Shown one piece after another: positions 1-64,000 of a stretch of DNA of 64,000 nucleotides. The notes below the pieces were generated by a model. It searched no databases and was not told the origin of the DNA. It saw only the letters and a program-made list of their open reading frames with translations. Every line of letters begins with the position of its first letter. The stretch's first letter is position 1. A program made the translations under genes and the position numbers. This stretch comes from Cyclobacteriaceae bacterium (GTDB lineage: Bacteria; Bacteroidota; Bacteroidia; Cytophagales; Cyclobacteriaceae), in NCBI GenBank assembly GCA_022841475.1, contig JALHRJ010000013.1:1-64000 (forward strand). The letters run 5' to 3'.

Positions 1-770
1 CCGGAGGTGTCGTAAATTCCCAGTCCATAGTAATCACCGTAGTTGCTGCCGCTGATAGTATTGTTATTAAACACCCCACCTTGCATGTATTGGAAAAAAG
101 CAGCTCGGGTGTAGACATTGGTGATGGTGTTGCCGGTGAAGACGGTACCCGGTGATCGGGCGGAGTTATTACCAATGTGCATGATACCATGCGAGCCACC
201 CGTGATAGTATTGTTGATGAAACGGATGTTGCTGGATAAGGTGGGCCGGAACAGAATAGCAGCCCGATCTTCGGAAAATGAGGTGGTGGCTGGCAAATTG
301 AAAACAAGATTTTCGAAGGTTATGTCATTAAGATTATTGATTCCATGGATAGCCCGATTAGCTGTCGCTCCTGTTGGTTGAAATGTTAAGTTTCGAAATC
401 GGATGAAATTGGCATTGTCAAGTCGAATGATATAATTCGTAGCGGTTGTTGTAGCGTTAAAAGTCAGAATTACATTGGCTGCGTTGCCCGATTCAGACTC
501 GAAAGTAACCGTGTTGGTGGCGGAAACACCCGAAATGCCACCCATGGTTACTTGTTCATTGAAGGTGCCATTTCGTAGCCGGAATGTTAGGGGACCATTC
601 ACTCCGCGAGTAGTAACATCGGTTACAGCGGCTTGCAAAGTTGCATAAGTACCACCCGTACCAACGGTAAATGAACCTGATAGTGGTTGGGCTCCGAGAT
701 CTACTGTTAAGAATATTCCCGCAAAAAAAACAATTAGTCGAAAGAAAAATTGAGAGATTGGTTTAAACAT
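1..770 (-). CDS. Secreted right-handed beta-helix protein (3' end cut by window edge)
   Basis: An open frame runs leftward from an ATG at 768-770 through the window edge with no stop, giving about 256 residues of a longer protein. The first ~27 residues look like a signal peptide with a hydrophobic core (LIVFFAGIFL) and an A-Q cleavage site. The next stretch (GTGGTYATLQAAV) is the usual opening of Bacteroidota secreted parallel beta-helix proteins. After it come Asn/Thr/Ile-rich repeats of the type FxNNTI and FxGNTI, as in right-handed beta-helix (PbH1) coils. Such proteins are usually large, surface-exposed and often type IX-secreted, but the C-terminus that would show a T9SS signal lies outside the window. 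No catalytic role can be assigned. Confidence 0.8.
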   Translation of the reverse strand, partial: MFKPISQFFFRLIVFFAGIFLTVDLGAQPLSGSFTVGTGGTYATLQAAVTDVTTRGVNGPLTFRLRNGTFNEQVTMGGISGVSATNTVTFESESGNAANVILTFNATTTATNYIIRLDNANFIRFRNLTFQPTGATANRAIHGINNLNDITFENLVFNLPATTSFSEDRAAILFRPTLSSNIRFINNTITGGSHGIMHIGNNSARSPGTVFTGNTITNVYTRAAFFQYMQGGVFNNNTISGSNYGDYYGLGIYDTS

Positions 771-1116
771 GAATGCTTAATATTATAACGTCCTAATTTA
801 ATTGGTTTTAATCGTATTGAAGTGGAGTTGTATGTTGATTTTTAAAAAATCCCCTTTTTAGGGGAGAGAGTTTGTTGCATTGATGAATCTTAATTAAAAA
901 ATTAATGAAGAAGTAACATCTACAAGGTTACCATTTTATAGAAACGCAAAGTGATATCTTGACTTAGTTCTTTAAAATCTCAAGCAAAGCTTATAATATC
1001 TTTATAAAAAACTGATTAAAATCATTTCCGACCTTCGGTAAGTGAACTTGACTATGCAAGGTTGGAGAATTAAGGGCATTTGCTTAATTTAAGACCTCCT
1101 CTTAAACTCATCTGTC
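771..1116. other. Intergenic region between divergent genes
   Basis: AT-rich spacer of 346 bases that must hold the promoters of the leftward beta-helix gene and the rightward molybdenum hydroxylase operon. Visible structure is limited. There is a small hairpin, TCCCC-TTTTTA-GGGGA, at 850-865, and a TATCTTTATAAA string at 997-1008 that also occurs upstream of oxyR (12633-12644). No ORF or convincing -33/-7 promoter pair was recognised. Confidence 0.4.
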
Positions 1117-1566
1117 ATGCAATTACATGTAAACGGAAAAGAGTATTCCATCGAGGTGAGTGGCAATACTACATTGCTTACAACCCTACGCGAACACCTT
1201 GATCTAACCGGCAGTAAATACGGCTGCGGTGAAGGGGTGTGTGGCGCCTGCACAGTATTAATCAATGGAGTTCCTGTGCGTTCCTGTATTACTCCCGTAG
1301 GAAGTGTGCAAAATAAAGAAATCACTACGATAGAGGGTCTCGAACAAAATGGAAAGCTACATCCTGTTCAGGAAGCGTTTTTGGAGGTTGACCCTTTTCA
1401 ATGTGCCTATTGTGCATCTGGCATGGTGATGTCTTCTGTCGCCTTGCTTAACCGAAATCCATCACCATCAAAGCAGGAAATTATGGATGCGATGCAATCC
1501 AATATATGCCGATGCTGCACCTATCCGGACCTTGTTGAAGCAATCGTTAAATCCATTAAAAAATAA
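1117..1566 (+). CDS. [2Fe-2S] subunit of a xanthine-dehydrogenase-family molybdenum hydroxylase (IorA-like)
   Basis: Electron-transfer subunit (149 aa) carrying two [2Fe-2S] clusters. The N-terminal plant-ferredoxin-type cluster is C37, C42, C45 and C57 in the motif GCGEGVCGACTVLING. The C-terminal helical cluster is C96/C99 (QCAYCASG) and C131/C133 (NICRCC). Size and motif order match the small subunits of isoquinoline 1-oxidoreductase and CO dehydrogenase relatives. The usual Gly after the last cluster Cys is a Cys here (C134). There is no signal peptide. The next gene starts 6 bases downstream and has a Tat signal, so this subunit is probably exported by riding with its folded partner. No FAD (CoxM/XdhB) subunit and no XdhC-type chaperone is nearby, as in the two-subunit Ior type that passes electrons to cytochrome c. 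Substrate unknown. Confidence 0.9.
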   Translation: MQLHVNGKEYSIEVSGNTTLLTTLREHLDLTGSKYGCGEGVCGACTVLINGVPVRSCITPVGSVQNKEITTIEGLEQNGKLHPVQEAFLEVDPFQCAYCASGMVMSSVALLNRNPSPSKQEIMDAMQSNICRCCTYPDLVEAIVKSIKK

Positions 1567-1572
1567 TTCAAT

Positions 1573-3660
1573 ATGGAAAAGGAACATGAATTATTTGAAA
1601 CCGGTTTAACCAGACGCAGGTTCTTCCATTTAATGGGTAGCGGAGTTGCAGTGGTACTAACAGCATCAGATTTATTCGCCTTAACGATTTTTAATGCTGG
1701 CGATAAAGAGAATAATATCTATGCTGATGATGAAATCGCTGCCTGGATTCACATCAATCCAAACGGAATTATTACCGTTTATACAGGCAAGGTGGAAGTG
1801 GGCCAAAACATCCGCACATCGTTGAGCCAGGTTGTTGCGGAAGAGCTAAGGGTGTCATTGAATACCATTGAAATGATTATGGGTGATACAAGCCTGACTC
1901 CTTATGATCGTGGAACATACGGCAGTTTGACTACACCGAACATGTCTCCACAACTAAGGAAAGCAGCTGCTTCCTTGCGGGAAACACTTATTGAAATGGC
2001 TGCAGCTTTCTGGAAGACATCAACCTCATCATTAAAAGCAAGAGACGGAAAAGTAATTCACTCCAATGGAAAATCAATAACGTATAGCGAACTCACAAAA
2101 GGAAAAAAGATTCTTAAACCGGTCAATGATAAAGTAACATTAACATCACCGGATCAATGGAAAGTAGCAGGGCAATCTATTCCAAAAATTAACGGCCGTG
2201 ATTTTATTACGGGTAAGCACATGTACACCTCTGATCTTAAAGTTCCGGGAATGTTGTATGGGAAAATTATGCGGGCACCTTCTTATGGTGCTACGTTAAT
2301 TTCGGCAGATACATCAAAAGCAAAATCAATAGCCGGCATTACCGTGGTGGAAGAAAAAGATTTTATTGGTGTGATCGGTCCTGATTCGCAAACTGCAGAA
2401 ACTGCGCTGTGGGAAATCAACGCCCAATGGAAGACTACACCTCAACCTTCTAACAATACTATCTTTTCCTACCTGAAAGAGAACGCACAAGCAGCCCGAT
2501 CAGAGAGCAATTTTGGAAGCGTAGAGAAAATCTTTAACGAATCAAAGGATGTCCTGACACAAACTTTTTTCATTGATTACATCGCCCATGTGCCGTTGGA
2601 ACCCAGAGCTGCACTTGCACAGTGGGAGGGAAACAACCTTACTGTATGGACAGGCACACAACGACCCTTTGCTGTGCAGGAACAACTAGAACAACTATTT
2701 GGAATTCCTAAAAACAACATCCGGGTTATCATGCCAGATACAGGTTCGGGATATGGTGGCAAACATACTGGGGATGCTGCTCTTGAAGCAGCGCGACTTG
2801 CTAAAGCAGCCGGTAAGCCGGTAAAAGTGGTATGGACCCGCGAAGAGGAATTCAAGTGGGCTTACTTCCGGCCGGCAGGTGTGATTGAGGTAAAGAGCGC
2901 GGTGAATAACGAAGGTATTATCACAGCCTGGGAATTTCATAATTATAATTCCGGCCCAGCAGGACTTCGTATTCCCTATGAAGTGGAAAATCAAAAAATA
3001 GAGTTCCATCCTGTAGAATCACCTTTGCGTCAAGGATCGTATCGAGCGCTGGCAGGTGTGGCCAATGTATTTGCGCGCGAGTGTCAGATCAATGATTTAG
3101 CTAACCTTAGAAAAATTGATCCAGTTACGTTTCGCTTAAAAAATCTGAAGGACGACCGACTAAAAAATGTTTTGGAAGCAACTGTACAGGCTTTTGGGTG
3201 GAGTAAAGTCAAACCAAAGGACCGTGGATATGGTATCGCCTGCGCCTATGAAAAAGGTGGCTACATAGCAACGGCAGTGGAAGTAGAAGTTAGTGCGGGG
3301 GAAGTCAAAATTGTAAGCATTGTTGCTGCATTCGAATGTGGTAAGATTATCAACCCTCGGCATTTAAAAAGCCAGGTTGTTGGTTGCCTTTTACAAGGAT
3401 TGGGCGGTGCGATGTTTGAAGCGATCGAGTTTAAAGATGGAAAAATCATCAATCCATCCATGGCTAATTATCGTGTGCCCCGGTTTAAAGATGTGCCAGC
3501 GATTGATATTGTTCTGCTCGATCGACCTGATATTGCATCAACAGGAGCGGGTGAGGCCCCCATTGTTACCATAGCCCCTGCCATCCGTCAGGCGATCTTT
3601 GATGCTACTAATAAGAAGTTGAATCAATTACCCTTAGTACCAAACGGATTAAAGGTGTAG
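1573..3660 (+). CDS. Molybdopterin-binding catalytic subunit of aldehyde/isoquinoline oxidoreductase family, Tat-exported
   Basis: Large subunit (695 aa) of the hydroxylase begun by the preceding gene. The N-terminus has a twin-arginine signal (TRRRFFHLMGSG, residues 13-24) followed by a hydrophobic stretch, so the enzyme should be folded with cofactor and exported to the periplasm. The mid region contains typical Mo-cofactor loops (for example GSGYGGKHTGDAALEAA and RQGSYRALAGVANVF). The C-terminal TGAGEAPIVTIAPAI carries the conserved active-site Glu (E661). Length fits the IorB class (about 700-780 aa). These enzymes hydroxylate aldehydes or N-heterocycles with water-derived oxygen; the substrate cannot be read from sequence. 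The gene ends 5 bases before the convergent 3666-4031 gene, with no terminator seen between them. Confidence 0.88.
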   Translation: MEKEHELFETGLTRRRFFHLMGSGVAVVLTASDLFALTIFNAGDKENNIYADDEIAAWIHINPNGIITVYTGKVEVGQNIRTSLSQVVAEELRVSLNTIEMIMGDTSLTPYDRGTYGSLTTPNMSPQLRKAAASLRETLIEMAAAFWKTSTSSLKARDGKVIHSNGKSITYSELTKGKKILKPVNDKVTLTSPDQWKVAGQSIPKINGRDFITGKHMYTSDLKVPGMLYGKIMRAPSYGATLISADTSKAKSIAGITVVEEKDFIGVIGPDSQTAETALWEINAQWKTTPQPSNNTIFSYLKENAQAARSESNFGSVEKIFNESKDVLTQTFFIDYIAHVPLEPRAALAQWEGNNLTVWTGTQRPFAVQEQLEQLFGIPKNNIRVIMPDTGSGYGGKHTGDAALEAARLAKAAGKPVKVVWTREEEFKWAYFRPAGVIEVKSAVNNEGIITAWEFHNYNSGPAGLRIPYEVENQKIEFHPVESPLRQGSYRALAGVANVFARECQINDLANLRKIDPVTFRLKNLKDDRLKNVLEATVQAFGWSKVKPKDRGYGIACAYEKGGYIATAVEVEVSAGEVKIVSIVAAFECGKIINPRHLKSQVVGCLLQGLGGAMFEAIEFKDGKIINPSMANYRVPRFKDVPAIDIVLLDRPDIASTGAGEAPIVTIAPAIRQAIFDATNKKLNQLPLVPNGLKV

Positions 3661-3665
3661 ATCCA

Positions 3666-4031
3666 TTATTGAATCGGATGTATCTCACGCTGGTTTTCTA
3701 CTATCTTTATCTTGGTAGGATGACTTAGTTTGTAATCTGTTTTTCGTTTATCAATGTGGTATCGTTTGTTCACATGACCTTTCGTATATTCCTTCACGCG
3801 TGCTTCAAACTCTATCCATGTGCCTTCTGTAAGCAAAATCTTTTCAAAACTTTTGGTATAACTAAACCAGAGATGGTCGGCAACGAGATGGTTTGTTTCA
3901 ACTTCTCGCACATCGTTTAGCAGAATGGTATCTTCACGATAACCTTTATAATTGGTTTTTTTACCAATGCGACTAAATACAGCTCTGAATTTCTTTCGCT
4001 CGCCTTCGCGGGTAGCTAATTCCCTGCGCAT
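3666..4031 (-). CDS. Conserved hypothetical protein, 121 aa
   Basis: Small basic protein with no signal peptide or membrane segment. The sequence alternates charged and beta-prone stretches (FRAVFSRIGKK, DHLWFSYTKSFEKILL, GTWIEFEARVKEYTKG), which suggests a small beta-barrel, possibly OB-like; this is inference from pattern only. The composition and the lead-in MRRELATREGERKKF look like a genuine protein family I have seen unannotated in bacteria and archaea, but I cannot name it. It lies 18 bases downstream of the cyclophilin gene on the same strand and may be co-transcribed with it. Confidence 0.7.
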   Translation of the reverse strand: MRRELATREGERKKFRAVFSRIGKKTNYKGYREDTILLNDVREVETNHLVADHLWFSYTKSFEKILLTEGTWIEFEARVKEYTKGHVNKRYHIDKRKTDYKLSHPTKIKIVENQREIHPIQ

Positions 4032-4049
4032 AATAAAGTTTGAAAGATC

Positions 4050-4628
4050 TTAATCTGGTATTCTAAATCCATTTGCCTCAATCTCCTTCTTCGTCATCGT
4101 GATTACATTCACATCCAGCATAATCTTACTCATCGGTTCGTCAATTGAATTGGTGGGTACTGACACAATGTTATCAATTACATCCATTCCCTGAAAGACA
4201 TGACCATAGATGGTATATTTATTGTCAAGCCGGGTTAAACCATTTTTATTCTGAACTATGTAAAACTGGCATCCGGCAGAAAGCATTTGAGGGTTATCAT
4301 CACGCCCTGCGGCAAAAGAACCATACACATGTTTGATAGAATCATTAAACTCTGGAGCTAATAAATAAGGGGAATCTGTGAATCCTGTGGGCGTATCCGG
4401 GCATCCACCCTGCACAACAAAATCTTTGATAACCCGATTAAAAGAAAGTGTGTCCCAATACCCGGCATTAGCCAACTTGATAAAACTGGCCTTGTGGTTG
4501 GGGGTTTCATCGTATAGCCAGATTAGCAATTCACCCTTGTCAGTTTTGATTTGCCCAACCTCATAGAGAGGTTGTTGTGAGCAGGCCATATATAAAAGTG
4601 TCGGTAGTAACAAATATATTTTATTCAT
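4050..4628 (-). CDS. Cyclophilin-type peptidyl-prolyl cis-trans isomerase, lipoprotein
   Basis: 192 aa. The N-terminus is a lipoprotein signal with lipobox LYMAC (Cys16), so the enzyme is probably anchored in the envelope. The body is a compact bacterial cyclophilin: SFNRVIKDFVVQGG holds the catalytic Arg and the F-x-x-Q-G-G motif, FAAGRDD is the next conserved segment, QFYIVQN corresponds to the usual Q-F-F-I motif, and YTIYGHVFQGMDVIDNI is the C-terminal core. It catalyses proline isomerisation in exported proteins. The adjacent downstream gene (3666-4031) is close enough to be in one operon. Confidence 0.92.
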   Translation of the reverse strand: MNKIYLLLPTLLYMACSQQPLYEVGQIKTDKGELLIWLYDETPNHKASFIKLANAGYWDTLSFNRVIKDFVVQGGCPDTPTGFTDSPYLLAPEFNDSIKHVYGSFAAGRDDNPQMLSAGCQFYIVQNKNGLTRLDNKYTIYGHVFQGMDVIDNIVSVPTNSIDEPMSKIMLDVNVITMTKKEIEANGFRIPD

Positions 4629-4769
4629 GAACGTTATTTCGGTTTAGTCCTACAAGATAAGCACATCCCTGGAGTAAGTCCAACCATTCTTTTTCTCATA
4701 GTTGGTAGCGAGGTATTTAGAAACATCGGGCGAAAATTTCATATCTTGAATTAATTTCTAACTCAGAAA

Positions 4770-5186
4770 ATGAAAGCATTATTATCACCAGATCCCAGAT
4801 TACTCAAGGAAGCACTGGCAACTGTAAGAATAATTATTGGATTGCTTCTTGTTTATCACGGTCAGGAAGTATTTGACGCTGAATTGATGCAGTCCTACAT
4901 GACCTGGGATACATTCAAGGGCGACTCAGCAGCTTTTTTGGTCTATGCTGGTAAAACTTCTGAATTGATTGCCGGTATTTTGTTAACACTCGGTTTGTTT
5001 ACGCGCATGGGTGCCTTATTGGCTGCGGGTACTCTGGCCTATGTTACTTTCTTTGTAGGTCATGGACACTTTTGGTATGAAGATCAGCATCCATTTATGT
5101 TTGTGCTGTTTGGCCTGCTTTATTTCTTTACTGGCCCGGGAACGTGGAGTATAGACGGAAAAATATTTGTAAAGAAAAATACCTAA
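4770..5186 (+). CDS. DoxX family integral membrane protein
   Basis: 138 aa with four predicted membrane segments (roughly residues 17-35, 60-80, 83-100 and 106-123), the DoxX/DoxD-like fold. Recognisable elements are LLLVYHGQEVF near the first helix, GILLTLGLFTRMGALLAA in the middle and HPFMFVLFGLLYFFTGPG at the end. Family members are often linked to quinone or thiol redox chemistry, but the function of this class is not defined, and nothing around it clarifies the role. The ATG at 4770 is preceded by an A-rich stretch rather than a Shine-Dalgarno sequence. Confidence 0.85.
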   Translation: MKALLSPDPRLLKEALATVRIIIGLLLVYHGQEVFDAELMQSYMTWDTFKGDSAAFLVYAGKTSELIAGILLTLGLFTRMGALLAAGTLAYVTFFVGHGHFWYEDQHPFMFVLFGLLYFFTGPGTWSIDGKIFVKKNT

Positions 5187-5247
5187 AGGATTAGTTATTT
5201 ATTGACTCGACTTTCATAAACTTGAATAAGGGGTATTTCTTAAATTA

Positions 5248-5769
5248 TTGGTTATTAAAAATAGAGTTATTATAGTAACGGGTGTTTCCGGTAGTGGAAA
5301 GACTTCTGTTGGGTTAGCGTTGGCTGAAAGATTAAGCGTCTCTTTTTTTGACGGTGACACATTTCATCCTGAATCCAACATAGCCAAAATGAGTTCAGGT
5401 ATTCCACTTACAGATGCGGACCGGCACCCTTGGCTCAAGGGTATTAATGATTTTATAAGGCATAGAGTAGTATCAGAAAATTTTGTTATCACTTGCTCTG
5501 CACTGAAGGAAGCCTATCGGAAAATATTATCTGCAGGCATTGATCCTACCCAGGTGATCTGGGTTCATTTGCAAGGCAGTTATGATCTCATTCATCAAAG
5601 GATGCTCCAACGATCCAATCATTTTATGACGGCTGCGATGTTACGTTCCCAATTGGATGTCTATGAGAAACCGCAGTATGGCATTTCTGTTTCTATTGAT
5701 CAGGATTTGGATCAAATAATTGATTTTCTGCTTACTAGATTGAAATCAACCAAAGAACTATCAACTTAA
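5248..5769 (+). CDS. gntK: Gluconate kinase (gluconokinase)
   Basis: 173 aa P-loop kinase that phosphorylates gluconate to 6-phosphogluconate for the pentose phosphate or Entner-Doudoroff route. Walker A is GVSGSGKT (residues 12-19). DGDTFHPESNIAKMSSGIPL is the substrate-binding signature of the GntK family, and DADRHPWL follows it. The length is normal for the family. The start is a TTG: no in-frame ATG exists before the Walker motif except far inside, and an AAGGGG lies about 15 bases upstream. No gluconate transporter is adjacent. Confidence 0.9.
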   Translation: MVIKNRVIIVTGVSGSGKTSVGLALAERLSVSFFDGDTFHPESNIAKMSSGIPLTDADRHPWLKGINDFIRHRVVSENFVITCSALKEAYRKILSAGIDPTQVIWVHLQGSYDLIHQRMLQRSNHFMTAAMLRSQLDVYEKPQYGISVSIDQDLDQIIDFLLTRLKSTKELST

Positions 5770-5933
5770 ATGGGGACATGGGGTTAACCCCTAATAAATT
5801 AATTCACTATAACGTGAGATTACTATAACCAAAGAACATCATATTCGTATTGTTCAGTTACTAATCTCTTTTTCATGCTATTTTTAGTTTTACTCATTTG
5901 ATTTCCATTGGTTTATTTGTCAGGAGTTTGAAT

Positions 5934-7079
5934 ATGGTTCGTGTTATCCGGATTCTTGCTATTCTATTATTAAGCTTATGTAACTGCGAATTACTCGCTC
6001 AGAGTCAACAAGATGCCAGTAAAAAAAAGCTGTTCGGGTTTAGAAGACTGGACGACACCGTTACCGTAGAAAAACAGGGTGTATTTATCTTGCCTTTGTT
6101 ATATTATACACCTGATACCAGATGGGCCTACGGAGGCGCAGGAGTATATTATTTTAAAACGGCACCAAAATTTGATTACGAGAAGTTAACCCGGGTCTCC
6201 TATATCCAATTTCTGGCTGACTACACCCAAAACAAACAACTTGATGTTTGGAGTTTATGGAATATTTTTACCCGTAATGAAAATTACTTGTTTAAAGGCG
6301 AACTTCGCTATCGCAAATTTCCGGATCGCTTCTATGGTATCGGCAACGATACACCCTCATCCAATGAAGAGCGATATGAATATAGTCTGGTAAGTATTAA
6401 GAGTTTAACGCTTAAAAAAATCCTGCCCTCACTTTTTGTAGGAGTTGATTATCACTTTGAATATGAATATGGTTTTAAGTATACCGAAGGAGGTTTACTG
6501 GAACAAGGAAATATTACCGGTTATCAGGGTGGGGTGGGATCAGCCATTGGAGCCGTGGGTATTTATGACAGTCGGGATAATGCCATAAACTCCCGCACAG
6601 GAAAACTTATTGAATTATCCACTTATGTCTATACACCCGCCCTGGGAAGCACGTTTTCTTTCTTTAGCTTAAACGGGTTGTATCAACATCATTGGCCTAT
6701 AAAGAAGAATCAATCACTGGCATTGCAAACCAAACTGAGATTGAGTTATGGTGAAGTTCCTTTCCTCGACCTTTCCGTTGCGGGTGGTGATGACATGCTG
6801 CGTGGGTATCCGAAGTATCGGTATCGGGATAACCATTTTATGGGAACACAACTTGAATACCGGTTCCCATTATTTTGGAGAATAGGGATGGTAACCTTTG
6901 CCGGAGTAGGAGATGTATTTAATAGCCTTAGTGATGTAAGTGCGTCTACCCTCAAGTATTCGGTTGGATCAGGGCTTCGCCTGGCGGTGAATCCGGCCGA
7001 ACGACTCAATATTCGTTTCGACTATGCAATAGGTCGAGAAGGAGGATATTTCTATTTCTCCGTGGCTGAATCCTTTTAG
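5934..7079 (+). CDS. Omp85/BamA-type surface antigen beta-barrel protein
   Basis: 381 aa outer-membrane protein. The ATG at 5934 is chosen over an upstream in-frame TTG because AGGAG lies 7 bases before it and translation then begins with a clean signal peptide (MVRVIRILAILLLSLCNCELLAQ). The mature protein is a series of amphipathic beta strands. The region GGDDMLRGYPKYRYRD carries the conserved R-G-(Y/F) of Omp85 barrels (strand 6 lock region), followed by GTQLEYRFPLFWRIG and FAGVGDVFN. It matches the PF01103 surface-antigen barrel without visible POTRA domains, so it resembles stand-alone Omp85 barrels (patatin-less FplA/TamA-like) rather than BamA. Role unknown. It converges with terC across 2 bases. 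Confidence 0.82.
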   Translation: MVRVIRILAILLLSLCNCELLAQSQQDASKKKLFGFRRLDDTVTVEKQGVFILPLLYYTPDTRWAYGGAGVYYFKTAPKFDYEKLTRVSYIQFLADYTQNKQLDVWSLWNIFTRNENYLFKGELRYRKFPDRFYGIGNDTPSSNEERYEYSLVSIKSLTLKKILPSLFVGVDYHFEYEYGFKYTEGGLLEQGNITGYQGGVGSAIGAVGIYDSRDNAINSRTGKLIELSTYVYTPALGSTFSFFSLNGLYQHHWPIKKNQSLALQTKLRLSYGEVPFLDLSVAGGDDMLRGYPKYRYRDNHFMGTQLEYRFPLFWRIGMVTFAGVGDVFNSLSDVSASTLKYSVGSGLRLAVNPAERLNIRFDYAIGREGGYFYFSVAESF

Positions 7080-7081
7080 GT

Positions 7082-7825
7082 CTAACCGCCTGCAATTTTA
7101 GGTTTGTTCAGTTTTACAGTGCTTTTACTTTTTCTGTTGATCCGTATATTCACGATCTCAATACCAAGCGCAAAGGCCATTGACACATAGATATAACCTT
7201 TCGGTACATGAACGTGAAACCCTTCAATCACCAACACAGTACCAATCATAATCAGGAATGAGATCGCCAGTATTTTCATGGCTGGATGTTTATTGATAAA
7301 GTCACTGATTCTTCTTGCAAAAATGAGCATGGTAACCAAAGAAATCACGATGGCAATAATTATCACAACTACATTATCTACAAGGCCTATGGCAGTGATG
7401 ATAGAATCTAATGAAAAGACCAGGTCGAGGATGATAATCTGAAAAATGGCAGAACGCATGGTTAGTTTTTTTGCCGGCTTGCTGCTTTCAGAATTTCCCT
7501 CTATTCGCGCATGAATTTCAGAGGTACTTTTGCCAATCAAAAACAAACCTCCTATGATTAATATTAAATCCCTATAGCTAACCGCAAAATCGCCTACATA
7601 AAAAAATGGTTTATTCAATCCAATAATCCAATTAATAGCCATGAGCAAAAGAATCCGTCCTAAAAACGCGAGCAAAATTCCAACCACACGAGCCTTTTTT
7701 TGCTGGGAGGCAGGTAGCCGACCACTGACAATGGATATAAATACAATATTATCAATGCCCAGTACTATTTCGAGGAACGTAAGTGTAATTAAACTGACGA
7801 TTATCTCTGTGGAAAAGAAATCCAT
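7082..7825 (-). CDS. TerC family integral membrane protein
   Basis: 247 aa, seven or so membrane segments. Both TerC signature acidic motifs are visible: EIVLGIDNIVFI (residues ~19-30) and DLVFSLDSIITAIG (~134-147), which place paired Asp residues in the membrane. TerC proteins are now linked to Mn2+ export and metal loading of exported enzymes in several bacteria; tellurite resistance is the historical name only. No ter operon partners are nearby, so a manganese-homeostasis role is the more likely reading. Confidence 0.9.
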   Translation of the reverse strand: MDFFSTEIIVSLITLTFLEIVLGIDNIVFISIVSGRLPASQQKKARVVGILLAFLGRILLLMAINWIIGLNKPFFYVGDFAVSYRDLILIIGGLFLIGKSTSEIHARIEGNSESSKPAKKLTMRSAIFQIIILDLVFSLDSIITAIGLVDNVVVIIIAIVISLVTMLIFARRISDFINKHPAMKILAISFLIMIGTVLVIEGFHVHVPKGYIYVSMAFALGIEIVNIRINRKSKSTVKLNKPKIAGG

Positions 7826-7907
7826 AGTTCTACCTTCGCGTCTGTTTAATGATTATTATTCAGGAAATTCAATCTGTATGATCATGTGAATGGCATGAAT
7901 GGAAGTA

Positions 7908-8252
7908 TTAGACTCCATTCTTCTTTTTTTGAATGTCTTCAACGTCTTTAATAAATTTGGAAATCTTTGCGTCTGCCTGGGCACCGTAGGCATCCACTAA
8001 AGTGCCTTTTCTTCCATCGTTAGTTTTTATCAAATATAAGATGGCATTGTCCTGAGGATCGGAGTAGCCTTCAAATCGGTAGAAGCTGGAGATTGCAATA
8101 TCCAGTGGTGCGTAGGTAATCTGTTCATCCCCTGTTTTAAGCCCTTTGGTTCCTACTTGAAAATTCTCTGTATATCCCTTTCCAATTGCCTCATTAACAC
8201 TTTCTGAGAGTGTTTTCATTTTTGGTGTGGCGTCATTTTTATTTTCGATCAT
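7908..8252 (-). CDS. Small conserved Bacteroidota protein (often mislabelled phosphoribosylpyrophosphate synthetase)
   Basis: 114 aa, soluble, no signal. Features are SESVNEAIGKGYTENF at the start, a central FYRFEGYSDPQDNAILYLI and GRKGTLVDAYGAQAD near the end. This arrangement (L-V-D-A-Y-G after a F-Y-R-F-E-G core) defines a short family that automatic annotation often calls phosphoribosylpyrophosphate synthetase. It lacks the size and PRPP loop of that enzyme, so I do not accept that name. Function unknown. Confidence 0.75.
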   Translation of the reverse strand: MIENKNDATPKMKTLSESVNEAIGKGYTENFQVGTKGLKTGDEQITYAPLDIAISSFYRFEGYSDPQDNAILYLIKTNDGRKGTLVDAYGAQADAKISKFIKDVEDIQKKKNGV

Positions 8253-8637
8253 GCAGTTTCAAAATTTACAATAACTACCAACCTTTAAAAACCCTGCCAG
8301 AATACTTAGCAATCGACAGCGCTATATCCAGCAGAGCTTTTTTGCCGTTATAGATAAACTTGCTGGTTTAAACTTACTTCAGCAGTCTCCTAAAAGAAAA
8401 GGTATTACTTTCTTCAATTTACCTGCGTTGAAATCTTACCCCAAGTTGTTTCTTAACATACCCATTTAGCCTGCATCGGTTACGAGTTAACCACTAGATT
8501 TATTTGCCATGCCCGCCCAAAATCTGTGATATAGATAACATTTCAACAAAACGGTGTAGCAACTTCAGCCAACATTATTTGTTGTTTTACACTTTACAAA
8601 TTCATCGAAACTGGTAAACGCATAAAGGAAGATTCAG
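8253..8637. other. Intergenic region, 385 bases, no gene seen
   Basis: Separates the leftward 7908-8252 gene from the rightward stress-type cluster. No ORF with coding character, no strong hairpin and no clear repeat. An AAAGGAAG at 8624-8631, 6 bases before the ATG at 8638, is a good ribosome-binding site for the next gene. Confidence 0.4.
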
Positions 8638-8883
8638 ATGACCCAAAATAAATTTGAAAGCTCTCAATTAGTTGTTACGAGAAATGGAAAGAAATGGCTA
8701 CTTCGGGCGATTGTTGTTTTTATTCTACCATTTTTACTTTCTGCTTGTCAACCTGTAGCGGCCGGACTATCAGGAGTGGGTCTGGGAATATACATAGCAA
8801 TTGCCACGATCATATCGATTGGATTTGGTTTACTTTTAGATAGTCAAAATGGCTTGAGATTAAATAGTGGGATCAATAGATAA
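8638..8883 (+). CDS. Small membrane protein with possible lipobox
   Basis: 81 aa. The ATG at 8638 has AAAGGAAG 6 bases upstream, one of the clearer ribosome sites in the window. A hydrophobic helix (AIVVFILPFLLSAC) ends in LLSAC, which reads as a lipobox with Cys36. A second hydrophobic stretch (GLGIYIAIATIISIGFGLLL) follows, so the product is either a lipoprotein with one membrane helix or a two-helix membrane protein. The long charged leader before the first helix (residues 1-22) is unusual for a lipoprotein. Not recognised as a family. It sits just ahead of the DUF6799 gene, 24 bases away, likely in one operon. Confidence 0.6.
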   Translation: MTQNKFESSQLVVTRNGKKWLLRAIVVFILPFLLSACQPVAAGLSGVGLGIYIAIATIISIGFGLLLDSQNGLRLNSGINR

Positions 8884-8907
8884 ACAAATAATTAAATAAA
8901 ATTTAAA

Positions 8908-9312
8908 ATGAAAAAGATTTATTCAGTATTAACAGCCATCATAATCACGATAAGTGCTTATGCACAGTCGGATGAGAAGTTGCCGATTACTTCCGATTCA
9001 ACGGGGTATCAAAAATCAGATCAGAAACATGCTGATGGTTACATAATGAAGGGCGGCAAAATGATGTGTGTGAAAGATCAGAAAATGAGCTTGTTGAAGA
9101 ATGACACCACTTTGACCAACGGTACTATAGTTATGGCCAATGGAGATTATATAAGAAAAGGAGAAACTAAACAAATGTTTAAAGAAGGCCAGCATATGGA
9201 TCTAACAGGTAAAATGGTACCGATGACTAAGTCAAATGATCGGGTTGAGGAAGATGCCAGAAATAAGAGAATGTATTTAGTGACTGACACAATTAAAAAT
9301 AAGAAGAATTAG
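8908..9312 (+). CDS. Secreted DUF6799-type protein
   Basis: 134 aa with a signal peptide (YSVLTAIIITISAYAQ). The mature part has two imperfect copies of a DUF6799-like motif: DGYIMKGGKMMCVKDQKMSLLKN followed by LTNGTIVMANGDYIRKGE, then the third element LTGKMVPM. It is rich in Met and Lys, typical of this Bacteroidota family. Periplasmic location is predicted and function is unknown; Met-rich segments could bind copper(I), but no neighbouring copper genes support that. It lies in the same run of small stress-type genes as 8638-10045. Confidence 0.72.
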   Translation: MKKIYSVLTAIIITISAYAQSDEKLPITSDSTGYQKSDQKHADGYIMKGGKMMCVKDQKMSLLKNDTTLTNGTIVMANGDYIRKGETKQMFKEGQHMDLTGKMVPMTKSNDRVEEDARNKRMYLVTDTIKNKKN

Positions 9313-9388
9313 ACATCCACTGCTGGTTCTTATCGGCAGTTGTGTAGCAATAGCCCCCTTACTTCAATGATGTAAATAATGTCAGATT

Positions 9389-9508
9389 ATGAATAATATT
9401 TTCAGAGGATTACTTGCTGGTTACGGTGCAAAAAAATTGGGAGGTGGTTGTTTAGGAACTATTGTAGTTTTTATTCTAATCTGGGTGGTGTTGGGCCAAT
9501 GTGGCTAA
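9389..9508 (+). CDS. 39-aa membrane microprotein
   Basis: Short ORF starting at ATG 9389 and ending at TAA 9506-9508. It encodes an N-terminal RGLLAGYGAKKLGGGC segment followed by one strong membrane helix (TIVVFILIWVVLG) and a short QCG tail. The Gly-rich lead-in followed by a hydrophobic helix is of a kind I recognise from unannotated Bacteroidota small proteins, and it recalls the N-terminus of the YtxH protein at 22242. It lies between DUF6799 and DUF2383 genes on the same strand, which supports a real gene. No Shine-Dalgarno is evident. Function unknown. Confidence 0.6.
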   Translation: MNNIFRGLLAGYGAKKLGGGCLGTIVVFILIWVVLGQCG

Positions 9509-9539
9509 TGTTTTCAGATAAGTCAGGGGTTTAAACGGA

Positions 9540-9558
9540 AACTAAGAAGGTCTTAGTT
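9540..9558 (+). promoter_or_regulatory. Leader hairpin ahead of DUF2383 gene
   Basis: Perfect 8-bp inverted repeat AACTAAGA / TCTTAGTT with a 3-base loop, 25 bases upstream of the ATG at 9584. It could be an operator or a short mRNA leader stem. The second DUF2383 copy at 25478 does not show the same hairpin. Confidence 0.35.
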
Positions 9559-9583
9559 AATAGTACTTAAAATTTTATGAGAC

Positions 9584-10045
9584 ATGAATAACGAAAAGAC
9601 AGTAGACGTATTAAATTCGCTCATCGAAATTAATAACGACAGAATTGAAGGCTATGAGACTGCCTCAAAAGAAACTGAGGAAGATGATTTAAAAGAATTG
9701 TTTTCTCGTCTGATTAAAACCAGCACAAAATGTAAACAGGAACTCACCCAGACAGTCCTACGATTAGGAGGCACTCCCATAGAAGGAACAAAGATAGCTG
9801 GTAAGTTTTTCCGGACCTGGATGGACGTGAAGATTGCGTTAACTAGTGATGATCGCAAAGCCATACTAAACTCATGTGAATATGGTGAGGATGCTGCATT
9901 AAATACATATGAGGAAGCTCTGGAAAATGAAAGCGATTATCTTGATGAAGACCAACTAAATATGGTGGAAGATCAATTTCAATTGATTGAAGCAGACCAT
10001 GATGAGATTATAGATCTTAGGGATCAATTGGTAGTGCATGATTAG
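9584..10045 (+). CDS. DUF2383 (PA2169-type) ferritin-like four-helix protein, copy 1
   Basis: 153 aa, all-helical and acidic, no signal peptide. NEKTVDVLNSLIEINNDRIE is the typical opening of the DUF2383/PA2169 family, followed by the TASKET turn, a KFFRTWMDVK helix and NSCEYGEDAAL before the last helix. The fold is a ferritin-like four-helix bundle. Candidate metal-binding acids (E22, E53, E101-D103 and so on) recur at bundle positions, but I cannot confirm a di-iron site. Family members are usually induced by general stress. A paralogue, about two-thirds identical by eye, lies at 25478-25936. A bidirectional terminator follows at 10116-10147. Confidence 0.85.
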   Translation: MNNEKTVDVLNSLIEINNDRIEGYETASKETEEDDLKELFSRLIKTSTKCKQELTQTVLRLGGTPIEGTKIAGKFFRTWMDVKIALTSDDRKAILNSCEYGEDAALNTYEEALENESDYLDEDQLNMVEDQFQLIEADHDEIIDLRDQLVVHD

Positions 10046-10115
10046 GGATCTCTGTTAATTTTTGGATATGATGCAAAATCATTTTCCTATTTAAGTAAAG
10101 ATGCTTAGTTATAAA

Positions 10116-10147
10116 AAAAGGTGGTCTGGAAATAGACCACCTTTTAA
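10116..10147. terminator. Bidirectional intrinsic terminator
   Basis: A 12-bp perfect stem, AAAAGGTGGTCT / AGACCACCTTTT, with loop GGAAAT. A-tract and T-tract flanks allow it to end both the DUF2383 transcript from the left and katG from the right. Confidence 0.85.
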
Positions 10148-10208
10148 TTTGCATAACTATCAACGGCTCTTTCCTACCGTGTAATTAAGTGCACTGTGTT
10201 TTATTTTT

Positions 10209-12500
<2,292 letters not shown>

Positions 12501-12632
12501 TTATTGATTAATAAATTGTACTGAATGATGAGTTAATGTTATACTTTATACTGAATCGGAACAATGACTTACGTCATGTTACGGGTATTTCAGTTCAATT
12601 TTACGACCAGGATGATAATAAATCAAATTGAT

Positions 12633-12648
12633 TATCTTTATAAAGATA
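12633..12648. promoter_or_regulatory. 16-bp palindrome between katG and oxyR
   Basis: TATCTTTATAAAGATA is a perfect palindrome ending 12 bases before the oxyR ATG. A second short dyad, AATCAA-A-TTGATT, lies immediately before it (12621-12633). In the divergent katG-oxyR promoter these are candidates for OxyR binding or autoregulation. They do not match the E. coli OxyR consensus, and AT-rich palindromes occur by chance, so the assignment is tentative. Confidence 0.35.
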
Positions 12649-12660
12649 TAGCCATTGTCT

Positions 12661-13596
12661 ATGACCTTAACACAATTAGAATACATTATTGCCTTGGATA
12701 CCAGCCGTCATTTCGTTCAAGCTTCCGAGAAATGTTTCGTTACGCAGCCAACCCTAAGCATGCAGATACAAAAACTGGAAGAAGAGCTCGGCATCAGGAT
12801 TTTCGACAGAACTAAACAACCCGTTATTCCTACCGAACTAGGAGCGAAGGTTATCGCTCAGGCAAGGATTATTTTGCGAGAAGCAAATATGATTAAGCAG
12901 TTGATCCATGAACAAACGGATACTATGTCGGGCGAACTTCGCATTGGTATCATCCCAACGCTGGCGCCTTATCTGTTGCCTCCGCTCTTTAAGCAAATGC
13001 GCGAAAAATATCCACAGCTTCATCTAATCATTAAAGAAACGATCACTGAAGAAGTGATCAGCGAGTTAAAAAACAATCGCCTGGATTGTGGTTTAGTAGT
13101 TACCCCTTTACTAGACACTTCAATCAAAGAAGATGTTCTCTTTTATGAAGAATTATTTGTGTACGTATCCAGAAAGAATGCCCTCTATGATAAGAAGTAT
13201 GTGTTGGCTAGTGAGATTAAACCGGACCAACTGTGGTTATTGGAAGAGGGACATTGTTTTCGTTCTCAGATTTTGAATTTGTGCGAACTGCGAAAGAGCT
13301 CGGATTTTCATTTTAAATACGAAACCGGAAACATTGAAACGCTTAAGCGCATGGTGGACAAAAGTGATGGCATTACCATTTTGCCGGAGTTGGCTGTAAT
13401 GGAATTTAGTAAGGCTCAGATGAAACTGGTAAAGAGACTAAAAGAGCCAAGCCCGGCACGCGAAGTAAGCCTGGTTACCCACCGCGATCACATTAAAACC
13501 AAGCATCTTCAAATCTTGAAAGAAGAAATCCTCAAGATCGTACCTAAACAGATGCAGAAACTTCAGAACAAAAAGGTGTTGGAGATTAATTATTGA
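12661..13596 (+). CDS. oxyR: Hydrogen-peroxide-sensing LysR regulator OxyR
   Basis: 311 aa from the ATG at 12661 (an in-frame TTG two codons upstream is less likely). LysR helix-turn-helix: FVQASEKCFVTQPTLSMQI. In the sensing domain, the motif GHCFRSQILNLCELR carries the two redox cysteines. Counting from this ATG they fall at C199 and C208, the same numbers as in E. coli OxyR, which supports the start choice. The LxxxxGIxxLP-like segment (DGITILPELAV) is the usual C-terminal element. Peroxide oxidises the pair to a disulfide and activates targets; katG lies divergently 163 bases away. Confidence 0.94.
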   Translation: MTLTQLEYIIALDTSRHFVQASEKCFVTQPTLSMQIQKLEEELGIRIFDRTKQPVIPTELGAKVIAQARIILREANMIKQLIHEQTDTMSGELRIGIIPTLAPYLLPPLFKQMREKYPQLHLIIKETITEEVISELKNNRLDCGLVVTPLLDTSIKEDVLFYEELFVYVSRKNALYDKKYVLASEIKPDQLWLLEEGHCFRSQILNLCELRKSSDFHFKYETGNIETLKRMVDKSDGITILPELAVMEFSKAQMKLVKRLKEPSPAREVSLVTHRDHIKTKHLQILKEEILKIVPKQMQKLQNKKVLEINY

Positions 13597-13649
13597 AAGA
13601 TTTCATTTTATCCTCTTCACTATCATGTGTTGCACCACTTAGCTTAATA

Positions 13650-15089
13650 ATGTACTTTGACATTCCAAATTATCATCTTCTGATTCGAATTATTGGCGTC
13701 ATGATTTTCAGTGTAAAACTGAGCTTCCCACTTTACGCGCAACGTGTAGACTTTCAGAAGCTGGAAAAGCAACGGGTAATAGTGCTGACCGATATAACCA
13801 ATGAGCCGGATGATCAGGAATCTCTCGTTCGGTTTTTAGTATACGCTAATGAATATGACGTTGAGGGAATTATTGCTACTACTTCAGTTCACCTGAAAGA
13901 TAAGGTAAGGCAGGATAAAATTGAACAGTGTATTCAGGCTTATGGACAGGTAAGCGATAACTTAGAAAAGCATGCTACAGGGTTTCCATCGGCATCTTAT
14001 TTACTGAGTGTTACAAAATCACATTTACCATTGTATGGTATGAAAGGCGTTGGCGAGGGAAATGATAGCCCCGGTGCTGATTTAATAATCAATGCTGTAG
14101 ATAAAGCCGATGCCCGTTCATTGTGGATTAGTGTTTGGGGTGGTGCCAATTGCCTTGCGCAGGCGCTTTGGAAAATTAAAAATACCCGGAGTAGTGACGA
14201 AGTAAAAAAATTCATTGCTAAACTAAAGGTCTATACTATTTCTGATCAAGACGACTCTGGCAAGTGGATAAGAAATAATTTTCCGGATTTATTTTACATC
14301 GTGTCTCCCAGTTCTGAAAGTTGGGTGGAATACTACAAGGCTACCTGGACAGGCATCTCAGGTGACTTTCATTATAAAAATGGCCCCCTGTATAAGTTTG
14401 ATATGGTAAGCAATCCGTGGTTGCTGGAAAACATCATCAATAATCATGGACCCTTAGGAGCCCTGTATCCGAAGTTCGAATACATTATGGAGGGTGATAC
14501 GCCTTCCTTTATAGGGTTAATAAATAATGGATTGGGTAGTGCAATGAGTCCCTCGTATGGTGGTTGGTCAGGTCGCTATGACTATTTTAAATCTTATGCC
14601 GAGGTGAAGGAGATCTGGACTAATTCCATTCGATCGATTGATGCGGTTACGGTAGAAGGCAAAACGTATTATTCAGACCAGGCAACTATCTGGCGTTGGC
14701 GTGAGGCTTTTCAAAGCGACTTTGCTGCGCGAATGGATTGGTGTATTTCTCCCAGATACAAAGATGCGAATCATAACCCTGTTGTGGCGATCAACGATAA
14801 CCTTTCCAAAGATGTGGTTAATGTCAAAATTGCTGCGGGCAAAAATCTTAAACTTTCGGCTAAGGGAACAAAAGATCCCGATGGTAATAACGTTAGTTAT
14901 AAATGGTTCATTTATAAAGAAGCCGGTTTCTATACCGGCACATTGGCTCTTTCAAATACGGATCAGCAGGAAATTGAATTTGAAATGCCTGTAGTAAAAT
15001 CAGGAGAGAGCCTTCATATTATTTGTGAAGTTAAAGATGATGGCGTGCCAGCCTTATTCAGTTACCGGAGAGTTATTGTAACAAATTAA
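13650..15089 (+). CDS. Secreted DUF1593 / Sde182-type nucleoside-hydrolase-like protein
   Basis: 479 aa. An upstream TTG at 13593 overlaps the oxyR stop; the ATG at 13650 gives a plausible signal peptide (IRIIGVMIFSVKLSFPLYA), while an ATG at 13701 would leave a very short one. The segment VIVLTDITNEPDDQESLVRFLVY resembles the Asp-rich Ca2+ pocket of nucleoside hydrolases, and DUF1593 (first seen in the Saccharophagus cellulose-binding protein Sde182) has that fold. The C-terminal ~90 residues (DPDGNNVSYKWFIYKEAG) form an Ig-like Sde182 C-terminal domain. Family members occur in polysaccharide-degrading bacteria, but their substrate is unknown. It follows oxyR closely and may be read through from it. 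Confidence 0.8.
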   Translation: MYFDIPNYHLLIRIIGVMIFSVKLSFPLYAQRVDFQKLEKQRVIVLTDITNEPDDQESLVRFLVYANEYDVEGIIATTSVHLKDKVRQDKIEQCIQAYGQVSDNLEKHATGFPSASYLLSVTKSHLPLYGMKGVGEGNDSPGADLIINAVDKADARSLWISVWGGANCLAQALWKIKNTRSSDEVKKFIAKLKVYTISDQDDSGKWIRNNFPDLFYIVSPSSESWVEYYKATWTGISGDFHYKNGPLYKFDMVSNPWLLENIINNHGPLGALYPKFEYIMEGDTPSFIGLINNGLGSAMSPSYGGWSGRYDYFKSYAEVKEIWTNSIRSIDAVTVEGKTYYSDQATIWRWREAFQSDFAARMDWCISPRYKDANHNPVVAINDNLSKDVVNVKIAAGKNLKLSAKGTKDPDGNNVSYKWFIYKEAGFYTGTLALSNTDQQEIEFEMPVVKSGESLHIICEVKDDGVPALFSYRRVIVTN

Positions 15090-15106
15090 GCCTATTCGTG
15101 ATACGA

Positions 15107-16027
15107 TCAGCTGAATTTAATTTTCGTAAAAACCTGTAAATGCGGAAGAGTGAGTATTGCAATACCTATAAATAAATTGGATAATACCAACCACTCTGTT
15201 TCCGAAACACTAGATACGATTATCAGAAAGAATATTCCAACCCAGGCGAGGGTTGTAAAAGGAATAGCCTTTTTCATCAAAAAAAACCAACCTGCGAAAT
15301 CGTTGGCTAGTTTCATTTGTTTACGAATTAAATTAAAGGAGATAAAGGAATGCCAAAGCCCAAAATAGTATCCAAAACTAAGATAAAGGGGTAGCCAATA
15401 AATAATAGTAATTAACAACAAGCTTTGCGCCAAGAATTGAAAGGCTACCTTTTTTTTCCAACCAAGTCTGGAATGAATGTAAAAGAGAATAAATATGTTT
15501 AAGGCGAGCAGAAAGCAGCTATAAGGAAACAATAAGGTACCCCACTTCAACCAAAAAGTAGCACTTACTTTATTTTGAACTATCGTTTCAAGAATGGGTG
15601 CGGCCGAACTAATATGACTTGTTAAAATAAAAACAATTAAAAGAAAGCCATAAATAGTGTACAGTGCAGAATCCAACTTCGAAGCACTACGCAAGGGCCA
15701 ATCTATTTCACCAAAATGATAGGCTGCCATAATAAGAAACGCAATCAATGACAACGTTGGGAATATCCACCAGGCAATACCATAGCATATCATACTGAAA
15801 AGGTATTTGACCAGAAACTGTTGAATAGAAATTCTTTGATTACTATCGATGGAAGATTGTCGTTCAACAAAAAAGTCAAGCGACCCATGGGGAATACCTG
15901 TGAGTACAATAATAAAGATTAGAAAATAAAATTGAAACTCTTCCTCTATAGGAAATAAGTGTGCGCTCATTGCCAGCAACACCCCAAAACCTAATAGATA
16001 CTTTCTTATCTTTTCAAAGTCTAACAC
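15107..16027 (-). CDS. blh: Brp/Blh-type beta-carotene 15,15'-dioxygenase (retinal formation)
   Basis: 306 aa multi-pass membrane protein, start GTG at 16027. It carries the Blh histidine motifs GIPHGSLD (H47), AYHFGE (H104) and LWHSFISF (H226), which bind the catalytic iron. It cleaves beta-carotene to two retinals, the chromophore of the rhodopsin encoded 97 bases upstream on the same strand. The gene pair is the standard proteorhodopsin cassette. No carotenoid biosynthesis genes (crtEBIY) are in the window, so carotene must come from elsewhere in the genome. The hairpin between the two genes may lower blh expression relative to the opsin. Confidence 0.9.
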   Translation of the reverse strand: MLDFEKIRKYLLGFGVLLAMSAHLFPIEEEFQFYFLIFIIVLTGIPHGSLDFFVERQSSIDSNQRISIQQFLVKYLFSMICYGIAWWIFPTLSLIAFLIMAAYHFGEIDWPLRSASKLDSALYTIYGFLLIVFILTSHISSAAPILETIVQNKVSATFWLKWGTLLFPYSCFLLALNIFILFYIHSRLGWKKKVAFQFLAQSLLLITIIYWLPLYLSFGYYFGLWHSFISFNLIRKQMKLANDFAGWFFLMKKAIPFTTLAWVGIFFLIIVSSVSETEWLVLSNLFIGIAILTLPHLQVFTKIKFS

Positions 16028-16070
16028 GGTGCAATCGATTAGAAGTGTTTAGTATTTAAATAAAACCATG

Positions 16071-16095
16071 AAGGGGACTTTAAGCAAGTCCCCTT
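16071..16095 (-). terminator. Intercistronic hairpin between rhodopsin and blh
   Basis: A 10-bp perfect stem, AAGGGGACTT / AAGTCCCCTT, with a 5-base loop, located 30-54 bases after the rhodopsin stop. In the minus-strand transcript it is followed by CATGGTTTTATTT, a poor U-tract, so it may act as a partial terminator or an RNA-stabilising 3' structure that gives more opsin than Blh. Confidence 0.65.
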
Positions 16096-16124
16096 TATGT
16101 TTAAAACCTTCATGAATGTGATAC

Positions 16125-16868
16125 TTATGCCTTTACTGTAGACTTACTTGTAACGGCAATGCCATAAACCACTAAGCCAAAACCAATTTTATTGATGGCA
16201 TCCGCAATGTTATAGAACAAATCTACGTTTGATGCGCTCCAACCTAGTCCATCATTCAGCCAACCGCCAGGCATACACATGTATCCAATTGGATAAACGG
16301 CCCAACCTACCAATACAAACCACGCCAGGGTTTTGATTCCTCGGATTACTACGGGGTCGCCTGATTTCTTTGCTAATTGGGCTACTTCGCCTACCCATGC
16401 TGTATATAAAATGTATACATAACCGATTGTTGAAAGCACTCCCCAAATTACACTATGACTGGTAGATCCATCCGTGAAAGCTTCACCAATGTACCCTGTT
16501 ACCAACATCCAAACAGATGCAATGATCAGTTTCCATAGTAACGAAACTTTTGCACCTGCTGCCTTGGTTAATAAATAAAACTCCACGCACATTAATGGTA
16601 CAGTTAAGGTCCAGTCAATGTAACGCAACGCAGTTGGGGTTTGGCCAGTAGCCAAATAATAATCGCGCATGTAATAATAATGTACTGCAGCGATACCTGT
16701 TATTAATCCGGAAACTAATAGGGAGAGTTTCCATTTCCCTTCGACACTTCCTCTTTCTACAAAGAAGAAAACAGCCGCAGCTAACATCGCCATGTAGCCC
16801 GTGAAGAATGTAAATGCAATCGGATCATCCACTGGGATGGCCACGATATCAGATAGAATGGTGAACAT
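16125..16868 (-). CDS. Green-absorbing proton-pumping rhodopsin with antenna-type fenestration
   Basis: 247 aa seven-helix retinal protein. Helix C reads RYIDWTLTVPLMCVEFYLL: proton acceptor D85, T89 and donor E96 give the DTE motif of outward proton pumps. M93 is at the spectral-tuning site (Met is typical of Bacteroidota green types). H63 matches the His that pairs with the acceptor Asp in proteorhodopsin. The retinal Schiff-base lysine is K227 (ADAINKIGFG). In helix E (SVIWGVLST), G143 aligns with the Gly that opens a side window for a carotenoid antenna in xanthorhodopsin, where ordinary proteorhodopsin has Phe. It is co-oriented with blh and divergent from a flavin-reductase-like gene. 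Confidence 0.95.
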   Translation of the reverse strand: MFTILSDIVAIPVDDPIAFTFFTGYMAMLAAAVFFFVERGSVEGKWKLSLLVSGLITGIAAVHYYYMRDYYLATGQTPTALRYIDWTLTVPLMCVEFYLLTKAAGAKVSLLWKLIIASVWMLVTGYIGEAFTDGSTSHSVIWGVLSTIGYVYILYTAWVGEVAQLAKKSGDPVVIRGIKTLAWFVLVGWAVYPIGYMCMPGGWLNDGLGWSASNVDLFYNIADAINKIGFGLVVYGIAVTSKSTVKA

Positions 16869-16950
16869 ATTTATATTTTGTTTAAAGATTTTTAATAAAC
16901 AATAAACATGTTACGATTCACAATGTTCACAAGTATCACGCTGATAACTG

Positions 16951-16984
16951 ATCTAAATCAAAAATATTTTTATTTGATTTAGAT
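16951..16984. promoter_or_regulatory. Large inverted repeat in the rhodopsin promoter region
   Basis: Within the 303-base spacer 16869-17171 there is a perfect 12-bp inverted repeat, ATCTAAATCAAA and TTTGATTTAGAT, separated by a 10-base AT spacer. Its centre is about 99 bases upstream of the rhodopsin start. On the minus strand the left arm overlaps TATTTTTG (16959-16966), which fits the Bacteroidota -7 consensus TAnnTTTG, though no clear -33 TTG sits at the right distance. The geometry suggests a dimeric regulator covering the promoter. The rest of the spacer is AT-rich with no other feature. Confidence 0.55.
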
Positions 16985-17171
16985 AGTGTTAAACTTTATC
17001 GCTTTGGAGTTGAAAATATTAAACAAAAAATTCGCAAAAGGAGCTTTTCAAATGCGCTGCTTAAGAAAAAATGTATTCAATGGTAAAAAGTTTGAACTAA
17101 AATCAGGCGAATAATTTCAAAAAACAGCGCACGTTTTATAAACACTTTTTCATCTAGCGCATTAGTGAGTC

Positions 17172-17810
17172 ATGCAAATCATTTCATCCTCTACCATTCA
17201 AAGCTGGGAACGTTTTTACAGAGCCAATTTTATCAATAGTCTTACAGGCTTTAAATCAGTTAGTTTGATTGGTACCATCAATAAAAACGGACGACCTAAC
17301 CTTGGTGTATTCAGTAGTGTGGTTCATATCGGATCAGACCCTGCACTTGTTGGTTACATCAACAGACCTATACAAGCAGCACCTCATACCTTTGCCAACA
17401 TTCAGTCAACAGGCGTATACACGATCAATCACGTTCATCCTTTTTTTTTAGAACAAGCCCATCAGACTAGCGCTAAGTATCCGGAAGAAGTGAGCGAGTT
17501 TGACGAGGTGGGTCTTATTCCTGAATTTCTTGACGGCATCCCGGCTCCTTTTGTGAAAGAAAGTAGAGTAAAGTATGCGCTGTCTCTTGAAGAGATCATT
17601 CCGATCAAACTCAACAATACATTTCTGGTCATTGGAAAAATAAAGGAGGTGAAACTGGAAGAGAATATAGTATTGAAAGATGGTTTTCTGGAACTTGACA
17701 AAGCCTCGTCTTTGTGCAGCAACGGAATAGATGGGTATTATACCACTCAGTTAATTGATAGATATCGCTACGCCAAACCTGGTGCAAAAACTGAGAAGAT
17801 TAAAATTTAG
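17172..17810 (+). CDS. Flavin reductase-like FMN-binding split-barrel protein
   Basis: 212 aa, cytoplasmic. The fold is the flavin reductase-like split barrel: KSVSLIGTINKNGRPNLGVFSS is the FMN-binding N-terminal strand pair, followed by DPALVGYINRP and TGVYTINHV. These proteins use FMN to reduce small molecules or supply reduced flavin; no substrate can be assigned. It is divergent from the rhodopsin gene and could share the inverted-repeat operator at 16951-16984. Flavin proteins of this class are sometimes found near light-response genes, but that link is inference. Confidence 0.82.
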   Translation: MQIISSSTIQSWERFYRANFINSLTGFKSVSLIGTINKNGRPNLGVFSSVVHIGSDPALVGYINRPIQAAPHTFANIQSTGVYTINHVHPFFLEQAHQTSAKYPEEVSEFDEVGLIPEFLDGIPAPFVKESRVKYALSLEEIIPIKLNNTFLVIGKIKEVKLEENIVLKDGFLELDKASSLCSNGIDGYYTTQLIDRYRYAKPGAKTEKIKI

Positions 17811-18260
17811 AAATAAGCTATTCATGTTTAGCTGCTACAGGCAAATAAATCCACTCGTTAGTCGATCCTAAAAACTTCACATTATGTAAAGTTCAAAGAC
17901 GAATCCAACCCTATTCATCAAAATGTGTGATATATGTAAATTTATTCAACCCGGGTGTAATAAAATCAATTCACATAAATCCCACTTTTAATCTCTTATT
18001 CGGGCAGATATTTGATGATATTAATCGCCAAATTAAAAAATACTGCTGAAATGTTTTGAACGCAAAAGCGAAAATGCCCTATTGGTGTACGGAAAAAGCA
18101 GAAATGCTCCATAGTTGAGAGAACCTTTTCAATGGTTACCCAATCTTCCACCGGCTACACGGCTTTTGATGATGCAAGTCATCATTTAATAAGTCATGGA
18201 TTCATGACTTTCATAGAGAGGTCGTTTTATCATAAGCCTTACGATAAACAGTGACTAAAA
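17811..18260. other. Intergenic region with leader hairpins
   Basis: 450 bases without a gene. The first 350 show nothing recognisable. Just before the GT4 gene is a perfect hairpin AAGTCATG-GATT-CATGACTT at 18191-18210, preceded by a weaker TGATGA...TCATCA stem and followed by TTTATC...GATAAA around 18226-18250. These three adjacent dyads lie within 100 bases of the ATG at 18261 and could form a structured 5' leader or protein-binding sites for the alpha-glucan operon. Confidence 0.4.
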
Positions 18261-19526
18261 ATGAAAGTGCTAATGTTCGGTTGGGAATTTCCACCTCATA
18301 TTTCGGGGGGGCTTGGTACAGCATGTTACGGACTGAGTAATTCACTTTCTCAACAGGGTATCCAATTACTTTTTGTTGTTCCGCGTGCCTATGGAGACGA
18401 AGAGCTAAGCTTGATTAATGCAAGTGAAATACTCATTTCAGAATCTGACAAATCTATTGTCCCGGTAGTAACAAGCAATTTAGAACAAACCGGAATGCAA
18501 CTTATAAGCATTTACTCCGGATTAAAGCCGTATTGTTCTTTGAGCGATAAGTATGATGCGTTTGCAATTGAACAATGGAGTTATGAAATTCCAGTTGAGA
18601 ACTCCGTGGATTGTAATCCGGAGAGGAGAAAAGCGACAAAATATAAATTTACTGGCTCGTATGGACCCAATTTACTAGAGGAAGTAGCGCGCTACAGTGA
18701 AGTTGCAGGTGCGTTAGCCAAACAACATTCATTTGATGTTATACATGCACATGATTGGCTTACCTACCAGGCCGGTATTGCAGCCAAAGCGGCAAGCAGA
18801 AAACCACTCATCGTTCATGTACATGCCACAGAAATTGATCGTGCAGCAACCGTTGACAAACGTGTATTTGCCATTGAATGCGAAGGATTTGAAAAAGCCG
18901 ACCGAATCATTGCTGTCAGTAATTGGACGAAACGCATTCTGATTTCCAATTATCATATTCCGGAGAAAAAAGTACTGGTGGTGCACAATGGAATGACTGC
19001 CAAAAGGTTGGCACCATCGATAAAACCAACCCGAATCAGTAATCAAATAGTTACGTTTTTAGGAAGAATCACGTATCAAAAGGGGCCACACTATTTCATT
19101 GATGCGGCTCGTAAAGTATTATCCAGGTTTCCCAATGTTCATTTTGTTGTAGCAGGGTCTGGTGATTTGTTGCCAGCCATGATAGAACGGGTTGCACAAC
19201 TTCATTTATCCTCACGAATTCATTTCACTGGATTTTTGAAAACAAATGAAGTTGAGCACATCTGGACCATCAGCGACTTATATGTGATGCCTTCTGTTTC
19301 TGAGCCCTTTGGTATTGCTCCCTTGGAAGCCATTCAATCGGGTGTGCCGGTAATTATTTCAAAACAATCAGGCGTGGCCGAAGTGATGCCACACGCTATT
19401 CAACTTGACTTTTGGAATGTAAATAGTTTGGCAAATGCTATCTGCAGTGTGCCGCGCTATAAAAGCCTGGCTAAAACATTGAGAAAAAAAGTAGAAAATC
19501 ACTTAAACATATTACCTGGGATGTAG
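18261..19526 (+). CDS. GT4 glycosyltransferase (glycogen synthase-like) ending in a probable -1 frameshift
   Basis: 421 aa as read in frame 0. The N-terminus MFGWEFPPHISGGLGTACYG is the Gly-rich GT-B nucleotide-sugar entry, HAHDW is the conserved mid motif, FLGRITYQKGP starts the second domain, and EPFGIAPLE is the E-x7-E motif of retaining GT4 enzymes. In Bacteroidota a GT4 of this kind is paired with a GH57 alpha-glucanase in alpha-glucan metabolism, as here. The frame-0 tail (VENHLNILPGM) is not family-like. A shift of -1 in the A7 run at 19484-19490 gives HITWDVAATRINTLYHEIA, the normal GT4 C-terminus, stopping at 19576 (438 aa) and overlapping the GH57 start. Either recoding, a true mutation or a one-base sequence error explains this. 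Confidence 0.88.
   Translation: MKVLMFGWEFPPHISGGLGTACYGLSNSLSQQGIQLLFVVPRAYGDEELSLINASEILISESDKSIVPVVTSNLEQTGMQLISIYSGLKPYCSLSDKYDAFAIEQWSYEIPVENSVDCNPERRKATKYKFTGSYGPNLLEEVARYSEVAGALAKQHSFDVIHAHDWLTYQAGIAAKAASRKPLIVHVHATEIDRAATVDKRVFAIECEGFEKADRIIAVSNWTKRILISNYHIPEKKVLVVHNGMTAKRLAPSIKPTRISNQIVTFLGRITYQKGPHYFIDAARKVLSRFPNVHFVVAGSGDLLPAMIERVAQLHLSSRIHFTGFLKTNEVEHIWTISDLYVMPSVSEPFGIAPLEAIQSGVPVIISKQSGVAEVMPHAIQLDFWNVNSLANAICSVPRYKSLAKTLRKKVENHLNILPGM
19484..19490 (+). other. Slippery A_AAA_AAA stretch at a probable -1 frameshift
   Basis: Seven A residues lie in frame as agA_AAA_AAA_G, the form used in bacterial -1 slippage and also the sort of homopolymer where polymerases and sequencers slip. 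Reading on in frame 0 gives 11 more unrelated residues. The -1 frame gives 28 residues that match the expected family C-terminus and end at TAA 19574-19576. Confidence 0.6.
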
Positions 19527-19553
19527 CCGCTACAAGAATTAATACTCTTTATC

Positions 19554-20831
19554 ATGAAATTGCTAACCAAAATTAAACAGAAGTGCTACCTGAACGTTTA
19601 CTTTCAGGTGCACCAACCCAGGCGACTTCGCCCACTTGGTTTTTTTGACATTGGTTCGGAAGAAGCAAATTTTGATGATGCCCTGAATAGAAACATTATC
19701 AGGAAGGTAGCTAAAAAATGCTATCAGCCGGTTAACCTGATGTTATTAAGACTCCTGCATCAGCATCCTAACCTGCGTATAACTTTTTCTATTTCAGGTG
19801 TGGCGCTGGAGCAGTTGGAAAAATATTGCCCGGCTGTACTTGAGAGTTTCCGAATGTTGGCTGCAACCAACTCGGTCGAATTTTTGGGCGAGACGTATTA
19901 CCATTCTTTATGTTCCCTCACAGATCAGCATGAATTTAAATACCAGGTAAACAAACATACCGAGGCTATGGAGCGGCTGTTGGGGGTACGGCCGGCAGTG
20001 TTTAGAAACACAGAATTGATATATTCCGATCGTGTCGCACAGATGATTCATCAATTAGGATTTAAAGGAACGTATATTGATGGCATTGAAAAAATACTGG
20101 ATCAAAAAAGTCCAAATTCATTATACAAACCTCCGCACGCATCTGACTTTAAACTTTTTCTGCGTAATTATAGACTCAGTGATGATGTAGCATTTCGGTT
20201 CTCAGATAAAACCTGGGAGGAATATCCACTTACGGCTAAAAAATATGTGAGCTGGCTGGAACAGCAAAAGCCATCCGATGGCAATCTGATCAATCTCGGA
20301 ATGGATTATGAAACATTTGGAGAGCACCAAAAGAAAGGAACAGGCGTGTTGCAATTTCTCGAAGATTTTCTCACCACGGTTGCATCGAAGAAATCAATTA
20401 AAATGATAAACCCAACGGAGACAATTCGTAGGCTACGTGCAAAAGAACAGATTTCTGTTCCCACTCACATTTCATGGGCCGACTGTGAACGGGATCTTTC
20501 TGCCTGGCTCGGAAATGACATGCAGCGTGATGCGTTTGATTCTGTCCACAAGTTGAAGCGAGAGGTCATGGATCTCAAGGATGATAGTCTAATCTCTATC
20601 TGGAGATACTTACAAACCAGTGACCATTTCTATTACATGTCTACCAAAAAGGGTGATGATGGAAATATTCACCACTACTTCAGTCCTTACCCTTCACCTT
20701 ACGAAGCATTTATGAATTATATGAATGTTCTTTCAAACCTTGAATATAAAATAAGTTTGACCCGCAAAAGTTTACAAAAAAAGGATGCACAGACAAGGGA
20801 AAGAATAATAGATAGAAGCAATAACAATTGA
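19554..20831 (+). CDS. GH57 family alpha-glucanase/alpha-amylase
   Basis: 425 aa, no signal peptide, so cytoplasmic. GH57 motifs in order: FQVHQP (residues ~17-22), FLGETYYHSL (~112-121), RNTELIYSD with the nucleophile Glu, and GMDYETFGEHQ with the acid/base Asp. Members hydrolyse or rearrange alpha-1,4/1,6 glucans. Together with the GT4 enzyme whose reading frame (after the -1 shift) overlaps this start codon, it probably shapes or recycles intracellular glycogen. The overlap suggests translational coupling between the two. Confidence 0.9.
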   Translation: MKLLTKIKQKCYLNVYFQVHQPRRLRPLGFFDIGSEEANFDDALNRNIIRKVAKKCYQPVNLMLLRLLHQHPNLRITFSISGVALEQLEKYCPAVLESFRMLAATNSVEFLGETYYHSLCSLTDQHEFKYQVNKHTEAMERLLGVRPAVFRNTELIYSDRVAQMIHQLGFKGTYIDGIEKILDQKSPNSLYKPPHASDFKLFLRNYRLSDDVAFRFSDKTWEEYPLTAKKYVSWLEQQKPSDGNLINLGMDYETFGEHQKKGTGVLQFLEDFLTTVASKKSIKMINPTETIRRLRAKEQISVPTHISWADCERDLSAWLGNDMQRDAFDSVHKLKREVMDLKDDSLISIWRYLQTSDHFYYMSTKKGDDGNIHHYFSPYPSPYEAFMNYMNVLSNLEYKISLTRKSLQKKDAQTRERIIDRSNNN

Positions 20832-20864
20832 TTCAAAAACAATTAAAGTTAACCAGCAATAGCT

Positions 20865-21476
20865 ATGTTTTACACCCATGAAAGTTTGCAAGACAGCGAA
20901 TATGCTGCTCATCTTCTTGCACAAAAAGTCTTGCATTACAAAAGTAGCAATACCATTGTAGTAGGTGTGGGTCCCCATGGAGCGTCTGTGGGTCCCTCGT
21001 TGGCAAAAGAACTGAATTTACCCTTTCATGTTGTCTTATGCAAAGAAATAAAGCATCCAGCCGATGAAACGATAACAATTGGGTCCGTAAGTGATGGAGA
21101 AGTAGTGATGAATATGAATGCCATTAGTCATGACATACCGCAGGATTTTCTCATGCGACAGGTCATCAACCTAAAAAATCAAATCGAAAAGGATTACAAG
21201 GCCATCTATGGTGATGAGCCTAAGCCTTCATTTCGAAGTAAAACGGTTATCCCGGTAGTCGATGTTCTCCTAACGCCTGAAAGTCTACTGGCAGGAATTA
21301 AGGCAATTAAGACTCACATACCCCTGCAGGTGATAGTGGCCGTGCCCGTGGTAGAACCGAGGGCTGCTGCCAGGGTGGCTGATGAAGTAACCGATTTTAT
21401 TTTCCTACGCTCTTGTTGGTATTCTTCACCAATCACCAATGATCTTGTAGCAACAGCAATAGCTTCACCGAGTTAG
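20865..21476 (+). CDS. Degenerate phosphoribosyltransferase-like protein
   Basis: 203 aa with the layout of COG1926-type phosphoribosyltransferases: IVVGVGPHGASVGPSLAKEL (an early loop region), LPFHVVLCKEIKHP, and a helix-strand C-terminal part ending in VVAVPVVEPRAAARV, matching the A-V-P-V core of this family. The PRPP-binding loop, normally V-D-D-G-x-A-T-G-x-T, is replaced by VVDVLLTPESL (residues ~131-141): one of the two acidic residues and the Gly/Thr phosphate contacts are gone. PRPP-dependent catalysis is therefore unlikely and a regulatory or ligand-binding role is possible. It lies 33 bases after GH57 on the same strand, so it probably belongs to the same operon. Confidence 0.72.
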   Translation: MFYTHESLQDSEYAAHLLAQKVLHYKSSNTIVVGVGPHGASVGPSLAKELNLPFHVVLCKEIKHPADETITIGSVSDGEVVMNMNAISHDIPQDFLMRQVINLKNQIEKDYKAIYGDEPKPSFRSKTVIPVVDVLLTPESLLAGIKAIKTHIPLQVIVAVPVVEPRAAARVADEVTDFIFLRSCWYSSPITNDLVATAIASPS

Positions 21477-21532
21477 CGTAACGAGGATGCCTGCCTTTTG
21501 AAATAGGCGGTGTTGCGAACCTGATCGAGAAT

Positions 21533-21643
21533 GGAGAAAATTCTCCACGTTATACTTTCATCGAGGTATTTTCAAAGAAGTCGCCATATTAATTTGTATA
21601 TACAAATAGAACCTATCTGCCGATGTACATCGGATAAAGATAG
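21533..21643. promoter_or_regulatory. Cluster of three dyads between convergent genes
   Basis: Between the end of the PRTase-like gene (21476) and the end of DUF1328 (21708) are GGAGAA-AA-TTCTCC at 21533-21546, the 16-bp palindrome ATTTGTATATACAAAT at 21592-21607, and a compound hairpin 21613-21643. In the last, CTATCT...AGATAG brackets the 14-bp palindrome CCGATGTACATCGG. The last could be a bidirectional terminator lacking U-tracts, or the group could be protein-binding sites or a structured RNA. Confidence 0.4.
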
Positions 21644-21707
21644 TGGATGTCACCACCAGGAAAAGTCCTGATAATGATTTGTCCTTAGGTCGAATCCGTT
21701 CTTTGCC

Positions 21708-21881
21708 TTAGCCTTTGTTTTTAAAGATACTTGCTCCAAATAAAATCGTAATCAAAAACAATACGACAAAGATGTAGAACAAAATCTTAGCAATAGAAGC
21801 GGCACCTGCTGCAATTCCGCCAAAGCCAAAAATGGCGGCAACAACTGCGATGATGAAGAAAATAACTGCGTAACGTAACAT
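21708..21881 (-). CDS. DUF1328 small membrane protein
   Basis: 57 aa with two membrane helices separated by a Gly/Ala-rich turn: [20 protein letters not shown], then [18 protein letters not shown], ending GASIFKNKG. This is the DUF1328 (YtjA-type) pattern, strongly conserved in bacteria and often found in stress-induced gene sets. The start ATG is at 21879-21881 and the stop at 21708-21710. Function unknown. A hairpin with a following T-run lies 46-87 bases upstream of the start. Confidence 0.92.
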
Positions 21882-22241
21882 GGTTTTTTGTTTAGAGATG
21901 GAAATAGAATTTAATATGATCTGTTAAAAAGCTCATTAGCTAACACTACGGTGAGTTAGTGAGCTTTTATTGATTCCTGTACTAGAAATTGTGTGCCGCA
22001 TCATAAACCCTTTAATAAGAAGAAAATATGATGCTTTCAACCCTCAAAGAGAAGATTATTCCTCATGTTGGAATAGTATTCCACAATGCTTAACTATTGA
22101 TGAGATACTGAAATATTAATAATTTAATTCGTACGCAGATAAATTCCAGGTATTACCGCTTTCATGGATAAGCGGTGTCAATGGCATGACCTTTTCTTAT
22201 GTATTTCGAGTAGTCTTTACTAAACTAATAAACATTAAGCT
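21882..22241. other. Intergenic region between divergent DUF1328 and YtxH genes
   Basis: 360 bases. Besides the hairpin at 21927-21968 there are a perfect dyad TGGAATA-G-TATTCCA at 22069-22083 and a hairpin ACCGCTT-TCATGGAT-AAGCGGT at 22155-22176 in the leader of the YtxH gene. No ORF longer than about 20 codons with coding character was seen. Confidence 0.4.
21927..21968 (-). terminator. Hairpin upstream of DUF1328, attenuator-like
   Basis: A 9-bp outer stem AAAAGCTCA / TGAGCTTTT, stacked on CTAAC / GTTAG with a 4-base bulge. On the minus strand the stem is followed by TTTTTAACAG, like an intrinsic terminator, yet no gene ends here. It therefore lies in the leader of DUF1328 or ends an unseen small transcript. 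Confidence 0.5.
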
Positions 22242-22505
22242 ATGAAATCAAGAAATTTGATTGGAGGATTGTTGGCTGGGGCAGCCATGGGTGTTGCAGT
22301 TGGGATGCTATTAGCTCCTGCCAGTGGAAAGAAAATCCAAAAGAAACTCAGTAAAAAGTCTCAACGGCTTCTTGAAAATCTCAAGGGTGGTGCCGCTGAG
22401 TCAGCCTCTTACCTGAAGGGAAAATACAGTGAAGGAATTGAGGAAGTAACCAAAAAGGGGAGGGCGATGGGTGATATGATAGGTGAGAAAGTTACTGGTA
22501 AGTAA
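22242..22505 (+). CDS. YtxH domain protein
   Basis: 87 aa. One N-terminal membrane helix (LIGGLLAGAAMGVAVGMLLAP) is followed by the SGKKIQKKLSKKSQ motif and an amphipathic Lys-rich helix, the YtxH (PF12732) layout. In Bacillus the family is in the general stress regulon. The setting here among DUF2383, DUF1328, DUF4142 and CHRD genes also suggests a stress role, but biochemical function is unknown. It ends at a strong bidirectional terminator. Confidence 0.88.
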   Translation: MKSRNLIGGLLAGAAMGVAVGMLLAPASGKKIQKKLSKKSQRLLENLKGGAAESASYLKGKYSEGIEEVTKKGRAMGDMIGEKVTGK

Positions 22506-22564
22506 TTTTTATACCCATTCTTTACCAGACTCAACCTTCATCTTTTGACTTTTTGCAGAGAAAA

Positions 22565-22591
22565 AAAATAGCTCCTCATGGGAGCTATTTT
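22565..22591. terminator. Bidirectional intrinsic terminator
   Basis: An 11-bp stem AAAATAGCTCC / GGAGCTATTTT with a 5-base loop, flanked by A8 on the left and TTTTA on the right. It lies between the convergent YtxH and CHRD genes. Confidence 0.85.
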
Positions 22592-22611
22592 ACTTACTTA
22601 CACTTAATATT

Positions 22612-23451
22612 TTAATTTGATCCAATGTTGCCTTGTGCAACATAAGTAGGATCAATAGCGCTTGTGCTAATATTTATATGACCATTATATTCAGTGAGTT
22701 GATCATAATTGATCAATGTGTTATTATTCAATTTGCGAACAGAGGTTACACTCTTCCCCGTATTACCTGTAAAATTATTTAAAGTAAGTGCAACAGGCCC
22801 TGTCGTAGCAACATCGTTGTCATAGATATATATGGGATAGTTACCTGTAGGGGATGCACCATTTAAGTCAACAGTAACCAGTGACGAACCACTGACACGT
22901 TTCGCGAATGTAACCTGACCATCAATACCGGATTCGTTCACAGTTCCTAATGTATAGGTAGTAGACGAAGCAGTTAATTCATTCTCACCAATATCGCCTT
23001 GTGCGACAAGTGTAGCAAGGTCCGCTGTACTAAGATGCACGTTCGTGTATCCGTTTAGCATAAGGAGTTCATCGTATGTGATAGCAGTACCATTGTTCAA
23101 TTTGGTCACTATAGTTTCACTCATACCGGTTCCGCCATTGATCGAATTTAAATCGATGATAATGCCCCCGGTTTCTGCAGCCGTGTTTTCATGAATGTGC
23201 GCAGGGTGTGTATTGCCTGAAGATGTTCCATTCAGGTCGATGGTAACAACAGTTGTGTTGTCATCGCGCTCCGCAAACTTCACGGTTCCACTAATATCAG
23301 GGTCGGATACAGAGTTTAATGTATACGTTTTAGATACCCCCGTCAGGCCTATCGCTTCTGCGTCATCATCTTCATTGCATGCCGCAATAAATACTGTTGC
23401 CATAGATGCAACCATCATAACTTTAAAAAACTTTTGAATTCTTTTTTTCAT
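22612..23451 (-). CDS. Lipoprotein with two CHRD domains, second one degenerate
   Basis: 279 aa, lipobox FIAAC (Cys25), so probably envelope-anchored. After an acidic spacer come two tandem CHRD units, ~38-150 and ~163-279, each opening with YTL(N/G) and closing with VAQG(D/N)IG. The first has the His-rich core HPAHIHENT and NVHLS, recalling metal-binding positions of the related Cu/Zn-SOD fold. In the second, these become YPIYIYDND and HINIS, so the His positions are largely replaced by Tyr or other residues. CHRD was named from chordin; bacterial roles are not established. Duplication followed by loss of the His set in one copy is the clearest reading. Confidence 0.85.
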   Translation of the reverse strand: MKKRIQKFFKVMMVASMATVFIAACNEDDDAEAIGLTGVSKTYTLNSVSDPDISGTVKFAERDDNTTVVTIDLNGTSSGNTHPAHIHENTAAETGGIIIDLNSINGGTGMSETIVTKLNNGTAITYDELLMLNGYTNVHLSTADLATLVAQGDIGENELTASSTTYTLGTVNESGIDGQVTFAKRVSGSSLVTVDLNGASPTGNYPIYIYDNDVATTGPVALTLNNFTGNTGKSVTSVRKLNNNTLINYDQLTEYNGHINISTSAIDPTYVAQGNIGSN

Positions 23452-23642
23452 AATAATTATAGTTTCAATTTTCTAGTACAGGTGTAATTTCGTGCCAATC
23501 ATAAACTGCTTTTTAAGAGCTGTCTGACCACTAAAGTGAATATGCCACTGGGATAATTATTTACACTTTGTAGAGACATAGAACACCTTTCAATTTTCTG
23601 CATGTTTTTTCTATCTTTATTAATATTATAACCAACACATGT

Positions 23643-23942
23643 TCAGGAAATGAGCAGGCCCAGTATGATTTTGTCTTTTTTTACAAGCAGGTGATAGTCC
23701 GGTGCGGCAATATAAATATGACCTCTTTTGATGGGAGCATTTTCTTCAACTGTTTCGCAAATGAATGATGTATGCGGCTTAAGTCGATGATATAGAAAAT
23801 CCCGGATACTCGTTCTGGATAGATGCATAACTATAAATACAGCCATGTCCATCTCTGCCTTGAATTGAGATACCAATTCAATGAGTGCCTTTATACCGCC
23901 AGCAGAGGTTCCAACAACAACAATAAATTTCGGCTCATTCAT
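23643..23942 (-). pseudogene. Truncated CheB-type methylesterase domain
   Basis: 99 aa matching only the first half of a CheB methylesterase: VVVGTSAGGIKALIELVSQ contains the nucleophile Ser, VFIVMHLS contains the catalytic His, and GHIYIAAPDYHLLV is the conserved mid strand. The family then needs a G-P-x-E-N-R-x-R-P-S-(I/V)-D segment and the catalytic Asp; here the frame stops five residues after KIILG. No other frame restores more than GP. The active-site Asp is missing, so this is probably a remnant. No chemotaxis genes are nearby. Confidence 0.75.
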
Positions 23943-23994
23943 CCTTCACGTTTCAATTTTTGTGTTTTATGCTGCTCTAAAAAGAATGGTTCTG

Positions 23995-24576
23995 TTAGTT
24001 CAGCTTATCAACAGCCGCTTCAGCCTGCTTTGCCATTTCCAAATGATGTTCCAGCGTGGCTACTTTTCCAGCCGCCCACGATTTTAGATCAGCATCATTT
24101 CCTTTATCTGCCTCCTTCTTAAACTTATCGATGTCATCCTTATGATCTTTTACCATAAATTCCGTGTAGGCATTATCAAAGTCTTTTCCGGTTTTGGCCG
24201 CGAGGTCATTGTATCTGTTTTGGTTTTTGTCACTTAGTGTCGTTGGTAATGTGATATTCTTCTGAGCAGCCAATGTTTTCAGTTCTTCATTTGCTTTACC
24301 ATGTGCATCTACCATCATCTGGCCAAACGCTTTAACATTAGCCATCGTTGAATTAGTCTGCGCCAGTTTTCCTAATTGAACCTCCAGCATACCGCCATCG
24401 GCCGCAGCTACCGCAAACTCAGTATCACCTTCGATTTTTGAGTCATCAAATTTCTGTTCATTCTGGTCAATAGCCAGCTCTGTGCTATCCGAATTGTTTT
24501 TTGGATTACATCCTACAAGGAACACCATGATACCAAGTACCACGACAGTAACGAAATGAGTTTTCATGATTTTCAT
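23995..24576 (-). CDS. DUF4142 ferritin-like lipoprotein
   Basis: 193 aa with lipobox FLVGC (Cys23). The mature part is a helical bundle of the DUF4142 family: FAVAAADGGMLEVQLGKLA, then VKAFGQMMVDAHGKANEEL with the conserved D-H, and finally VKDHKDDIDKF and ATLEHHLEMA. These positions suggest a ferritin-like fold facing the periplasm. Members are common in stress-linked gene sets; function unknown. A second ATG three codons in (24567) is an equally possible start. It lies 52 bases from the CheB remnant on the same strand. Confidence 0.88.
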   Translation of the reverse strand: MKIMKTHFVTVVVLGIMVFLVGCNPKNNSDSTELAIDQNEQKFDDSKIEGDTEFAVAAADGGMLEVQLGKLAQTNSTMANVKAFGQMMVDAHGKANEELKTLAAQKNITLPTTLSDKNQNRYNDLAAKTGKDFDNAYTEFMVKDHKDDIDKFKKEADKGNDADLKSWAAGKVATLEHHLEMAKQAEAAVDKLN

Positions 24577-24890
24577 AGTATTGAATTTTAGATTTACTCA
24601 TTCTTATCCATTGCCGTACCAAGATATAATCTACCTCTGCTGGCCATTAGCCTAAATCCTATTTTAATGATTGTATAGATTAATAGAAACCTGTGGTTTA
24701 TTTTCTACAAGATCCGCTCATAGTATGGTCAGGTGCTTTGGGTATAAATTCAGCAGATGAGGAAGGCAGGCATCAATGAAAGTGATGATCTTCATCATGG
24801 GCACCTCTAACAGATTATAAATTGGAAGCTATAATTCGCTGGCATAGAATTTCCTGTTTGCCACAAATAATTAAACTAAAAAAATAAGTT
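24577..24890. other. Intergenic region between divergent genes, nothing recognised
   Basis: 314 bases separating DUF4142 (leftward) from the secreted protein at 24891 (rightward). It must hold both promoters. Only a short TGATGA...TCATCA dyad near 24783-24799 stands out; similar TGATGA/TCATCA arms occur before the GT4 gene at about 18170. Confidence 0.3.
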
Positions 24891-25403
24891 ATGAAAAAAA
24901 TCACAAAGTACTTCACCTTTTTAATGCTCACCGGCTTGATGTCCGTTACAGCCTTCGCACAATCAGCACAAGAAAACAGAACCGAGCCGCGGTCATTAAA
25001 TGACAAAAACGTTAGCGACCGACTTCAAAAGGATTTGGATAGCAGAAACACTACTCTTAACGGTCAGCCTGTAAGTTGGTTCGACACAGGTGACGGTTAT
25101 TATGGTACCTATTCTAATAACGATCAGAACTTCATGACCCGTTATGATAAGAACGGCACGTACTTAGAAACCATGACCAAAAGAGAATGGAACGACTACG
25201 TGCCTGCATCGCTTAGATCTTCTTTTGACGCTAGCCCATACAAATCTCAAGAGGTAAAAAGCTATTGGGAAGTTTCTGATCCAGGCAAAAAGGGTTACTA
25301 CATGGAATTTAATGACAACAATGGAAAGGTATCAAGAGTTTGGGGCAATGAAAAGGGAGAATTCTCTAATCAGCCTTATGACTCAAAAACACCTAAAATG
25401 TAA
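24891..25403 (+). CDS. Secreted protein, possibly PepSY-like
   Basis: 170 aa with a signal peptide (YFTFLMLTGLMSVTAFAQ). The mature region has alternating aromatic beta motifs: NGQPVSWFDTGDGYYGTYS, FMTRYDKNGTYLETMTKREW and GYYMEFNDNNGKVSRVWG. The pattern of a strand ending in D-x-N-G then a helix with a W recalls the PepSY-like (beta-lactamase-inhibitor-like) proteins of Bacteroidota. That is a weak fold-level guess; no function is proposed. It precedes DUF2383 copy 2 by 74 bases on the same strand and may be co-expressed. Confidence 0.7.
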   Translation: MKKITKYFTFLMLTGLMSVTAFAQSAQENRTEPRSLNDKNVSDRLQKDLDSRNTTLNGQPVSWFDTGDGYYGTYSNNDQNFMTRYDKNGTYLETMTKREWNDYVPASLRSSFDASPYKSQEVKSYWEVSDPGKKGYYMEFNDNNGKVSRVWGNEKGEFSNQPYDSKTPKM

Positions 25404-25477
25404 GACAGTTTTGGTGAGTAACGATGCAACGTACTCATAAGGAGTAAACAAATAGTTAAACAATTAAAATATATATT

Positions 25478-25936
25478 ATGGATAATGAAAAAACAGTAGA
25501 CGTATTAAATACGCTCATCGAAATCAATAACGATAGAATTGAAGGCTACGAGACAGCTTCAAAAGAAACAGATGAAGAGGATCTAAAAAGATTGTTTTCA
25601 CATATGATTGAAACCAGTACAACCTGTAGACAAGAACTTACCGAGGAAGTGGAAAGGCTAGGCGGCACACCTATAGAAGGGACTAAAATAACGGGCAAAT
25701 TTTTCAGGGCCTGGATGGATGTAAAAGCTGCACTAACTGGCAAAGACTACAAAGCGATTTTGAACTCATGCGAATATGGCGAGGACGTGGCTGTAGACAC
25801 TTATGACACTGCTCTTAAAAATGATGAAGAGCATCTGGGTTTAGAGCAACGAACTATGATCGTAGAACAGCGTGAGAGAATAAAAGCTGACCATGATGCG
25901 ATAAAGGAGTTACGAGATCAACTGGTAGCTCAATAG
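25478..25936 (+). CDS. DUF2383 (PA2169-type) ferritin-like four-helix protein, copy 2
   Basis: 152 aa paralogue of the protein at 9584-10045. N-terminal 30 residues, the GGTPIEGTKI(A/T)GKFFR core and the NSCEYGEDVA helix are nearly identical, and divergence is concentrated in the last third (NDEEHLGLEQRTMIVEQ). No signal peptide. Both copies keep the same acidic bundle positions, so both are probably functional. The similarity extends to the DNA (many silent differences), pointing to an old duplication. A very strong terminator follows. Confidence 0.85.
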   Translation: MDNEKTVDVLNTLIEINNDRIEGYETASKETDEEDLKRLFSHMIETSTTCRQELTEEVERLGGTPIEGTKITGKFFRAWMDVKAALTGKDYKAILNSCEYGEDVAVDTYDTALKNDEEHLGLEQRTMIVEQRERIKADHDAIKELRDQLVAQ

Positions 25937-25950
25937 GTTTAAATTTTATG

Positions 25951-25984
25951 AAAACGGAGGAGCTAAGCTCCTCCGTTTTTTTTT
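25951..25984. terminator. Strong intrinsic terminator
   Basis: A 13-bp GC-rich stem AAAACGGAGGAGC / GCTCCTCCGTTTT with a 3-base loop and a run of 10 T after it. It ends DUF2383 copy 2. The T-tract on the other strand (TTTT) could also stop transcripts of the leftward GH17 gene at 26042. Confidence 0.93.
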
Positions 25985-26041
25985 CGAACCACGTGATGAA
26001 AAGGTTTTTCGATGAGCAAATTTGCGTATGCCTTTAATAGA

Positions 26042-26926
26042 TCAATATTTAATTTTTTCATCCTTATCCCATAAACCCCAGTAGGCACCCACATCACCTT
26101 CGGCACCCACTTTCCAGGATTCATCGAAGGAAGAAAAATAGAAAATTTCAATATTATCTTCCTTCGACCACTTTTGCGTATTGATGAAATACTTGATGAA
26201 ATTTTCATCGGATGGTATGGCGGCCCCGAAATTGGTGCCTTGACTCGGCCAACCCGTTTCGCTGATAATAACTGGCTTTCCTTTGGCAGCCCGTATTGCC
26301 CTGTTATACATTTCCTTCATATACAACAATGAATAGTCGATGTGACAACCTTCCCAATAGGGGTAGCAATTGGCAAGCACTACATCACATGCTGCAGTAA
26401 TTTGAGGCTTTACATCGAACTCAAAATACGCGTCCACATATCCAACTGGAATTGCGGGAATAGCCTGCTTCACTTTATTTATGAAGGCGATTAATTCATC
26501 TTCTGTCAAATCACCCCGGAGCATAACTTCATTTCCCACTGCGGCTATATCAACATATCCTTCTTTTGAAATCCTGATAAGGTTTTCTACTTCCTGCTGG
26601 TTGATCTTATCGTCATTGCCTAACCAGGCACCGACTAATGTTTTTATGCCATACTCTTTGGCAATTTTTGGAATCAGTTCGTTTCCTTCTGTACATGAAA
26701 ATGACCTAACCCAGTGGGTGTAGGGCTGAATGATTTCCATCCGTCTTCTGATCTGTTCCTCATTGATTATATCACCAGGCTTTTGCCCTTCGATGTATGG
26801 GCTAAAGCCGATGCCATGCATACCCGCATTCAAAACATTTCTAAACAGCTCACGCAAGGACTCTATCGTAGCGCCTTCATACGAAAGACCTGCTAACGAT
26901 AATAACTTTTCAGCTTTAGATGACAT
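26042..26926 (-). CDS. Cytoplasmic GH17 beta-1,3-glucan-active enzyme
   Basis: 294 aa, no signal peptide. Clan GH-A TIM barrel of family GH17: acid/base E133 in AVGNEVM, nucleophile E223 in ISETGWPSQG, plus the family's YVDAYFEF and ANCYPYWEG segments. GH17 enzymes act on beta-1,3-glucans as hydrolases or transglycosylases. It is a close relative of the GH17 domain fused to the transporter in the gene 2 bases upstream, clearly by tandem duplication. It is the last gene of the minus-strand unit that starts at the putative GH149 gene. Acting in the cytoplasm, it should process imported laminari-oligosaccharides. Confidence 0.9.
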   Translation of the reverse strand: MSSKAEKLLSLAGLSYEGATIESLRELFRNVLNAGMHGIGFSPYIEGQKPGDIINEEQIRRRMEIIQPYTHWVRSFSCTEGNELIPKIAKEYGIKTLVGAWLGNDDKINQQEVENLIRISKEGYVDIAAVGNEVMLRGDLTEDELIAFINKVKQAIPAIPVGYVDAYFEFDVKPQITAACDVVLANCYPYWEGCHIDYSLLYMKEMYNRAIRAAKGKPVIISETGWPSQGTNFGAAIPSDENFIKYFINTQKWSKEDNIEIFYFSSFDESWKVGAEGDVGAYWGLWDKDEKIKY

Positions 26927-26928
26927 AG

Positions 26929-29262
26929 TTACTTATATTTTAGATTTTCATTTTTATCCCATATTCCCCAACGTTGACCCACGTCTCCTTCGTGACGAAC
27001 TTTCCATGATTCATCAAATGATGAGAAATAGAACATCTCGATGTTATCTTGCTGAGACCACTTTTGGGTGTTTATAAAATATCTCATGGCATTATCTTGT
27101 GAAGGCTGAGCCTCATTGTTGCTCGATCCCTGATCGGGCCAACCGGTTTCGGTAATGATAACTTTTTTTCCACGCGCAGCTTCTTTCGCTACGGTGTACA
27201 TCTCCTTCAGATAGCCGGATGACTGATCGATGTGGCAACCTTCCCAGAACGGATAGCAGTTCGCCAAAACAACATCACAGGCATCTACCAGATCGGCATG
27301 TTCTTTAAACTGAAAATACGCATCCACATATCCGACCGGTATGTTGGGCAGTGCCTTCTTTACTTGCTGAATATAATTGAGCAATTCTTGTTTAGTTAAA
27401 TCATTGCGTAGCAGTACTTCGTTTCCTACTACGGCAATATCCACATATCCTTTTTTTGCCAGGTTGATTAATCCTTCGATCTCCCTATCGTTATTTGCTC
27501 TATTACTGTCAATCCAGGCGCCAGCCATAGTCTTCAGTCCTTTTTCCCGAGCTACTTTTGGAATAAACTCATTTCCTTCCGTGCACGAAAACGAGCGTAC
27601 CCATTTCGTATAAGGTGTAATGATTGCCATTCTTATTTGAATCTGATCCTCAGATAGCGTATCACCAATGTTTTGTCCCTCGCGGTATGGGCTAAAGCAA
27701 ATTCCGTGAAGTCCTTGGCTTAGCGTTTTGTCGAAAAGTTGCTTCGTTTCTGAATGGGATTTAGCTGTAAAGTCAACATCCGTTGCTAACGCTGAAATTT
27801 TACCAAGCGATAAAAACTTTTCTTTTTCATAATACGAAGATGATTTTTTTGTTTTGGCAGCTTCCCGCTTATCCAACTCTGCCCGTATCTCCCTGGAACG
27901 TTCTTCAGTCACATCATAATTTCGCATAACGTACATAGCTGTTAGCGTACCGAGAATAGGGAGTCCCGAGAAAAAGGCTCGCAACCCTTCAATAGCTCCT
28001 TCGGGCTGTGTGGCTGCTCCAGAATCAAACCCAACAACGCTCATGATTACACCACTTAATCCACCTGCAATGGCAAAACCAAATTTTACCATCCACCAAT
28101 AAATGGCTCCAAAGGTTCCTTCTCTTCTTAAGCCTGTGTTTATTTCATCCATATCAATTACATCGGCTGTCATCGACATCATCAATACAAATAGACTTCC
28201 AATACCGAATGAAAAAAACGGTAATGCAAAAATGAACATGTACGGTTTTCCTGGAATGAAGAGAAACCATAACATGATATAACCTATAACTGAGACACCT
28301 TGAGAAGCGATAAAGGCTCTCTTTTTACCAAACCTTTTCGATAATCGGGTAACAATTGGAATGACTAAAAAAGTGGTTCCTAGCGCGCCCAAACATCCAA
28401 AAAGTGTTGGCCAAATACCTGCTGCTCCGGCATCGCCACCAAAAAGATGGTATACGATAATAAAGAACGAAAATGCTGCGATCGTATTAAAAGCATTGAA
28501 AACCAAAAAGGTCGCGATGCAAAGTTGCCTAAAGGGTTTTAGTGCTAATGCTTCCTTAAAACTTGAAAGTATTGCTTTGAGGCTTCCTCCTATAGTCTTA
28601 ACGCTAAGCGGAGAGTAATTTTCATGAAGAGTCGACTTACTTTTAATAAATAGGGCAGGCACCATGGCGCAAAATGCAAATATGATACCCACCCACACGG
28701 CCAGTGTTCGGGTTGCTACATCCGCTGATTCAAAAAGGGTCTTGTCATACATGATCACCCAAAACCACGGGGCAATCACCCATGCCCATTGACCGATCCA
28801 TTGGGCCACCGCCATAATGCTGGTACGCTCATGAAAATCGTTGCTCATTTCATAGCCCATCGCCACGTATGGAACACTGAAAAGGGTGAGGCCTAAATAG
28901 AAGATAAATGACCAGATGATGAAATAGATAAAATTATATTCTACACCATTGGCTCTATACAATTGCCACATCACAATGAAGGCGAGCCCCATAAGAACAG
29001 ATCCCATGAAAACGTATTGTCTTCGTCTTCCCCATTTGGATTTTGTATTGTCGGAGATGAAGCCCATAATGGGGTCGGTAAACGCATCAAATATTCTGGG
29101 GAAAAAATATATCGTTCCCCACATCCAACCAGGGAAGCCAAGGTCTTGCACTAACACCACCATGAAGATACCCAGCACGGCAGGGAACATTTGATTGGCT
29201 AACATACCCACACCGAAGGCAACTTTTTGACCGAACGGAACCTGATTTGTAATCGTAGACAT
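26929..29262 (-). CDS. GPH-type sugar symporter fused to a C-terminal GH17 domain
   Basis: 777 aa from ATG 29262 (an in-frame ATG at 29325 would add a poor 21-residue leader). Residues ~8-447 are a 12-helix MFS_2/GPH-family (glycoside-pentoside-hexuronide:cation) symporter: FGQKVAFGVGML start, FDAFTDPIMGFISDNTKSKWGRRR loop between helices 2 and 3, and DVIDMDEINTGLRREGTFGA before helix 11. A charged linker (~448-485) leads to a complete GH17 domain with acid/base Glu in VVGNEVLLRNDL and nucleophile Glu in ITETGWPDQG. GPH carriers have both ends in the cytoplasm, so the hydrolase should sit at the inner mouth of the transporter. This suggests import coupled to cleavage or transglycosylation of beta-1,3-gluco-oligosaccharides. 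I know of no described example of this fusion. Confidence 0.9.
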   Translation of the reverse strand: MSTITNQVPFGQKVAFGVGMLANQMFPAVLGIFMVVLVQDLGFPGWMWGTIYFFPRIFDAFTDPIMGFISDNTKSKWGRRRQYVFMGSVLMGLAFIVMWQLYRANGVEYNFIYFIIWSFIFYLGLTLFSVPYVAMGYEMSNDFHERTSIMAVAQWIGQWAWVIAPWFWVIMYDKTLFESADVATRTLAVWVGIIFAFCAMVPALFIKSKSTLHENYSPLSVKTIGGSLKAILSSFKEALALKPFRQLCIATFLVFNAFNTIAAFSFFIIVYHLFGGDAGAAGIWPTLFGCLGALGTTFLVIPIVTRLSKRFGKKRAFIASQGVSVIGYIMLWFLFIPGKPYMFIFALPFFSFGIGSLFVLMMSMTADVIDMDEINTGLRREGTFGAIYWWMVKFGFAIAGGLSGVIMSVVGFDSGAATQPEGAIEGLRAFFSGLPILGTLTAMYVMRNYDVTEERSREIRAELDKREAAKTKKSSSYYEKEKFLSLGKISALATDVDFTAKSHSETKQLFDKTLSQGLHGICFSPYREGQNIGDTLSEDQIQIRMAIITPYTKWVRSFSCTEGNEFIPKVAREKGLKTMAGAWIDSNRANNDREIEGLINLAKKGYVDIAVVGNEVLLRNDLTKQELLNYIQQVKKALPNIPVGYVDAYFQFKEHADLVDACDVVLANCYPFWEGCHIDQSSGYLKEMYTVAKEAARGKKVIITETGWPDQGSSNNEAQPSQDNAMRYFINTQKWSQQDNIEMFYFSSFDESWKVRHEGDVGQRWGIWDKNENLKYK

Positions 29263-29326
29263 GGTTTTTATTTTAGATTGGAGGTATTTTTTTCTTTCTG
29301 AATAATCGTTTGAAGACCTGAACATT

Positions 29327-29390
29327 CCCTCACCCCGTCCTTCGTACCTCGGACACCCCTCTCCCCGGGGAGAGGGGCAGGGGTGAGGGG
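29327..29390. repeat. REP/REPIN-like palindromic element
   Basis: A 64-base GC-rich element in an AT-rich spacer. The outer arms CCCTCACCCC and GGGGTGAGGG (29327-29336 and 29380-29389) enclose a 22-bp perfect palindrome at 29356-29377, made of CCCCTCTCCCC and its complement. This form is known as a dispersed intergenic repeat in several bacterial phyla. It lies between the GH17 lipoprotein gene and the transporter fusion and may form an mRNA hairpin there. Confidence 0.85.
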
Positions 29391-29444
29391 ATAATTCTTT
29401 TCAGGCTCTTGCATTTTATTCTTCCTTGAATTTGATGATCAGAC

Positions 29445-30716
29445 TTATTTTACCGGTGGTGCCATAACTTCTTCCAAAAGTTTCTTTTCATCACCATTAA
29501 ATGTTTTTACAATCGGATTGCCACCCCTGGTAAGGTTATTAAAGACACCCTGATCGACTAACTCCCACAATGGATATTTAGCTTCACCTGAAAGTCCAAA
29601 TAGTCCAAAATGATTTTCAGAACCATTCGGATTTCCTGCGTCTTTCCACTGTTCATCAAAGGCTTCGAAATAAAAACAGGATATACCCTTAGCGTTCGTC
29701 CACTCACGCATGTGTTTGTAGTATCGACCTTGTTTGTACTCATCAGTAGCTCGTGATCCTTCTGGTCCATAAAAACCATCGGACACGGTTGCCCAACCCG
29801 TTTCACCAATGTGAATGGGTTTATCCACGCCCAGGCTTTTTACATACCTGGCAACAGAGTCGTATTGTGCTTTGGCAAACGCTACAGCACGTAGCATGGC
29901 CGCATCTGCTTTTTCAACTTCTGAATGTTTTGTTTCTTCCACAGGCACTCGCCAAAAGTCGGGATTGTAATGTGTGTTGTGATAAGGATACGTATGCATA
30001 GATATGTAATCCACCGCTTTGATTAGGTTCTCCAGATCTTTTGTGTGATAGGTGGAATCTCCACCTCCCCAGGAGGAAAAATCGTCAGAACTGGTTATCC
30101 AAAGTTCTTTGGAAAGTTTGCCTTCAGCCTTCAAAGATTGCAAGTGGTTAACCCACTTAAGGATAACAGCAGGCTGAACGTAATAGCTAGCCGCCCACTT
30201 TACCATCGCTTCATTGCCCACAGCTACGATTTTTACTATATCCGGATATTGATTAGCCAGTGCAACTGCGCGATTAATCTCGCCTTCATTCTGTTCACTT
30301 TCTATGTCGTGATCAGGCGTTTGATCGGTCCATGCATTTTTACAATCTATCCAGGCGCCCAGCATCACGTACATTTCAAAATCAGGATCAGCGCTCTTTA
30401 ACTCATGGATGGCCTTAAGTAAATTAGATGCATGGGGCAATTGAACATTGTAAGTCCTGACTATTTTAACTCCCATGGCAGATAAAATTTTCAGATCTTC
30501 TTTCAGTTGCTCAATGGTTGGCTGAATCTCTCTTGATTTTTCCCTGTAGCCTTCATAGCTCATGGCCAGGTAATTTGCGTTGCCTAAAATATCTTTTGCT
30601 GTCACTTCTTTTTGGTTAACTGGTTTATCTGACTGTCCTTCTGGTTGCCTATTGCTGCAAGAAATGCTTGCCGTTAAAATTATTCCGAAACAAAGTGCTA
30701 ATAGTTTAAAATTCAT
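29445..30716 (-). CDS. GH17 lipoprotein (outer envelope beta-1,3-glucanase/transglycosylase)
   Basis: 423 aa from the ATG at 30716, which gives a clean lipoprotein signal ending ASISC (Cys20); an upstream ATG at 30743 would add nine polar residues. GH17-type TIM barrel: SAMGVKIVRTYN early strand, acid/base E169 in AVGNEAM, MHTYPYH mid segment and nucleophile E305 in HIGETGW. It is more distant from the two cytoplasmic GH17 domains than they are from each other. Anchored in the envelope, it could cut beta-1,3-glucan before uptake. It sits between the GH3 gene and the transporter fusion. Confidence 0.9.
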   Translation of the reverse strand: MNFKLLALCFGIILTASISCSNRQPEGQSDKPVNQKEVTAKDILGNANYLAMSYEGYREKSREIQPTIEQLKEDLKILSAMGVKIVRTYNVQLPHASNLLKAIHELKSADPDFEMYVMLGAWIDCKNAWTDQTPDHDIESEQNEGEINRAVALANQYPDIVKIVAVGNEAMVKWAASYYVQPAVILKWVNHLQSLKAEGKLSKELWITSSDDFSSWGGGDSTYHTKDLENLIKAVDYISMHTYPYHNTHYNPDFWRVPVEETKHSEVEKADAAMLRAVAFAKAQYDSVARYVKSLGVDKPIHIGETGWATVSDGFYGPEGSRATDEYKQGRYYKHMREWTNAKGISCFYFEAFDEQWKDAGNPNGSENHFGLFGLSGEAKYPLWELVDQGVFNNLTRGGNPIVKTFNGDEKKLLEEVMAPPVK

Positions 30717-30769
30717 AGTGATGTCATTTGTTTCTGCCTTCATATAAATCTATTCTTCGTACATACAGA

Positions 30770-32506
30770 TTATTTATAGTTCAAGCCATATCCGATAGGA
30801 TAAAGCGGTTTTATCCCGCTGTCCCAAAAGTTGGGACCATACTTACCATTATAATCTGCTTCTGATTTTGGCCAGGAATGGGGAAGCTTTCCCTTAAAAT
30901 CATATTCGCCAAACAACGCTTCAGCAATGCCATCGCCCTCAGAACCAGGTAGCCATGCTGCGACAAATGCATTGGATTGTTCTATTTGTTTGGTGACTAC
31001 CAACGGTCTTCCCGAAATCAAAACCACTACCACCTTGATTCCTTTTTCAACATAGTGGCCAATTAATTTTTGGTGAGCGTCCGAAAGCGTAAGCTGATAC
31101 TTGTTCATCTCACCGCCAATGTCTCCGAAAAATTCAGCGTAGGGAGTTTCTCCAACAACAATCACGGCTACATCCACATTGTCAGGGTTGGCACTACCAT
31201 CATGATCGTATATAACTTCTTGTGTTGAAAATTTCCTAATGCCTTCCAGAATAGAAGTAGCGTCTTTGTAATTTTCAGTTGTTCCTTGCCAGTTCACAGT
31301 CCACCCACCGGATTGCAACCCTGTGTTATCTCCAAATTCACCAACTACTACAATCTTAGAAGCTTTCCTTAACGGTAATGTGTCGTTATCATTTTTGAGG
31401 AGCACCAAAGATTCGCGCACTGCTTGTCGCGCTACCTCCCGATGTTTCTTGATTCCAATTTTCTTAATCAATTTTTTATCAGGAAAAGGATTATCAAATA
31501 GTCCAACCCGGAATTTCTGTCGCAAAATCCTGCGCACCGCATCGTCAATTCTGGATTGTGGAATCACTCCATTCAACACGGCATTTCGTACACCCTCCTG
31601 AAACATGCCAAGATCTCCGTCCACCGCCATCACTACATCGATACCGGCATTGATGATCTCTGTTTCCCCAAAACGTGAGTAGGCCTTCCAATCGGAAACA
31701 ACAATACCATCAAAATGCAAACTCTCTTTTAAAAGATCGGTGATCATCGCTTTGTGCGCATGCATAGAAATACCATCCAACTTATTAAACGAAGCCATTA
31801 CGGATCCTACGCCTGCTTCAATAGCTGCCTGATAGGGTGGTAGCAGGCGCTGTTGAACTTCTTCCAGACTCAAGGTGGTGTTGCCGCCTTCCACTCCAAA
31901 ATCAGTTGCTCCGTCTCCAATAAAATGTTTGGCAGTAGCCATCACGGTGAATGGTTCAGTGAGACCCTGATGTCCACGCACGGAGGCTTTTGTTAATTCA
32001 GTTGTAATTTCTGTGATTTCAGAGAATGCCTCATAAACCCGGCCCCACTTTTCATTAAATGGAATTGCTACGCATGGTGAAAAGACCCAATTAAATCCGG
32101 TGGCCTTCGACTCGATGGCGGTAATAGTCGCAATCTTTTCTACCAGGTCGGCATTTCTTGAAGCGCCTAAACCAATATTGTGCGGAAAGATTGTAGCGCC
32201 TTCATAGGTATTCTGACCATGCACCGCATCCACACCAAACAGCAAAGGTATACCCAGGCGGGTATCCAGAGCTTGCTCCTGCATGTCGATGAATTTGTCT
32301 TGCCATTCGGTAGCATCGTTGCCAGGGAGTGGGCCTTGTGTGTGTATGACCGAGCCAATGTACTTTGCCTTTATATCTTCAAGAGTGATGTCATCAAAAT
32401 GCCGTACCTGTGTCATTTGACCTATCTTCTCATCGAGGGTCATCTGCGCCAGCAAGGAATCAACTTTTTGCTCCAGGAGTGTGTTGGTTTTTATTTTTTT
32501 ATCCAT
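30770..32506 (-). CDS. GH3 beta-glucosidase / exo-beta-glucanase, cytoplasmic
   Basis: 578 aa, two-domain GH3 of the barley ExoI type. The N-terminal barrel contains GVDAVHGQNTYEGATIFPHN, AKHFIGDG and the nucleophile D272 in VVSDWKAYSRF. The C-terminal domain contains the probable acid/base E458 in GETPYAEFFGD. No signal peptide is visible, unlike most periplasmic GH3 enzymes of Bacteroidota, so it should act on imported oligosaccharides to release glucose. It is 63 bases after the putative GH149 gene. Confidence 0.92.
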   Translation of the reverse strand: MDKKIKTNTLLEQKVDSLLAQMTLDEKIGQMTQVRHFDDITLEDIKAKYIGSVIHTQGPLPGNDATEWQDKFIDMQEQALDTRLGIPLLFGVDAVHGQNTYEGATIFPHNIGLGASRNADLVEKIATITAIESKATGFNWVFSPCVAIPFNEKWGRVYEAFSEITEITTELTKASVRGHQGLTEPFTVMATAKHFIGDGATDFGVEGGNTTLSLEEVQQRLLPPYQAAIEAGVGSVMASFNKLDGISMHAHKAMITDLLKESLHFDGIVVSDWKAYSRFGETEIINAGIDVVMAVDGDLGMFQEGVRNAVLNGVIPQSRIDDAVRRILRQKFRVGLFDNPFPDKKLIKKIGIKKHREVARQAVRESLVLLKNDNDTLPLRKASKIVVVGEFGDNTGLQSGGWTVNWQGTTENYKDATSILEGIRKFSTQEVIYDHDGSANPDNVDVAVIVVGETPYAEFFGDIGGEMNKYQLTLSDAHQKLIGHYVEKGIKVVVVLISGRPLVVTKQIEQSNAFVAAWLPGSEGDGIAEALFGEYDFKGKLPHSWPKSEADYNGKYGPNFWDSGIKPLYPIGYGLNYK

Positions 32507-32569
32507 CCGTTGATTACCTCTAGAAAATAAATATTTATGTCAAAGCCTTACTATGCTAACCAACAACCT

Positions 32570-35500
32570 CTACCTCAACATCCCTTGATTAATATGAACT
32601 ACTATTCGAATAACATCTCCCGTTCTATCAAATATTTTCTGACTAGTCGATCTATCAAGACTCAAACTTTCAGATTTTGAAACGCTACCATTCAAAACTA
32701 ATTCAAGTCTATTTTTATCAGCTAGTTTATAGATAACCGGCACCTGGCAGTAAGTGAAACACAATGATTTTTCTTCCAACGGCAATTCAATTGTTTTTCC
32801 CTGTACATCTACATACTTAAAGAGTTGTTTCTTAGATAAGAATTCAGTTTTCCTCAGCATATGTGGACTAAATGAAAGCTGGCCATCCTTTACAACTACA
32901 CCTAACTCTCCAAAGCGTGATAAAATATCTTCTTTTACCTGGCCCGTCATTCCGGGTTGTTGAGCGCCCTTGTTGGCTGGTGTATGTGAATAGGGGTCTG
33001 TAGGGAATGCTCCATAAAGAGTGGGAGATTTGTGAATGCCAATGCCTTCATTAATCTCATAGTAATGCATCAGCAGTTTACCAACCAGGCTTTCGTTCTC
33101 CTGATCCTCAATTGCTTTGAGGCAACATTCCTGCACGGCCAATTGCAGTTTGGAAACCATGTGCCAATAAATGGATCCTAATCCTTCGTAGCCATAGAAA
33201 GTACCTGACCTTCCGGTAAAAGCTTTATGGTTAAATATTTTTTCAAAGATGTTCAGCACTTCCTCTTTGTCAGAAGGTGTTATCGGATAGTGCCTGCTTT
33301 CCAATTCCTCCAAAGCGTTTCGAAGATCAGATGCGTTTTTGAAATTACCGTTGAAGTGATAACCACCCTGGGTATCTTGTTCAACAATTCGGCTGTTGCC
33401 ATCCTTTACTAGATTAGTCAACAGGGTTGACTTTGTTATCACCGATTTGGGAATATTATTCTTCTTCAGAAAACCCGGTAAATCTTTGTTAGGATAAAGC
33501 AGGTAACTATACTGATCTTCTCTGAACAACGCACTCGTTTTTAAACCGTCCAGCGTTTCAAGAACTTCTTTTGATGTCAAATAACCAGCGCTCAACACGG
33601 CCACCTGGCCCTCGAGCATTTCGCTGAGATGGGCGATAGAAACTTCTTGACCGTTTTCAACCGTCATCAAATTGTAAGAATGATATAGGTTATCTGTTCT
33701 CTTATTAGCACGAATAGTATGCTCGAGATAATTCAGGCATAGCGTAGAAAACCCAATCAGGTCTTTTACGGGTACTATCCTTCGCTGATCACTAAACGAT
33801 TGATCGTAGATCCGCGCTCTGTAATTACTGCCAGCCAGTCCCAACCCATCCAGAATTTTTTTACGGTCTTTGTTAGAGATTGATCCGGCAAGCAAGTGTT
33901 GATTTTTCGAAAGTGTATCTCTACTGTTTTCAAAAAAGACAAGTAATTCTTCGGAAATTCTAACCTCATTAATTTCACTTCGTTCAAGGAGATCTTTAAA
34001 AAAAGTTACAAACCTTCTCAGGTAGCAGAGTGTCACTACCGATACACCATTTCCCACCAACGCATTGTTGGCGTCATTCCATTCGGGACGTTGGGTATTC
34101 ATCCAAATGCCACCCTCTGGAATGAAATTGGAGATCTTGGCTAATACTGTAGCGAGAATTTTTTCAATAAAATTGACATGATGGATGACGCCCTTACTAT
34201 TTTGAAGTAAGGCACTATCAGCACCTAAGATTGACCAGCGTTCTTGTATCGTGTGGTCAAGCTTTCTATCAAAATCAATCGTATCCTTAGGATTCTTTAG
34301 TATGTCTTCGTAACGTTTTATTTTATACGGCACATTGGCATACACAAAAATGTCCTCATTAAAATAGCTTGCCAGTCTTCCGGGTGCATAACTTTCAGAA
34401 AATTCCAGAAACTTTAACAGATAGATAATTTGATGATCGCCCCAATAGCCGATGTAAGACCAGGGATCATCGGCTTCAATTCTTTCCCAGTCGATACCAT
34501 TCTTGGTGATCCGATAAGGATTATATCCATCGAACGTTGAGGCATTTAAGAACTTGAAGATCATACCTTCAATAAACTCCGGATAGGAGTGAGCCAATGC
34601 TTCCCAGTTCTGAAAAATATCTCTCCAGTTTCCGGCATAGTCCAGCACTTTTGATCCGTCCGATTCATTGCGGGTATTGATGGAGAATTGATTCCAGGGT
34701 CTGCTGGGATCACCATGTCTTCGGCTAAACTTTAATGGCAAATATTCCAGACTCAAACGTGTAAAGTCGGTGTCGTCAGATTTTAATGCAAGATCTTTTA
34801 ATGCAGCAAGTGAGAACTGGTTGGGAAGATTTTGGATACTTTCTTTATGACGTTCAAAGACTTGTTGATTCGCTTTTGATAGATAATTTCTTAGATCACC
34901 TTTTTCAATTTGATAGTTGTTATCAAAGATGCCACCCCGCATGATGTTAAACATCGCATTATTAAAGTGTCTGGTATCTCTGAGTCTGTCTGTTGTTAAT
35001 TGCAAGCCATCCGCAGCTGCATTAAGTCGAATGAGCTGTTCCGTTCCTGATTCAACGTCTTCTTCAATTCTGACTACAAGATGATTTTCGCTTTTTATAG
35101 CTTTCGATAAGTCTATAATTTGTGAGGCGTTTTGATTAACATCGGCCACAATCATCCAATCTTTTTTACTTTTCGCTTCAAGTAAAATATCGGCTTGGAT
35201 AAAGTAGGCACCCTTTTCTGCTTTGATGTCTGTTTCTTCTTTAACAAGAACTCCTTTTCTGAAACTATCGAGTTGCAAAGAGGATAGGAGACGCATTGAA
35301 TTTTCCAGTCCGATTGACCAGGCAATAGTTGCCTTTAACGCTTCACTCGGCTCGGCCTTGTCAACGATAATAGCACTCAATGCGAAGATTCCTATTCCGC
35401 TCTCTTTTTCTAGTTCACTTCTTTTGTAAGCATCTACCAGGTTGCTTCGGTGGCTTTGAAGTGCGCTGCCAACACCATAAGGCATAATATTTTGAATGCC

Positions 35501-35974
35501 ATCGAGAACAGAAATTTTCACCTCCGTTGCATTTCCATTTATCAATCTGCTGTTTCTGACAAAACCGTAGTTATTGCTTGTACTCCATTGATATTGGAAG
35601 GTCAGGTTGAAATCGCGATTGATTTCTTCAAATAGAATCTTATTGCCATAGACACTCTTGTAAAGGTTTCGCTGCAGGTCATGCACGTTGGCATAGTGAA
35701 TGGAAAAGGGTTCCCACAGATATGATTTGCCATCCTTTTGAATGCGGAAAATTGTTTTCGATCCGGTGAGTTCGGAAGATTCTATGATTTTGTCATCGGT
35801 ATAATACGGAAACAAAGCATATTCAGCATTCTTTCTACCCGCACTCAATCCGCCATTGCTGCCAATAAACATCCAGTGGTTAGCGTCACTTAAGATGCTC
35901 ATGAAAAACGGTCGCATCTTGTCGACATTCGAAATCTGATAGTAGTATTCGTTGTCTATACAAACCTGATCCAT
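32570..35974 (-). CDS. Probable GH149 beta-1,3-oligoglucan phosphorylase
   Basis: 1134 aa, no signal peptide. The large size, the opening with GSNGGLSAGRKNAEYALFPYY, the central PSRPWNQFSIN, NWRDIFQNWEAL and WSYIGYWGDHQIIYLLKFLE stretches, and the all-alpha toroid look of the second half fit the GH94-like phosphorylases, specifically GH149. GH149 enzymes phosphorolyse beta-1,3-oligoglucans to alpha-glucose-1-phosphate and are about this long. The neighbours (GH17, GH3, GH16) are the expected context. I cannot identify the catalytic Asp with certainty. It is the first gene of a minus-strand unit, separated from the upstream unit by a terminator. Alternatives are GH161 or GH94, less likely given length. 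Confidence 0.72.
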   Translation of the reverse strand: MDQVCIDNEYYYQISNVDKMRPFFMSILSDANHWMFIGSNGGLSAGRKNAEYALFPYYTDDKIIESSELTGSKTIFRIQKDGKSYLWEPFSIHYANVHDLQRNLYKSVYGNKILFEEINRDFNLTFQYQWSTSNNYGFVRNSRLINGNATEVKISVLDGIQNIMPYGVGSALQSHRSNLVDAYKRSELEKESGIGIFALSAIIVDKAEPSEALKATIAWSIGLENSMRLLSSLQLDSFRKGVLVKEETDIKAEKGAYFIQADILLEAKSKKDWMIVADVNQNASQIIDLSKAIKSENHLVVRIEEDVESGTEQLIRLNAAADGLQLTTDRLRDTRHFNNAMFNIMRGGIFDNNYQIEKGDLRNYLSKANQQVFERHKESIQNLPNQFSLAALKDLALKSDDTDFTRLSLEYLPLKFSRRHGDPSRPWNQFSINTRNESDGSKVLDYAGNWRDIFQNWEALAHSYPEFIEGMIFKFLNASTFDGYNPYRITKNGIDWERIEADDPWSYIGYWGDHQIIYLLKFLEFSESYAPGRLASYFNEDIFVYANVPYKIKRYEDILKNPKDTIDFDRKLDHTIQERWSILGADSALLQNSKGVIHHVNFIEKILATVLAKISNFIPEGGIWMNTQRPEWNDANNALVGNGVSVVTLCYLRRFVTFFKDLLERSEINEVRISEELLVFFENSRDTLSKNQHLLAGSISNKDRKKILDGLGLAGSNYRARIYDQSFSDQRRIVPVKDLIGFSTLCLNYLEHTIRANKRTDNLYHSYNLMTVENGQEVSIAHLSEMLEGQVAVLSAGYLTSKEVLETLDGLKTSALFREDQYSYLLYPNKDLPGFLKKNNIPKSVITKSTLLTNLVKDGNSRIVEQDTQGGYHFNGNFKNASDLRNALEELESRHYPITPSDKEEVLNIFEKIFNHKAFTGRSGTFYGYEGLGSIYWHMVSKLQLAVQECCLKAIEDQENESLVGKLLMHYYEINEGIGIHKSPTLYGAFPTDPYSHTPANKGAQQPGMTGQVKEDILSRFGELGVVVKDGQLSFSPHMLRKTEFLSKKQLFKYVDVQGKTIELPLEEKSLCFTYCQVPVIYKLADKNRLELVLNGSVSKSESLSLDRSTSQKIFDRTGDVIRIVVHINQGMLR

Positions 35975-36068
35975 GGTGTATTTTCGATAAGTAGTTAGGT
36001 TCTTTATTGATTTTATTTATTCACAGCGGGCTCTTCGTTTTTCAAATCAGCAACTCTTAAACTTAAAA

Positions 36069-36108
36069 AATGGCTGACGATAGAATTCACATTCTACTGT
36101 CAGCCATT
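36069..36108 (-). terminator. Intrinsic terminator between the two glucan units
   Basis: Stem AATGGCTGAC...GTCAGCCATT (10 bp), extended by TAGAAT/ATTCTA after a 2-base mismatch, loop TCAC. On the minus strand it is followed by TTTTTTAAGT. It sits 12 bases after the stop of the multi-CBM lipoprotein, so the envelope-protein operon ends here and the GH149 gene needs its own promoter. Confidence 0.85.
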
Positions 36109-36119
36109 AACTGCACTCT

Positions 36120-39100
36120 CTATGGATTGAGGGTTACAGAAACATTATCAATATTGGCCGATACGCTGCAACCAGCATCCCCACCACACACGGCTTCAAT
36201 CAGAAACGATATGCCTTCCGAAACATCTGTTGAGGCTCCTATAGTAAACGTGCCTGTAAACGTTGTCCAGTTTGTGCCCGGAATAGGTGCCGGGTTAAAG
36301 ACATGCGTGAAGGAAGCACCTGAAGCACCTTCTCCAAAGAGTAATACATTGAACACAGCACCGGGTTGAACTACGGTTCCTTTGTGATCAAACTTGATTT
36401 GAACAACATCGCCCGACTGCACAGTTCCGGCACCAATTCGTTCTTGTTTAAATGCTGGATTGCTAGGTCCGCCAGTAGCAAGTTTGCCCGACCATGCTCC
36501 ACCATTGTTGGTGGTATTATCCAATGCTGCAGTTCCGCCATTTTGGAACAACATCCAGCCGGTTGCGTCACCCGTTTCAAAGTTACCATTGGTTGCTAAG
36601 TTGGCACCGGGTGTTCCGCCTCCTGAAGTTTTGTAGAAGTAGATATTATCCAAGAAGATATCACCGTTTCCATCAAACTTCAATTGAACGATATTGGTAA
36701 GATTGACCGGTGGTGAAAAATCGGTTAATGGAATATCAATGCTTGACCAGTTGCCATTGGTGGGTACTGTAAGCGCCTTTGCTTTTTCTACCGGCCCGGT
36801 GCTAATGATGCTCACATTTAAAGCCGTAGAATTCGCGGTCCAAAAATCAACATGCATGAAACCCATTCCGGAGACATCTTGTGCATTACCACTGAAGTCT
36901 GTGCCTTGATAATTAAGGGTAGCATATTTCAGGGTTGCATTGCCGGCAACGTCTATGGTTGTAGTAACCGTGCCTTGGCCCCAGTTAGGGTTATAATCTA
37001 CACCGGTAATATTGGTGTAAGCATTACTGAAAATCGAAATCACATCAGCGACAGCCCGAGCCGGTGGAGTAGGTGCGGCTGTGGTGGGAGATGTGGCCGG
37101 GGCTCCGGCTTTGTAGAAGTAAATATTGTCTAAGAAGATGTCACCATTTCCGTCAAACTTTAATTGAATTAAGTTGGCAAGTGCAACTGGCGAAAAATCA
37201 GCAACCGGAATATCAATGCTTGTCCAGTTTCCATTGGTAGGCACCGTGAGGGCCTTCGCTTTTTCTACTGGCCCCGGACTAATCAGACTCACATTTAAAG
37301 CAGTTGAATTGGCTGTCCAATAGTCAAGATGTAGGAAATTCATACCAGAGACATCTTGCGCATTACCACTGAAGTCTGTGCCTTGATAATTAAGAGTGGC
37401 ATATTTCAATGTTGCGTTGCCCGCAATATCTATGGTTGTGGTTACAGTGCCTTGACCCCAGTTAGGATTATAATCTACGCCTGTAATATTGGTGTAAGCA
37501 TTACTGAAGATCGAGATCACATCAGCGGCAGCACGTGCGGGTGGAGTAGGTGCAGCGGTGGTAGGTGCAGTTGCTCCGCCACCACCTCCGGCAGTGAGCG
37601 TGAGATCATCCAGGTAGTATGTACCACCTGCCGTGATTGGACTGTCTGTCTGATTATTATCTGGTTTAATAACTAACTGATTATAGGCTGTTGGCCCGCC
37701 CGGTAATCCGGTAAATGTTATCGAGACCTCCGTCCATTCATTAGCATTGGTGATTGTTTTGAAAACAGGAGCGGGATTACCCGTCACAGGATTCGTTTGA
37801 GGATTAACGGCTAATTCAAATCTAAAAACAACATTTGCTTTTGTAGAATAGACCTTGATTTTAAACGTATTGGTTGTTGTTAGATTGAAATTGCTCGCAA
37901 ATGTGTTCTGGATACCGGCAAAGAAATCAGAACCCGTTGGTTTGTTCACCTTCAGAACATAGTCAGATGTATTAATTCCTGTTTTGGATGGATTTACAAA
38001 GAGCTCGGAAGTAATACCCGATCCAAAATTTTCTGAAGAAAGGAAAGTTGAACAACCTTCAAAATCTACCGGGATGCTAGCAGCTGCAACTGGGGTGCCA
38101 GTACATCCTCCAGCGCTACCACCACCTCCGGTTCCATACAGTCGTAAGTCATCAAAATAATAAATCTTTTCATTATTCGTATTTAAGTCAAAGAACAAAA
38201 TGATCTTATCGTATTTGTTGCTCTGACTAGCTGCAAAAGGAAAGGTAAGTTCTTCCCATTCATTGGTTTTGGTTGAGGTGACTTCCAGTTGTGTATTCGT
38301 TCCCGCATTGGCTTTATCCTCAAGTTTGATCAAGAGTTTAAATCCGGGTACATCAGAAAACACTTTTACTTTGAAACCGCTGCTTGTCGTAAAATTCAAT
38401 TTTGCATCCAGGTTAATCTGATTGTTTGCAAAAAGAGAAGCAGCTGTTCTGGAAATCTTGCCCACTTTGCAAGAACTATTTAAAGCATTATCAAAATTTG
38501 GATTGGATGCCCATTCAAAACCTGCATTATCTGAGATGATACTGGCACCTGGATCCGTTTGAAAAGTCAAATTAAAGTTTGCCGCACTCAGTGACTGCGC
38601 AGTTTCCGCAACGCAGGCAGGTCCACTTCCTGATCCGTAGAGTTTGAGGTCATCAAAATAATAGATCTTTTGATTATTTGTATTTAAGTCGAAGAACAAA
38701 ATGATCTTATCGTATTTGTTGCTCTGGCTGCTTGCAAACGGAAAGGTGAGTTCTTCCCATTCATTTGTTTTGGTTGAGGTGACTTCCAATTCGGTATTCG
38801 TTCCCGCATTGGCTTTATCTTCAAGTTTTATTAAAAGTTTAAATCCCGGTACATCCGAGAACACTTTTACCTTGAACCCACTGTTGGAATTGAAATCTAA
38901 TTTTGCATCCAGGTTAATCTGATTATTTGCGAAAAGAGAGGCAGCCGTTCTGGAAATCTTACCCACCTTGCAAGAACTATTTAAAGCATTATCAAAATTT
39001 GGATTGGTTGCCCATTCAAAACCTGCATTATCTGAAATGATGCTGGTGCCTGGGTCTGTCTGAAAAGTTAAATTAAAGTCTGTCGCACTTAGTGACTGTT

Positions 39101-39908
39101 CGGTTTCTGGTGTGCATGCCAGTTCAAATCCTTCCTGTTCTATGTCATCGATGTAAAATGTTCCGGCCGTTGTCCCCGGGCCATCTATAAATAAAGTTAG
39201 CCTTGAATACTTAGCTGTAGAGTTAAAATCAAAAGCCAACTTTTCCCATCCGGTACCACCATGGCTTCTTGAAACTTCCAACGCACCCGCAGTTCCTTCT
39301 TCCAACTTCATTAAAACACTCAGTGCTTTATCAGACCACATGTTCATGCTTATTCTTTTGTTGGCCGACAAATCAATTTCACTTCCTAAGTCAAAGAAAA
39401 TGCCTTCAAAGGCAGCTCCACTATTTGTAATGGCACCAACTTTTGTGACTTTATCATTTGATCCGGATTGATCTGGATTCTCTACAACAGCAAAGGAAGC
39501 ACCGCTAAAAACGGTGGGTGTATATTTTACGCTGCTGTTATCAAATGTTATGGGTAGTGAAGCGACAACTTTTACGTTGACGGCTATCGTATCCTTAAAA
39601 ATATCGGAAGCCCCGGAAACATGGGAAGCGGTTAGGCTAACGATGTAGGTGCCGGTAGGATAGGTTTTTATGGGATCAATCTCTTTGGATGTTTCGTCAT
39701 CACCAAAGTCCCACAGGTATTTTGTTGCATTGGTTGAAGTGTTGATGAAAGTTATCGTGCCGGTATCTTCATTCAATGTATAGGTGAAGCCTGCTTTAAC
39801 CTGAGGAAGCTCCTCTATTTCATCCTCGCATCCCACGAAGAATACTATCGTGCTGACAAGGAATGTCAGCTTTGCATACTTGAAAAATATATTCATAATC
39901 TTTAGCAT
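36120..39908 (-). CDS. Large multi-CBM surface lipoprotein with PKD domain
   Basis: 1262 aa, lipobox FFVGC (Cys27). Domain order: PKD ~35-113 (LWDFGD, TYIVSLTA); CBM-like jelly roll ~118-258; module A twice, 265-424 and 432-591; a related jelly roll ~602-772; module B twice, 782-933 and 942-1093; and a CBM4_9-like domain ~1101-1262 (NLATNGNFETGDATGWMLF). Modules end in F-x-D-(D/N)-(I/L) strands typical of carbohydrate-binding jelly rolls, joined by Gly/Thr/Pro linkers. No catalytic domain is visible, so it probably captures glucan on the cell surface. It is in a tight operon (11-base gap) with GH16. The paired modules are nearly identical at DNA level. Confidence 0.85.
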   Translation of the reverse strand: MLKIMNIFFKYAKLTFLVSTIVFFVGCEDEIEELPQVKAGFTYTLNEDTGTITFINTSTNATKYLWDFGDDETSKEIDPIKTYPTGTYIVSLTASHVSGASDIFKDTIAVNVKVVASLPITFDNSSVKYTPTVFSGASFAVVENPDQSGSNDKVTKVGAITNSGAAFEGIFFDLGSEIDLSANKRISMNMWSDKALSVLMKLEEGTAGALEVSRSHGGTGWEKLAFDFNSTAKYSRLTLFIDGPGTTAGTFYIDDIEQEGFELACTPETEQSLSATDFNLTFQTDPGTSIISDNAGFEWATNPNFDNALNSSCKVGKISRTAASLFANNQINLDAKLDFNSNSGFKVKVFSDVPGFKLLIKLEDKANAGTNTELEVTSTKTNEWEELTFPFASSQSNKYDKIILFFDLNTNNQKIYYFDDLKLYGSGSGPACVAETAQSLSAANFNLTFQTDPGASIISDNAGFEWASNPNFDNALNSSCKVGKISRTAASLFANNQINLDAKLNFTTSSGFKVKVFSDVPGFKLLIKLEDKANAGTNTQLEVTSTKTNEWEELTFPFAASQSNKYDKIILFFDLNTNNEKIYYFDDLRLYGTGGGGSAGGCTGTPVAAASIPVDFEGCSTFLSSENFGSGITSELFVNPSKTGINTSDYVLKVNKPTGSDFFAGIQNTFASNFNLTTTNTFKIKVYSTKANVVFRFELAVNPQTNPVTGNPAPVFKTITNANEWTEVSITFTGLPGGPTAYNQLVIKPDNNQTDSPITAGGTYYLDDLTLTAGGGGGATAPTTAAPTPPARAAADVISIFSNAYTNITGVDYNPNWGQGTVTTTIDIAGNATLKYATLNYQGTDFSGNAQDVSGMNFLHLDYWTANSTALNVSLISPGPVEKAKALTVPTNGNWTSIDIPVADFSPVALANLIQLKFDGNGDIFLDNIYFYKAGAPATSPTTAAPTPPARAVADVISIFSNAYTNITGVDYNPNWGQGTVTTTIDVAGNATLKYATLNYQGTDFSGNAQDVSGMGFMHVDFWTANSTALNVSIISTGPVEKAKALTVPTNGNWSSIDIPLTDFSPPVNLTNIVQLKFDGNGDIFLDNIYFYKTSGGGTPGANLATNGNFETGDATGWMLFQNGGTAALDNTTNNGGAWSGKLATGGPSNPAFKQERIGAGTVQSGDVVQIKFDHKGTVVQPGAVFNVLLFGEGASGASFTHVFNPAPIPGTNWTTFTGTFTIGASTDVSEGISFLIEAVCGGDAGCSVSANIDNVSVTLNP
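36630..37565 (-). repeat. Tandem intragenic duplication, module B of the CBM lipoprotein
   Basis: Two direct copies of about 456 bases (37110-37565 and 36630-37085), offset 480 bases. They encode near-identical modules starting PTTAAPTPPAR and ending IFLDNIYFYK. A diverged third copy forms the C-terminus of the 40775-42175 protein (from about residue 305). Confidence 0.9.
38136..39116 (-). repeat. Tandem intragenic duplication, module A of the CBM lipoprotein
   Basis: Two direct copies of about 480 bases (38637-39116 and 38136-38615), offset about 501 bases. They encode almost the same 160 residues, with a few substitutions such as DFNSNSG versus NFTTSSG. Low divergence points to a recent duplication or gene conversion. 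Confidence 0.9.
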
Positions 39909-39919
39909 TAGTTTAACAG

Positions 39920-40753
39920 TTATTTATATACGCGCACGTAATCAACCAACATGGTTTGTGGAAAAACGGTCTCACTATTAGGCGAACCGACAAACGATCC
40001 TCCCACAGCGAGATTTAGTAAAATATAAAATGGCTTATCGAATACCCATTCACCCGGTACATCGGCAGGCGTTATTTGATTGTATAAAACATCGTCTACA
40101 TAAAAGTTTACGTAATCCGGTGCCCACTCAATGCCGAACACATGAAATCCGGTATCAAACCGATCATTCTTTAAAGTATAGCTTTTTGAAATGGATTCAC
40201 CAGCAGAATATCCAGGACCATGAACAGTACCCAGTACAATGGTGGGATCTTGTCCACGGAATTCCATGATATCAATTTCTCCCGCACCCGGCCAGGGATT
40301 TGTATCAATATCAGCGCCCAACATCCAGAAGGCTGGCCAGATGCCTTGTCCCCAAGGCAACTTGATTCTGGCTTCATACCGGCCATAGGCCTGCTCGAAT
40401 TTGCCCTTGGTTAATAACCGCGCTGATGTGTACGATGATCCTTGAAAGGATTCCTTTCGGGCCGTGATCAGCAAATATCCATTTTGAACAGACACATTTT
40501 CTTTGCGATTAGTGTAGAATTGCAACTCGTTATTTCCCCAGCCATTGTTGCCTGTGCCGATATCATAACTCCAGATGGCATCGTTGGGTGCGCCATTGGT
40601 ATTAAACTCATCTTGAATGACAAGTTCATCCAAGGTCGTTACCGTTTGCTCATAATCTGAACAACTTATGATTACCGCAAGCATACAGACAGCTAGAAAA
40701 CGCAGTCCTATCCTGTTGGTGATTTGAAGTTTACATTGATCTTGCTGATTCAT
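39920..40753 (-). CDS. GH16 endo-beta-1,3-glucanase (laminarinase), lipoprotein
   Basis: 277 aa. Signal peptide with lipobox VIISC (Cys31). The catalytic GH16 motif is GEIDIMEFRG: nucleophile E159, D161 and acid/base E164 (the bulged E-I-D-I-M-E form of laminarinases and lichenases). GIWPAFWMLG and IEWAPDYVNFYVDD are the usual flanking segments. No extra CBM. It should cut beta-1,3-glucan at the cell surface, feeding the neighbouring binding proteins and the barrel fusion protein. It is in one operon with genes on either side (gaps of 11 and 21 bases). Confidence 0.95.
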   Translation of the reverse strand: MNQQDQCKLQITNRIGLRFLAVCMLAVIISCSDYEQTVTTLDELVIQDEFNTNGAPNDAIWSYDIGTGNNGWGNNELQFYTNRKENVSVQNGYLLITARKESFQGSSYTSARLLTKGKFEQAYGRYEARIKLPWGQGIWPAFWMLGADIDTNPWPGAGEIDIMEFRGQDPTIVLGTVHGPGYSAGESISKSYTLKNDRFDTGFHVFGIEWAPDYVNFYVDDVLYNQITPADVPGEWVFDKPFYILLNLAVGGSFVGSPNSETVFPQTMLVDYVRVYK

Positions 40754-40774
40754 TTTTGTATTCAGTTAAAATCT

Positions 40775-42175
40775 TTATTTGTAGAAATACATGTTATCCA
40801 CCAACAGTGTTGAAATGGTAGCATCCGATATGAAGAAGATCTGCGCCAGGTTGTTTCTACTTGTCAAACCAAATTGAGCAAGCGGAATGTCAAGACTTAT
40901 CCATGTGTTTCTGGTCAACGCAGTATTGGTAAATGTTACCCGCCCACTGGAATCATCACCGCCACCAAAGGCAGCATTGGCACCAAAGTCTCCCAATTCA
41001 ATGGATATGAAATCACCCGGATCAATAGACTCAGGAATTTGAATATCCACATGAAAATGAGTCATCTGGGAAACATTGATGGTAGGATTTTTAAACTCGG
41101 TTGCAACAAAATTTAACTCTGTGTACCTGATAATATGGTCACCTCCAATAGTAAGGTCAGCGCCACCGAGTGTAGTTTGGAAGGGAGCAAAGAAGCCATT
41201 GTAAAAATCTACAGGGATGTTTGTATAAGCATCACTAAATACTGAAATAACATTGGCTGCATTACGGGTAGGAGTTGGGGCTGCTACAAAAGCACCCAGT
41301 GATTGTATCGTTAATGATCCTTGTGCACGCACACCAGCCAACACGGCTGTAATCTCGGCAGTGCCGCGACCCACGATGGAGATAACTCCATTTTCATTAA
41401 CGCGGGCCACATCAACATCAGAAGATTTAAAGGTAAAGTAGGCAGGAGAAACTGAAACGGTTTGGTTAAGTCCCGATGCCAGGTTAAAGGTTTGTGTGAG
41501 GCCGGTCATATTGATGGTAGTTCCAACAAAAGTTTCTATCACTTCATCCTCACCAAAGAATATGGCGGGCCTGGGTTGAGCCACAGTGCCAAGTCTTTCA
41601 AACTTCAAATCATCTATCCAGAACGAATACCCATTACCATTTTCAGGACCTTCAGCATACCAAAACATACCTCTTTCTGCTACTAACTGACTGGCATCAG
41701 GAATCGGAATCGTATACTTTGTCCAGGCTGTACTTATTTGCATGTTATTCAAGGTTACCATGAATTTGTTTTCACCAAAATCATTTCCAAAACCGATCTC
41801 ATTAATGGTAGCAGCCTGGGTTGCCTTGGCCCAAAAGGTAAGTGCATCATAGCCTGATAAGTCGCGACCACCATTGTCGGGGAAGATGGCTCCTGCAAAT
41901 GCTCCTGCCGGATCGCCAACATTGGGCACATCAAATCGCATGGCGGCAGTGCCGGAATATCGAATGTCTGTGTCTACTGAAAAGGCATCAGGCTTAGATC
42001 CTCCAAAGGGGAAGTATTCCAGGCCACCGCTAAAGCCGTCAATAAAAACTTCGGGATTGGATGGGAACTTCGCGAATTCTACATCGCCTGATAAATTTCT
42101 TTCACAGTTGGACAGCATGATAGAAATGAATCCCAAGAGAGCTATCCTTACGCTGATTATTTTTATGCTTTTCAT
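40775..42175 (-). CDS. Carbohydrate-binding lipoprotein with Ig-like (BIG2) domain
   Basis: 466 aa, lipobox MLSNC (Cys24). Domain order: jelly-roll CBM-like ~45-195 (GTAAMRFDVPN, YSFWIDDLKFE); Ig-like BIG2 fold ~225-300 (FKSSDVDVARVNENGVISIVG); and a module B homologue ~305-466 (NAANVISVFSDAYTNIPV to LLVDNMYFYK), shared with the larger lipoprotein downstream. No hydrolase motif. The likely role is glycan binding at the cell surface, in the place that a SusD or SusE/F protein would take in a classical locus. It is 12 bases after the barrel-fused hydrolase gene. Confidence 0.82.
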   Translation of the reverse strand: MKSIKIISVRIALLGFISIMLSNCERNLSGDVEFAKFPSNPEVFIDGFSGGLEYFPFGGSKPDAFSVDTDIRYSGTAAMRFDVPNVGDPAGAFAGAIFPDNGGRDLSGYDALTFWAKATQAATINEIGFGNDFGENKFMVTLNNMQISTAWTKYTIPIPDASQLVAERGMFWYAEGPENGNGYSFWIDDLKFERLGTVAQPRPAIFFGEDEVIETFVGTTINMTGLTQTFNLASGLNQTVSVSPAYFTFKSSDVDVARVNENGVISIVGRGTAEITAVLAGVRAQGSLTIQSLGAFVAAPTPTRNAANVISVFSDAYTNIPVDFYNGFFAPFQTTLGGADLTIGGDHIIRYTELNFVATEFKNPTINVSQMTHFHVDIQIPESIDPGDFISIELGDFGANAAFGGGDDSSGRVTFTNTALTRNTWISLDIPLAQFGLTSRNNLAQIFFISDATISTLLVDNMYFYK

Positions 42176-42187
42176 GTTACTTGCTTT

Positions 42188-45100
42188 TTATTTACCAACA
42201 TTGATGTGCAGGTAGGTTCTGAATTCCCACTCGTTTCCATTAGGAAAACCAACTGGACTTATGATGGGTGACGTTGCAAACTCTGCCGCTTGATTAGGCA
42301 GGTATCTGGGAGAAAATTCATTCAGTGAACGCCAGGTAAATCGCATACCCAGAGTAGTGTTCGGTAGAATAAACCAATCCTGTTTTCCCACGGTCGTGGA
42401 GATATCGGCCATTACCTGCAGTGGAAATGTTAAGTTAAAATCGCGGTGATAATCGAAGGGACCCCAATCATTGAACCGGAGGTGGGTGGAAAGTTTTAAA
42501 GTCTTATAAATTACTCTTACATCACCGCCATAGCGCTCGATCGTCCGCGGATCAGGACCATTAGCCTGCCCATTTCCACCATATAAATTCGCGATGATTC
42601 CAAGCTGAGGATTAATCTTGGATACGATTCGTGAATTAATTTCCCATAGATCGAGTGCGGGTGGTGCACCGGATGCGGCAGCAGGAACGCGTCCCGTTCC
42701 AGGAAAAATAACGGCAGCGTCCTGTGTGGTAGGTAAGTGACGATAAACAAATCCAATATTGGCTGCGAGCGGAGCATCTTCCGAGCGATCGTTATCCCAG
42801 TCGTACATCCAGGTGCCAGGAGTAGGATCAAACGTGAAGAGAACTTCACCACCAACAGTTTCTCTATTTGAGCGTACAACAAAGGGATCATCCAAAATAT
42901 TTCTTGGTCGGGCCGGCCCTCCAACATCTCCAGGAATTGGATCTACGAGTGGCTTTTGCCATAAGAAGTTAGGCGCGACTTGCCACTTGCCAAGCAAATA
43001 TGTGAAGCCAGTTAAAATAATATTCTTATTACCACTTCCGCTATCTTTAAGTGTCCATCCGGTAAATGTTCTGGTATAGTCTCCACCACCGTTAGCTACA
43101 AGTCCTTGAGCCGCAGCCTGTGCATACCAATTTATTCGTCCTGCTGTATAGCTAAGTTTTATTTTACCACCCCACGTATCGGTTGATTGAACTTTATCTA
43201 CATACACCTGGTAATTTCCTTCTTCGCCACGCACCACTTGAAAGTCGCGACCAACAAGAGGCTGGCCACCCCAGATGCCACCCACTTCAATTATTAGCTT
43301 ATCAAATAATTTTGTTTCTGCTTGCAGCGTTAATCTCCTCGTTCTTGGCTGAGGCACAGCAATTGAACTGATCGCTACACCCGGATCGTCAAGGTCTTCA
43401 TGGAAAATTCCGGTTAGGTTTAGCTTACCAACCTGGCGCTGGTATTTCACTAACACAGCTGGGTTTGCTCCCCACCAGAGTTCGCGGCCATACGCCACTT
43501 TTAATCCTTTCAGGTATTTCTTGCCGGCAATTTCAACACCCTGCGGTGCCAAACCATTATAGATATCAATATTAGGACCATAGTTGGCTTCCGGATAAAG
43601 TCCAAAAAAGTCGCCTTCGTAACCCCAATGATAATGGCCGGTTCTATAAAAACCTTCCAGGTCAAATAACTTGTGATTCCAGGAGTAGTCCGCTCTATAA
43701 ACTGCCAGCCGGTTAACGGAGTTAAGAATTTGGGGACCGGATTGAGTCTGCACTTCGAGGGGCCTTCCTCTGTTTTCGTAGAATATTTCGTTGATAGGAT
43801 TTAGCGCAACGTTACCCAGCACGTTAAATACAACATTCGCACGTACATTGGAAGCAGGTTTTGCTTCGATACCAACGAAGTAAGATTCCATGTGGTCAAA
43901 GCCCAATTGATTTGGGTAAGCCACGTTGTTGGGATCGGGCTTATCCGGTGTGGTGACCAGGTTTCCACCCGTATTAAAAGTTGTAATCTCCGCTCGCAAT
44001 TCACTCACCCTGATTTTTTGAGATTGCTCACCAATTAATGCAGCCTGATCGCCTCGTGCTTTCATAACGGCATCAATTAATTGGATAGAGGCAAAATGAT
44101 TATCAACACCTTCCAGCGTCATTCCATTTGTATAGGGATTTAGTTCATGAGCTTCTTTCAGTGCATAGTATGCCGCACGCGGATATAATGAATATAAACC
44201 ACGCGGAGTAGTTTGGCCTTTTGCACAGATACCAAACCATTCTTCATTCATGTTATTTTCACCTTCTACAAAATCATTCTGGTATCCACCATTTGCCCAT
44301 GAAGCATTATTATCATGAACATCCAGATTTTTGGTTTGTCCGAATTTCCACCACCCATCGCTGAATTGAAATGTGAAACCACCAATTGAATTTCCTGTCT
44401 TTCCTAACCCTGCAGCGTGCTGGTAGATCTCCTTCCAGTTGCTTACCATATAATAAGCTTGCGCTTCCTGATCTTCTGCTTGCTGAATGGTATTATAGGC
44501 ATCTGCACCGAACTCGGTAAATAGGATGGGTTTGTTTAACTCATCGCGGACACGTTGAAAAGCATCGCCAAAGGAACTGCCGCGATACATATTGGTGCCG
44601 AAGATGTCTATGTCTTTACACTCTTCTTTGATGATCTCCAGGAAGAGCAAATCACCATTACAAATGGCCACCGGATGTGTCTTATCCAATCCCTTCATGG
44701 CTACCGTTGCTTCATTAAACAACTTATACATGGCGATTGCCCGGGTGGTAGATTTTCTGTCTTCAAGAGGTATATTTTCTGTTTCGGCACCTTCCCAGAA
44801 TAAACCGTAGTTGTTCTCGTTTCCGAGCAGGTAGAGGAGAAGGCCTGGAGTACCTTTATAGCTTTCTACCATTTCAGTTACCTCTGCCAAGAGTAATTTT
44901 TTCACTCGTGGGTCCGCATATTCCGTATTGGCAACCCAGGCTCCATCCAGGGTTAAACCATATCTCCCGAAGGAGTGATTGAGCATGGTATAAATGCCAT
45001 ACTTCTCATATATATATTGGATCCATCGGGCGGGCACACCGGTGTATTGCCGGATTGTATTGACCCCCATATTTTTCAACAAGGCCATCTCCGCATCCAG

Positions 45101-45319
45101 AGCGGCCATAATGATATCATCGGGCTGTTTCCATAAACTATATGAAAAATTGGTGCCTATCGGGAAATAATCCCAGTTCATACCATTCACCATGAATTCC
45201 TTGCCATTAACCTGCAGTTTCATGCCACTATTGTCCTGAATGACTGATACTTGTGCGGACTGTGCACGTACAAGAGTGGCTAAAAAAAGAAGGGCAAGTA
45301 TTACGTAGAGGTTCTTCAT
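42188..45319 (-). CDS. Clan GH-A hydrolase fused to an outer-membrane beta-barrel
   Basis: 1043 aa with signal peptide (VILALLFLATLVRAQ). Residues ~25-400 are a TIM-barrel glycosidase: N167-E168 in LLYLLGNENN is the acid/base pair and E269 in ILFTEFGAD is the likely nucleophile. The layout is closest to GH2-type or GH72-like (beta-1,3-glucanosyltransferase) barrels. Residues ~430-1043 hold many amphipathic strands with aromatic girdles (for example KLSYTAGRINWYAQAAAQG, RFNDWGPFDYHRDFNLTFPL) and end in a strand (EWEFRTYLHINVG), as expected of a porin-like barrel. No TonB plug or box is seen. This would tether the enzyme to its own outer-membrane pore. It is the first gene of the envelope-protein operon. 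Confidence 0.8.
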   Translation of the reverse strand: MKNLYVILALLFLATLVRAQSAQVSVIQDNSGMKLQVNGKEFMVNGMNWDYFPIGTNFSYSLWKQPDDIIMAALDAEMALLKNMGVNTIRQYTGVPARWIQYIYEKYGIYTMLNHSFGRYGLTLDGAWVANTEYADPRVKKLLLAEVTEMVESYKGTPGLLLYLLGNENNYGLFWEGAETENIPLEDRKSTTRAIAMYKLFNEATVAMKGLDKTHPVAICNGDLLFLEIIKEECKDIDIFGTNMYRGSSFGDAFQRVRDELNKPILFTEFGADAYNTIQQAEDQEAQAYYMVSNWKEIYQHAAGLGKTGNSIGGFTFQFSDGWWKFGQTKNLDVHDNNASWANGGYQNDFVEGENNMNEEWFGICAKGQTTPRGLYSLYPRAAYYALKEAHELNPYTNGMTLEGVDNHFASIQLIDAVMKARGDQAALIGEQSQKIRVSELRAEITTFNTGGNLVTTPDKPDPNNVAYPNQLGFDHMESYFVGIEAKPASNVRANVVFNVLGNVALNPINEIFYENRGRPLEVQTQSGPQILNSVNRLAVYRADYSWNHKLFDLEGFYRTGHYHWGYEGDFFGLYPEANYGPNIDIYNGLAPQGVEIAGKKYLKGLKVAYGRELWWGANPAVLVKYQRQVGKLNLTGIFHEDLDDPGVAISSIAVPQPRTRRLTLQAETKLFDKLIIEVGGIWGGQPLVGRDFQVVRGEEGNYQVYVDKVQSTDTWGGKIKLSYTAGRINWYAQAAAQGLVANGGGDYTRTFTGWTLKDSGSGNKNIILTGFTYLLGKWQVAPNFLWQKPLVDPIPGDVGGPARPRNILDDPFVVRSNRETVGGEVLFTFDPTPGTWMYDWDNDRSEDAPLAANIGFVYRHLPTTQDAAVIFPGTGRVPAAASGAPPALDLWEINSRIVSKINPQLGIIANLYGGNGQANGPDPRTIERYGGDVRVIYKTLKLSTHLRFNDWGPFDYHRDFNLTFPLQVMADISTTVGKQDWFILPNTTLGMRFTWRSLNEFSPRYLPNQAAEFATSPIISPVGFPNGNEWEFRTYLHINVGK

Positions 45320-45542
45320 AATAGGTTTGATTTACTGTGTAAAGGATTGAAAGCAATCGATTGTTTTACTTTCACTCCGAAATCGTTTGAAATTAGGCCA
45401 CTTTAGTTTGGAAAATGAAAAAACTGACTACATCAATATTTTCATTGGGCTACTACAATCTTTCAATTTTGTATTCCAGAGGCTGATTAAATAAATATAT
45501 TTGTTGCTCACCGGCTGCACAAAGGCCATTCAAAAGGTATTT

Positions 45543-48383
45543 ATGAGGTTTTCAAGGTGGGCTTTTAAGAATTTGCTATTTCTTTTTTGCTGGATATCGG
45601 GATCGCTATCATCATATGCTATCAATGGCCAATATCCCATCAAGAATTTTGCTCCGGCTGACTATGGAGCTGGTATCCAAAACATAGACTTTGCACAGAA
45701 TAGAAATTTGAATCTGTTTGTAGCCAATAATCTCGGCATACTCTCCTTTAATGGAAATCAATGGCAAACCCAGGCATTAAACACGGGTAAAAAGCAACGA
45801 TCACTAGCATTTGATGATAGTTCGAATCGCTTATATGTTGGTTCGCAGGGGGAGTTTGGTTTTTTTGAAGGCAACTGGCACTACGTTTCGTTACTCGAAA
45901 AAATTCCGAAGGATCAACAAGACTTTGATGAAGTATGGGATGTTTTCATTTTCGATTCAAGGGTATTCTTTTGCACGTTTCAGGGAATTTATAGCTACGA
46001 TGGAAATAGCGTTTCTATTATTACCAATCCGAAAGGATTTAACCGGTCATTTTTAGCGGGTAATAAATTATTTACACAATCACCAGCCGGTGAACTTTTT
46101 GAAATTGAAGGCGACAAGCTGATTCCTCTCATTCGAAAAGAAAGTGTGAACCAGGTTGTTGCAGGTGTTATCCGCAGTGAAGCGGGGTATGTGTTTGTTT
46201 ATAATTCAGGCAAAGTTGAATTCTTTGATTCGTTTGGAGTAACGGATACATACCCGGATCTGGCTAAGAATCTTTCCGGTACGTATGTGAACCACGTAAC
46301 ACAAATTTCTGATGGCCGGTTAGTAATTTCCACGCAGCGTGCCGGATTGTTTATTTATGATCCGCTTACTAATCAACTAGAAAATATCAGCACCGAAGAA
46401 GGATTAATGTCGAATGCGTGCCTGAGAGTGTTCCAGGATAAAAGTGGTAACCTATGGATAGGAATGCAAAACGGGATCGCCTTAATCGACATCAAATCTC
46501 CCTTGCGTTTAATCAACCAGAATATAGGTATGCAGGGGAGTGGCTACGAGGCTTTTGAAGTACCCGAGGGCACTTACTATACCACTTCCAATGGAATTTA
46601 TTTTCTGCCGATTAATGCTTCAACGAGTTCCTTCCTACATGGAACCGAGGGGCCGGCCTATGGCATGCAGCTGATAAATAAAAAACTTTATGCAGGCCAC
46701 CACACTGGTTTATTTATGTTGGAAAAAGGAAAAGCAACGCGGATCACCACCAGTGATGGACTATGGCAAGTGAAGCAGTTGCAATCAAATCCTAATTATG
46801 CGATTGGAGGTACCTATTCCGGACTCCAGCTTTTTCAGATTAATGCGAGTGGTGAACTACGTGAAGTTCAGCAAATTAAAGGATTCACAGAGTCCAGTAG
46901 ATTTTTTGAGGAAGATAGAAAAGGCAGAATCTGGGTTGGTCAGTATTACAAAGGGTTGTACTTATTAACGCTTAGAGATTCACTGCGTGAAGCAGTTGTA
47001 AACAAAGTTTCTGAATCGCATAAACTCCCCATTCAACAGTATATATTTTTAAGCAGAATAGATGATGAATTATACATCAGCACCGCCAAGGGTATCTTCA
47101 AACTAGACCAGTCAACGGATACGATAGAAGAAGAAGATATATTTTCTAAAGTAGTTGGAAAGAATTGGGTATATCAACTTGTGCAGGATAAGCAAAAGAA
47201 TGTATACATCTATTCCGAAAATCTCGTAGGCTTGTACAAACAGGTGAGTCCAGGAAATTATGTCTATGTACCATCATCTCTTTTTCAGTTACGGCAATCC
47301 TTTAACAATGACTTGTTAAGTGTTTCCCGCAATGTGCAAAATGGTATTCTGTTTAATGCGAATGAGGGTTTTATACATTATAACCCAGACCTGGAGGATA
47401 GGGTTTCAATAGCAATCGAACCCCTTGTGAGCCGGGTATTAAGCGTGGCAGATGATAGCGTTTTGTATTCCCGGATCCCATTTCAAACCAGGTCCGGTTT
47501 TGTTGAACCAATCCGGATCACGGAGGGTACCCGGGTCTTACAATTTGTAGTTGAGTCATTTAAATTTAAAGATGTTAATAATCAACAATTCCGATACCAC
47601 CTCAGGGGTTTTGATGAGGATTTCGGAAAGTGGACTAATGCAAGCCTGAAAGAATATACCAATCTGAAAGTAGGCTTGTATACGTTTCGGGTTCAAACAT
47701 TCGATTCGCGAGGAGAAATCGTAACGAGTCAACCCTTACAGGTTATAGTAACTCCACCATTCTATAAGAGCCTTGTTGCCCGAATAATATATTTCTTGTT
47801 AGGTATTTCCGTTTTGTATCTGATCTACCGTTTCCAGCGTCAATATTATAGAGGAAAAAATGCAAGACTTGAGCAGGTCAGACAAAAGGAGCTGGCGCAG
47901 AAGCAGAAGGAACTTCAGGAATTAAAGGAAGAGCAGATAAAAAGTGAATTACATCATGTAAATAATCTTTTAGCGGCCTCTACCATGAATCTGGTGGTGA
48001 AGAATGAATTTATGGAAAACATAAAAGGGGAAATTCAACAGGTAAAAGTCACTGACAAAGTAGAAGATAAGCAGCGTGCTCTGGAGCGTATTATTAAAGA
48101 AATTGATACAACACTTAGAGTACAAGAAGATTGGAAACAATTCGAACACCACTTTGATCGGGTTCATGGAGATTTTCTGAAACGACTCACTACCCAGTTT
48201 ACTGACCTTACCCCTGGAGAACAAAAGTTGTGTGCTTTCTTGCGCCTTAAAATGGACACTAAAGAAATTGCTAACCTCATGAGTATTTCCTTGCGTGGTG
48301 TTGAGGTTGCACGCTATCGGCTGCGTAAAAAACTAGGGCTCGATGCTCATCAGAATTTGGCGAAGTTTATTCTGGAGTTTTGA
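45543..48383 (+). CDS. One-component membrane regulator: beta-propeller, Y_Y_Y, TM, HTH
   Basis: 946 aa from ATG 45543, with AAAAGG 5 bases upstream (an earlier TTG at 45501 is less likely). Signal-like N-terminus, then a long two-component-regulator-type propeller (repeats such as DKSGNLWIGMQNGIALID and DRKGRIWVGQYYKGLYLL), a Y_Y_Y domain ~668-737, one membrane helix ~745-763, a Lys/Gln/Glu coiled coil ~770-800 and a C-terminal LuxR/GerE-type HTH ~888-946 (LTPGEQKLCAFLRLKMDTKEI...VARYRLRKKL). Histidine kinase and receiver domains are absent, so it is neither an HTCS nor a classical two-component sensor. It probably binds glucan fragments in the periplasm and acts directly on DNA. It is divergent from the hydrolase-barrel gene, its likely target. 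Confidence 0.85.
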   Translation: MRFSRWAFKNLLFLFCWISGSLSSYAINGQYPIKNFAPADYGAGIQNIDFAQNRNLNLFVANNLGILSFNGNQWQTQALNTGKKQRSLAFDDSSNRLYVGSQGEFGFFEGNWHYVSLLEKIPKDQQDFDEVWDVFIFDSRVFFCTFQGIYSYDGNSVSIITNPKGFNRSFLAGNKLFTQSPAGELFEIEGDKLIPLIRKESVNQVVAGVIRSEAGYVFVYNSGKVEFFDSFGVTDTYPDLAKNLSGTYVNHVTQISDGRLVISTQRAGLFIYDPLTNQLENISTEEGLMSNACLRVFQDKSGNLWIGMQNGIALIDIKSPLRLINQNIGMQGSGYEAFEVPEGTYYTTSNGIYFLPINASTSSFLHGTEGPAYGMQLINKKLYAGHHTGLFMLEKGKATRITTSDGLWQVKQLQSNPNYAIGGTYSGLQLFQINASGELREVQQIKGFTESSRFFEEDRKGRIWVGQYYKGLYLLTLRDSLREAVVNKVSESHKLPIQQYIFLSRIDDELYISTAKGIFKLDQSTDTIEEEDIFSKVVGKNWVYQLVQDKQKNVYIYSENLVGLYKQVSPGNYVYVPSSLFQLRQSFNNDLLSVSRNVQNGILFNANEGFIHYNPDLEDRVSIAIEPLVSRVLSVADDSVLYSRIPFQTRSGFVEPIRITEGTRVLQFVVESFKFKDVNNQQFRYHLRGFDEDFGKWTNASLKEYTNLKVGLYTFRVQTFDSRGEIVTSQPLQVIVTPPFYKSLVARIIYFLLGISVLYLIYRFQRQYYRGKNARLEQVRQKELAQKQKELQELKEEQIKSELHHVNNLLAASTMNLVVKNEFMENIKGEIQQVKVTDKVEDKQRALERIIKEIDTTLRVQEDWKQFEHHFDRVHGDFLKRLTTQFTDLTPGEQKLCAFLRLKMDTKEIANLMSISLRGVEVARYRLRKKLGLDAHQNLAKFILEF

Positions 48384-48640
48384 AAGAATGCCACTTATTA
48401 TATAGGCAGAATTCAAAAGTAAAAGATACTGAAATGCATTGTATACGGGTAGGTAGTTTTACTTTCGCGAGGTGTAATTAAGATCTTGTTATACCTGCTA
48501 TAGGACAGTCCGGTACCTGATCATAATCCTTGTATATTATTTCTTAAATGACTAGAATTAGAGAAATAAAGTTGATCCGGAAATGATTTTAGAGGAGGAT
48601 CGGATAGATTGTTTATTATAACTACTTGAATCAGGACATC

Positions 48641-49852
48641 ATGAAAGTACTTTTTTACACACGCGAATACCCACCCCATGTTTATGGCGGAGCCGGTGTT
48701 CATGTGGAATACCTCGCACGTGAGTTATCCCAGTTGATGGAAGTAGAAGTGCGCTGCTTTGGCGATCAGGATAAGGAAGCTGAACAACTGCGAGTTTTAG
48801 GATTCAATTCGGATTCACTCCCTCTAAACAACACAAAACCTGAACTGGCTCCCATCTTTAGAACCCTCAATACTTGTATTCAAATGAACAGCGGGGTTAT
48901 GAATGCCGACATCGTGCATTGCCATACCTGGTATGCTCAGTTTGCAGGCATCTTATCAAAACTTTGTTATGGCATACCGCTGATTGTAACCACCCATTCA
49001 CTTGAACCCCTCCGGCCCTGGAAGCGGGAACAACTGGGTAGGGGATATGACGCTTCTTCGTGGATTGAAAAGACAGCTATTGAAATGGCCGATGCGGTCA
49101 TAGCCGTATCTCAGGAAACCAAAGCGGATGTGCTCAACTATTTTAATGTAGATGAGAAGAAGGTGAGCGTAATTTATAATGGGATTGACCTCGATGAATA
49201 CAGCGAAACTAATGATACATCCGCATTGGATAAATTCGGGATAGATAAATTAAAGCCTTATGTTCTTTTTGTAGGCCGGATCACAAGACAAAAGGGAATT
49301 ATCCATTTGGTAAACGCGATCAGATATATCAATAGCGAAACACAGGTAATATTATGTGCCGGTGCACCAGATACCGAAGAGATTGGCCGCGAAATGAAAC
49401 AGAGCGTGGAAGAAGTTCAGAAAATCAGGAGTAATGTGATCTGGATAGCCGAAATGGTAAGTAAAAGGGAAGCGATCCAATTGTATTCGCATGCGGCCGT
49501 GTTCTGTTGCCCTTCTATCTATGAGCCCTTTGGAATCATCAACATTGAAGCGATGGCGTGTAAAACAGCCGTGGTGGCAAGTAGTGTGGGTGGTATTAAA
49601 GAAGTAGTGGTAGATGGAGAAACCGGAATCCTTGTACCACTGGAACAAGAAACCACAGCACCTTTTGAAGCTTCTCATCCGGACAAATTCTCACGCGATC
49701 TGGCAGCAGGAATCAATAAATTAATGGCCGATAAAAATTTAAGAGAAACCATGGGCGCAGTTGGCAGAAAAAGAGTAGAAAAATATTTTGACTGGAAGGC
49801 GATAGCAAAGCAGACGGAGACTTTATATAAAAAAATTCTGAATCATGATTAA
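48641..49852 (+). CDS. glgA: Glycogen synthase / GT4 alpha-glucosyltransferase (GlgA/GlgM type)
   Basis: 403 aa from ATG 48641 (AGGA 5 bases upstream; an earlier TTG at 48626 adds only five residues). N-terminal YTREYPPHVYGGAGVHVEYL, then HCHTWYAQFAG, FVGRITRQKGI and the E-x7-E motif EPFGIINIE. The closest known group is the corynebacterial-type glycogen synthase (GT4), some of which (GlgM) make maltose-1-phosphate from ADP-glucose. It overlaps glgC by 8 bases, so the two are translationally coupled and make and use ADP-glucose. It is distinct from the second GT4 at 18261. Confidence 0.88.
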   Translation: MKVLFYTREYPPHVYGGAGVHVEYLARELSQLMEVEVRCFGDQDKEAEQLRVLGFNSDSLPLNNTKPELAPIFRTLNTCIQMNSGVMNADIVHCHTWYAQFAGILSKLCYGIPLIVTTHSLEPLRPWKREQLGRGYDASSWIEKTAIEMADAVIAVSQETKADVLNYFNVDEKKVSVIYNGIDLDEYSETNDTSALDKFGIDKLKPYVLFVGRITRQKGIIHLVNAIRYINSETQVILCAGAPDTEEIGREMKQSVEEVQKIRSNVIWIAEMVSKREAIQLYSHAAVFCCPSIYEPFGIINIEAMACKTAVVASSVGGIKEVVVDGETGILVPLEQETTAPFEASHPDKFSRDLAAGINKLMADKNLRETMGAVGRKRVEKYFDWKAIAKQTETLYKKILNHD

Positions 49853-51113
49853 CGATGACGTAATAGCGATCATTCTAGGGGGAGGCCAGGGATCGCGTTT
49901 GTATCCTTTAACAGCTAAACGTTCTAAGCCTGCCGTTCCTATCGCAGGAAAATACCGATTGGTTGACATTCCCTTGTCCAATTGTATTAATTCGAATATC
50001 AGCAGGATGTTCGTGCTTACCCAATTCAATTCGGCTTCGCTTAATCGTCATATTAAGAATACTTACAATTTTAGTTTGTTCAGTCGTGCCTTTGTTGATT
50101 TGCTGGCTGCAGAACAGACCATGTCAAACAAAAATTGGTTCCAGGGCACAGCGGATGCGGTGCGACAAAGTATGCACCACTTTCTCAACCATGAGTTTAA
50201 ATATGTTTTGATTCTTTCGGGCGATCAGTTGTATCAAATGGATTTCAACGTGCTCATTCAACGGCATATTGACAGTGGGGCCCGGATTACCATCGCTACG
50301 TTGCCGGTGAAAGCCGAAGAAGGTGTGGAATTCGGTATCATGAAGACTGACCACGAAAGCATGATCACCAGTTTTATTGAAAAGCCGAATGCAGAAGAAA
50401 TTCTGAAATGGAATTCTGATGTAAGTGAATATATGCAATCAGAAGGTCGATTGTACCTGGCTTCGATGGGTATTTATGTGTTTGACAGGGATTTGTTAAT
50501 TGAGCTGATGAACGATCCGCATACCATTGACTTCGGAAAAGAAATCATTCCGCAATCCATCCGAAAACATAAAGTACTCAGTTATCAGTTTGAAGGCTAT
50601 TGGACGGACATTGGCAATATCCGTTCCTACTATGAAGCTAACCTCAGCTTCACAGATGGGATACCACACTTTAATCTTTTTGATAATAGAAAGCGCATCT
50701 ATACACATGCCAGAATTCTTCCTACTTCTAAAATATCAGGAACATTAATCAATGATTCTGTTATTGCAGATGGTTGCATCATTCATGCTGCTAAAATAGA
50801 ACGATCTGTTATTGGAATAAGGTCAAGAATAGGAAAGGGGAGTACAGTTATCAAAACGTATATGATGGGTAGTGACTCTTACCAAACGCTGTCAGAAATC
50901 GCTGCCCGGCCAGGCGACATCTTGATGGGCATTGGTGAAGATTGTCATATTGAAAATGCTATTCTGGATAAAAGCTGTCAAATTGGAAATAATGTCACGA
51001 TTATTGGTGGTGCGCATCTTCCCAATCAGGAAACAGATTTGTATGTAGTGGCAGGCGGAATTGTAGTTGTAAAAAAAGGTGCTACCATACCCCCTGGATT
51101 TGTGTTAAGTTAG
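49845..51113 (+). CDS. glgC: Glucose-1-phosphate adenylyltransferase
   Basis: 422 aa. The nucleotide-binding N-terminus is ILGGGQGSRLYPLT, followed by KRSKPAVPIAGKYRLVDIPL (the conserved Lys/Arg activator and substrate region), WFQGTADAV, and a left-handed beta-helix C-terminal domain (SVIADGCIIHAA, SVIGIRSRIGKG). It turns glucose-1-phosphate and ATP into ADP-glucose, the committed step for glycogen. The substrate could come directly from the probable GH149 phosphorylase in the locus upstream. ATG 49845 overlaps the end of glgA. Confidence 0.95.
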   Translation: MINDDVIAIILGGGQGSRLYPLTAKRSKPAVPIAGKYRLVDIPLSNCINSNISRMFVLTQFNSASLNRHIKNTYNFSLFSRAFVDLLAAEQTMSNKNWFQGTADAVRQSMHHFLNHEFKYVLILSGDQLYQMDFNVLIQRHIDSGARITIATLPVKAEEGVEFGIMKTDHESMITSFIEKPNAEEILKWNSDVSEYMQSEGRLYLASMGIYVFDRDLLIELMNDPHTIDFGKEIIPQSIRKHKVLSYQFEGYWTDIGNIRSYYEANLSFTDGIPHFNLFDNRKRIYTHARILPTSKISGTLINDSVIADGCIIHAAKIERSVIGIRSRIGKGSTVIKTYMMGSDSYQTLSEIAARPGDILMGIGEDCHIENAILDKSCQIGNNVTIIGGAHLPNQETDLYVVAGGIVVVKKGATIPPGFVLS

Positions 51114-51257
51114 ATAAAGCAAAGTGGTTGTAGCATGTGATAAATGTGAATGCTTTCTTTCGCAGAAAATTGAAATTGGGAAATCGTTGTAAAATATTTT
51201 TCGGCTATATCCCAATCATAATTGTTGTTTGACTAACATAATGATCCAAAGCAAATA

Positions 51258-51836
51258 TTAACTGCCAACTTCTAGTTCCTCGGCTGGTTTAAGAATTTCA
51301 CAGGATAACACAAACGTTGGTTTATAGAATCCGCTGATACGAGCGAATGCTACTTTGAGGATTACGTAATCACCGAGCGTGAGTTTTTTATAGGTTCCTT
51401 CCGGAATTCCGAAGTGCGTAGTTTTTCCAATCGTTATCAGGTATTGCCCTTCATCCAGGAATTTGCTTGTAATGTATCCCTGGTAAATTAATTTCTGATT
51501 GTTCTTAATCAACTTTCCGATATATTCTTCCGGGTATTGGTATCCGTCACAATGCCCGGTCATTAATTGTTCGCGGTCGGAGTTGCTAAGCGTTTCTTCC
51601 TTTTCTGAATATAGACGGATCATATCCAATTTGGCAAGAAGTGGTTCAAATCGCGCATTGTCTTTATCATCCTGAAGTACAACCGGGTTGTTTAAACCCT
51701 TCTGAACCAACCAGGCAAAAAGAAAAGGCACTGGTAACACGACCAGTGGCCAGGGAGATCTAACAGATATTGCACCTATGATGATGAAGGCCGCTACGGG
51801 CAGACTAAAGGGAAGTGTTTGTCGATACGTTGTCAC
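51258..51836 (-). CDS. Hypothetical membrane protein
   Basis: 192 aa. Two hydrophobic segments near the N-terminus (LPVAAFIIIGAIS and PWPLVVLPVPFLFAWLV) make a hairpin in the membrane. The remaining ~140 residues are soluble with mixed alpha/beta character (QYLITIGKTTHFGIP, GDYVILKVAFARI). Not a family I recognise. It stands alone: divergent from 52186 and convergent with glgC. Confidence 0.65.
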   Translation of the reverse strand: MTTYRQTLPFSLPVAAFIIIGAISVRSPWPLVVLPVPFLFAWLVQKGLNNPVVLQDDKDNARFEPLLAKLDMIRLYSEKEETLSNSDREQLMTGHCDGYQYPEEYIGKLIKNNQKLIYQGYITSKFLDEGQYLITIGKTTHFGIPEGTYKKLTLGDYVILKVAFARISGFYKPTFVLSCEILKPAEELEVGS

Positions 51837-52185
51837 TTTATATTTATTTGAAATTTAGATGTCATTTACACTTTTGAAAAGGGGCAGCGATCCTGCCACG
51901 ACCCGTAGCCATAGAAATTATCAATCCAATAGGTGAGAGGTTTCTCCTCTATCAGCATAAAGGAAAGATAATAAAAGACCCAGGAATCGAAATATGAATC
52001 TTACATGATTATTACACTTAATTAAGGGTATGGCGTTGGCTCACCACCAGAAAGGTTATTTGAATATAAATTTAACCGATATAAGATTAACGAAAATTTG
52101 GAAAATTGGCTTGAACTGATTTTTTTAGTATAACTCTAACTTATTGATTCAACTTACTGGCTTTAATCTATCCTAAATCATTCGC
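51837..52185. other. Intergenic region, 349 bases
   Basis: Lies between the leftward membrane protein and the rightward MORN/TPR operon. Only a weak AGAGG...CCTCT stem near 51937-51952 is visible. The last 100 bases before ATG 52186 are very AT-rich, as expected for a promoter, but no -33/-7 pair could be named. Confidence 0.35.
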
Positions 52186-55100
52186 ATGTATTTCTTCCGT
52201 GTTTTTCTCTTTCTTTTCCTGTGTTCATTTCATTTCGTCTCGGGCCAGGTCGATTCGCTTGTAAATTCAGGTCGCCAACTTGAAAAAGCACAAATCTTAT
52301 CAGACTCTGGTTTATATGATTTTGCTATCAAGGAATTAAAACGCATTGAGCCAAGAGATACCAATTACCTGAGCTCGCTTTCAGCGCTTGCCGATGTTTA
52401 TTTATCAAAAGAACAATACCCGGAAGCTATTGAAACTGCCCAACTAGGTTTGCAGCGACCCTCTTCACTTCGATCGAATTTCTTGCTCGCGCAAGGTATG
52501 GCATATACGCAGTATGGTGAATATGAAAAAGCTAAAGCTATTTTTGATACAGGCATTCAGGAGTTTCCCTTTTATCCCGCCTTCATACTGCAGAAAGGCA
52601 AAATGTATTATGCGCAAGGTGCGTATGACGAAGCTGAGAAACTCTTTCTACAAGCATTACATCTGAGTCCCTTTAATTCGATATCTCATCTTCACCTTGG
52701 AATTATTTCGATGGTGCGTGGCGAAAAAATACGGGGTATGATGGCTATGGGAATCTATCTCGCAATCAACAACACAAATAATAAGCAACTGGTATTGTTG
52801 GAGCGGTTCGTAAAAAATGAACTGACTGACGAATACACTGTACCTCCATCTCCGGATAATGCTTTCACCAGGCTGGATGGAATTATACGTTCGCGTATTG
52901 CCATGGAGAAAGAGTATAGAACGCGCATCCCCATCGATGCCGGAGTGGTAAAGCAATATCAGTTGATGTTCGATCAATTGGCTTTGCAAGAATATACTTC
53001 CAACGATCCCTGGATACAATATTATCTACCGGTGTATAAACACCTTATAAAAAATAATCTGCAGGATGCTTTTGTGTATCACATGTTAAAATCCACCTCC
53101 ATCAAACAAGTACCTGAATGGACAAAGAAAAATCAAGGTATCCTTGATAAGTTTTATGTTGAAGTAAACACCACCCTTAAGCTTCTCCGTGCAAAGAAAA
53201 CATTGCCAGAGTTAGGATACAAAGAAGTCGTTTCCTGCTGGTATGATGATAATTCACAGCTGGTGTCTACAGGTAATAAAAATGCGAATGATCAGCCTAT
53301 AGGACTTTGGTACTACTTTTTTGAGAATGGTGAAAAGCAGGCAGAGGGTAACTATAACAGTCAGGGAAATAAAAAGGGTCTTTGGAAATACTATAATGAT
53401 TCAGGTTACCTCATCAACATCGAGAATTTTGACACAGATTTGCGCGAGCGACTAACGCCTGAAGGAAAGCCTTGGCAGAAATATTTCCTCCGAAAAAATA
53501 AAGTGGAAGGTGAAGTATTTATTTATTATCCATGTGGTGCTATAAATGAGCATCTTAATTATTTCGATGGCCTGCGCAATGGACCTGGAGAGACCTATTC
53601 TATTAACGGCACTGTACTTGAACGGTTCACTTATTTAAAAGACAGTTTGCACGGGAAGTACGAAAGCTTTTTCGAGACAGGTGAAAAACAATCGATAAGC
53701 CATTATGAGCGTGGAAATCTGCACGGTACGATCAACCGCTTCCATCGAAACGGAAAAGTGCTTTCACAAGGTGATTATAAGGCCGGTAAGGCCACTGGTA
53801 AGTGGAGGTTTTTTTATGATAATGGGCAGGTAAACGAAGAGGGACAATACATTGATGATAACCCCACTGGAGAATTTCGGTATTATGATCGAAATGGGAG
53901 AATGACGGAGCTAAGAAATTATAACAGCGAGGGCAAGGTGCATGGGGAAAATACATTTTACCACCAGGGAACTCTTCATTACAAAGTAACAAATGAAAAT
54001 GGCAGAATGGTGGCTGTTACTTATTTTGACTTGACCGGCAAAGAAATTGCCTCTTACAAGGAAGTAAACGGAAAATTATCCGGGCGTAGTCATTTACCCA
54101 CTGGTGAGGTTCGATCGGAATATTTTTACCAAGATGGTAAAGCAACCGGTATCTGGAAGTATTATGATAGGTCCGGATATATGGATTCGGAATATGAATA
54201 TGCTGATGATGAAATTCATGGGCAGGTGGTGGAGTACCATCCTAATAAAGCTATTAAAGTAAAAGTCATTTATCAGCATGGTAAAAAGCACGGCCCCTAT
54301 CAAGAGTTTTATTCGAATGGAAAATTGCATGGACAAGGATGGTATCAGGATGGCATGACCCAGCAACGGTGGGTATACTATCACCCTAACGGTGCGATCA
54401 AGTCGGATGAGTTCTTTCTAAATAATGATCAAGTTGGTATAGCTTATTATTATTCACATGACGGAAAGTTGTTTACATCGGATGAAATGAGTCAAGGAAA
54501 TTTTATCGACTACACAATATTTAACGAACAAGAAAAGAAAATTTCTACACTTGAGAACAACGATGGCAAGGTAGAGATAATAGCCAAGTATATGTCCGGG
54601 CGTGAGTTTCAGCGTGTAGAAATTTTATGCGGCAAGATAAATGGAAAAAATAATGTACTGCTCTCTGATGGCACACCATTCCGCTCCCGGAATTATTTGA
54701 ATGGGAAGTTATACGGACTCAGTGAACGTGCTGGTCCATTTGGTGAACTAGTGAGCCAAGGCAATTACATAAATGGAAGCTCAGAAGGAAGGTACATATG
54801 GTATTATCCGAATGGGACCAAAGAAACTATCGGTAACTATCACAACAATGAGCGCGACAGTGTATGGACCTATTATCATGAGGATGGAACGATTTCAAAA
54901 TTGGTTCCCTACGAAAATGGGAAAAGGCAAGGTATTAGTAAAGTTTATAGCCCAGAAGGACAATTGATATTGGAGAAAAAATATAATCAGGGTGATTTAA
55001 TAGCCTATCATGTGGCTGGCACGCCTCAAGATCAGTGGGTAGCATTTTCCGGCAAAGGGACAATAAAGTTGACCAATGCAGATGGAAGGCCTGCTCTGGA

Positions 55101-55419
55101 GGAGCAGTTTGAAAATGGACTACTGCACGGAGTGGAAAAAATTTACTATAAAAGCGGTAAACTATTTTCCCATTCTAACTATACATATGGCGATTTCGAA
55201 GGTCAGCAGATTACCTATTATCCTGATGGAAAGGTCAGGACAAAAAGAAATTACTTAATGGATGAAGAACATGGAAGTTGTGAATGGTATGATGCCACCG
55301 GTAAACTTGAACGGATTGAGCAATATCAATTCGGATTCCTCAATGGCATTTGTACATTATATCAAAGTGGTAAGAAAGTAAAAGAAGCAAAGTTTTGGTA
55401 TGGACTTCCGAAGGAATAA
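52186..55419 (+). CDS. Secreted TPR + MORN_2-repeat protein
   Basis: 1077 aa with a signal peptide (FFRVFLFLFLCSFHFVSGQ). Residues ~40-190 hold TPR-like helical pairs (AEKLFLQALHLSPFNSISHL). From ~360 to the end there are about 25 MORN_2/YwqK-type beta hairpins with the rhythm (F/Y)-Y-x-(N/D)-G-x-x-(H/K)-G-x-(W/Y), for example QEFYSNGKLHGQGWYQDGM. Automatic tools often call this repeat a toxin-antitoxin system antitoxin; nothing here supports that. The repeat is a structural scaffold, and envelope or cell-surface location is expected. It overlaps the next gene by 20 bases, so it is coupled to the transglutaminases. Confidence 0.85.
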   Translation: MYFFRVFLFLFLCSFHFVSGQVDSLVNSGRQLEKAQILSDSGLYDFAIKELKRIEPRDTNYLSSLSALADVYLSKEQYPEAIETAQLGLQRPSSLRSNFLLAQGMAYTQYGEYEKAKAIFDTGIQEFPFYPAFILQKGKMYYAQGAYDEAEKLFLQALHLSPFNSISHLHLGIISMVRGEKIRGMMAMGIYLAINNTNNKQLVLLERFVKNELTDEYTVPPSPDNAFTRLDGIIRSRIAMEKEYRTRIPIDAGVVKQYQLMFDQLALQEYTSNDPWIQYYLPVYKHLIKNNLQDAFVYHMLKSTSIKQVPEWTKKNQGILDKFYVEVNTTLKLLRAKKTLPELGYKEVVSCWYDDNSQLVSTGNKNANDQPIGLWYYFFENGEKQAEGNYNSQGNKKGLWKYYNDSGYLINIENFDTDLRERLTPEGKPWQKYFLRKNKVEGEVFIYYPCGAINEHLNYFDGLRNGPGETYSINGTVLERFTYLKDSLHGKYESFFETGEKQSISHYERGNLHGTINRFHRNGKVLSQGDYKAGKATGKWRFFYDNGQVNEEGQYIDDNPTGEFRYYDRNGRMTELRNYNSEGKVHGENTFYHQGTLHYKVTNENGRMVAVTYFDLTGKEIASYKEVNGKLSGRSHLPTGEVRSEYFYQDGKATGIWKYYDRSGYMDSEYEYADDEIHGQVVEYHPNKAIKVKVIYQHGKKHGPYQEFYSNGKLHGQGWYQDGMTQQRWVYYHPNGAIKSDEFFLNNDQVGIAYYYSHDGKLFTSDEMSQGNFIDYTIFNEQEKKISTLENNDGKVEIIAKYMSGREFQRVEILCGKINGKNNVLLSDGTPFRSRNYLNGKLYGLSERAGPFGELVSQGNYINGSSEGRYIWYYPNGTKETIGNYHNNERDSVWTYYHEDGTISKLVPYENGKRQGISKVYSPEGQLILEKKYNQGDLIAYHVAGTPQDQWVAFSGKGTIKLTNADGRPALEEQFENGLLHGVEKIYYKSGKLFSHSNYTYGDFEGQQITYYPDGKVRTKRNYLMDEEHGSCEWYDATGKLERIEQYQFGFLNGICTLYQSGKKVKEAKFWYGLPKE

Positions 55420-57352
55420 AACGAATTTAATAGCAGTAGCCCTTCTACTTATTATGTCTGTAAATTCTTTACAGACTGATGCTCAGTCGTCTGTTTGGAA
55501 AGAAATGAAGCAAAAATATCCTGATGAAAGTGCTGTTTTCCTCACACGCAACAAAGTCATTAACCTGGAGGTAATGCAGGATTCTGTCACAGCGTATGCA
55601 AGCATGGAGGAGCGCATTCTTTTTTTGAAAGACCGCCCTGACAATACTACTGACATGCGGATTTTTGGTTCTCATTTTCAAGAGATTGAAAATTTACAGG
55701 CAGTTACAAGCGTGTGGGATAAAACGAAATATAAAGATATCCCCCTCAGCGGACTTACTAGGCAGCGGGATGATGATGACGGAATCTTCTTTGATGATTC
55801 GTATTTCTACCATTTGTCCTTTCCGGCAGGGCACGCGGGCAATCAGGCGTATTGGAAATACAACGAAAAATATCGGGATGCACGATTTTTGTCCGCCTTC
55901 TACTTTCAGGATTATTTGACACAGACAAGTGGTTCCTTGCTAATCCGTTCGCCCAGAAATGTTGAACTTAAATGGCACCTATTGAATGATCAGGAAAATA
56001 GGGTTCAGTTCAGACAATTTGAAAAGGGCGGTTACACGCATTATGAATGGACCGTTAAAAATATGCCAGCCATTAAGCACGAGGAGCGCAGTCCTAAATA
56101 TTCATACTTCGTACCCCTGGTGGTCTTTCATGTAACGGCCATTAAGGAAAAGGATAAAACCGTGCCTGTGCTCTCGGGAATTAACGATTTGCATAAGTGG
56201 TATTATGAAACTATCAGGCAAGTGGATGAACAACCAACACCCCAACTCACAGAACAGGCCAAAAACCTGGTGGCTCCCGGAGATAAGGAAATAGACATTG
56301 TGCGAAAAGTTTTTTATTGGGTGCAGGATAATGTGCGCTATATCGCATTCGAAGATGGTATGCGCGGCCTCGTGCCACACAAACCGAGTTATGTTTTAGA
56401 GAAACGATACGGGGACTGCAAAGACATGGCAAGTCTTATTGTGGGCTTGCTCAAATCGTTAGGCATAAAAAGCTACTACACATGGATTGGCACAAGGGAT
56501 ATCCCATTTCAATATTCGTTGGTTCCTACACCGTTGGCAGACAATCATATGATTGCAACCTATATTGACGAGGACAAAAACTACTTCTTCCTTGACGGAA
56601 CCAGCAATTATACGTCACTTCAGCTCCCGTCTTCCATGATCCAGGGGAAAGAAGCTTTTATTGTAATCAGCGACTCTGAATATGAAGTGAAAAAAGTACC
56701 AGAGATATCCTCGCGTTTAAGCGCCCTGTCAGATACCGTTCGGCTACGAATAGAAAATCGGACCTTACATGGAAAGGGGAGTGCTCAATACTCCGGATAT
56801 CAGAAAATTGTAGCGAGCTATGACTTTAATAAAACAGTTGCTTCAAAACAGAAAGACAATGTAAGCTATTGGCTAAAAAAAGGAAGTAACAAATTTATTC
56901 TCGACAATTACACAATTGAGAACTTGGAGGATAAAGATATGCCTCTTGCGCTTTCCTATAATTTCCATATCAACGACTATATCAACTACGTGGATTCGGA
57001 AATATATATTAATCTCAACTTGTTGAAGGTCTACTATAACCAGATTATTAATCCTGATCGAAAAGTGCCGATGGAAATGGATTATAAATTCAGCGCCAAC
57101 GAAGTATACTACCTGGAAATTCCTGATGGATATGACATAGAGTATATGCCACCAAATGCACACCTTGAAACAGGTCTTATCAATTTTGATATCTCGTATG
57201 AACAAACGGGGTTGACTATCCGGGTGAATCAAAGATTTGAAAATAATATCTTATTAATGACTCAGGATCAATTTGAGGTTTGGAATAAGGCTATAAAAGT
57301 GCTGAGTAATTCCTACAAGGAATCAATCATTCTTAAAAAGAAGACATCATGA
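55400..57352 (+). CDS. DUF3857/transglutaminase-like protein, catalytically intact
   Basis: 650 aa with a signal peptide (LIAVALLLIMSVNSLQTDAQ). The N-terminal half looks like a DUF3857 beta domain. The transglutaminase core follows, with the catalytic triad C340 in YGDCKDMASL, H383 in DNHMIAT and D399 in FLDGTSN, and then a beta-rich C-terminal part. Such enzymes could crosslink or cleave amide bonds in the envelope; substrate unknown. The start overlaps the MORN gene and the stop overlaps the next start in an ATGA, indicating a co-translated set of three. Confidence 0.88.
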   Translation: MDFRRNKTNLIAVALLLIMSVNSLQTDAQSSVWKEMKQKYPDESAVFLTRNKVINLEVMQDSVTAYASMEERILFLKDRPDNTTDMRIFGSHFQEIENLQAVTSVWDKTKYKDIPLSGLTRQRDDDDGIFFDDSYFYHLSFPAGHAGNQAYWKYNEKYRDARFLSAFYFQDYLTQTSGSLLIRSPRNVELKWHLLNDQENRVQFRQFEKGGYTHYEWTVKNMPAIKHEERSPKYSYFVPLVVFHVTAIKEKDKTVPVLSGINDLHKWYYETIRQVDEQPTPQLTEQAKNLVAPGDKEIDIVRKVFYWVQDNVRYIAFEDGMRGLVPHKPSYVLEKRYGDCKDMASLIVGLLKSLGIKSYYTWIGTRDIPFQYSLVPTPLADNHMIATYIDEDKNYFFLDGTSNYTSLQLPSSMIQGKEAFIVISDSEYEVKKVPEISSRLSALSDTVRLRIENRTLHGKGSAQYSGYQKIVASYDFNKTVASKQKDNVSYWLKKGSNKFILDNYTIENLEDKDMPLALSYNFHINDYINYVDSEIYINLNLLKVYYNQIINPDRKVPMEMDYKFSANEVYYLEIPDGYDIEYMPPNAHLETGLINFDISYEQTGLTIRVNQRFENNILLMTQDQFEVWNKAIKVLSNSYKESIILKKKTS

Positions 57353-59298
57353 AAATAGTATATGGGTTAATCTTGTTCCTATGTCCTGTCTTTATACAGG
57401 CGCAAACAATAGTGGGTCGGGGATATGATTGGGATAAAAATAGAAAGCCCTACGCACTTTCCGCAGAGGAAGAGACTTATCCGGAATATGTTTTAAAATT
57501 ATTTCGTGGTTATCATTACGAATGGGAAAACAATAATCTCGTTACATACCAAACAGACCATCGTATAACAAAGGTAAATACCACCAATGCCATTGAGCGA
57601 CATAATCGCATAAATATATCTATGCGCAATGTTCAAAGTATTGTCACGTTAAAGGCGCGGTCTATTACGAAGGCGGGTAAGGTTACTAATTTTGATCAAA
57701 ATAATCTGAAAGAGGTGAAGGATGACAAGACGGATAACACCTATCGGATTTTTGCCATTGAGGGTGTTGAAGCTGAAAGTGAAATAGAATATTTTTATAC
57801 TCTTAAAACCAATGGAAAAACACAGGAGGCCTATTACTTTCAACAGGAGACACCTATTCGAGAGTTTGGATTTTTATTAACGAGTCCTAAACCACTTGCG
57901 TTCGACTTCAGGGTGTACAACGATGATGGGAAAGTAAATGCTGATACGTTAAAGGGTCAAAACCGGTACGAGTATCTTGGTTCAAAAATTAACGGTTTGC
58001 ATGAGGAGTCTTTTTCTTTTGTAGATGCGTACCGAAAGCGACTTGAGTTTAAACTCGCGTATAACTACACAAGATCAACAGCTAGGTTAAACACATGGTC
58101 TGATGCTGGTCGTGTGTTTTACAGATCGCTTACAGAAACCAATAAAGAGGCTGAAAAGGAACTTGATAAGTTTATTAAAAGTTTGAAGGATAATCCTCAA
58201 ACCCCGCCTGTAGCCAGAATCAAACTAATTGAGGACAAAATCAAAACCGCCATCCGAATCAACAAAAATTCATCCGATCCGGCATTGGGGGAGTTGATAG
58301 AAATACTTAAGTCTAAGCAAGCCTCGCAAGAAGGTATCACGAAAGTTTTATTGTTAACGTATGAACGACTTTCCATTCCAGTTCAGTTGGTTGTCACCTG
58401 CAACCGCGAATTCGCAAAGTTTGATGGTGGGTTTGATAGTTGGGGTTACCTGGACGAATACCTCCTTTATTTTCCCCATACAAATGGATTTTTAACACCA
58501 GATGAGTTTGACCTTCGTTACCCGTTAATTACACAGAATTTAAGTGGTCATCAAGGTCTGTTTATTGAACCGGTATCAGTCGGTGACCTCAAGACTGGTA
58601 TTACATGGATACGCGATATACCTGCTTTACCTTTCACATCAGACTCTGATAACCTCGATATTGAAGTTCGCTTTGCCGAGGATATGGAGAATAACCTCGT
58701 AAATCATGCCCGCATATTAGTCGGTTATGATGCAGCTTCCATGATTCCTTACTATGAGGTTATGTCGGAAGAACAACGAAAGAAATTTGTGGAAGATATT
58801 TTCCGTACATCCATTCCTGATCTGCAATTGGATAAATGGTCGGTAAATACAGCGGTTGTGGATAACTTGCCTAAAATTGAAATCGCAACTTCCTATAAGA
58901 CAAATTTCTTTTTGGAACGTGCAGGATCAAGAACCTTGTTCAAAATCGGAGAATTGATAGGCACTCAAAGCGAACTTTACAGTGATGAAGTGCGGCAGTT
59001 GCCCATTGAGAATACCCATAATCGTGGGTACTCGCGAATCATACGATTTAAGATACCTGAAGGCTACCGTGTAAATAACCTTGAGTCGCTTAAGATGCGG
59101 GTGGAGTATAAGGACGCTGATAAAATTCCGTTTTCGTTTGTTTCGGGCTACACAGAAAAGGGCAATGAAGTGGTTGTGAAAATTGATGAATATTACAAAG
59201 AACTCTATGCCCCTCTGGAGCGCTATGAAGATTTCAGGAAGGTTATTAATGCAGCCGCGGACTTTAATAAAATCACGTTGGTTCTGATAAAGAAGTGA
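57349..59298 (+). CDS. DUF3857/transglutaminase-like pseudoenzyme
   Basis: 649 aa with signal peptide (YGLILFLCPVFIQAQ). Same architecture and length as the preceding protein, and the DUF3857 region is recognisable (SMRNVQSIVTLKARSITKAGKV). At the position where the active partner has Y-G-D-C-K-D, this protein reads LKSKQASQEGITKVLL: the catalytic Cys and its G-D-C-K context are missing. A Cys slightly later (VVTCNREF) does not fit the helix position. It is best read as an inactive partner, possibly forming a complex with the product of the coupled upstream gene. Confidence 0.78.
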   Translation: MKIVYGLILFLCPVFIQAQTIVGRGYDWDKNRKPYALSAEEETYPEYVLKLFRGYHYEWENNNLVTYQTDHRITKVNTTNAIERHNRINISMRNVQSIVTLKARSITKAGKVTNFDQNNLKEVKDDKTDNTYRIFAIEGVEAESEIEYFYTLKTNGKTQEAYYFQQETPIREFGFLLTSPKPLAFDFRVYNDDGKVNADTLKGQNRYEYLGSKINGLHEESFSFVDAYRKRLEFKLAYNYTRSTARLNTWSDAGRVFYRSLTETNKEAEKELDKFIKSLKDNPQTPPVARIKLIEDKIKTAIRINKNSSDPALGELIEILKSKQASQEGITKVLLLTYERLSIPVQLVVTCNREFAKFDGGFDSWGYLDEYLLYFPHTNGFLTPDEFDLRYPLITQNLSGHQGLFIEPVSVGDLKTGITWIRDIPALPFTSDSDNLDIEVRFAEDMENNLVNHARILVGYDAASMIPYYEVMSEEQRKKFVEDIFRTSIPDLQLDKWSVNTAVVDNLPKIEIATSYKTNFFLERAGSRTLFKIGELIGTQSELYSDEVRQLPIENTHNRGYSRIIRFKIPEGYRVNNLESLKMRVEYKDADKIPFSFVSGYTEKGNEVVVKIDEYYKELYAPLERYEDFRKVINAAADFNKITLVLIKK

Positions 59299-59579
59299 AT
59301 GAAACTTCATTGTACCCATTCTTCTTCTAAGCTGTTGTCTTTCTAGTTAGTGAGCATGCAAAGCATGGAGCTTCTTAACATTTTTATAGGACACGGAGTT
59401 TATTAAAAGAAGACTCAGCCTGGGAAAGTGAAACAGAACATCTTTCCTATGACAATATTTTTCATTTCCGCCCGTTCGCTTTCACATAAGTAACAGTGCC
59501 CTGTTGACTTGATGAGAGATCCGACCCAGATCGGATAGGTAAGCACACAAGTACTTAACTTCTCTTACAACATGCGTGC

Positions 59580-60374
59580 ATGAAAACATTCTTACTAGCT
59601 TTTTTTCTATCCGTTACGTATTTCGCCCAGGCTCAAAAATATGTCGGGCCGCCCAATCAGGTTGGCCGCGAATATGGAAATCCTAAAATGCCGTTGATGG
59701 TATCGCACCTGGCCGGTGCCAATAAGGAACGACTGAAGCGCGCAACGAAAAATTCACGTCATTCTGTTTTCGGTAAAGTTCTGTGTTTTCGCAAATTATG
59801 TCGCATCCAGTCGGGGCATACTGCATCCCTGCAGGCGATAAGTTTCAAAAAGTTTAAAAAGAAGATTGCGAAAAATGCTAAGAATGGTGAATACAAAAGC
59901 ATTCGAGTCGATACGGCCAGCACTCAAAAACCAGCAGTGCGCAAAGTTATTCCAAGTAAGACTGACACAATCCAAACAAAACCAAAAATCACCACCGTGG
60001 TCCCAATATCTATTGTGAAAGTCGACACGCTCATCGTCTTAGGTGCCGAACTCTTGTTTGAAACAAACAAATCAACCCTGCGCAGCGAACACTTTGCAGC
60101 ACTCGATCCCATTGTCGATTACCTTCTTTTACATCCAGAACGTTTAGTACAAATATCCGGGCACACCGACAATACCGGAAAAGAAACACACAACCTTTCT
60201 TTATCCAAACAACGGGCGGATGTAGTAGCCGAATACCTGGTGGGCAACGGTGTTAATATCAAAAGTATTGAGACTTCCGGACTGGGCAGTGCAAAACCCA
60301 TTGCTGAAAACTCAACGGAGGAAGGAAGAAAGAATAACAGGCGTGTTGAGTTGCTTATTCATGATGGTAGATAA
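59580..60374 (+). CDS. OmpA-family peptidoglycan-binding protein
   Basis: 264 aa with signal peptide (FLLAFFLSVTYFAQA). The first ~150 residues are basic and low in structure signals (KRATKNSRHS, KKFKKKIAKNAKN). The C-terminal ~115 residues are an OmpA domain: FETNKSTLRSEHFAALDPI, SGHTDNTG, the conserved Asp/Arg pair around SLSKQRADVV that binds meso-DAP, and RKNNRRVELLI. No barrel is visible, so it anchors something else to peptidoglycan. Confidence 0.9.
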   Translation: MKTFLLAFFLSVTYFAQAQKYVGPPNQVGREYGNPKMPLMVSHLAGANKERLKRATKNSRHSVFGKVLCFRKLCRIQSGHTASLQAISFKKFKKKIAKNAKNGEYKSIRVDTASTQKPAVRKVIPSKTDTIQTKPKITTVVPISIVKVDTLIVLGAELLFETNKSTLRSEHFAALDPIVDYLLLHPERLVQISGHTDNTGKETHNLSLSKQRADVVAEYLVGNGVNIKSIETSGLGSAKPIAENSTEEGRKNNRRVELLIHDGR

Positions 60375-60719
60375 TAGCCTAACAAGAATTACTAATTCAT
60401 CATACATCACCGAAATGGTGGTTTCGAAGAGTTGTTTCTGACAAATCAGACAAAACAGGCTAATAGCTAATCCTTTTGTAAAATATTGGGTCAATTCAAT
60501 AACAAAATTGCGCTTTGAGTCCTTTTGATGATACTCGTCATGGATCCGAAAGCCAAAGATCATTGAATTTTCGATGAGACTTTCTAACCTTTCTACTTGG
60601 TTGGACAATCTACCCGAAGAAATAAAAAACTTCACACTAACTCTAAAATCAATGATTCCAGAAGGCAGTGTAAAATTGAACAGGGTCCATGTTAACATGC
60701 TGCTTGATCACCGAACCCG
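60375..60719. other. Intergenic region, 345 bases
   Basis: Lies between the OmpA gene and the C1q-like gene. A leftward open frame of 128 codons (60312-60698) crosses it and overlaps the end of the OmpA gene. Its translation is not clearly family-like and I do not call it, though parts (GRLSNQVERLESLIENSMIF) could be the remains of a coding sequence. No hairpin was recognised. Confidence 0.35.
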
Positions 60720-61898
60720 ATGACAATAGCTGAACCAAGCTATGTAAGTCAACCTGGCTTCCAACCAAGTGCCATACCTTCTTGTATACGGACTTACACA
60801 CGGATTCTATTTATACTACTTACCATAAACGTAACTGTTTACTCCCAAAAAAAATCGGCTGTCATTGGGGAGATGATAAGCCGCCCCAATGCCATCCTCA
60901 TTTTAAATCCACCGAATGCGGATCAGGGGTTTTTAGTTCCACAACTAAGTACAAGTAACAGGCTTGCTATTCTACCAACTTCGCCCACTGATAATGGACT
61001 TGTTGTATTTGATATCACCGAACAATCGTTCTACTATTGGAGCAATGGTCTGTGGATAAAAGGTTTAGGCAGCAGCACCGGAGAGCAAACGTCTGGCATT
61101 ACAAATATCAATACTGGCAATGGATTAACGGGCGGTCCAATTACCAATACGGGTACCATCAGCATTTTGAACGGTGGTGTTAATACGTCTCAGATTGCTA
61201 ATGACGCTGTAACGACAAACAAAATTTTGGATGGGGCAGTGACCGCAATAAAAATAAATCCATCTGCAACAAACGGACATGTATTAACAACCGTGGCAGG
61301 TGCAACCACATGGCAACCACCCTCAGCGGTGCTAACCGGTGTGGCCAGTGGTGATTTAAGTGGTAGTTATCCTGCTCCAACCGTAACAAAACTTCAGGGC
61401 ATTGATGTTTCTACAACCGACCCAACTAATTTACAAGTACTCCAATATGTAGGAACAGCCTGGACTCCCGTAACGCTGCCCGGTATTTCCGCATCTGTAG
61501 CCTTCAAAGTGCAGCAAACGGGTGTGCAGGAAATTGATGATGATGATGAAATACAATTGAACTGGGGCAATGAGTTATATGACGACAATAATAACTTTTC
61601 ATCAAATCGCTTTCAGGCACCCTCCACAGGACTTTATCATTTTGATGTATTAGTCAGTTTAATGGATGTGGATCGTGATGAACACTTTGAGCTTATTTTA
61701 AAAGTTGGCCCCAACGATATTCAGCGAGTACTTGGCCCTTCCGGGGAAGACAATGGCGGTGGACCGGTAAGCGCACAAATTTCAACGGATGTTAAATTAA
61801 ATGTAGGAAATTTAGTTACTGTTTGGGTTGAGTTACAAAATTCAACATCAACCCTGCCGGGTGTACGCACTCAGTTTTCAGGAAGACGGATTTACTAA
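60720..61898 (+). CDS. Surface protein with phage-fibre-like repeats and C-terminal C1q-like domain
   Basis: 392 aa with an internal signal-like helix (ILFILLTINVTVYSQ, residues ~29-43) after a polar 28-residue leader, so the true start may be later. Residues ~70-110 contain GFLVPQLSTSNRLAIL and VVFDITEQSFYYWSNG, common in Bacteroidota surface proteins. Next come trimer-type segments such as NGLTGGPITNTGTISI and DLSGSYPAPTV, as in tail-fibre and collar proteins. The last ~135 residues (FKVQQTG to the C-terminus) form a C1q/TNF-like jelly roll (TGLYHFDVLVSLMD). It is probably a trimeric surface adhesin; ligand unknown. Confidence 0.78.
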   Translation: MTIAEPSYVSQPGFQPSAIPSCIRTYTRILFILLTINVTVYSQKKSAVIGEMISRPNAILILNPPNADQGFLVPQLSTSNRLAILPTSPTDNGLVVFDITEQSFYYWSNGLWIKGLGSSTGEQTSGITNINTGNGLTGGPITNTGTISILNGGVNTSQIANDAVTTNKILDGAVTAIKINPSATNGHVLTTVAGATTWQPPSAVLTGVASGDLSGSYPAPTVTKLQGIDVSTTDPTNLQVLQYVGTAWTPVTLPGISASVAFKVQQTGVQEIDDDDEIQLNWGNELYDDNNNFSSNRFQAPSTGLYHFDVLVSLMDVDRDEHFELILKVGPNDIQRVLGPSGEDNGGGPVSAQISTDVKLNVGNLVTVWVELQNSTSTLPGVRTQFSGRRIY

Positions 61899-62033
61899 TT
61901 CAAAGTTTCATTCCCTATCCAGAGCGGGTAAAGATGATAGTGCTTCACCAATTTAAAAGAAATCTTCATACAAGATGTTTATCACTAATCGATTTTGAGC
62001 AAGGGATCTACTTTAAAATTGGAAATATTAAAT

Positions 62034-62894
62034 TCACCCATTTACAATTTCGCCTCCATTGGGATGCAGGAACTGACCTGTCATGTAGGCTGAATCTGCA
62101 CATGCCAGAAACAAATAACTGGGCGCAACTTCAGCTGGCTCACCAGCCCGACCCATAGGCACCTCACTTCCAAACTCGGAAACTTTTTTTGCTGAAAATG
62201 AAGAAGCGATCAGTGGTGTCCAGATAGGTCCTGGAGCTACACCGTTAACACGGATTCCTTTCTTGACAAGATTGGAGGAAAGACTACGGGTAAAAGTAAC
62301 AATGGCACCTTTGGTAGACGCATAATCGATCAGGGAATCACTTCCGCGATAAGCGGTTACAGAAGAAGTATTGATAATGCAACTTCCTTTTTTCATAAAG
62401 GGAATTGCAGCTTGCGTAACCCAAAAATACGGATAGACATTAGTAGCAAAGGTGGTTAATAACTGCCGTGATGAAAGCTCTTGCAATTTGTTTGTTTCAT
62501 AATGAAGGGCTGCGTTGTTAATTAAAATGTCTATTTTCTGAAACCGCTTAATCGTTTTTCTTACTATTTCTTTACAATGCTTTTCCTTACTTAAGTCTCC
62601 GGGCACAATAATGCATTCCGTATAGTGTTCTACCTCCCGCTGAGTTTGACGGGCATCGCTATGTTCGTTCAGATAACTGATTACGATGTTGGCCCCTTCC
62701 TGAGCAAAAAGTATGGCCACTGCTTTTCCAATTCCACTATCACCACCCGTGATAAGAGCGACTTTGCCTTCCAGCTTTCCTTTGTTTGATGCCGGAAATT
62801 TAGAAAGGGGCATGGGCTTCATCTTACTTTCAAGACCTGGGCGAGCCTGAACCTGTTTTTTTCTTTGCTGCTGTGATTTGGATTGCTTTTGCAT
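62034..62894 (-). CDS. Short-chain dehydrogenase/reductase (SDR)
   Basis: 286 aa from ATG 62894 (a GTG at 62927 would add 11 residues). A basic Gln/Lys-rich leader of ~35 residues precedes the classical SDR core: cofactor motif TGGDSGIG, NNAALHY, catalytic Ser in INTSSVTAY, YASTK with Tyr/Lys and PGPIWTPLIASSF. The leader and the G-D-S-G-I-G form match the YhdG/YhxC (glucose/ribitol dehydrogenase-like) group, often stress-linked. Substrate unknown. The gene upstream on the same strand is the Pro-rich 62954 ORF. Confidence 0.9.
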   Translation of the reverse strand: MQKQSKSQQQRKKQVQARPGLESKMKPMPLSKFPASNKGKLEGKVALITGGDSGIGKAVAILFAQEGANIVISYLNEHSDARQTQREVEHYTECIIVPGDLSKEKHCKEIVRKTIKRFQKIDILINNAALHYETNKLQELSSRQLLTTFATNVYPYFWVTQAAIPFMKKGSCIINTSSVTAYRGSDSLIDYASTKGAIVTFTRSLSSNLVKKGIRVNGVAPGPIWTPLIASSFSAKKVSEFGSEVPMGRAGEPAEVAPSYLFLACADSAYMTGQFLHPNGGEIVNG

Positions 62895-62953
62895 ATTTTT
62901 TTTGGGTAAGTGGTTCTTTAATACCACGCCAAGGAATATTTAGTTGATCTGTT

Positions 62954-63172
62954 TCAGTACTCGAGCTTTACAAAATGTTTCAGGTTGTTTCTTTTGCGCT
63001 TGGCAGGAGGTATAGAAGGTTTTTCTCTTTCTATAGCGGGCGGAGCGGATGGATCCATGACCTGTGGCGGATCAGGAGTTTCAATGACGGGTGCAGCAGG
63101 AGTAGATTCTTTTGGTTTAGGTTCTTCAACCTTAGGTGTTTCTTTTCCTGGTAATTCTTTCGGCTTATCCAT
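62954..63172 (-). CDS. Pro/Glu/Lys-rich small hypothetical protein
   Basis: 72 aa from ATG 63172. Almost entirely low complexity (LPGKETPKVEEPKPKEST, PDPPQVMDPSAPPAIEREK) with a basic C-terminus (AKRKRNNLKHFVKL). No signal or fold. It is credible as a short disordered protein but could also be a chance frame. It lies just upstream of the SDR on the same strand. Confidence 0.45.
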   Translation of the reverse strand: MDKPKELPGKETPKVEEPKPKESTPAAPVIETPDPPQVMDPSAPPAIEREKPSIPPAKRKRNNLKHFVKLEY

Positions 63173-63351
63173 AGCAATATAAAATTTAATTCTGCTCAAA
63201 GAATATTCATGCCAGCATCAAGCTTCGTCTTCACATCATTAAAATGTGAAGCCTGTAACAGTTAATCTGGGTTATTTATCTACAAGCGCTGACAATTATC
63301 CTCAGTGAGGAAGAAAGACTTTCCGGGGATTAAGTGAAGACAACTATTGAA

Positions 63352-64000
63352 TTACCGTAATGGCTTTCTGAATTCTTCAGGTGTGATACCTGCATACTTT
63401 TTAAAAAATCTTCCAAAGTAAGAGTTATCACTGAAGTTGAGTTGATAGGCCACTTGTGCCACGGGTAGTTGGGTGTGCGCCAGTAATCTTTTGGCTTCAA
63501 GAATAATCCGCTGGCGGATGAGTTCACCAGCCGATTTACCCGATCGTTTTTTACAAAAGCTATTCAGGTAATTAGGTGTGATGTGCAGCTGAGTCGCATA
63601 CTCTTTGGGTGTTTTTTGAGTAGCAAAGTTGGCCTCGATCAATTCCTGAAATTGAAAAAGCAAGTCTTGAGATTGAGAATAGCGGGTGTTGGCAACTTCA
63701 TATTGGCGTGAGGCTCGAACGAGCAGGTTGCCAATAGCATAGAAGATTGCATCGCGCGTAAAATCATCTGCTAACTTTATTTCAGCCTCCATTGCTTCAA
63801 AGTGTTCAACCCACTTTACAACTTCTTTAACCGGTATATCCACAGAACATGACTGACCGGCCCGAAACAGAGGCCAGTTGGCTAACAGTTTTCGTCCTTT
63901 CGAAAGCGCCACAAAATTATCGGTGAAGAGAAGTACGAATCCCTTAACGTGATTGAGTTCATTCCAGGCATGCACTTGCCCGGGTGCAATGAGAAAGAGT
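63352..64000 (-). CDS. AraC-family transcriptional regulator (5' end cut by window edge)
   Basis: The frame is open through the right edge: upstream of an internal GTG at 63975 it reads LFLIAPGQVHAWN, the typical end of an AraC cupin sensing domain. The C-terminal ~100 residues hold two HTH motifs: PKEYATQLHITPNYLNSFCKK and VAQVAYQLNFSDNSYFGRFFKK, then YAGITPEEFRK. It has about 216 residues visible. Regulated genes cannot be inferred; the SDR 458 bases away on the same strand is one candidate. Confidence 0.9.
   Translation of the reverse strand, partial: LFLIAPGQVHAWNELNHVKGFVLLFTDNFVALSKGRKLLANWPLFRAGQSCSVDIPVKEVVKWVEHFEAMEAEIKLADDFTRDAIFYAIGNLLVRASRQYEVANTRYSQSQDLLFQFQELIEANFATQKTPKEYATQLHITPNYLNSFCKKRSGKSAGELIRQRIILEAKRLLAHTQLPVAQVAYQLNFSDNSYFGRFFKKYAGITPEEFRKPLR

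Follow-up and report, generated by a model that had tools for sequence, protein, structure and literature searches.

Does a single gene of this bacterium join a sugar carrier to a GH17 enzyme and, if so, on which side of the membrane would the enzyme work and what would it do there? The window (the whole stretch of DNA that was analysed, 64,000 nucleotides) holds such a reading frame on its minus strand, and a first, sequence-only reading had taken it for a complete GPH-type carrier followed by a complete GH17 domain. The following features were located, with the evidence used for each given in brackets.

26929..29262, minus strand: MFS-GH17 fusion gene, 777 aa (frame, Pfam, PDB and model evidence)
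27925..29235, minus strand: GPH-type carrier, residues 10-446 (AlphaFold2 helices, MelB alignment, conservation in 86 fusions)
27763..27924, minus strand: tail helix 453-471, hinge 471-480 and variable linker to about residue 500 (pLDDT, conservation)
26932..27762, minus strand: fused GH17 TIM barrel, residues 501-777, predicted cytoplasmic (Pfam, PDB, AlphaFold2, Foldseek, K/R count)

Carrier and enzyme in one reading frame

The open reading frame 26929..29325 on the minus strand is uninterrupted and encodes 798 aa if read from 29325. Translation most probably begins with the ATG at 29262, where the start had been placed before, because the four full-length relatives from the same genus are 777-aa ORFs beginning at the equivalent codon. 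Searches with the 798-aa ORF returned Pfam MFS_2 at residues 37-474 (6.6e-66) and Glyco_hydro_17 (3.1e-13) as well as PDB sequence matches to the R. miehei GH17 glucanosyltransferase 4wtp over residues 550-789 (6.8e-32) and to MelB 4m64 over residues 33-486. AlphaFold2 with 86 fusions gave two confident parts (mean pLDDT 85.2, pTM 0.59), in which helices between residues 10 and 446, interpreted as twelve membrane spans, were followed by a tail helix (453-471), a low-confidence hinge and a TIM barrel. The nearest folds identified by Foldseek were MFSD2A and MelB for the carrier and GH17 4wtr/4wtp for the enzyme part. The open frame, both Pfam domains and both folds thus bear out a complete carrier and a complete GH17 in a single chain.

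Between the two domains the window shows neither a stop nor a frameshift. The 777-aa ORF is also intact in genome G011, where the in-frame TAA reported as a possible interruption between the domains precedes the true start. An origin of the fusion in faulty sequencing or assembly is practically out of the question: no supporting point was found, and an artefact is ruled out by independent genomes with identical architecture, namely four genomes of the same genus and 73 of the best 80 of 571 loci. The fusion of a membrane carrier and a GH17 in one gene is real.

The hinge at residues 471-480 has a block mean pLDDT of 48, the stretch 467-500 is poorly conserved (majority-residue fraction 0.29-0.49), and the carrier tail of the fusion ends as in unfused carriers. 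A check for internal starts in the window gave a divided answer: no in-frame ATG, GTG or TTG lies between codons 464 and 544, and candidates are present at the extreme end of the carrier (ATG 443, ATG 446, GTG 451 and TTG 463). Since a Met between residues 450 and 500 occurs in only 22 of 86 fusions, there is no conserved ATG that could serve as the start of a separate enzyme. Promoter-like signals between 25900 and 30900 were at chance level (12 vs 12.5 expected) and terminator-like signals mildly above it (7 vs 4.0, sd 2.0); neither kind was found in the linker (27763-27924).

The carrier has its fold and its cation-site residues in common with MelB (4m64, 8t60). In a hand-counted alignment D55, D59, T121 and K377 of MelB, which we take to be its cation-site residues, correspond to D59, D63, T126 and K393 of the fusion; among the 86 fusions D59, D63 and K393 are invariant and T126 is conserved at 90% or more. 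In contrast, Asp19 and Asp124 of MelB, presumably its sugar-binding residues, align by the same hand count to Q24 and S129, and MelB is without an enzyme domain. The carrier reached 188.8 bits with NCBIfam TIGR00792 (gph subfamily), under the cut-off of 231.35, and is well above the Pfam cut-off for MFS_2. To judge by these scores it is GPH-like and lies outside the curated gph score.

Hydropathy alone yielded 17 scraps and no clean helices, and the model helices were used in its place. With the AlphaFold2 spans 29 K/R residues were counted on the N-terminal side vs 5 on the opposite side, and the direction is the same in 86 of 86 relatives. Because the number of helices is even and both ends fall on the positive side, the C-terminus and the GH17 domain are predicted to be cytoplasmic, which agrees with the topology proposed from the sequence alone. 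The opposite arrangement, a periplasmic GH17 whose product is taken up by the carrier, would fit the wording 'hydrolysis and product uptake' in the accessible text of a 2018 paper on a Formosa fusion (PMC6246565). It is very unlikely for the present gene, given the modelled topology and the fact that by eye 11 of 12 N-termini of free GH17 proteins have no signal peptide (the twelfth, L070, is distant and outside the tree described below).

Occurrence, relatives and modularity of the fusion

A full fusion was found in 4 of 35 genomes of the same genus, and one further genome has part of the carrier, truncated where the contig ends. Fusions occur in 14 of 395 genomes of the phylum and in 10 of 395 genomes of the class, with four fusion genomes common to both sets. 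The combination of MFS_2 and GH17 recurs widely: in a scan of genome contigs 73 of the best 80 of 571 relative-encoding loci (numbered with an L below) were fused, a proportion which is no population frequency, as the loci came from at least 591 matching stretches with fused queries. In the other 7 of these best 80 the carrier, of the same type, is unfused and accompanied by a free GH17; the fused domain is in this respect inessential to the carrier. The fused loci among the best 80 of 571 comprise 55 from Bacteroidota, 13 from Pseudomonadota and 5 from Balneolota. Of the 13 pseudomonadotal loci 12 are placed in Burkholderiales and one belongs to a betaproteobacterium without an order; they have 60-72% GC and two carry strain names (Rubrivivax pictus W35 and Beta proteobacterium AAP65). 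Due to this GC content and the two strain-named, non-MAG loci, the betaproteobacterial fusions are judged from their sequences to result from transfer and not from contamination.

Next to the fusion of the window lies a second GH17 gene.

26042..26926, minus strand: free cytoplasmic-type GH17, 294 aa, an old paralogue of the fused domain (Pfam, tree, identity)

The coordinates confirm that it begins 2 nt past the fusion stop. The further claim that it is a near-copy of the fused domain did not hold, as the two are 59% identical and fall into separate branches. Of the 73 fusion loci among the best 80 of 571, 69 have another GH17 of this kind; within the 73 its position is directly downstream in 57, elsewhere in 11 (all betaproteobacterial), while 2 have none and 3 reach a contig end. 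The betaproteobacterial loci L121, L123, L126, L132, L134, L141, L142, L152 and L155 show the order GH16, free GH17, divergent GH17, fusion, with GH149 mostly missing from the fetched stretch; in the GC-rich L121, L123 and L141 the ORF lengths are overestimated, the first start codon having been taken. A third, divergent cytoplasmic-type GH17, often located after the free GH17, was observed at L034 476-1501, L098 13293-14225 and L119 12341-13270. It is about 25% identical and has its nucleophile in TEAGW; the L119 copy is nearest to the solved GH17 chain 6fcg.

The GH17 tree was built from 144 rows (distinct domains of 255-360 aa and 6 divergent GH17 rows), drawn from the loci below L076, the fusion-less loci and the even-numbered fusion loci from L076 on. 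In this tree one branch (SH-aLRT 97) unites 55 of the 59 fused domains. The other (99) comprises all 79 free domains, taken from loci with a fusion as well as from loci whose fetched stretch, shorter than 4 kb in some cases, shows none. The fused domain of L038 lies inside the free branch, and those of L031, L122 and L060 are basal. A single clade of the fused domains minus L038 was accepted (p-AU 0.889), the constrained tree surpassing the free one by 29.85 log units; one clade of all 59 fused domains including L038 was 9.15 log units worse and unrejected (AU p 0.374). By tree and identity, the fused and the free GH17 represent separate old branches. A recent tandem duplication, considered as a candidate origin of the pair, is ruled out by the 59% identity and the separate branches.

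The MFS tree (101 rows, with the odd-numbered fused loci from L076 on thinned) requires 13 switches of state, from fused to unfused or back, and as many as two of these are artefacts of cut loci (L020 and L021 are cut copies of L005 and L007). At L044, L045 and L060 the fusion is built on a different carrier type, and in three genomes the carrier core, about residues 36-436, is of the Flavobacterium kind inside the fusion gene, as recognised by DNA identity.

L007 1495-3828: carrier-core-swapped fusion gene
L087 5040-7373: carrier-core-swapped fusion gene
L093 2286-4622: carrier-core-swapped fusion gene

The carrier-core DNA of L087 is 76-92% identical to L054 (Flavobacterium) vs 57-75% to L004 of its own genus, and the DNA of its GH17 half is 85-97% identical to L004. 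The swapped core of L007 and L093 (the latter labelled Flavobacteriales) matches that of L087 at 95-100%, so that the three may, by sequence, go back to one event. It follows from the swap that a foreign carrier is compatible with the GH17 or at any rate tolerated by it. At L038 526-2988 a carrier is fused to a GH17 of the free type, whose identity is 72% with its best free relative and 58% with the best-scoring fused domain and which retains both the Tyr discussed below and, inside the fusion, the start-like MSFREE. Because of this closeness and the internal start-like sequence, L038 is regarded as a second fusion event; its genome had no other match listed at E <=1e-30 (two of six candidates scored, 525 nt downstream covered). 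The sequences thus describe carrier and enzyme halves that are exchangeable, and the variable hinge together with the natural carrier-core swap speak for simple tethering over a built channel between the halves.

The same variability raises the possibility that fusion does no more than keep both halves co-expressed at a 1:1 ratio, import and cleavage being kinetically uncoupled. Consistent with it are the variable hinge, the alternations in the MFS tree, the carrier core swapped in three genomes and 16 unfused carriers that have a GH17 gene directly behind them, at -59 to 96 nt (range scanned -100 to 400 nt; the other unfused carriers have none within it). Against it stands the old fused branch, with a free paralogue alongside at 69 of 73 fusion loci (best 80 of 571); this coexistence suggests that the fused copy has a function not covered by the free one. 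On balance, co-expression as the sole effect is a substantial possibility that we nevertheless do not prefer.

Active site of the fused GH17

The reaction of the tethered enzyme was approached through three positions of the fused domain.

27418..27420, minus strand: acid/base Glu 615 (VGNE; invariant in 86 fusions)
27148..27150, minus strand: nucleophile Glu 705 (ETGWP; invariant in 86 fusions)
27409..27411, minus strand: Leu 618, at the site of the transglycosylation Tyr, MlGH17B Tyr136 / RmBgt17A Tyr102 (residue comparison)

Glu 615 and Glu 705 are named as the catalytic pair because the GH17 literature so assigns them, and the earlier statement that both catalytic Glu are present is correct for this gene and for all 86 aligned fusions. 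According to the accessible text of PMC11005184, a Tyr at the Tyr136 site of MlGH17B is tied to transglycosylation, and the fusion protein FbGH17B has Met there. Among distinct domains of at least 250 aa, the residues at this site are L 62, M 11, H 11, Y 3, F 3 and Q 3 in 93 fused domains and Y 88, L 23 and one unread in 112 free domains. In the window both the fused and the free GH17 have Leu. All 23 free copies with Leu come from fusion loci, 11 of them from the genus of the window and its nearest kin and 12 from betaproteobacteria; free copies from stretches without a fusion have Tyr in 22 of 23 cases, the remaining one being the unread L070, a distant relative.

The Tyr136 site ranks 12th of 287 columns in the divergence between fused and free domains, the top positions being 756, 764 and 757, of which 757 lies at the +1 subsite and differs between the two clades. 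At the 18 positions named for MlGH17B both clades share all residues except at the sites of Tyr136, Tyr168 and Ser275, where the Tyr168 site is mixed in both clades and one fused row cut at its end is excepted. On the tree the Tyr trait changes four times; when it is set against fusion status only two independent pairs result, a number too small for testing. The Tyr loss is therefore read as a mark of the clades, its association with fusion being without statistical weight beyond two clades, and the marker itself is a single residue interpreted via two characterised enzymes.

These residues bear on whether the fused GH17 is mainly a transglycosylase, which would elongate or branch imported oligosaccharides so that they cannot leave. 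The nearest solved structure is a GH17 glucanosyltransferase, most subsite residues of MlGH17B (Trp191 and Glu192 included) are kept in the fused domains, and the unfused MlGH17B is reported as a transglycosylase in the available part of PMC11005184. Of the glucanosyltransglycosylase signature the fusion has Trp673 and Glu674 of YPxWEG, but Leu618 occupies the place of the Tyr, as some residue other than Tyr does in 90 of 93 fused domains; the +1 subsite position 757 departs from the free clade, and the Formosa fusion domain was assayed and, in the accessible text of PMC6246565, reported as a hydrolase. Because the Tyr is missing from 90 of 93 fused domains and the Formosa domain is a reported hydrolase, hydrolysis is favoured; transglycosylation looks less likely, and as the main activity it is considered improbable. 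We infer that the fused GH17 would mainly hydrolyse.

The beta-1,3-glucan cluster and a proposed import step

The gene lies in a beta-1,3-glucan cluster (GH149, GH3, secreted GH17 and GH16), for which the strict term PUL would need SusCD genes.

29445..30743, minus strand: secreted GH17, lipoprotein signal by eye (Pfam)
30770..32506, minus strand: GH3 (Pfam)
32570..35974, minus strand: GH149 beta-1,3-glucan phosphorylase (NCBIfam NF058639, 1785 bits vs cut-off 1150)
36120..39908, minus strand: PKD / carbohydrate-binding protein (domain search)
39920..40753, minus strand: GH16 (domain search)
45501..48383, plus strand: regulator-propeller sensor protein, adjoining the cluster and divergent (Pfam Reg_prop)

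A Pfam GH17 search of the own genome (94% complete) returned, at E <=0.001, only the fusion, the free GH17 and the secreted GH17 of the window. In the window no Rfam match at gathering thresholds and no tRNA gene were found. Among the best 80 of 571 loci, 59 fusion loci extend 7.5 kb or more ahead of the fusion, and 49 of these encode a GH149 (>150 bits); the remaining 10 are all betaproteobacterial and include L155, whose GH149-like ORF is partial and scores under 150 bits. A GH30 lies between the secreted GH17 and the fusion at L082, the single gap examined.

Further observations were made in the surroundings of these genes. The gap between the secreted GH17 and the fusion contains a perfect 20-base palindrome (29357-29376) within a longer GC-rich repeat, with three copies in the genome. 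The minus-strand gene at 42188-45319 encodes a 1043-aa cluster protein with an N-terminal GH2-type TIM barrel followed by about 600 aa, of which residues 779-1038 are predicted as long strands like those of an outer-membrane barrel (mean pLDDT 52.9; residues 431-773 below 50). Its PDB matches were at chance only (E 0.19 and above), it has one genomic copy, and in Algoriphagus loci its TIM barrel occurs alone with about 430 aa. According to this model it is possibly a second enzyme-membrane fusion of the cluster. Beyond the regulator, the plus strand at 48626-51113 carries two genes that could be fed by glucose 1-phosphate derived from GH149: one of GT4 type, weakly matching starch synthase, and one of glgC type, resembling ADP-glucose pyrophosphorylase.

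The novelty that the sequence-only reading implied for a carrier-GH17 fusion is not given, since the architecture is in print (PMC6246565, PMC10108472). The published fusion FbGH17B (FORMB_24740) of Formosa sp. Hel1_33_131 has, as described in the accessible text of PMC6246565, an N-terminal MFS part with 12 predicted helices and a C-terminal GH17, and a GH17 laminarinase and a GH30 are encoded in the same gene cluster; its GH17 domain hydrolyses debranched laminarin and oligosaccharides, the latter to glucose. The authors stated in 2018 that they were aware of no other transporter-CAZyme fusion (PMC6246565, same text). As judged by architecture, locus and published residue, the two fusions share the order of MFS and then GH17 and the location in a glucan gene cluster. 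They differ in that the secreted GH17 stands directly before the fusion in the window, with GH3 before it and no GH30 between, whereas the Formosa locus includes GH30, in that Leu replaces the Met at the Tyr136 site, and in that the enzyme is predicted to be cytoplasmic while the Formosa text places product uptake with hydrolysis. In excerpts of a survey of North Sea bloom MAGs (PMC10108472), 'most' variant-1 laminarin PULs are said to contain at least one GH17-MFS fusion and the clusters to be expressed. These fusions have the same architecture and come from Bacteroidota and Gammaproteobacteria (SAR92, Luminiphilus, SAR86); the present set adds fusions from Burkholderiales and Balneolota, groups unnamed in the accessible text of that survey. 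The architecture is also mentioned in the accessible text of PMC11005184, where, as in that of PMC13188888, MlGH17B of Muricauda lutaonensis is described as a free GH17 glucanosyltransglycosylase. MlGH17B resembles the window's GH17 domains in most subsite residues, in its predicted cytoplasmic location and in the MFS gene of its cluster, but it is unfused and has Tyr136, where both GH17 domains of the window have Leu. The fusion of the window is a further example of the published MFS-GH17 design of laminarin clusters.

The reading that we prefer, with a probability of about 0.7, is that the fusion forms the inner-membrane import step of a laminarin-type cluster and that its tethered GH17 cuts imported oligosaccharides near the gate. 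Secreted GH16 and GH17 would produce beta-1,3-gluco-oligosaccharides outside the cell, and the GPH-type carrier half would import them, its substrate being proposed from the cluster. The cytoplasmic GH17 barrel on its flexible C-terminal hinge would then cut the arriving oligosaccharides near the gate, and the products would pass to GH149 (yielding glucose 1-phosphate), to GH3 and to the free GH17. Tethering may in this way bring some kinetic gain and trap the sugar, and hydrolysis on arrival may pull uptake forward, as proposed from the sequence alone.

A division of labour between the two paralogues can be put forward tentatively and is, in our estimate, rather unlikely: after the loss of Tyr the fused GH17 would be the hydrolase at the gate, the soluble Tyr-bearing paralogue would reshuffle oligosaccharides for GH149, and in the genus of the window and its nearest kin as well as in betaproteobacteria the soluble copy would later have lost its Tyr, too. 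Such a split would parallel, for beta-1,3-glucan, the MalQ/MalP pair known from the maltose system, with an additional enzyme attached to the carrier.

If the enzyme is cytoplasmic, the published order of hydrolysis with product uptake would be reversed to uptake and subsequent cutting. What tethering is worth can be put to a direct test on the paralogue pair with its switched active-site residue, on the naturally swapped carriers and on L038 as a second fusion. Moreover, fusions of this kind belong to laminarin clusters that were reported, in the accessible text of PMC10108472, as expressed in an algal bloom.
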